In this document: positions 1 through 41,570 of the stretch, in pieces
Layout: the number at the start of each line of letters is the position of its first letter
How positions within the stretch are numbered: position 1 is the first letter of the stretch
Assembly: GCA_947585795.1 (NCBI GenBank)
Contig: CANPXG010000018.1
Span: forward strand, 1 to 41,570
Source: an uncultured Clostridia bacterium
GTDB taxonomy: Bacteria; Bacillota; Clostridia; UBA1381
DNA length: 41,570 bases
Reading direction: 5' to 3'
The notes under the pieces: model-generated
The model's input: only the letters and a program-made list of their open reading frames with translations
Told to the model about the DNA's origin: nothing
Databases searched by the model: none
Position numbers and translations under genes: made by a program

Positions 1-1062
1 ACAGGCAGCGCGTATTTGGAGGATATAGTTCAAATTGAAGCTGCAAAAACGCACGCGACAGCATTAAAAGCGAACGGCACTGTATGGGGCTGGGGAGGTA
101 ACGGTCAAGGAGCGCTTGGTGACGGTACAACAAGCGACAGATATACGCCCGTGCAAATGATTAGAGGTGCGAGTGCGGGAACAGGCTCATATCTTCAAAA
201 CGCGGTACAGGTATCCGCAGGCGGTGTTGACGGAAGCAATGAAATCACATTTGCGGTAACGGCAGACGGAAACGCGTACGGTGTAGGAGATGGCTATCAG
301 GGCGGTTTAGGAAACGGCGGCGGTGGCGAAGCACACTCATCGCCATTGCTGGTAAGTCTAACAGATATCATTCAAACAGCCACGGCGAACAGCGGTGGCG
401 AGAAGGCGTATTCGTACTTTTTAAGAAAAGACGGAACGGTATATGCTACAGGTAATGGTGACGACGGACGACTCGGAACGGGTGGCAAAGCAGTGAAATC
501 GCCCAGCAAAGTACAAACGATAACGAACATAACACAAATAGCTGCGGCGGACGGCGGACAATTTGGTGCGGCTGTAAAGGCGGACGGTACGGTCTGGACG
601 TGGGGCGCTAACGGCAGTGGTCAGCTCGGTCAGACGAATTATGCGTCGCCTGTGGCTACGCCGAAGAATGTCGGTTTCCCCGCAACGTCGCGGTTTACAA
701 TTCGTGACGCGGTGCTGACGCACGCCGACGGTTCGACGCGTAAATTTGACTCGTCGGATCCGCTTCCTTCGTCAGTGACGGGCGGTTTCGCGTTGTTCGA
801 GGATGATGTGCTGGAGATAGATACGTCAAAGATCATCGGTGAGGAAATTTACGGATTTAATCTGATAAGTGATAATAAGGCGACGTATTCCAAAAAAGAG
901 GATATTACGATAGAGGTTTTTGATGATTCGATAATTTCTATCAAAGACGGTAATAAAATCGTGCCGAATAAGAATAGTAAGTACGGCACGGGCGTGGTAA
1001 TTGTTAAGGATACCGCGCGTGACTTTATAGGTCTTATCAGGGTGCAGGTAAAGCCCGCAAAG
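1..1062 (+). repeat. Propeller A (last four RCC1 blades only) plus Big2-like domain
   Basis: Four RCC1 blades are readable, with hairpin cores VWGWGGNGQGALGDG, AYGVGDGYQGGLGNG, VYATGNGDDGRLGTG and VWTWGANGSGQLGQ. These match blades 4-7 of the complete propellers downstream, so the first three blades lie upstream of the window. Bases 679-1062 encode a Big2/Ig-like domain. Its hallmark is the segment YGFNLISDN, then DSIISI (the 'D-x-x-I/V-x-x-I/V' Big2 core), ending in the strand LIRVQVKP. Confidence 0.85.
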
Positions 1063-4000
1063 GCTGTGGCTGCGCCGATGGTTGCGGCAAATCAGTATAA
1101 TACCGTGGCGCTGAAGGCGGACGGTTCAGTTTGGACTTGGGGTGACAACACGGTTGGTCAGCTCGGTGCTTCGTCCTCCGCATCCAATACGATAATTCCG
1201 GTGCGTGTTGCGTCCGGTGAACAGGGTACTTCCGAGTATTTGAATAATATTGTACAGGTTGCCGCGGGCGGTACGCGTAATGACGGTGACAGGTACTTTA
1301 TGCTCGCGCTTGACGCGTCCGGTCATGTTTGGGCGTGGGGCAATAACTCGTACGGTCAGCTTGGTAACGGAACAAGTACGGCGAGTGACGCGCCCGTAAA
1401 GGTTCTCAACAGCGCGGACGGTGAGGGTGAACTGCTCGGTGACGACGGTGAGATCGTACAGATCGCCGCGGGCGGTACGTTTGCGATGGCTCTCGACAGA
1501 TACGGTAACGTGTATACGTGGGGCCGCGGCAACGTAGGTCAGCTTGGTGACGCGCAAACAGTGAGCTCGTCGATACCCGTACACCCGTCGGGCGGTGCGG
1601 CGTATACCGTAAATCTCGGCGAAACGGTTCAAATCGCCGCGGGCGGTAATTGGACTTCCAACGCTTCGTATGACTTTGCGGTCGTTTTGAAGAACGACGG
1701 CAGCGTCATGACTTGGGGTACAAATAATTACGGTCAGATAGGTAATAACAGCGCGACAAATACAAATTATTCGTCGCCGGTACGCGTATATGACGGCACG
1801 GAGCAAGGTCTGCGCAATATGGTGCAGGTATCTGCCGGCGGTCTTACAGGCGCGGCGCTCGGTCTTGACGGTAAGATACGCACGTGGGGCTACAACAGTA
1901 CGGGACAGCTCGGTATAGGTGTAGGCGACGGCGGAAGCGCCAATTCCGTAAGAACGGCGCCTGTGACGGTGCTGCGCAGTGCGGGCAGTGAGCTCACGAA
2001 TGTTCGTGAAGTGTCTGTCGGTATGCAGCATATGGCGGCGCGCGTGCTTGATACGGTTGCTTCGGACGAAGGAAGCAGTAACGTAGAAAGAGTTTATACT
2101 TGGGGCTACGGCGCTCAAGGTCAGCTCGGTAACGGCACAAACACATCTCAGTCAAACTATCCGGTTCTCGTTTCGGGCGGCAAGACAGGTACCGATTATC
2201 TTGAAAATCCGGTGTCGCTGTTTACGGGTACAAATTATACCGGTGCTGTTATGCCCGACTATTCCGTATGGGATTGGGGTTACAACGCGCACGGCGAGCT
2301 TGCGGACTCCACATATACAAACAGGAATACACCTGTTCAGGTAGTGTCCGACAAGGGTCAGCCGCAGCTTACAATTTCGAGCGCGACACTCAATCACGGA
2401 GGAAAATCGGATAACGTAGTTATTTACTACGATACGTTAAAGATAGTAAACGAAGACAGAAGCATTACGGCTATTCAGCAGGGTGATACTCTTGCGATAG
2501 ATACCGATGCTATTAAAGGCGTGTCCTCGTTTAACCTGTTAAGAGAGGCGGACTACAAGCCTGAAGATTTGACGTTTGAGTCGATGGACACTTCTGTCGC
2601 GACGGTAAGTCCCGACGGTGTTGTAACCGCTGCCGCAACAGGTATTACATATATTATAGTAAGAGATAAGAACGGCTTGGAAGGCTTCTTCAAGCTCAAT
2701 GTCGTTCCGCAAAATCAGAATTATATCGCGTACCCGGAGGTTAAGGCGGGTGTCGCTCACGTTGTCGCGCTTAAAGCGGACGGTACGGTTTGGTCCTGGG
2801 GACTTAACGATTACGGTCAGCTTGGCATAGGCGTCACGGGCGGCACGTATGACCAGCCCGTGCAGGTACTCAGAAAGATAGACCAGACAAATCCCGATTC
2901 CGGTACAGAGCCGCTGACGAATATCATAAAGATTTCCTCGGGCGCGTACCATAACCTCGCACTTACGGCGGACGGTCAGGTATATTCGTGGGGCTTCGGC
3001 AACTACGGAGTTTTGGGTGACGGAGTTATAACAAATCACTCGTCGGATTTGGCGATGAAGGTTGTGGGTACAGGCTACAGCAATGTAAACCCGAACACCT
3101 TCCTCGGTGACGACAGTGATGAAAATTCGGACTTTATTATAGACATCGCGGCTGCGGGATACACGACGACGCACGGCGCGTACTCAATGGCGCTCGATAC
3201 AAACGGAACGGTATTCGCGTGGGGCAGAAACTATTACCGCACCACGGAGCCGCAGACGTATAATGACAGTCTGTATAAGGGTGTGCCCGACAGAATTTCC
3301 GATGTGAACTCGATGCTTAAGGGTACTGTAACGCTGGTACCCGACACGCTCGGTTACACGGCGGCGGTACTCCGCAGCGACGGACAGATTGTTTCGTGGG
3401 GTTACAACAACTACGGAGAGTTCGGTAACGGTACGTCCGGTGGTTCGGGCGGAACGACCCAAGCCGATTTGGGCGGCAAAAAAGCTGTTTACGCCAAAGG
3501 CGGCTGGGAGAACGCTATCGCGCTGACGAGCGATAAGGCTGTTCTCACATGGGGCTACGGCGGAGAAAGAGCGCTTGCGAACGGCGGTACGGGTAACGTT
3601 ACGGTACCGACCGAGATCACGTCGTACGGCACACATCAATATGAAGAGGAAATAATGACGGCAAGCCTTATGGCGGCTGCCGAAAACGCGGTACCGCTTC
3701 AGAGTGTATCCGCGAAGGTTACAAAGAAAGACGACACGGAACAAACCGTAACCGGTCAGCTCACAGATGAAGCTGCTAACGGTGTTGACGGTGTGTATAA
3801 AATAGAGCTTCCGCTTGGTTCGGTAAGCGCTGTGCCGGTTGTGTTTGCCGCGGAAAGTACCGCGCAGATACAGTTCTTCAACGACGGCATGACAGACCTT
3901 GAAGGCAATATATTCAAAGGTGATGTTCCCGATTACGCGGGTGCGCAAGGAAAGACGCTTGACGTAACGGCAACCAACAGTGTTGTTGAAAAACAGGTAA

Positions 4001-7000
4001 AGGTTCGCGTGACCGTTTCGGGTGAGGAAGGAGAAAATCATTCCGATTACCTCATTAAGATCATAAGCCGTCCGTCGGAAACGATAACGGCATCGCCGAA
4101 GTTTGTTGATATTGCGCGCGCGTCGGCGGTTCTTATGACAGACGGAACAATATCAACGGCAGGTCTTAGTGCGCTCGGACGTTTGCCGGCGTATAACTCA
4201 GCTGACGCTAACCCGGGTTATGTACTCGCGGGCGACGCCGGAAAAGAGGGCGAATACTTTAAGGACGCTATCTATGTCGCCGCATCGAACGGTGAAAGAC
4301 AGTCCATGTACGCGATAAGAGAAAACGGTAGTATATGGTCATGGGGCGACAACGCGTATTATCAGCTCGGTAACGGAACAAATACCTCGGCAGCGTACCC
4401 GGTAAGAGTGGGTATGTCTTATCTGACGATGAGCACATATCTGTACTCGCTTAAGGTGGACGGCAGCGCTATTACGCTTCCCGCGCCGAAGGCGGACGCG
4501 TTTAACGTATTTAATTCCGCGACGGGCGAAGACTCGTCGGCAAGTTTGCTGTGGCAGACATATGACGGAAGTGAAAGCATAGTAAAGGCAGACTCCGCGA
4601 CGGGCGTTGTTACACCGGTCGGCGTGGGAACTACGTATGTTATTGTGTCTATCGCGAACGATCCGCTTACGACAGGCGTTGTTAAGATTGAAGTCCGTCC
4701 GTCCGACAGCTCGGTAGGCGCGGGCGCAAACGGAAGCGTCGCGTATCCGCAGGTAGCGGCGGGTACCGACTTCACGGTAGCGCTTAAGGCAGACGGTACG
4801 GTTTGGACATGGGGTTCCAACTCGTACGGTCAGCTCGGTAACGGTACGTTTAACGGCTCGGTCGTATATCCGACTAAGATAGAAGCACTTAATAATATAG
4901 TAAAAGTAACGGCGGCAGGTCAATTCGCGGCTGCCCTTGACAGTGACGGCAACGTATGGACATGGGGCAGAAACGATAAAGGTCAGCTCGGTAACGGGGA
5001 TACCGTAAATTACAACGTTCCCGTACAGGTAAAGAAGGGCGAACAGAATGCCGCTGACGAAGATAAAGAATTCCTTGAGGACATCGTTGCGATCGCGGCA
5101 GGCGGTGGCAGTGATGATCAGGGCTTTATGGTCGCGCTCGATAAGACGGGCACCGTATACGGTTTCGGTTCGAACAACAGAAATCCGCTTGTAAACGTAA
5201 AGGGTGCGGCTATGTATACCACACCTGTGGCGCTGCCCGCGTCGAATGTTGTTGACGTTAAAGCGGGCAGAGATTCGACGGTATATATGCTTACATCAAG
5301 CGGCACGGTATACGCGTTCGGTAACAACAATTCGTTTGAATACGGTACGGGTAAGACGACATCAACGTCGGCGCTGACTGCGGTACCGCTTAAAGAGCGC
5401 GCGATGGCTATCGGTTCGGGCGCGGGTAACGGTATGGCTGTAACATACTCGCTTAATGACACGGGTAAGCCGAGTACCGCCATATATGCATGGGGCGTAA
5501 ACAGTAATTACGCAATTTCCCCGCAGAACGCGCAGCAAATCAAAACACCGACTGTTATGATGGGAAGAACAAATATTGCTCTTGTCGGCGGCGGTGACAG
5601 TATATATACGATAGATAAAGACGGCGTTGTAAGATTGTCGGGACTCGGCAATTACGGTCAGCTTGCAAACGGTTCGGAGGCAAGCTCTACATCGGCGGCT
5701 CCGTCATCTGTTCTCCAAAAGAACGACGGAACGACGGCGGACGACGCTATAGGCGCGGCTTCGTCGGTAGGCGGCACGCACTCTCTGTATATTGATGATC
5801 AGGGTTATGTATGGAGCGTGGGTAACAACCTGTCGTCACAGCTTGCGCTGCAGAACGCGGGCGATCATATAAACAAGGCACAGCAGATAGGCGCTGAGCC
5901 CACAATAACGCTTAAAGACAGAGAGATACTTCTTAAGATAGATAAGTCGCAGTCAATAGGCGATTTCGTCAATATCGATGGTGGATTTAACCTGATCACG
6001 TCGAAGAACGAGGACGCGTATGACATAGAATACTCCGTATGGGACGACACGGTAGCGTCGAACAGCGGAGGTACGATCACCGGTGTCAACGTCGGACAGA
6101 CGTATGCGGTAATTACCATAAAGAACAAAGCCGGCGAGGAAATAAACAAGCAGTTTGTTCTTATATCGGTAGTACCCGATGAGGACGAGTATATAACATA
6201 TCCTATGGTTGAAGCGGGACAGGAATTTACCGTAGCGCTGAAGGCTGACGGTACCGTATGGTCATGGGGTAAAAACGCGTCGGGACAGCTCGGTCTTGGC
6301 TATACCGGCGGTATGGAAACAGAGCCGCAGCAGGTAATGACCGGCGTAAGAAAGATTTCCGTTGGCGATAACTTCGCTATGGCGATCAAGACGGACGGCA
6401 GCTTGTGGACATGGGGTATCAACAATGTCGGTCAGCTCGGTCTTAATCTTACCTCCAAGGCGGCGGCAAATGTAAACAAGCCGACGGAAGTAACATGGTT
6501 TACAGATAACGGTCTGACGGTAACGGATATATCCGCGGGCGGTAACGGTACAAACGAATTTGCTCTCGCACTGACAGATTCGATGGACGTATACGGCTGG
6601 GGTTATAACGGTTCCGGCACTGTACCAAGACCTGTAACGTCGCAGGCGGTCAACTCGTATATCGCTCCCGTTTACACGGGCGTTTCGAGAGCGATCGCAG
6701 TCGCAGCGGGACGCAATCTCACGAGCTACGCTCTCTCGGAAACGGGCAGAGTATACGCTTGGGGTTCAAACAAGACTATGGAACACGGCACGGAAGGTCT
6801 TGCCGCGTCCGTATACACAAAATCACAGGTATCTATCCCCGACGATGAAAAGGTTGTCGCGATTGCCGCCGGTAACGGAAGCGGTTTCGCAATAACCGAG
6901 GATAAGAATACATATGTATGGGGACAAAACGTAAGCGGTCAGCTCGGCGTAACGAACAGCACGGGTATGCCTATGAAGAGCTCCGAGCTCAAGAATGCGG

Positions 7001-10000
7001 TTTATATAAGCGGCGCGAGAACAACGTTCGCCGTTAATGAAGAACAAAAGCTTCTTCGTTCTACTCAGGCAGCGGGCGAAGAGCCTACGTTCACCGAGGT
7101 GACGAACGAGGACGGCTCAGGCTTTGGAACATCTATATGGGCTGACGCAAGCAACGCGGGCGGTCACTACGCGGCAATCAAGGTAGACGGAAGCGTTTAC
7201 ACTTGGGGCAGCGGAAGCGGCGGTCAGCTTGGTAACGGCACATTTACCGGCAGCACGTATCCGTCACCGGCGGGCGTTGAGAAAATAGAGATCTCGGCTA
7301 TTGAGAATAACAGACTGCTCACATATGAGGGTTCGGTAACAGGCTTCCAGCCCAATGTTGTCGCGGGCTTCAACGTATTTGAAGCTACGCAGAAGGTTGG
7401 CGACTTTGAGCTTACCTCGACAAATCCTGCGGTTGCCGAAGTGGATGCGTATAATCAGATAACGGCTAAATCCGTGGGTGAAGCAAGAATAGTTGTGGCG
7501 GACAGAGATACAGGTCTGTACGCTTTGATTGAAGTGCACGTAATGCCGAAGAGCTATCAGACTAAGATAGAAAACGGCGAGGCGGTATATCCGAAGATCG
7601 CCACGGGCTACTTACATTCGATCGCACTGAAAGCCGACGGCACCGTATGGACATGGGGTTACAATAACTACGGTCAGCTCGGTGTAAGCGGCATTTCACA
7701 GATAGGCGCGCCTGTACAGGTCGTACTCAGTGACGGCAGTCCCATGGAAAATATTAAGGACGTATCAGCCGGCACGTACACGTCCTACGCTTTGACAAAG
7801 GACGGTCAGGTATACGCTTGGGGACGCAACTACGAAGGCGAACTCGGTCAGGGTACGGGCGATAACGGGGCGCACCCGATCCCCGTAATAGTTAAGAGTA
7901 CGAACGGTCAGAGCCAGCTCGGTACGGAAACGGAAGGTAAAATTGTAGAAATTGCCGCCGGTCCGTATAACGCTATGGCAGTTCTTGACAACGGAACGGT
8001 ATACGCGTGGGGCTATAACGTAAATTACCAGCTCGGTATAAACACGTCATCCAACTCATCACTCCCGAGAAAGGTTATAGGCGTAAATAACGCGCTTCAT
8101 GCCGTACCGGGCAGAAATACAAGCGCATTCCTTACGAAGAACGCGACCGCGTTGACCGTAGGACGCAACTACTACGGCGAGGGCGCTGTCGGAACACGCA
8201 ACACCTTCGGTCTTGTTCAGACTGTTAAGAAGTCGGAAACTGAGAATTTGAAGGGCGTAACAGACGTGGGCTTCGGCGATTACCACGTCGAGTTCGTAAC
8301 GAACGAATTAAAGGAAGACACGGGATTACAGGGCGCAGACGCGTTTGACAATTATGTATACGCGGCGGGTTATAACGGCAACTATATAACCGCGACGGGT
8401 ACTACGGCTGACAGAGTTATGTACCCCGTAGTCGCTCAAAAAGCCGCGGGCGGCGGACCGCTTACGGGTATCGCGTCGGTATCGGCGGGCTACAGGGCAA
8501 ACTACGCGCTCACGAATGACGACAAGGCTAACGTATACGCGTGGGGTTATAACGAGTCCGGTAAGCTCGGTCTTGGTACAAGAGGCGGAAACACGATGTA
8601 TCCGACGCTTGTGAAGAAGAACAACACGGGTATAGACAGTCTGTCGGATATAATGATGGTTGAGTCCGGCGGCGAAAGCAGACACGTTATCGCGGCTGCC
8701 AAGTCGGGCGGAGTTTACACGTGGGGCGCTAACAACTACGGACAGCTCGGCGACCAGACGCATTCGGAAAGCGCGTATCCGGTCGTTGTGGGAAGCAGCC
8801 CCGTAAGCATAGACACGCAGAGAATAAGAATAAATCTTAAGGACAGCGGAGCTCATACGGTAAATGTTACGGCGAGCACAACGTCGCAGCCGTTCTCGCT
8901 GTTCGACACGGATCTTGAAAGCGCAAGCAATATTACATGGAGAATACTCGATGAAAGTATTGCTCGTATAAGCAATGATCCCGAAAACACCAAGGCAGAC
9001 GGTACAACCTCCACCACGGCTGTCGTAGAAGGACTTAAAGTCGGTTCTACGGTTCTTATAGCGACCGATGAAATGACCGGTAAGACGGTTGCGGCATGGA
9101 TCACGGTTTCGGAAGGCTTTACCGCGCCGAAGATAGTATCGGGTGACGACTTTACGATAGCGCTGAGAGCCGACGGTACGATTTGGGGTTGGGGTTCCAA
9201 CGCCTCCGGCAAGACCGGTACGGGTACGTCCAACTCTAAGGTGGCAACGCCCACGAGGATAGATATGTACCTCAATCCGTCGAACAATCAGCAGTTCGCG
9301 CTCGATTCGGAAATGATAGTAGATATCGCGGCAGGCGCAGACCACGCGATAGCTCTCGATAAGAACGGTCAGATCTACACATGGGGATCCAACTCATACG
9401 GACAGCTCGGTATAAGCAACAGTTCTCGCGGCTCTGTCAATGTGCCCATGATGGTTAAAGACTCGGGCGGCGTTCAGCTTACCGGTAAGGCAGTCGCTGT
9501 CGCGGCGGGTGACGACCATACTATGGTTCTCACAACGGACGGCGCTGTATACAGCTTCGGTAAGAATGTGAACGGACAGCTCGGTGTAGCGGCGCATAAC
9601 AGACAGAATCCGACTCCGACAGCCATGAGAGGCGTTGAGGGTAACGGTACGCTCAGCGAGGTAGTTATGATCGCCGCAGGCGGCGAGCACTCCATGATGC
9701 TTCTCGGTAACGGAACGCTGTGGACTGTCGGTGATAACACGCGCGGACAGCTCGGCGCAGACTTGGAAACTCTTCGCTCCGACGTAATACAGGAGGTAAA
9801 AGCGGAGCTTGAACCCGAAAATTATATAGTAAAGATTTCGGCGGGTAACTACAACTCGGCGTACATCGACCATGTCGGTGACGCGTATGTATGGGGCGAT
9901 AACGCGAGCAATCAGGTTCTCAACACAGATTATGGTGAAATTGCGCGTACCCCGCAGAAGATAACAATTCCCGACGAGGACAGCAAGATCAAAGAGGTAC

Positions 10001-13000
10001 AGTTCGGCGGTGCCCGCGGATACAACGTATCGCACATAGCCGTTGTAACTCAGAACAGCGAGCTTTACACTTGGGGTACGAATGACCGTGCTCAGATAGG
10101 TAACGGCGCGCATACCGTAGCGGGAGATACTTTCACCAAGGTAACCACTCCTTATAAGGTAAAGATGTCCGAGGGCGGCGAAGATTTGGACGTTTGGTCT
10201 GTCGCGGCGGGACGCAAGAACACGAGCGTAATCCTTAACGACGGTTACGTATACGCGTGGGGCGCTTCGGCGAACGGACAGATAGGTAACGGTACGGCAG
10301 GTCAGACCGTTGAGGATATTACGAACGAGCTCTGGCCCACCAAGACAGGTGAGGATTATATTGCGCTTGACCGTTACTTTGTCACGGTAACATCAGACTC
10401 GCCGGCTGAGATATCGGCGCAGTACATTAAGTTCTTCAACGTAATGGAGAGCGTTAAAGAAGATGCGACGTTCAGCGCGGGCTCGTTCAATACAGGTGTT
10501 GCCGATGCAAATATCGCGGATAATAAGGTAACAATAACAGCGGTTTCACCGGGAACGACACAGGTATTCGTATACGGTGAAGACAAAGTCGCCGAAATTC
10601 AGGTAACCTCACTGACGGACGATTACAAGGCTATCCCGCAGGTAGGTTCGGGCGACGGATTTACGGTCGCTCTCGATAAGGACGGCGCGGTATACACGTG
10701 GGGCAGAAACGACTATGGTCAGCTCGGTGACGGCAGCAACGCAAACCGCATAACAATAGAGCCGATTACGTTTGACTTCCCCAATCCGTCAAACTACATC
10801 ACAAGAATAGAAACAGGCAACAGCCATACCATAGCGCTTGACAACACAGGCAAGATATGGGCGTGGGGCTACAATTACTACGGTCAGCTCGGTATAAACA
10901 ACCGCAATTCAAGCAGAAAGCCCGTCCGTGTAACTCTGCCCAACGACATTAACGCGGCGGATATAGCTGTCGGCGAAACGACGAGCTATGCTATTGACGA
11001 CCAGGGACGCGTGTACGCGTGGGGTAATACCACGTACAAAACGGGTTACGGTCTTGTTCCGGTAGAGCTTGATATGTTCGACAGAACCGTGCAGGTTTCG
11101 GGTAAGTATGCCCTGAAGTCCGACGGAACGATATGGCAGGTACCGACCACAAGCAACGCGATAGTTGTCATTCAGAAGGAAACAATGTCGGCGGATAAGC
11201 AGATACGCTTCGTGAAGATTGCGTCCAATGACCATGTTCCCGACGGTACGGACGGCTCTGTCACGTCAGGTCACACCTTGCTCATATCGACAGATAAGAA
11301 GCTCTACAGCTTCGGCGACAACGAGCATGGTGAGCTTGGTGTAACAAGTGAAACGACAGGTAATGATAAGATAGAAGAAGTTAAAATTAACGGCAGCAGC
11401 GCGAATGTAATAGACATAGACGCGGGCTACCAGTACAGCGTTGCTGTGCTCGACGACGGTACGGTATACGGTTGGGGCTCCAACAGCAAGTACAGAGTAG
11501 GTCAGACAAACGAGATGAACATCTTATCTCCGCTTAAGGTTAATTATACAGACCTTGACGGCAGAAAGATAATCGCCGTTGAAGCGGGAGCAGACCATAC
11601 CGTAACTATTGACGACCAAGGCTTTGTATGGAGTTTCGGCGCCAATAACTACAGCCAGCTCGGAAATCAGGATAACGCAAACTCGTATGTGCCTGTAGTA
11701 GCGGGTAAGATCCAGCTCGGCGTGAAGCCGCAGGTTCTGCGTATAGATGAAAAAGCTTCGCTTAACGTCAAGGATGGCGATACTATTAATAAACCTCTTG
11801 AAGTAAGCATAGCAGAGTATCTTAACCTGATCAAGAAAGATGCGGACGGTCCCAAGGACGACTATACCGTTGAGTCACTTGACACAAATATTGTGACGGT
11901 TAACAGCGACGGCGTTACGATCGTAGGTCAAGCCAAGGGCAGAGCAATGCTCAAGGTTAAAAAAGCCTCGAGCGCGTCCGCAATCGGTTACGTAATGGTT
12001 TACGTAGGCGAAAACGGCGGAATTTACCCGATGGTAGACGGCGGCGACGCGTTCACGGTAGCGCTCAAGTCGAACGGCACCGTATGGACATGGGGACGCA
12101 ATAACTACGGACAGCTCGGCGACAGCTCGTCGAAGGCGGACGTATTGTCGCCCATGCAGGTTACAATCCCGGGCGGCGAAAAGTCGGTAATGGTAGCGGC
12201 AGGCACGAACCACGCCGCGGCGGTAACCGAAACGGGTAAGGTTTACACATGGGGTTACAATAACTACGGACAGCTCGGTAACGGTAAAGACGACAGAGCT
12301 GTTACGGATATAGATACAGTTAAGTACAGTGACGGTACGGAAGTTGAGGGCGCGGTAGGCGTTACGACGCATGACACCACTACGTATATCCTCCTTGCAA
12401 ACGGCACGGTAGCCGTTGCGGGACGTGACTACGGCTCCAATAACTACGCCATGATCGTTCCGGGTATCGATAACATACTTCAGGTAAGCGGCAATTACGC
12501 ATTGAGCGTAAGCGGTGAGGTATGGCAGATGACAAACGGTGCTCTGCCCGCAAAGGTTATGGGCTATAAGGATGCCGACGGTAAAGAGTTGCCGATTCTT
12601 AAGATTGCGTACGGCACAGACCACCTGCTCGCGCTTGACAATAATGGCGGCGTATGGGCGCTCGGCGCAAATAATTACGGACAGCTCGGTAACGGCACCA
12701 CATCAAGAAGCAGCACAAATACGCCTGTACAGGTTCAGAGAGGCGAACAAGACGGCAGACAGGAAAATCTTGCAAACATAACGGATATTTCCGCAGATAA
12801 GTACGTTTCCGCCGCAATCGACAAGGACGGTAACGTATACAGATGGGGTTATAATAACTACGGACAGCTTGGTATCGGCAATACGGACACCAAGACAACG
12901 CCCGCAAAGGTTATTAACTCTGTAGAAAATCTTACGTTTGACCTTGTAGCCGGCGGCGCGTCACATCAGATGGCGGTCGATCACCAAGGCAACATTTGGG

Positions 13001-16000
13001 CTGTCGGTGACAACGCTGACGGTGAACTCGGCGATTCGAGCACAATATCGAAGAACATACCCGTTATGGTAGGCGGCAACGACGTTATCATTAAGGACAG
13101 CGACGGCACGCCCGTTTACGGTACGTTCTATATGAAGCAAGGCGACACCGAGGACTTTAGCGCAGCATTTGACGTATTTAACCTTTATAAAGACGCGACG
13201 CTTGAGATGAATGACTTCGTATTCACGTCAAGCGACAACGAAACGCTTAACGTAACGTCAGACACGGGCGTAGCAAGTGCGGCAAAGACGGGTACGGTTT
13301 ATCTGAGAGCTATGGAAAATACTCTCAGTAAGAAGAGCGCGTTTATAAAGATCGTAATAACGGATAAGGACGTTGATATTCAGCCGAAGGCTGTTACAAA
13401 GGGTAATCACTCACTCGCGTTGAGAACAGACGGTACGATTTGGGCTTGGGGCGTGAACAGTAAGGGTCAGCTCGGAACAGGCGATACCCTCAATGTTGAC
13501 GAGCCCGTAAACGTAACGCCGGCGGGTACGACGTTTAAGGAAATAGCTGTGGGCAACGAGTTCGCTCTCGCTGTTGACAGCGACGGCAACGTATGGTCGA
13601 CGGGTGACAATACGTTCAGTCAGCTTGGTGCGGATAAGACCGTGACGGCACAGCGCACAAGCTTTGAAAAGATAGAAGGTCTTGCGGACATAACCGCGGT
13701 AAGCGCGGGTTACTCGTTCGCGATGGCTCTTGACAAGCAGGGTTACGTATGGACATGGGGCAGCAATAACAGAGGTCAGCTCGGTATAGGCAACACTGCA
13801 AACGAAGTGAGCGAGCCTGCAAGAATTCCTTCAATAGACCACGTAACAGATATTTCCGCGGGCTATCAAAACGCTATGATGGTTCGCTCCGACGGAAAGA
13901 TTTGGGCTGTCGGTGAAAACAACGGTCAGGCGGGCAACGGCTATTCGTCGGGCACGATTTGGACACCGGTTGAAATCAGGAACATAGCCGATCCGATAGT
14001 AGCTGTTTCAACGTCAGCCGACCACAGTTTGGCACTCGCGTTTGCGGGATACGTATACGCTTCCGGCAGCAACGTAAGCGGTCAGCTCGGCACCGGCGAC
14101 GGAAAGAATACAAACACGTTTGTTCAGGCGAGCAAAGACCTTGTGGGCATAACGCAGATAAGCGCAGGCAATATGTACAGTTACCTGCTTAAGAATGACG
14201 GTAAGATTTACGGCTTCGGTCTTAACAGTATCGGACAGCTCGGTATGAACGATACCGTATCAAAGACCACGCCTACGGTCAATAACTACGCGCAGCCCAA
14301 TGTTGAGGGCGTAAGCGCCGGTACGCAGTATACTCTGTTCTACACAACGGACGGATACGTATACGGCTTCGGTGACTACTCACTCGGCGCGAATTTGAGC
14401 CGAAACGAAACAAAGAGTATCGTTCCCGTACTTATCGGTGAGAGAACAGACCTCGTCGCACAGACGGAAATGACTCTGAAGGTAGGAGAAACGGGCATAC
14501 TCGAAACATATTCGGGCGAGAAGTTTAACCTGCGTCAGAACGTCGTATCAGGCGCATCGGGTGCGACATTCAAGTCAATCAACAGCGGTATCGCATCGGT
14601 TGACGCGTATGACGGCTACGCGGAGGTTACGGGCGTAAGCACCGGTATAACTCACGTGGTTGTTACGAAGGGCGACCTTACGTCGGTTACGGTAGTGCGC
14701 GTAATCGGCGCGCCCGAGGACGATACAGAAACAGAAGTTACAACATATCCGGTAGTTTCCGGCGGTTACGCGCACGTTGTGGCGCTGAAGGCTGACGGAA
14801 CAGTCTGGACATGGGGTTATAACGAATACGGACAGCTCGGTAACGGAACGATTGCAAATTCCTACGAGCCTATAAACGTTACCGCGCTTAACGGGAAGGA
14901 CGTAATAAGCGTTCAGGCGGGCGAGTATCATTCGCTGGCGCTGACGCGCAGCGGCGACGTATATGCGTGGGGACGCAATAACTACGGACAGCTTGGCGTT
15001 GGTGACGCGAGTCAGTGGATCTCTACGCCGAGAAGAGTATCCGGTCTGCCGAAGATAACGGCAATTTCGGGCGGAACGTATCATTCCGTATTCCTCAGCG
15101 AGGACGGATACGTATACACAAGCGGCGACAACAGCTACGGACAACTCGGCGTTTCTACGGCAAGCTACAGCGAGGCGTACCGTCCCGTACAAGTTCAGGG
15201 ACTTAACAAGGTTCTGAGCATCAGTCAGGGCGCGGGCGGTAACTCGACCAAGGCTGTACGCTACGACGGCACAATTTGGTCATGGGGAGAAAACGCCAAA
15301 GTTGACGAAAGCGGCGGCTATGAAACGATTGACATTCCCGAGCAGATAGTTCTCGGTGAAGAGTATGACGGTAAGGTTATAAGACTTTACGAGGGTAACT
15401 CCCACACGATGGCGCTCCTCAACAACGGTAAGCTCGTTTCGTGGGGTGCGAGAAGAGAGAACGGAGAGCTCGGAAGAAGCGATACAAATACGTTCGGCAC
15501 CGTTGAAGTGTTTGACGGCAGTGCGGGACATTACGTTGTCGAAGTAGCCGCAGGTCCCGTACATAACCTTGCTCTTACTGATGACGGTAAGGTTTGGACG
15601 TGGGGTTCGCCCGAACACGGACGTCTTGGCATAGGCGTTCAAGAAGCAAAAGACTCGAAGGCTGTTATTACTCCGAGAAGAATACAAATAGACGGTTCTG
15701 ACAATTACCGCGCGATAGAAGTAGGTACGGGCGGCTCGTCCTCGTATGTTGTTCTTGACGACGGCTTCGTTTGGAGCTTCGGTCACAACCTCAGAGGACA
15801 GCTCGGCAACGGTTACGCGGAGGAGGATCCTGCCTTCCATAAGAGTGCGGACGGCATGGATGAGGACGCGTACAACAGCGTGCTCGTAACGGGAACAAGC
15901 TTAACGCTCACGCCCGAAAGCCTTGTAATTATCAAGGGTTCGAGTCCCAGCCAGCTTGAGGTATCGTTCAACAGATTTAACCTCATCACCGACACGGCTT

Positions 16001-19000
16001 CCGTTGGCGACACGTACGAATGGACGGTAAGCGACGAGGTAGACGCAGAAGGTAAACCGCCGATTTACGCGGGCGGTCTGGTTTCGGTGGACGCTTCCGG
16101 TCTTGTAACCGGTCATGACGTGGGCTCCGCTACGGTTACCGTTACGGATACAAAGACGGGCTTCTCGAAGTCGGCGTTTGTCGAGGTTATAGATTTGAAG
16201 GATATGCGTCTTGAGAAGGTAGTATTCGACTACTCGCCTCTCGATATTATTCCTATAAGACAGGCGGTTATAGACGGTATACTTGACAACGACGAATACA
16301 GTGAAACGACAAACGAGTACGGAATCAACGTATACTCGTTCACGGATCCGCTTAAGAACGTTTACGCGGGACAGGTAGAAACGGAAACTCCCGACGCGAC
16401 GACCGTAACGGTACGCGTTAAGAGTTATATTGACCGTGACAAGATTTCTTGGGTTAAGGATGACGGCACTGAAGTAGAGGGAATACTTAACACCACGGAA
16501 AATGACCAGTTCTACGGATATTACGAGTTCTTTAACGTTCCTATAGGCGAGCTTACGGATAATTACTACTTCCGTATAGTAAACGACTCCGATGATGGCG
16601 CGTATGACGGTCGGATCAAGGCGCATACGGTAAGATTCTCCAAGAACGGAAATCTTAAGGTATTGAAGGTAGCCGTGGGCGCACCGGAAGAATACGACGA
16701 TACGTATATGAAGGACGATGATGCGCATAAGGCTCTCAAAGACGCGCCTCTCGACAAGAACGTGAAGATGGCTGTAGAAATAGACAGTTCGGGCAACTAT
16801 TACGTGATCGTCGAGGAAGAAGACGATACTGAGCTTACGGCAAAGGATATCTACATCTACGCCGAGGCTGCGGTTTCGAGTAAGGGTATTAAAGTAGCGG
16901 GAATTACGGTCAATACTGACCATCCGGACGCAAGACATGAAGTATACTATGATGTTCAGAAGGTAACATTAGAGGATGATGAAATGTCAAAGTCCGTTCC
17001 GATAATCGTAACACCGCAAAGCGGCTCGGCGGTATCGCATACGCTCACGATTTACAGACAGTCGGCAGCGACGACCGTTTCGAGTATACAGCTTGTAACT
17101 AAGGACGATGAAGGTGCAGCCTCCGCGACGTATGACGCGTACACGACCGACGATCCGCAGCGGTACGAGGTCGTAATACCCGCCGATGTGGAGATCACGG
17201 ATATTATTACAACTCCGCTTGTTCCTGACGCGGCGATCGTATCGTACATACCGACATCGCTTCTCAACGATAAGAGAACAAATACGGTAGAAGGCGCGTT
17301 TACATACGAGGGTTATATTCTTGACGACAGCACGGACGTTGAGGAAGTAACAATTCAACTCACAGCGTCATCGCTTGCGGGCGCTCCGTACACGCTCACG
17401 ATTTATAAGATAAAAGCGGACGACGATCCGTTCGTATCGGTCGACGACAGCGGTAAGCTTTCACCGATGATCATGGACGACGAAGGCACGCCAAGACAGA
17501 TGTACGTATGGGCTGTTGCCGACGACGCGGAAACGGCGAGCGTAACGATAGCGACGTCGCTTCCGAACGCGTCCGTAAAGATAGGCGAAACGACAAACAA
17601 GTATCATCTGACGGATAACGTAACTCTCAACATGAACGAGAAGGGTTACATGGACGTAATTCTAAACGTAGTTCCTGTTTCGGGCGCGGCTATTCCGTAC
17701 ACACTGCGTCTGTATAAGGAGTCTGCGGATCCGAGAATAGGCGCTCTCGACGTTAATAAGCTCAGCGATTTGAATACCCTGCTTGAAGGATACACCGTTG
17801 AGTATGACGTTAAGAACGGCAGATATGTCGCAAAAGTTAAGAATGATACGACAAAAGTAAGAGTACACGCAAAAGCGGCTCAGGAAAAGGCTCTTGTCGG
17901 TATCGCGGACACTGAGGCGAACGCGAGAAATGAAGCGTCAAGTCTGTCAACCGCATCCGACGAGGCTTATGAGGACGTACAGCTTGACGGTGAAACTACC
18001 ACGGTTTATATCGCGGTAACACCCGCAGGCTCGCAGTATAAGGCTAATCAAGCGGCTTACCGCCTTGATATAGTTAAGATGTCCGCAAATACGGCGATCA
18101 AGGTAACATTCGGCGGTGTTGAGCTGAACAGAAACAGCAGCGGCGAGTATGAGTACACTCTGCCCGCTTCAACGGACGAAATGGACAACACAACGCAGAT
18201 GCTTAGAGCCGAGGGCGTTATAATAAGCGGAGATGCAGAAACGCCCGACACGACGCTGAAGATAACCATTTCCGACAACGACACGTTTGTTATGGATAAA
18301 GACGCGACATACTTCGACGAGGCTATGTATACGGCGAAGCAGCCGGAGCCGACGATCGTTTATATCCATGTACAGGCGGAGGACGGCACGATCAGACCTC
18401 CGGTCAAGGTGAAGCTTTACAAGCTCCCCGAAACCACGGGTATAATTAAGGTTGAACTGACGGATCATCATGCTCCGACAGCGTATAAACCTACCATAAA
18501 CACATACAGCGGTCAGGCTCCTTACTCCGAGGACGGCGTTGACATATACGTTTACACGTCAGACGCGCGTTCGCAGGTTGCGGTGGGAGCAAACGGCACG
18601 CACGGCGAGTTCGTAACTCCCGAGCCGACAGACGCGCAGCATCCCGAAAACGGCGGCGTGGCACACGTTGTTCTGCCCGCTTCGCAGCTCGCGCCTCTCG
18701 CTTCGGGCGGTACGACGGCGACGCTGTATGTAAAGAGAGCCGACGGCATAGTAGAAAAGGTAGACGGCGCAGCCGTTGCCGGTGCTATGAATGAAGCCGG
18801 TCTTGAAATTACCTACGCTTCAGACGACATAAGTCTGCGCAAGGTAGACTCCGTGCCTGTGGCTGACGATGAAACGAGTCCGAATTACACAGGTATGGTT
18901 AAGACGCTCGTTGAAACCGATGAGGAAGGTAAGGAAACAGTATCGTATTACCTCGGTATCGACGACGAAGATATTGTAACCGACGGTGACAGCAAGCGCA

Positions 19001-22000
19001 TCGTTATAACGGCTGAAGCGAACGACTTCAACGCCAAGGTAATAATCCTTGATACCGACGAGGCTCTGACTGACGATATGAAGAGCGAGGCGGCGTATAA
19101 GGCGGCGAAGGAGATCTCGATCCCCGCAGAGCTTATGGATGCTCCCAAGAACTTAACGATTCTTGTAATCGCGGAGGATGACTTCAATACGAAGAGCTAC
19201 ACGCTCACGCTGCGCAGAAAGTCCTCGGATGCTGAGCTTGAATTTGTGAAGGCTATTGAAATAGAGGACGAAGACGCTAACCTCAACACCAACTCCGACG
19301 GTTATTATTACACCTATGTCGAAGAGGGCAGAACAGTCCTTCCGCTTAGAGCGAAGGCTAAGGACCATGAAGCTAAGGTAGCAATAGAAACAAATTACAA
19401 GACTCCTGTCGGCGCGGGAGGTATGACGTTCACGTCTAACGACACGACTGTGAACATAAATCTCTCCGGCGTGACAGAAGCGGAGCTTGAAACGGGTATT
19501 CTCATACCGATTTACGTCAAGTCAGAGAACGGTACCGTACAGGAATATAAGGTAAAGGTATCTTCTGTAGCGAACAACGCGGACCTCGCCAAGGTAGAGG
19601 TCGTTGTAGACGGTATTCCGAGAGAAGCCAAGAAGGACGACGACTTTGAAGCGAACGGCAAATACGTGATAAAGATTGCCGACACGCTTAGCATCGTTGA
19701 CATTATCGCTACTCCCGAAACGCCTATGGTTCAGTATGTTCACATCGGCGGTTCCTACGACGATAAGAACGAAGAAACCGGCGCGGTAACGCGCTTCAGC
19801 GTACCTGTACCGAACGCGTCCACCACGGTGGGACTCGAGGTAAAGGCTAAGAACGGTATAGTTAAGCAGTACACGCTTGAGATCCAAAAGGTACATATCG
19901 ACACAAGCCTTGAATATGTACGCGTGGAGGACACCGATGTAACTCAAAACAACGGCGTATATACCTACTACAGACCTGGCGTATCGACGATGGAATCCGT
20001 AAGGGCTGCTGTCGGCGCGGTTGACGCGAACGCCACAGTTAAGGTAGAGGCTATAAAGAGAGATACAACCAAGTCACCGTACGGCATACTGTCCGCAACG
20101 GAGCTTGACGACAGCGATCTTGCTTCTAACAGGTGGAGCAACGACGCTACCGATCTGCACGATCAGCCCGTCAACAGGTACCGTATCACGGTTACTGCCG
20201 CGGATGATTACACAACCAAGGAATACACGCTTATCATAAGAGATGACTCGAACAACACCGACGTTGAATACATCATGGTAGACACGTATGTGGCTGTTAA
20301 GGGTAATGACGGCGTTACTTGGACAGTGGAAGTACCTGAAACGATGAAGTTCGCGGACTTCAAGATACAGGCTGCGGACGAGTGGGCTAAGCTCTCATAC
20401 GTAGAGAATGTACGTGCAACTGCCGAAGCGGCATCCACGCCGAACACAGGCAGCGTATTCCAAACCGTTTCCGACATTGATGTTGAAACGGGCGACCAGT
20501 ACAAGTACTTCAAGGTACTCTCGCAGGACGGCACCGCCACGGCGGTATATGTACTCAGAATTGTCGGTACCGACACGGCTCCCGGCATTGAGGACGTAAC
20601 CGTAAACGGCATCGACGCGAACGAGCCTACGGACGACGAAAAGAGATATACATTCTTCGACGTTCTTCCGAACGCGAGCGCGGCGCTCGTTGGAGTGAAA
20701 GCGACAAGCAGAGATCTGTACGTTCAGATCGACAACGGCGAGATAACGCCTGACGGTTACGCTGAAAGCGCGGTTGAAATCAAGCTTTCCGAGTCGGGCG
20801 AGATGGAGGTTCCGTTCAGACTGTACGCGCAGCCGGGCGGCAGCCCCGTATATCAGAACACGCTTGTACTGAAGCGTCTTGGCGACGAGTTCGCGATTAC
20901 CGTGAAGGTAGACGGCGAAGAGGTTAAGAACCACAATCTTGACGGCTCGTACGTTTACTACATAGACGGTACGGAAACAGACGCTGAAGTTTCTGCGGTT
21001 GCGAACAACGAGCACATTGTTGAAATCATAGGTCTTAACGGAGTTTCGGGTGACAACAGCGACGATCCTGCAATGAACGCCGTAATTACGACAGACCTTG
21101 AGGATAGCATAAACAGCAATGTTACCGTTGTGACCATCAACGTTACTCCGGTCAACGGTGATGAAACGGGTAAGGCAGAATACAAGCTTTACATTTACAA
21201 GAAGAGCAACAACGCGAACATAGCGTCCGTAACGGCAAATCCAAACGATCCGGATAATAAGAATACGGACGATACCGCGAACGATGTTGTTACAATAAAT
21301 GTACACAATGACGAAACGGACGATGATGTTCCGACAGACTTTGAAGCGTACCGCGTATTTGTTCCGAAGGTTGAGGACAATTACAACGCGTTCGAGCTGC
21401 AGATAACTCTTGACGATATTTACGCGACGGTAGCAAGCGTCGGCGATAATTCGTCGATAGTTACGGAAAACGGAGTCGCGACCGTATCCGTTCAGGAAAT
21501 CATGGCAAACTACGATTACGACAAGGATGACGAAAACGAATCGTTCCTCGTTCCCGTAGTTGTCAAGGCACAAAGCGGCAATACAAAGACATATTATGTC
21601 ATTGTCACTCCGACCGACATGAATATGACGCTCGAGGTATTCTACGATAACGACTCTGTTCCCAAGGAGGAGGACAGCAACGACTTCATCGTATACGTTC
21701 CGACGAGCAGAAATGACGCTAATGTAAGAGTAGTATCCAACAGCATTATCTTCGGCATAAGGAACGTAACCGATGTTACGAATATCGTAACAGTTGCGTC
21801 GCCGAACGCTGACAGATACCAGTTCAAGGTTAACAATCTGTCCGGTGTTACGGACGATACCCCGTACATATACGAGGTAGACGTAGTCAAGGAAGGCTCG
21901 TCGTTCGTAAAGACCTACAGACTGATAATCAAACCGCAGAGCACAAGTACCGAGATCGACGTCACGGTAAACGGCGTAAATGCCAATTGGGTATCCGCGG

Positions 22001-25000
22001 GCGCGGGATACTATGACGGAAGTATCGCAGTAGATTCGTCGATAGCAAACGTTTACGTGAGCGCGGCGAATAAGTATACAAAGCTTCTCGTAACGACACA
22101 GGAGGAAGCGAAGAATATTACCGAGGCGGATATCCGCGATAAGGGAGAAACGTCGAGGGTATTCAATATTCCGCTTACCGAAGCACTTACGGGTGACACG
22201 GCTAAGTATTACACGATATTCATTCTTCCGCAGAATATAGACGAAGGAATTACAAAGAGAACACTGCGCATTGTAAGACGCAGCAACGATAACAGTATCA
22301 TAAGCGTAAAACGCGGCGGTGAGGAAGCCGAGAAGGAAACGACACCGAACGAGGACGGCAGCGAGAATATTACATACGTATTCTACGTTGACCAAATGAC
22401 CGAAACACCGGTGATCGACATCGAATCCGCGCTTCGCTCGACTCTCAGAGTCGGATACTATGACGGTGCGGCGCAGTGGCACAATAACGGTAATGATAAT
22501 GCGTCGGCAGATAGCGAAACGTCTGGTTGGACGTCCGGAAATACATGGAGAAATGTACTTTCGGCAGGTGCGAACAGCGGCAAGTATGTGATTGAGGTAG
22601 CGGCGGAGAACGGCGAGAAGAAGTCGTACGCTCTCGAATTCCGTACCAAGTCGTCAGACACCTCGATAAAGAGCATCATTACCGAAAAGGGTAAGAAGGG
22701 CGAGTACAATGTTGACACATCGCTTGAAGTACTGTACGAGGCGAATGTTCCCAACAGACAGACGAGTCTTGAGATTACCCCGACCGAGAAACACGCTAAG
22801 ATCACGGCAGTTCACGAGGTTGAAACTCCCGATGATTTGTCAAACGTAATAGACGTGACCGGCGATATAATTTCGCAGGGTAAGACAGAGGACGGCGCGT
22901 ACAGGTTCATGCTCAAGAAGGGCGCTGACCTTGACGCGAAGAGGTATTTGAGAATTACCGTTAAGCCTCAGAACGAGAGCTTACCGTCGAAGAACTACTA
23001 CCTGCTCCTGAAGGGCGCGTCCGACGACCTGTCCTTGAAGGAGGTTACGGTTGACGACGTAACGAGGACCGCGGATGAGGCAATTTCCGACGGTACAAGA
23101 TTTGTATTCAGTGTTCCGACGAACGCGACCGAGTCCGACGTGACGATTACGGCAAACAATCTCGCGAAGCTCGTGAAGCTGAACGAAACGAACCTGTCGA
23201 TGCCGTACTCCAACGTGCTCAGCAGAAAGTCATACACGCTTTCGGACGAGGAAGTTACGGAGCTTGTCGTAGAGCTTCATTCACAGCTTTACGTAAGCGA
23301 CGTTCGCACTCCGAACGCCAAGGCGGTATACACCGTAGCTATCTATAAGAGCAGCAATAACGCCGGCGTGGGCGAGGTTATCGTCAACGGTATAACGGCG
23401 GTTCAGCGCAGTAACAACCCGACAATTTACGAGGTTGCGATTCCGTCGACGCTCAATGCAGAGGGCGTACCGAGCGCGGCGAACCCGGCAACAGTAATAA
23501 TCCGCACCTCAAGCGGTATCGCGGAGATAACCGTTGACGGATATGAGCCTGTATACGGCGAATTTGTAACGGACGACTTTGAGCTTGACAGCCCCGAGGT
23601 TTCGACCGTAAACGAGCTTGGCTTCACGATCGTTTCCTCGTCGGGTACGGTTAAGCAGAAGTACACTCTGTACGTATATACCGATTACGAGGATACGGAT
23701 GTTAAGTCTGTTTACCTAAATAAGCAGCAGCTCAAGGCGGGCGATACGACGGATGTTGACATATCGCTTCTCTCGCTTGAACCGCTTGACGACGACAGCA
23801 GGGTTTACACGGCGGTTGTGAACAAGCGCGGACCGGTTGATATTTCAATCGTTCCCGAGGGACATATGTCGAAGGTATTGCTGTACGGTAACGGTATATC
23901 CGAGGAAGATCCGCTTGTAAGCGGCGGTAGCGACACGGGCATGGGCTACGTGTTTGAAAACCTTGCCCTCGATGAGGTGGAGGATACCGTATTCAACTTC
24001 AGAATTACAAGCTATGACGGCTCGATTGTAAGCGATCCGTATCAGATAGTAATCAAGTATGTTGAAGACTCGGATGCAGACATCAAGAGCGTTGTATTTG
24101 ACGGAGTACAGGCTGAGAAACTTGACTTTATCCCGAATACGTACGCGGTAAGAATAGACAGCGCTGTTATATACGGCGTACTCACCATCACCGCGGCGAA
24201 CGAGGATGTAACGGTCAAGCTCGGAAACAACACTTCCGTTAAGGGCGTGCTCGATGTTCCGTACAACAGAATTACAGATAACGTAATAAAGGCTGAATTT
24301 ACGGCAACGTCAAGCGACGGCAATGTAACAAAGAAGTACACCGCATACATTATAAGAAATAATGTCGGCGCAAGAGAGATTTACGTAAACGGCAATAAGG
24401 TTGAAAGAACAAGCGAAGGATACGTTTACGAGGTCGGCTATGAAGCCACCGCGGCGGAGATACTTGCTGTTGCCGACAACGAGATCTCGATGGTACAGAT
24501 CGCTTCCGGCGAGATGAGAGCGCATCGTAATACGCAGCTCGTACCGCTTACGGGCGACGTAACGACCGTTCCGGTAAGAATTTACTCATATCCGTACGGC
24601 GCTTCGGATTACGTTGAAGAAACGGTTACGCTTGTGAAGCAGGACGCTTCGCTCGGACTGTCAAGCGTACTCATCAAGTCCGAATCCGAGAGCGAGTACA
24701 GATCGGTACTCCCCGACAAGTTCGGAAACTATCTTGCGACCATTCCGTCAGCCGACGATGATGCAAGCGTTGTCATAATAGTTCATGACAAGGCGAAGGT
24801 AGGACTTATAAGAGTCAATGAAGGCTCTGAAAACAAATTGCTTGCCGAGGATACAATGCAGATCACGGTTGATAACATTCCGAATCTGACGGCAAACAAC
24901 CTGTTCTACATTGTGCTCAGCAGCGGCACAAAGACCGGCAGACGTGAACTTAGAATAGTTAAAGAAAAGGGTAACACAAGCGTTGCAGAGGTTATCGCCG

Positions 25001-28000
25001 AAAGAGGCACTGCCGACGAGTATCGTGCGGAAGACGCTTCCTGCGGCGGCGGCAGCGTAATGGCACCCGAAGAGCCTGACGGAAGCGAGAAATATCCGTT
25101 TGAGATTTCTCACCCCGCAGACTTACAGAAGATCGAGGACGACCTCGACGCGCATTACGTGCTGATGAGCGACCTTGATATGTCAAGCGTGGAATGGACG
25201 CCTATAGGAACTGAAGACAAACCGTTTACGGGAAGCTTAAAGGGTAACGGAAAGACCGTCAAGAACCTCACGATAAATACCGGAAATGAAAATAATTACG
25301 GTATATTCGGTGTGAACGACGGTAGTATCGACAACATAAAGCTTGAAAATATCACAATAAACGCAACAGCGGACGACGGTAATGACGATCAATACGTCGG
25401 CTCCGTAGCCGGTATTAACGGCGAAAACGCGCGTATAAGCCGCGTTGCGGTATCCTCCGGCACAATAGACTCCTCTTACGCATCGGGCGGTCTTGCGGGC
25501 GAGAACAGAGGTACGATTATCAACTCCTACAACAAGGCGAACGTATCGTCCTCCGAGTACGCGGCAGGTATCGCGGCTATAAACAAGGGCTCTATTGAGA
25601 ATACATACAGCGTCGGAACGGTTTCCACAAGGGCGACGTCCGACCGTGACAGCCGCATGGCAGGTATAACGGTATCCAATCTTGACAGCGCGTCTGTCGT
25701 AAGCTCGTATACCGTAGTACCCAATCAGGTATACAGCAAGGCTGTAAGCAACACAAACGTTACGGACAGCAAGGCTGTAATGCCCGAGAGCCTGTCAGAT
25801 ATAAGCACATTTGTCGGCTGGAACTTCGACAGCGTATGGACCATATCGGCGAACCAGTATCCGACAATAGCGGCTCAGACGGCTGACAGCGACGTTTCCG
25901 ACTTGAACGTTCCCGACGGCAGCGAGGATAATCCGTTCAGAATTTCCTCCGCTGTGGGACTTATGAGTATCGGTAACGACGCGGAAAGCCTGACGAAGCA
26001 CTACATACTCGAGAACAACATCTCGTTTATGACAGGCGATTCGCAGTACATCGTAATGGAACCGATAGGCAGCGAAGAAACTCCGTTTACGGGAACTCTC
26101 AACGGTAACGGATACGCCGTTACCGACCTGGTACTCTCGTCGGCTAAGAATATTGACGGCGAGGATCACTCGGCACTGTTCGCCGTAAACGACGGCACGA
26201 TTGAAAATCTTGTTGTTATCCCGAACCAGATAGGCGACGCGTCTGTACAGAATGCGGCAGCAATAGCCGGCGTAAACAACGGAACGATTTCGCAGACGGC
26301 GGTATTGTCGGGCGACATTACGGCGAAGAAGCTGTCTGCTGGTATCGCGGTTGTGAACAACGGTACTATAGAGAATTCTTACGTAAGCGAAACAGACCTC
26401 AGAAGCGATGATAAAGTCGCGGGTATCGCTGCGAAGAATACAAATAAGATAAGCCACGTATACAGCACGGCTGACGTATCGGGAGCGCTTGAATACGGCG
26501 CATCGATCGCGGCTGAAAACAGCGGAACGATCGAGTACTCGCACGCGATAGCCGGCGTACCGTTCTCAGCCGAGGACGAAGGCATTGAAACGCAGTATGG
26601 CAACAGCACGTTGTCGGCTACCGAAATGACAAGATCGGCAAACTACACCGATTGGGACTTCGACACAGTATGGACGACAGACGGAAGCTCTGCTCCGACA
26701 CTTCTCATGGAGCAGTACAACGCTATGTCGATATCGCTGATGGCTCTTGATCTTGACGATGATGAAGAAGAGCATTGCGAGCATATTGTATACATCAGAA
26801 ATACAAAGAACGCCGCTATGATCTACATCAAGGCTCAGGATCCGAATGCGACGATAATGATAACAAGCAGTATCGGCGCAGGCTCATACGTGGGCGAATT
26901 TGAGGGTATTATAAACAATCTCTTCAACGAACGCACGGAAATTCCGTTCACCGTAAGAGCGACGAACGGCGACGAGGAGCAGCATACTCTCGTAGTCATT
27001 AAGGAACCGATAGTGGCATCGCTTGAAAAGGTCGTTATAGACGACGTTGAAATTCCGCGCGTGAACAACACGTACATAGCGGAGGTTGACGCGAATGCAA
27101 GCAGCGTATTCGCCAAGTTCGTTCCCGTTTCGGGAACAGTCGAGGTAATCGACAGCAACGGATACAGCGTACAGCTTACGACCGACGATAACAAGACATG
27201 GTATAACGAAACATTACCCGTAACTCCGGGCGAGGTAACAAGATACACGTTAAGAGTTACGAACGGCAACGGCTTAGCCAAGTTTGACTATACGCTTATG
27301 CTTAAGCCCGCCGCATACCATACCGGACTTAAGTATGTTCAGGTTGACCGACTTGAACTCTCCAACGGTTATCTTGTAGGAGACGGATATGAGAATGTTA
27401 CAGATGTAGAGGATAACGTATACACGTACGTTATTGATCAGGAACTCGCGTATATCGCGATCAAGGCTGAAGCAGTCAACACAAATTCAGTCGTAAGAAT
27501 TGCCTCGAAGAGCAATAACTCGTATATCCACGAGCTTACGCAATTCTCGCTTGACACAAGCATTAAGGAATTCTATATTCCGATAGACGTAACCTCGGAC
27601 GAAAATGTCGTTGAGCACTATATCCTCCATGTATCGAGAAAGAGTATCGACGACAGTCTGAAGGACGGCGGCGTAATTGTCAAGTACGGAGAATACACAT
27701 ACACACCGGCTCCCGAGGAGAAGGTTATAGACGAAGAAACGGGCGAAAAGGCAACGGTATACGTTGTTAAGCTTGACAACCCTGCCGACGCTCCGTTTAA
27801 GAACGAAACACGCGTTGACATCTCCATTGAGGCAAACGATGTTTACGCAATCGTGAACGCGGGCAAAGATATACCCGTCAGCGATCCGACCTCGGCAAGC
27901 ACGAATAAGTGGGAAGTTAAGAATGAGCTTCTTAACGACACTGAGCTTACGATATATCAGATCAAGACGAAGGCTGCCGACCTCGACGAACCGACGGTAT

Positions 28001-31000
28001 CGTATCTGTATATCTACAAGCAGAGCGACATCACCGAGCTTGAAAAGATTGCGGCAAGCTATGAGGATGACGGAGCGACGACAACAGTCGAAGCGATACT
28101 TGACGAGAATAACGTATATCAGATATGGGTACCGTCAGACGTAACGCTTTTAGACGTTGAGGCTGTGACAAAGACCTTGCTTGCTCAGGTCAAGGTTGAA
28201 AATAACGCGTACAGTGAACACATTGACACGTTTGAAGACCTTAGCATCGCCGGCAGAAACAGCTTCGGCGTAACCGTACGCTCATCGTCCGGAAATTACG
28301 AGAAAGCATATACCGTAAACATTAACAGGCTTGACTTAAGCCTCAGCGAAGTAAATGTAGCTCCGACCGGCTCATCAATTTACAGCGACGCGCAGTATGA
28401 CAGTAACCTTGACGCTTACGTAATACGTCTTGACCCGAAGAACGCGGACGCTATTGTAAACGCGGTTGCAAAGAACAGCGACAATTACGTAAGAATAGGT
28501 CACCTGTGGAAGCCTACGGAGCCTGTACAGGCAGAAGGCATGAGTCAGGAGCAGTACGATCAGCTCTACGCCGAGTACGTGAAGGACCTTGCCGCGTTCA
28601 ATAAGAACGCCGCAAGCTACGGCTTGAATGCGGACGTTAAGTGGGACGGTCAGACCGAAGATAACGGCGGCTGGGTAATAGCAGAGAACACGTCGCTTAA
28701 CGTGCCTCTCACAGATACCGACGGCGGCTTCACGATGGTTAAGCTGCAGGTAGGTGCCGCAAATCAGAACGGTGATACCCTCGCGGAGAGAATAGGCGCT
28801 GTTAAGACGTACAACCTGCTTATCGGCAGAAAATACACGAATAAAGACAAGGATATTGACATTTACATCGACAACAAGAAGCTGACCGAGTATGAAACCG
28901 AGGACGACGGAACCATTGTCTTCAGATACGGTATCAGAAAAGACGCTTCGTCGTCGGTACTGTTCAATACCTATGAATACGCACCGTCACCGTATGATCC
29001 GACGGTAACGGTAGAGTTCCCGAACGGTGAATCCAACACTGATTTTGATCCGCTATCTAAGCCTATGAACGTCAAAGTAAATGACGCGGGTCAACCCGAT
29101 TCGGTAATCAGACTGACATCGGTTCCCGAGGCAGGTGTGGAGTACACCAAGCATTATAAGGTGATCATCTACAGACTGTCGCAGGATACATCGCTCGAGC
29201 ATGATCCGAGTTTGGAAGTAAATGCAAGAACGACTGTAAACGAAACCGGCAGAACGTCGAACTCAACCGTATCGTCGAAGATAGTGGATAACTTCATTGT
29301 AAGCGAGTCCACCATGACGGTAGATCCTGTGACAAATCAGAAGTATCTGAGAGTTCACATTAAGACCGTATCGGATAAGGCGACTATCAAGCTTAACGGC
29401 AGCAGCACGAAGTACGTCGGCGAAACAGACCTGCCGAACGACGATGTGGTAGGCATACTCATACCCGTTAATGAAGGCGAGTTTGAGAAGATCATACCGT
29501 TCACCGTAACGGCGGAGGATACGAGATTTACCTCGTCCAACGAGCTGAGAGTAACAATTCAGTCCGTAAGCACCGACGTTGATTACGTACAGGTAAACGG
29601 CTCGACAGCATTCGGACCGTTCACCGACGAGAACACGGGTATAAGATACTTCAACGGCTTCATACCCAAGACGGTACGTGACGCGGCTGTCAGTGAAGGC
29701 AGAAAGACTACGGTAGCGGTACAGGCGAAGAACCACACCAACGAGGAACACAACAAGACGATCGCCGCGCTTATGGACGACGAGGATCCGGCGCTCAGAA
29801 ATACCATCGTCAACACGACATACGCGTCGTATCTGGTATCGCATCCGTACTTACTCGACGAAGTTGATTATATTGAGAACGAGATGCCGCAGGTCATCAC
29901 CTTCTCGATCACGTCCGAATCGGGCGCAACCGAGGAATACGAGCTTCGCGTATATCTCGCGAATGACGACAATAACGACGTTGAGCCTATCGACAAGGAA
30001 AATCATGTAGATAAGGTATGGGTAGGCGTTATAGGAACGCTTGACCATATCGATCCCGCCGAGTATGACGAAACTGCGGTAGATACGTATATCGCGGGAA
30101 TCGAAGCGGGCATAACCTCAATAGAAATGAGAGTTGTGGCTGACTCCGAGTACGCGGGTATCGACATCAAGGATCCGATCACAGGTCAGTATTCGTCGAA
30201 TTACGTCCTCAAGACCAAGACGGTACAAATCTCGCACCTTGAGCCTGACAGAGGCTACGAACTGCACTTCAGAATAAGAACGCAGGACGAGATGCTTTCG
30301 GGTGTAGGCGAAGGCAGAGAGTACACCGTAAGACTTGAAAGACGCTCGAACAACAGAAACCTTAAAGAAATAACGGCGTACCCGTATGACGCGCAGATAC
30401 AGAAGAACACGAATATTACGACCGACAAGCCGGTTGTGATCAGGACAGCGTACGCCGAAACATACGTATCGGTTCTCATAGCCGCCGAGTTCGGAACGGC
30501 GCGCATCGGCTTAACGATAGATGGTGAGAACATAGTTTCCGAGAGCAGCACGTTTGACACTACGATGATGAAGCTTCCGGGACTGCCGTTCAAGGAAGAA
30601 AACGACACTATAGATCCGGTAACGGGCGAACATTCTCAGAATTATACAGTAACGGTATGGAGCTACGAGGGCGACGTAAATCCCGCGTACTACACCATTA
30701 AGCTCGTCAGAAAGATAAACGACCTCACGGTCAAGGCTGTCGAGTTCAAGGGACGTGCCGCGACGCAGGACGAGAATGATCCGCACATCTTCAGAATAGA
30801 TATCGACTATGACGAAACGGGAATTGCCGATATTTACGCTGAGGCTAACTACTCAAGCAATTATATCAAGATAAAAGATAACTCGTATGCAAAGAAATAC
30901 GACGAGTATGATACTCTTGATATAACCGACATCACAATAGACCAGCCTATGGAGGTTATCATAACCGTAGGCTCGTCGGATCTCCTCGCTAACGGTCAGC

Positions 31001-34000
31001 CCGACCAAACAGAGGTAACAAAGCTGATAATTACGAGGAACCCCGCCGAGAAGCTTAGAGATGACCTTCTCCTCAACATGTTCGTACATCACATTAAGAG
31101 TGATGACTCGAACTACACCAAAGCGGCGCTTAACAGCATCACACCGCCGACGGCGACAAAGGGTAAGATTTACAACTACATCAGCTTCATATCACCCGCG
31201 GCGACGGAAGCGTTTATCAAGTCGCAGACCAAGTCCCCGACTTCAAAGATAACGTTCTATCCGATGGACAGCAACGTAAAAACAGCGGGACCGCAGGCGC
31301 AGCAGCTTGACACATCGGTAATGATGACGTCAGACACAGAGCAGATAAGAGCTATAGTGGAAGCTGCCGACGGCAAGACGCAGGAATACACCTTGACGAT
31401 ACAGCACTCCAAGAGTGAGGTGGGACTCAAGTCCGTATTCGTGGATTACTGGCAGGATAGCTATAATCCGGGCGTTGTGGCTCAGGAGGAAGGTATGATC
31501 ACCGGCATCACAGCCGATGGCGTAACCGAATACCTAATAAATGTTCCGGCTCATACCACAAGCGTTAAACCGTATGTTCTGCCTATCGACCAGTGGGCAT
31601 ACGTTCAGTATGAGGACAGCACGGGCGTACTGCTTGACAAGCAGCAGCAGGGCATAAATCCCTCTTACAGAGGCGCGACGGTGGATGAAGTATACATCGG
31701 CGAAAAGCTTGAGTACGTATTCAACTTCACCGTAATCTCGAGAACAAACAGCTCGCCGACGAAGTACAGAATAATCGTTGTAAACAGACCTGAGGGTACA
31801 GAGCTTGTTTCGGCTGAAGTCGGTACGAGAAAAGAGGAGCATAAGGACACAGATCCCACGACATTGCTCACGGAAGATCAGCAGAACGCCGCAGTATCGT
31901 TCTCGCACGCGGTTCCGACAGGTAACGCGGCTTACGAGGGCTCCGTTCCGTTCAACTACAGAACAGACGTGAACGGCGTTTCAAAACCGACCGCCGTAAT
32001 CAGAATCAAGGCGGCGGAGGGCGCTGTGATCACAGTGGCTGACGCGCTCGGTGAGAAACAGGCTATCGGCACATTCATAGGAGAGGTTCTGCTTAACGAT
32101 GACGATCCTCCGAAGCCGACTACAGTTCCTCTGACGATAACAGATCCGTCGGGCAGAGTAACCGCACCTTACAGAATAAACATTGTAAGATACAAGTTCC
32201 CGCACGACCTCACTATTATCGCCAACGGTGAATTGACCGAGTACAGAGGTCAGGAAGACGCGGAAACGCACATTAAGTATTACTACGAGAAGCCGACAGA
32301 CCTTCCGTTCATGCTTGACACGGCAACGCTGAACATAATCATGGCGGCTCCGGGACTCCAAGCGGATCATATAACGCCTATTACATACTCACTGAAGGTA
32401 GGCTCAAATGCTCCTGTTGAGATAACGAAGGATAAGACGTACACGATAAGCACAGTACCGCTTTACGGCGAAGTAACAAGAGTTCCGATTCAAGTCTACG
32501 GACAGAAGGATACTGTCGATGCCGGCGATGAGATGTCGCTATTGTCAGAGTACTACGTAACTATAAGACGCAGACAGGCGAACTCTAACATCGGCGTGGT
32601 ACTGGTAGATGATAACGAAGCATCGTCAACGGTTATTAACGGCGAACCCGCGTTCGAGGCGTACTCGTACTCGGCTGCTCAGCCGCCAACCGCGAAGGTA
32701 ACCATTATGGCGACCGACAACCACGCGAAGCTGTCATTGTCGGGACAGACGATAGAACAGGCTTACGCGGGCGAAACGAACGGATTCCTTGAGGCTAACG
32801 TTAAGCTTCAGGAGGGTGAGAACTACTTTGAGATACAGGTAGATAACCCGAACGAGCTGCCGTACTTCTACACGCTGAGGATTATACAGGTTCCGGTTGA
32901 CGTATATCTCGACGATTTGTACGCGACCAAGCAGGACGACAAAGACAAGTTGCCGTTCTACAACTCGACATTCCATAAGACAATAACGAGTTACACGATA
33001 TTGTCGGATAATAAGACGAGTGATTACGACATATTCGCAAAAGCGTTTGAAACGGCAACGGCACTTCAGGCATACGCCGAGGCAAAGGGATTGGATAAGT
33101 CCGAGTATCAGACAAGAATAAAGATTGGCAACAATACGTTTGAACAAGTCCAGTCCACGGATATAGCGGACATTGACAAGTACATAGAGCAATATGTAAG
33201 CACACTCTTAAACGGTGACATTCCCGAATATGTAAGTATACCGATCGAGCTTATGGTACCGCACTTTACGCGTACGTACAAGATTGAGATACATGATCCG
33301 TCAGACGACGCGACGCTCGACAATCTGAGAGTATTTGACCATAGCGAGCAGATACCCACGGATACGACGCTTGATTACGCGCTTGATCCGTCATTCGATC
33401 CCGATACGCTCGAATACACGGTTGATATTCCGTCAGACGTGACCAATGTGGACATCTACGCGAGAGCAAATCACCAGCATGAAGGCGCTCAGACGCTTGT
33501 TGCACTCGTTAAGGGCGGAGAAAACAACCCGATAGAGAGCAGCTTCATCATGCTGCACCACAATGTACAGCTCGACTACGGTAACAATGTATTCTATGTG
33601 AACGTAACGAGTGAAACCTCGTCCATGCTCACATATAAGCTTAACATTTACCGCAAGCCGTTAGACGCTGATCTCAGTCAGCTTCGCGTAAACAACATGC
33701 CGGTTACAAAACAGGCTGACGGAACGTATGTAGCGTACGTGGCGATGGATTCAAATCCTGTTGTCACAGCCAAGGCAAGCGACACAAGAGCAGTAACGAC
33801 GCTCTCATCGGGCGGTCAGACTGCGGTTTCGGACAACACAAACACTGATCCGGATAAGCAGTATTGGGCAACTCTCGTTATGCAGAAGATCACCCAGCCG
33901 TCCACGACCGTGAACGTAAATGTGGCTCTGTCAGTTGACGGACTCTCGATCAGTAAGGATTACAAGCTTACGATCATAGGCGTTAAGGCTAACCCCGAAT

Positions 34001-37000
34001 ACAACGGAAACGACATCGTAAGCATTTACATGGATGTGGAAGGCAGCAGCTTCACGGATGATCCGACCATTCCGTACGCGAACCCGATAGGCGCGGTATG
34101 GAACGCGGAGGAAGGATATTACGAGATAGGCATACCTTACACAGCCCCGAACAATCCGTACATGAGAGTTATAACGCTCAATCCGGGCAAGCTCGTAGGC
34201 ATAGGCGCGGGCGAGAATAACGCCAAGGCGCCTGACAGCGGTTCTGAAATTCAGTTCACGGATCAGGTATACCTGATACAGCCCGACATTAACGGCAGAT
34301 ACCTTGTAAACATTGCCGTTAAGGATAAGATAACAGGCGAAGCTACAAATTATAAGGTATACGTAACAAGACTGTCGAATGACGCAGACCTTATTGTTCT
34401 CGATCCGGAAGCGGGCGTAACGCTCGATCCGTCGTTCACAAGCGAGGTCAAGGAATACACGATAGATGTTGACAGCTACACCGACAGCGTGAAATTCGAC
34501 GAGATCCGCGCAAGCGAAAACGCTTCGATAAAGCTCATGCTTTCATCGTCAAGCGGTTCGAGCGTAATTGACTTCACGAACGGAAGCTCGTACACCTACA
34601 GTTCACTCGTTCCGGGCAACAACCTTATGAAGATACAGGTAACGTCGCAGGATACGACGATAACCAAGGTATACACCGTCAACATCAGACGTCAGGTTCC
34701 CGTTACGGACGCGGCTCTCGATGATATCAGAGTACAGATAGGCGACAAGTTCTACAGCTTGGTACCGATGTTTGATAAGGACGTATTAAGCTATGACCTT
34801 GTTATTGAGGCTCAAATCGACGAAACGGAAACACCGATAATCATAACGGCTACTCCGGGAGCCGACGCGGAATACTCGATAACAGGAAACTTGAACGGCG
34901 TGAACAAGGATACCACGACGCTCGGAACTCCGAATGTTGTCATAATAGGCGGCGAAGGCAGCGAGAAGCTTGAGAGCAAGTCCACGACGACGGTAATGTT
35001 CAGTATCGCCGCAGGCGATGTAGTGGCTCGCGAATACAAGATAAACCTGTACAAGAACGAAAATGTAAACATCAATCCTAAGCATAACTTCCTGTCGGGT
35101 ATATCGCTGGCTAACCACCCGCTGACGATGGTCAACTCGTCGGATATCGATTACAACTACTACGCGAACGTTCTGAATATCGAAACGGAAGACTTCCTGA
35201 CGCTAATTCCGAACCTCAGCGTAACGGGAACAGTGGGCGACCTTAAGGCTCACCTGTACGCGATGAATAATACAGACGTTCAAACGCCTGACCTTACGCC
35301 GGGCGTACCCGTACAGCTCAAGTTCAACCCGGGCAACAACCTGTTCATCATCTTGGTTGAAGACACCGCGGGTGAGAACAAGAGATACTATTCGATCACT
35401 GTCAACAGAGAATCGGATCAGAAGGCGAGTCCGTACCTTAACAGTATCACTGTTCCGGGACACGACATGACTCCTGTATTCGATCCCGACACAACATCTT
35501 ATAAGATGACTGTTGACAAGGATGTTGACTTCATCTCACTCAGAGCAGAGGCAGACAACTCACTGTCCGAAATTTGGGTAAGAAGTGAAGCTCAGGATTA
35601 CGACTTCATCAACGCCGGTATAGCGAACGCCGAGGACATTCCGATCGTGGAAGGCAATAACAAGCTTGTCATCACATCATCGGCACCCGACGGCTTAACG
35701 AGAAAGGTTTACGTGATCAACGTATACAAGATGGGCGAGGACGACGACGCTGACCTCATCGACATTCAGTATACGGAAGGCGGAGTAATGAGCCCGCTGT
35801 TCGACAGCGACATCGTAAACTACAACCTGGCGTACAAGTACGAGGAGGCAAATATAGTTCTTACTCCTATAGCAAGAATGCCTGAGGTAACAGACATATC
35901 CGTAACCATAAACAACGGCGGCTCAACGACCGTTGAAAGCGGCGAAGGCGTAGCGGTTACGCTGCCTGTCGGTATGACGAAGGTTACATTCCATGTAACA
36001 AGTCAGGTAGAATATACCGACGGCTCCGGCAAGCTGCACACGCTCTCGGGCGACAAGACGTATACGGTCAACATTTACCGTGATCCGTACGAAACGCCCA
36101 TACCCGAGCTTACGTCGGCTATAGAGGTACGCGACCGGAACTTCAAGAAGTATGAGCTGGCTCCCGCGTACAATAAGGACGAACATTCGTACTATGTAAG
36201 CGTACCGTCCGACTTCGACACGGCACGCATAAGAGTATTCGCCGAGTCCGGCGATCCCGATAACAAGAATGATATAACGATAACCGTAAACAATAAGTCG
36301 GCGGCTAACGGCAAGGATACCGTCCTCAACAATATCGTATACGGCGACAACATCGTTACGATCACTCTTGCGAACTCGCAGGGCAACCACGAATACTACA
36401 CGGTAGTTATAAACCGTGCAGAAGAGGGACTTGATCCCAAGCTTGAAAACCTTGAAGTAGTGCAAGACTTCGAGCTTGATCCGTCATTTGATCCGGACAC
36501 TGCGGCATATGAGATCAACGTTAATTCCGATACGGAAATAATCAATCTCATCCCGACAGCGTCAGACGCGAAGATCACCATTAACAACCTGACGGTTGAA
36601 AGCGGTAAGCCCTCGCAGAATCTTATCCTTAAGAAAGGAAAGAATACGGTACTCGTAAAGGTAACGGCTCTTGACACGTCGAAGAGTCCCGCCGAGGTAA
36701 CGACGACGAACAAGGTATATATCGTAAATATCTATCGTCCGAATGAAAACGGCGACGACTTCCTCACAAAGCTTACTCTTAACAAGGGAACGATCGTTCC
36801 GGCGTTCTCGAGAGAGGTAAGAAATTACTTCGTAACCGTTCCTTACGACGTTGACGAGGTAGAGCTTGACACCAAGGCGAACAAGGAAGACACGATAATC
36901 AAGGTAAACAGTGACCTGTACGCGAACGCTCCGATGGTTCTGCCGCTGACGGCAGGCGAGGATAATTCGGTATCGATCAGACTGTATGCTGAAGAAACGG

Positions 37001-40000
37001 ATTCAATGCCGCTTGCGACATACACGCTGAAGATATTCAGAAAAGACCTCATGGCAAACGTTCCCGACCTTGCGTCGCTGACGGTAAACGGCGAAACGAT
37101 ATTCCCCGAGTTCTCACCGAGAGAGCTTAACTACTACGCTTACGTTGACAGCAGTCTGACCGAGGTTTCGGTTAACGCGTCGGCTGCGGCTAAGGACGGC
37201 GTTGTAAGCGGCGTTGGCGTAATACCTCTTGAGGACAGCAAGACAGTGAACGTCATAACTGTTCGCAACGGCTCGACGCTGCAAAGATACTCGCTGACCG
37301 TTCTTAAGGAGAGCGCGGGCGACGACCTCCAAGGCACTATCAACACAAGCGATAACTTCGACTCCGTACCGGTACAGACATTCACGGTAGCCGACGGCAC
37401 AACGGTTGTTCCGATTATGGTACACACCGCTTCGGCTCCCAACGATGAAATAGTTGTCACGATAAACGGTGTCGAGGTTGAAAGCGACAAGGATATTGAG
37501 TTCGCAATGACGACTCAGAAGGAACGCTTTGACATATCGATAAGACATACGACCGAGCTTGGCAAGGTATACAATAAGGCATACGTAGTTTATAACGAAA
37601 GCGATGCCGAGAAGCCTTACGAGCCGTATATCGACCATATCAAGGTTGATCCGTCAAGCGAGCCTACAGGCAATGACGCTAAATTCTTCACGACCTTTGA
37701 CAACAAGGTATTCGCTTACGAAGTTACAAACAACTCCGCTGCGCCGTATCTCTACGCATCGTCCGATGACGATGAGGCGTACATCGAGCTGTTTGACGAG
37801 GAGCTTAACGATTACGCGTTGATCGACGGCTTGGGAAGCTACATCGCCGAAACCATAGGCGACAGCGGCAAGGCTGTATTCAAGTTCCGCGTAACGAAGT
37901 TCGCGTCAAGCGGATACGAGCTTGTGAACGAGTACGAAGTGACCGTATACAATACGGACGCGCCGATACTCAAGAACCTGTGGACAGAAAACGCGATCAT
38001 GAAGAAGTCGTTCGATCCTGTAGTAAGAGATTACGACGTACTCATAGGTCCGCAAACAGAGAAGTTTACCGTATTTACGGAGCATACGTATGAGAACAAG
38101 GGAATTGAGATCATAAGTATGAATATTGACGGCGGCGAATACGTATCAGGCAAGACAAGACAGTTCACAGACCTGTCGCTTGACCAAGACGAATTTACCG
38201 TAAACGTCAAAGTATCCGTTGACGGTGAAGAAGGAATATACGTTCTCCACGTAATACGCAGCGATGAGCTTCTTGCCGAGGTATTTATCAAGAACCTTGA
38301 AATCAAGGACGAAACAGATACCGAGGAAACAGGCGACAAGGACGGCTTATACGAGCTTACGCCTGACTTTGAAAGCGAAAAGGCTTCGTATACGACGACA
38401 GTGAACTACACCGACAATTCGGTAACGCTTACCGTAACGGCGTTCAAGAGTGGCAATGAAGATGAAGCCAAGAACGACATACTGTCCGCTAAGCTCAGCG
38501 ACGGTACGGAAATACCGCTTACAAGCGGCGTTGAGGCTGAGATCATTCTGCCCGAAACCTTCCTGCAGAGCGACAGCTCGACAGAGGTTATCACGATTTA
38601 CGTAACCGACGCCGATACGAATGAAACGGGCGAGTATAAGCTCACTGTCAAGAGAGGCAGCCGCGCAAACGGCATCTCAAGACTTGAATCTCTTACGACC
38701 GATAAGGGCGACTGGTCTGACACGTTCAACGCGGAGAAATATGATTACACGATCAAGATAAATCCGAACGAGAGCGACATAACCGTTACGGCTGTTGCCA
38801 AGAATGTGTATGACGACATAGTAATGACGTACAACGGAGTAAGCACAAGCGCCGTTCCGTCAGAAGCGTCCAACAAGTTCACTCTCAAGGACGAGAAGGA
38901 AAGCTACATCTTCGTAACAGTCGGCTCCGACAAGGACGGCACGGCATACACGTATGTTCTCAAGATAATGAGAGAAAATACCGCGGTGCTGAGCAACCTT
39001 ATAGCGAGAGATGAGGAAGAAAACGAGTACGACTTGCTCGACAAGAACCTTGTAAAGACCACCTTCGACGGACAGGTAAGCTCCTATAACATACTTATAG
39101 ATCCGCTTGCCACGGAAATCGAATTTGAGCTTATCACGGGCGAATACAAGCCTACACTGACGATGAAGAAGGACGACGAGAGCGAAATCATGACGACGGC
39201 TACGGATACGACCTCCCTGACGTTCAACATGATCCACCTGTTCGACCTCTCACTCAGTCAGAAGACGTTCGACTTCGAGTTCGGAGTTGAGAGCACGGTC
39301 GGCGGCGAGAAGAAGATAGGTAAGTACTATGTAACCGTAATAAGAGATACCGACGCGGAAGAAGCGCTTATGCAGTCTACCGTAACGGGTAACGTTCTCT
39401 CGGTTGCGGCGGAAAACCACATCGCGACGATCACGCTGTACGACAAAGTCAATGAACAGTTTGTTCCGATTGACAAGGACGGCAATATGGAAACTCAGTC
39501 GTCACTGTCAGGCAAATTTGAAATTCCGCTTCTCAACGAAGGCGTATATGACGTGATCTTCGAGAGGGACGGATACCTGGACTACAGAATAGAAAATATA
39601 GTTGCCGAAAAGACGTTCGTACCGGCTACGTACTACTTCAAGGTAGTAAGGATCCAGCCCGGTAACGTAACCGATTACGGCGACAGTGATGAGCTTGTAA
39701 ACTACGCGGATATCAACCTTATCAACGTCTTCCTGTACAACCAGATATTCTACTCATATCAGGGACGTATAGTTGATGACGGAGAAAAGATAGACGAACC
39801 TATAGTATACAAGGAATTGGCTGAGAACAATGTTCTTGAACAACAGAACGAGCTTGACAAGCAGGACGACGAAACGACAGGTAAAGACGACACCGAGCAA
39901 AAAGCTCCCGATGCCGACGAACCGCAGCAGGATACCGGTGAACCCGGTACGCCCGAAGGCGATCCCGGTATGGGAGAACCGAGTATCGGAGAACCGAGCA

Positions 40001-40665: not shown

Positions 40666-40678
40666 AACAGAATAACTT

Positions 40679-40711
40679 AACCGGCGGAGAGATCCGCCGG
40701 TTTTGTTTTTT
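40679..40711 (+). terminator. Rho-independent terminator of the giant gene
   Basis: The stem CCGGCGGA / TCCGCCGG is perfect over 8 bp with a GAGA (GNRA-type) loop. It is extended by AA/TT to 10 bp and followed by TTTTGTTTTTT. It starts 14 bases after the stop codon, so transcription of the giant gene should end here. Confidence 0.93.
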
Positions 40712-40739
40712 GCCCTTTTACTCAAAAATGAAGTATACT
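40710..40739 (+). promoter_or_regulatory. Weak candidate promoter overlapping a 10-bp palindrome
   Basis: TTGCCC (40710-40715), an 18-base spacer and TATACT (40734-40739) resemble a sigma-A promoter. The -10 lies inside the perfect palindrome AAGTATACTT (40731-40740), which could also be a repressor site. It sits directly on the terminator T-tract, so the match may be chance in AT-rich DNA. Confidence 0.25.
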
Positions 40740-40849
40740 TTTTCGGGCATATTTACCTTTTCTGTAAAAGAATGTGGCAAAATGTAACAAATCTCCAAAA
40801 AAAGATACAAAAAAGTAAACAAAATTACCAACTAAAAACTATATAAGCA
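40712..40849. other. AT-rich intergenic spacer
   Basis: Between terminator and promoter I see only AT-rich DNA, the palindrome AAGTATACTT (40731-40740) framed by an imperfectly spaced TGCCC/GGGCA inverted pair (40711-40715 and 40745-40749). No ORF with an RBS and no convincing RNA structure is present. Confidence 0.6.
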
Positions 40850-40878
40850 TTGACTTTTACTAAAATATATAGTAAAAT
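40850..40878 (+). promoter_or_regulatory. Sigma-A-type promoter for the downstream gene
   Basis: TTGACT (40850-40855) and TAAAAT (40873-40878) are separated by exactly 17 bases in an AT-rich run. Transcription should begin near 40885, leaving a 5' leader of about 48 bases. With the terminator upstream, this indicates that the next gene has its own transcript. No riboswitch-like structure fits in so short a leader. Confidence 0.75.
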
Positions 40879-40918
40879 ATTAATATAATTAGGTAAAATA
40901 GGTCAAAGTAGCTGATTT

Positions 40919-40925
40919 AGGGGGG
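40919..40925 (+). promoter_or_regulatory. Ribosome-binding site AGGGGGG
   Basis: AGGGGGG lies 7 bases before GTG 40933 and decides that start. An in-frame TAG at 40918-40920 excludes any earlier start, and the next in-frame ATG (about 40987) falls inside the signal peptide. Confidence 0.85.
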
Positions 40926-40932
40926 CACAGTC

Positions 40933-41570
40933 GTGAAACGTAATAAAAAATTACTCACGATAGGCGCGGTTTTCGCGTTTATTTTGATGTCCGTTGCCGT
41001 TTTCGCGGCACAGCAAGCCACAAACGCCACCTTAACATTTTCCGGCATACATATTGTTAAAAATCAGTCCTCCTCCTCACCGCAGGGCTTTATCGACATT
41101 TCACTTAGAAACATAGAAACGCCGGGCATTTCATTTTGTTTTGAATACGATAAAAGATACATTCAGCTTTCCGACGCGGACACGAATCAACCTATCGCAG
41201 TGCCGACCGGCGCGGAAGACCATGACCATAAATATTTTAAACAGAACACAGATGCTTTCCCGATTAACAGCTTTGTAGACGATAATAATATTTTTAATCC
41301 CGATCCGGTTCACCCGATGGTTATCGGCGCGGCAAATCTCGATAGATCCTGCGTCATTATGACTTTTATTCCCCGATCGGATTATATGGTAAACAGTGAA
41401 TATATCGAATACAAAAACGTGGACGGAGATAGTGTGTCTTATGACCAGCCTGTAATACTGGCGAACAAAACGCAAGACGGAGTATCCTTCGGACAAATAA
41501 GCTTTAACGTGGTTGATCCCGTGGGACTTGCAAGACTTTCGGAGGACGAGCTCAAAGATGTCGTGAAAAT
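40933..41570 (+). CDS. Secreted protein with N-terminal cohesin-like domain, 3'-partial
   Basis: 212 codons are visible from GTG 40933 and the frame is open at the window end. Residues 1-25 are a clear Sec signal peptide: basic MKRNKK, hydrophobic LLTIGAVFAFILMSVAVF, with cleavage expected after AVFA or VFAA. The mature start (about residues 30-190) reads TLTFSGIHIVKN, GFIDISLRNIETPGISFCFEYDKRY-type strands, then CVIMTFIP and GVSFGQISFNVVD. The order 'I-x-L-x-N ... G-I-x-F-x-F-x-Y-D' and a late 'F-G-x-I-x-F-x-V' strand is what cohesins show, so I read it as a divergent cohesin-like domain. It could instead be a family-specific N-terminal domain of another giant exoprotein. Cysteines at residues 69 and 140 may be buried or paired. 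All 11 lysine codons are AAA, unlike the giant gene. It follows the giant gene on the same strand behind a terminator and its own promoter, so it is a neighbour rather than an operon partner. Confidence 0.8.
   Translation, partial: MKRNKKLLTIGAVFAFILMSVAVFAAQQATNATLTFSGIHIVKNQSSSSPQGFIDISLRNIETPGISFCFEYDKRYIQLSDADTNQPIAVPTGAEDHDHKYFKQNTDAFPINSFVDDNNIFNPDPVHPMVIGAANLDRSCVIMTFIPRSDYMVNSEYIEYKNVDGDSVSYDQPVILANKTQDGVSFGQISFNVVDPVGLARLSEDELKDVVK

Follow-up and report, generated by a model that had tools for sequence, protein, structure and literature searches.

The window, by which is meant the whole stretch of DNA analysed here, is one complete contig (C18) of 41,570 bases from a genome of 2.54 Mb that is 86.5% complete. 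It carries one large open reading frame, a giant whose product is laid out as RCC1 repeats, then cadherin-like modules, then a C-terminal dockerin-like tail. A profile built for this work counted 36 cadherin-like modules between about residues 5598 and 12991, and a Pfam scan placed PF12733 (Cadherin-like beta sandwich) in 10 stretches of residues 9001-13554 (E 5.8e-83), a tandem arrangement that marks the product as a cadherin-like stalk protein. The subject here is one stalk module that is split by a long insert and is not itself among the stretches reported for PF12733 in the Pfam scans of the frame. The features are given below, with a second numbering from A2, an alignment of the window with seven related loci.

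1..40665, + strand: giant surface-protein open reading frame, 13,554 codons, 5' end open at the contig edge
24973..25041, + strand: N-terminal part of the split stalk module, residues 8325-8347
25042..25044, + strand: Cys8348 (A2 residue 24), present in 8/8 insert-bearing and 0/6 insert-free sequences
25045..25095, + strand: N-terminal linker, model pLDDT < 50 for A2 residues 25-33
25096..25878, + strand: GLUG-like beta-helix unit 1, residues 8366-8626
25933..26712, + strand: GLUG-like beta-helix unit 2, residues 8645-8904
26713..26775, + strand: C-terminal acidic linker, model pLDDT < 50 for A2 residues 581-601
26776..26778, + strand: Cys8926 (A2 residue 602), present in 8/8 sequences with the insert; a lone Cys in 3/6 insert-free ones
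26779..27009, + strand: C-terminal part of the split module, residues 8927-9003
26782..26784, + strand: His8928 (A2 residue 604), His in 11/11 Cys-bearing copies of the split module, where sister modules mostly have Tyr
26983..26985, + strand: His8995 (A2 residue 671), His in 11/11 Cys-bearing copies of the split module, where sister modules mostly have Tyr
40510..40512, + strand: Cys13504, the third Cys, first residue of the dockerin-like CDFDKDG loop
40933-41568: downstream cluster as it appears in the window, with counterparts at G004:C56:76135-94877, G008:C12:41396-60122 and G013:C3:41016-59967

The N-terminal side of the giant frame reaches a contig edge in the window's genome (G000) and in G008, G013 and G019, and RCC1-like sequence is seen by eye at those edges in the first three (window positions 1-15000 in the window); such repeats may be the cause of the assembly breaks. 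At the other end of the protein, the CDFDKDG loop presumably resembles a dockerin motif. Two dockerin-like half motifs can be picked out by eye at about window positions 39640-40580, with a long acidic low-complexity linker between them, and a Pfam search of window:39301-40662 returned no row for Dockerin_1 at a maximum E of 10. Downstream of the giant, G004, G008 and G013 share a set of five large open reading frames, alike in size and order; one of those in G004 has SLH domains, and several have dockerin-like ends by eye. A cohesin was sought in the frame downstream of the giant, where Pfam gave no row at a maximum E of 10 and NCBIfam only matches below cut-off; a single-sequence model of that product had a pLDDT of 42. 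The cluster could possibly serve as a cell-surface scaffold, to which the giant would be anchored through its tail.

The nested arm and its host module

The insert between Cys8348 and Cys8926 comprises 577 residues and consists of two GLUG-like beta-helices with 32% identity between them; the N-terminal and C-terminal parts of the split module together make up one strand-rich module. An AlphaFold model rendered both helices with confidence and both linkers and junctions with low confidence. The fold of the helices matches that of PDB entry 3n6z and of the IgA1 protease helices, confirming a beta-helix of GLUG/M26 type. The units are nonetheless called only GLUG-like, because their Pfam scores lie under the curated cut-offs (14.3 bits against 20.5 for Glug, and 18.1 against 27.7 for Peptidase_M26_N). 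Searched by sequence, the insert had no solved relative at E <= 1, and the module gave only weak, unrelated rows.

Relatives carrying the same insert were found in two ways. A search of 61 genomes, 35 of which had GLUG-like matches, turned up close copies of the insert region in G008, G004, G001, G013 and G019. A scan of GTDB contigs listed 14 loci, seven of which span nearly the whole query (the same five together with L061 and L062); these seven and the window make up A2, from which the partial query matches (L065-L071) were left out. Records of related loci are named as uncultured Clostridia, Lachnospiraceae, Oscillospiraceae or Peptococcaceae bacteria, and the isolate names point to a gut origin. 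The insert lies at the same place in seven further records from separate assemblies, which rules out an assembly artefact.

Copies of the module that lack the insert were sought with the C-terminal part of the module (70 genomes) and with an insert-free module (95 genomes), and were found in other giants: G014, G020, two contigs of G003 (C348 and C267), G007 and G011. Three of these giants are uninterrupted frames of exceptional length, located as follows.

G007, C6:4459-103572 (L035-L040): giant open reading frame, 33,038 codons
G011, C42 (L028-L034, L082): giant open reading frame, 33,070 codons
G014, C4:18119-106258 (L022-L027): giant open reading frame, 29,380 codons

To our knowledge these are among the longest bacterial open reading frames. 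They have signal-peptide-like starts by eye, contain stretches collinear with the window family, and belong to the same genus. In G014, G020 and G003:C348, no more than 0 to 3 residues separate the sequences that flank the insert in the window. A VIAERG-like (VIAERGT-like) signature of the split module occurs once per sequence in 14 homologues, some of them partial, and so fits one orthologous module. A profile of the C-terminal part of the module matched 4/391 genomes of the class, with strong E-values only in G000 and G014; the same search listed no match in G008, G004 or other known carriers. The matches in G443 and G326 are by eye ordinary modules with tyrosine at both histidine positions, each in a 455-residue frame.

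These comparisons bear out the architecture claimed in a preliminary description of this DNA, namely a duplicated GLUG beta-helix within a stalk module whose halves rejoin: the naturally insert-free relatives contain the same cadherin-like module whole. Taken together, the insert-free relatives, the conserved boundaries and the predicted helices establish, at the level of sequence comparison, an insertion into one module. The description had also foreseen that the insert would project from the middle of the stalk as a side arm, about 575 residues long. A separate arm within one module is what was found; the projection itself is inferred. Its further statement, that the design is not explained by simple domain shuffling, holds only in part. 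The 29-33 kaa relatives have a related unit of GLUG-like type close to their N-terminus (at about residues 2040-2530), so that the insertion does look like domain shuffling, and it is the conserved set of cysteines and histidines that forms the addition. The N-terminal position of that unit suggests that such a head can be carried at more than one point along the stalk. In the window protein the double helix probably serves as a mid-stalk binding head and, judged by fold alone, the arm probably offers a surface that binds a glycan or protein, as do the beta-helix domains of other surface proteins.

Cysteines, histidines and the three states of the module

Cysteine is scarce in the giant protein. 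A count confirmed the assertion that there are only three in 13,554 residues (0.22 per 1000), two of them at the insert junctions, and all three sit at conserved positions. A cysteine begins the dockerin-like loop (CDFDKDG and variants) in 9/9 giants whose C-terminus was read, and in G004, G001 and G019 a second tail cysteine follows 17 residues downstream of the first. Obligate anaerobes tend to keep cysteine out of exported proteins, as described in PMC12453122, and the rarity in the giant is consistent with this. The exclusion is a trait of the giant and not of its genome, because three other GLUG-containing frames of G000 hold 12.4 (C26; L107 8235-19394), 9.7 (C16; L108 3833-11239) and 13.9 (C52; L109 7691-11134) cysteines per 1000 residues. 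Those three frames show NCYN ladders, and the giant has Ser or Thr at the ladder position.

The two junction cysteines were expected to be conserved in homologues, and they are: both occur in 8/8 insert-bearing sequences, and an insert without the pair was met in 0/8. These sequences share 34-82% pairwise identity, and their two cysteines are separated by 564 to 591 intervening residues. Within the linkers (A2 residues 20-41 and 576-601), no positions are invariant but Cys24, P35, G37 and S38, the second linker having none at all, and every other column of A2 that contains a cysteine does so in 1/8 rows. Such conservation amid almost unconserved linkers rules out chance placement. The arm with its conserved cysteine pair is thus a real, conserved and unusual domain-insertion design in a giant adhesin-like protein.

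The cysteines are accompanied by two histidines. The equivalent of Cys8926 and both histidines occur together in 11/11 copies and are all missing, with Tyr/Tyr in place of the histidines, in the 3/3 copies that lack cysteine. An alignment of the 11 Cys-bearing modules has 8 invariant columns, three of which are C, H and H; in A2, C24, C602, H604 and H671 make up four potential metal ligands that are invariant in 8/8. Among 324 module matches in 11 frames, histidine at the first position, and the His/His combination, are found only in the 9 Cys-bearing copies of the split module that this set contains (the first position being gapped in 71 matches and the second unscorable in 82). Five further matches are Tyr/His, and histidine at the second position (14/324 overall) is not rare by itself. 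A looser set of matches gave first-position histidine in 10/457 (68 gaps), nine of them Cys-bearing copies of the split module; the ten comprise eight His/His copies, the G020 copy, whose end is unaligned, and one other G014 module. Second-position histidine was found in 21/457 of this set, and Tyr/Tyr was the commonest pair (273/457).

A mean-field coupling analysis of all modules ranked the two histidine columns 3 of 3,160 pairs. Once the His/His modules were removed the pair fell to rank 410, not above 40 permutations, and contact between the two positions therefore lacks independent support. Profile columns 3 (that of Cys8926) and 76 ranked 18-29 in all three versions of the analysis, a coupling that fits the same strand register weakly. 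The strand of His8928 and the last strand presumably lie side by side, as in Ig-type folds.

The module thus exists in three states. The first, state A (G007, G011 and G003:C267), has neither insert nor cysteine and carries Tyr/Tyr. State B (G014, G020 and G003:C348) also lacks the insert and has one cysteine 3 residues before a histidine, with the second histidine in the last strand; an Asp is aligned with Cys8348, in an alignment of 3 sequences beside a gap. No partner for this lone cysteine was found within 1,063 residues around it at each of the three loci. State C, the eight insert-bearing sequences, combines the cysteine pair with His/His. Unrooted trees were built from the 500 residues upstream and the 500 residues downstream of the module. 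The state C rows all fall on one side of one branch with support of 100/100, and the state A rows do likewise; state B forms one group in the upstream tree (77/73) and is not resolved in the downstream tree. The three states amount to two changes on the tree, and the presence of the insert to one. The association of cysteine, histidine and insert accordingly reflects one or two events, not many, and since the trees are unrooted, gain and loss of the insert are both compatible with them.

What holds the base of the arm

The preferred explanation, to which we give a probability of roughly 45%, is that the cysteines and histidines form a Cys-Cys-His-His metal clasp and not a disulfide. In one clade of giant surface proteins of uncultured Clostridia, a GLUG-like helix pair is inserted close to where the first hairpin of a cadherin-like module has its tip, and the module would fold around it, leaving the helices to project as the side arm. 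Low-confidence linkers, probably flexible, would join arm to module with Cys8348 and Cys8926 at their ends, and these two residues align with nearly adjacent turn residues of the uninterrupted module. Cys8348, Cys8926, His8928 and His8995 would most probably be the ligands of a transition metal, for example zinc, in a site that may both clamp the base of the arm and close the interrupted module. The lone cysteine of state B, the same two histidines and perhaps the Asp aligned with Cys8348 could form a simpler site, either the origin of the four-ligand site or its decay product. In favour of the clasp are the cysteine pair kept amid diverged linkers, the joint occurrence of the Cys8926 equivalent with both histidines, and the want of dedicated disulfide catalysts over cut-off in 16 genus genomes. 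Against it are the coupling of the histidine columns, which vanished without the His/His modules, the one or two events behind the association, and the fact that second-position histidine is not rare by itself. The conserved tail cysteine (9/9) also counts against the clasp, as a lone conserved cysteine need not bind metal. A fuller version of the account, held a little more tentatively, is that the clasp let a stalk module keep its fold while accommodating the 577-residue double beta-helix, as a non-disulfide staple in bacteria without known disulfide catalysts, the lone-Cys relatives preserving the simpler site.

The preliminary description had instead proposed a disulfide stapling the base of the insert. 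On this reading oxidation of Cys8348 and Cys8926 would close the interrupted hairpin beneath the arm, and the histidines would be incidental. This possibility is less probable than the clasp and still a serious one. The pair occupies corresponding ends of the insert in 8/8 sequences, and Cys8348 occurs only where there is an insert (8/8 against 0/6); the part of the proposal that ties the pair to the insert therefore stands. The bond itself sits less easily with the Cys8926 equivalent that stands alone in three insert-free relatives and is always accompanied by His/His. Nor did the enzymes come to its aid. The description had looked to thiol-disulfide oxidoreductases in the genome, and five families, DSBA (PF01323), VKOR (PF07884), DsbD_TM (PF02683), Thioredoxin_4 (PF13462) and DsbB (PF02600), gave 0/16 matches over cut-off in genus genomes that are 77-99% complete (a set outside which the insert carriers G019, L061 and L062 lie); a single DSBA match under cut-off was seen in G003. 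The same searches in control genomes found DSBA in 8/14, VKOR in 3/14, DsbD_TM in 10/14, Thioredoxin_4 in 9/14 and DsbB in 6/14. AhpC-TSA, to which the Streptococcus catalyst SdbA belongs (PMC12453122), matched 6/16 genus genomes, two of them (G013 and G009) over cut-off and the remaining four under it. It had no match in the carriers G000, G008, G004 and G001, G013 being an exception as a carrier with a match over cut-off. Spontaneous oxidation, or catalysts of other families, could possibly supply the bond; PMC12453122 describes functional DsbA/VKOR in some Clostridia, and a giant adhesin with a strand-linking disulfide exists in Mobiluncus mulieris (PMC10619420).

Two other accounts are unlikely. 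One or both of the cysteines might be a free or exchangeable thiol, facing outward and serving, for example, to cross-link neighbouring stalks or to bind a host thiol or cofactor; the histidines would then tune reactivity. The persistence of the Cys8926 equivalent in state B beside two histidines would fit such a role, as would the conserved placement of all three cysteines of the protein; that Cys8348 tracks the insert, at its other end, suggests instead that the pair acts together. Slightly less likely again is that the cysteines and histidines are structural remnants, packing residues that come from a single ancestor and persist because drift is slow, with the arm held by ordinary beta-sandwich packing. 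The presence of the insert is a single change on the tree, so that the states are not independent replicates, and the want of independent support for the histidine contact also speaks for this account. Against it, the linkers have diverged almost wholly at 34-82% identity, yet both cysteines are kept in 8/8, and the other cysteine columns of the region hold one in 1/8 each.

The module occurs in related bacteria in three natural forms (insert-free, lone-Cys and paired-Cys), which makes the tolerance of the stalk for a large nested arm directly testable. Should a metal hold the arm, as in the preferred clasp, the staple would do without machinery for oxidative folding and would offer a design idea for nested domains.

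Relation to known giant adhesins and beta-helices

A search by title and the start of the abstract, in a literature whose coverage takes in few subscription papers, found no description of a GLUG insert in a cadherin-like module. The split module already departs from ordinary PF12733 stalk modules in having histidine at two positions that are mostly tyrosine. The compared fold is that of the GLUG/M26-type beta-helices, represented by BACOVA_03286 (PDB 3n6z) and by NTD2 of the Gram-positive IgA1 metalloproteases (PMC9637739). The window protein differs in having two such helices in tandem, nested in a stalk module, and no M26 catalytic domain is listed for it: Peptidase_M26_C is absent among the Pfam families at E <= 0.01 in four pieces spanning the giant frame, whose 5' end lies beyond the contig.

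The giant adhesin of M. mulieris (7,651 residues) is likewise a very long surface chain of Ig-like modules, and mass spectrometry found a strand-linking disulfide in an isopeptide module of this protein (PMC10619420). That bond is of short range (Cys6887-Cys6895) and lies in an ordinary repeat module, whereas the cysteines of the window protein are 578 positions apart, flank an inserted arm, are accompanied by two histidines, and occur in a genus without detected disulfide catalysts. Giant1-4 of Apilactobacillus kunkeei, also giant proteins of the cell surface, carry a beta-solenoid for which binding of glycans or cells has been proposed (PMC12863079); their solenoid stands at the N-terminal end, before long repeats, whereas the window protein bears its double helix as an arm nested in mid-stalk, on beta-sandwich modules.
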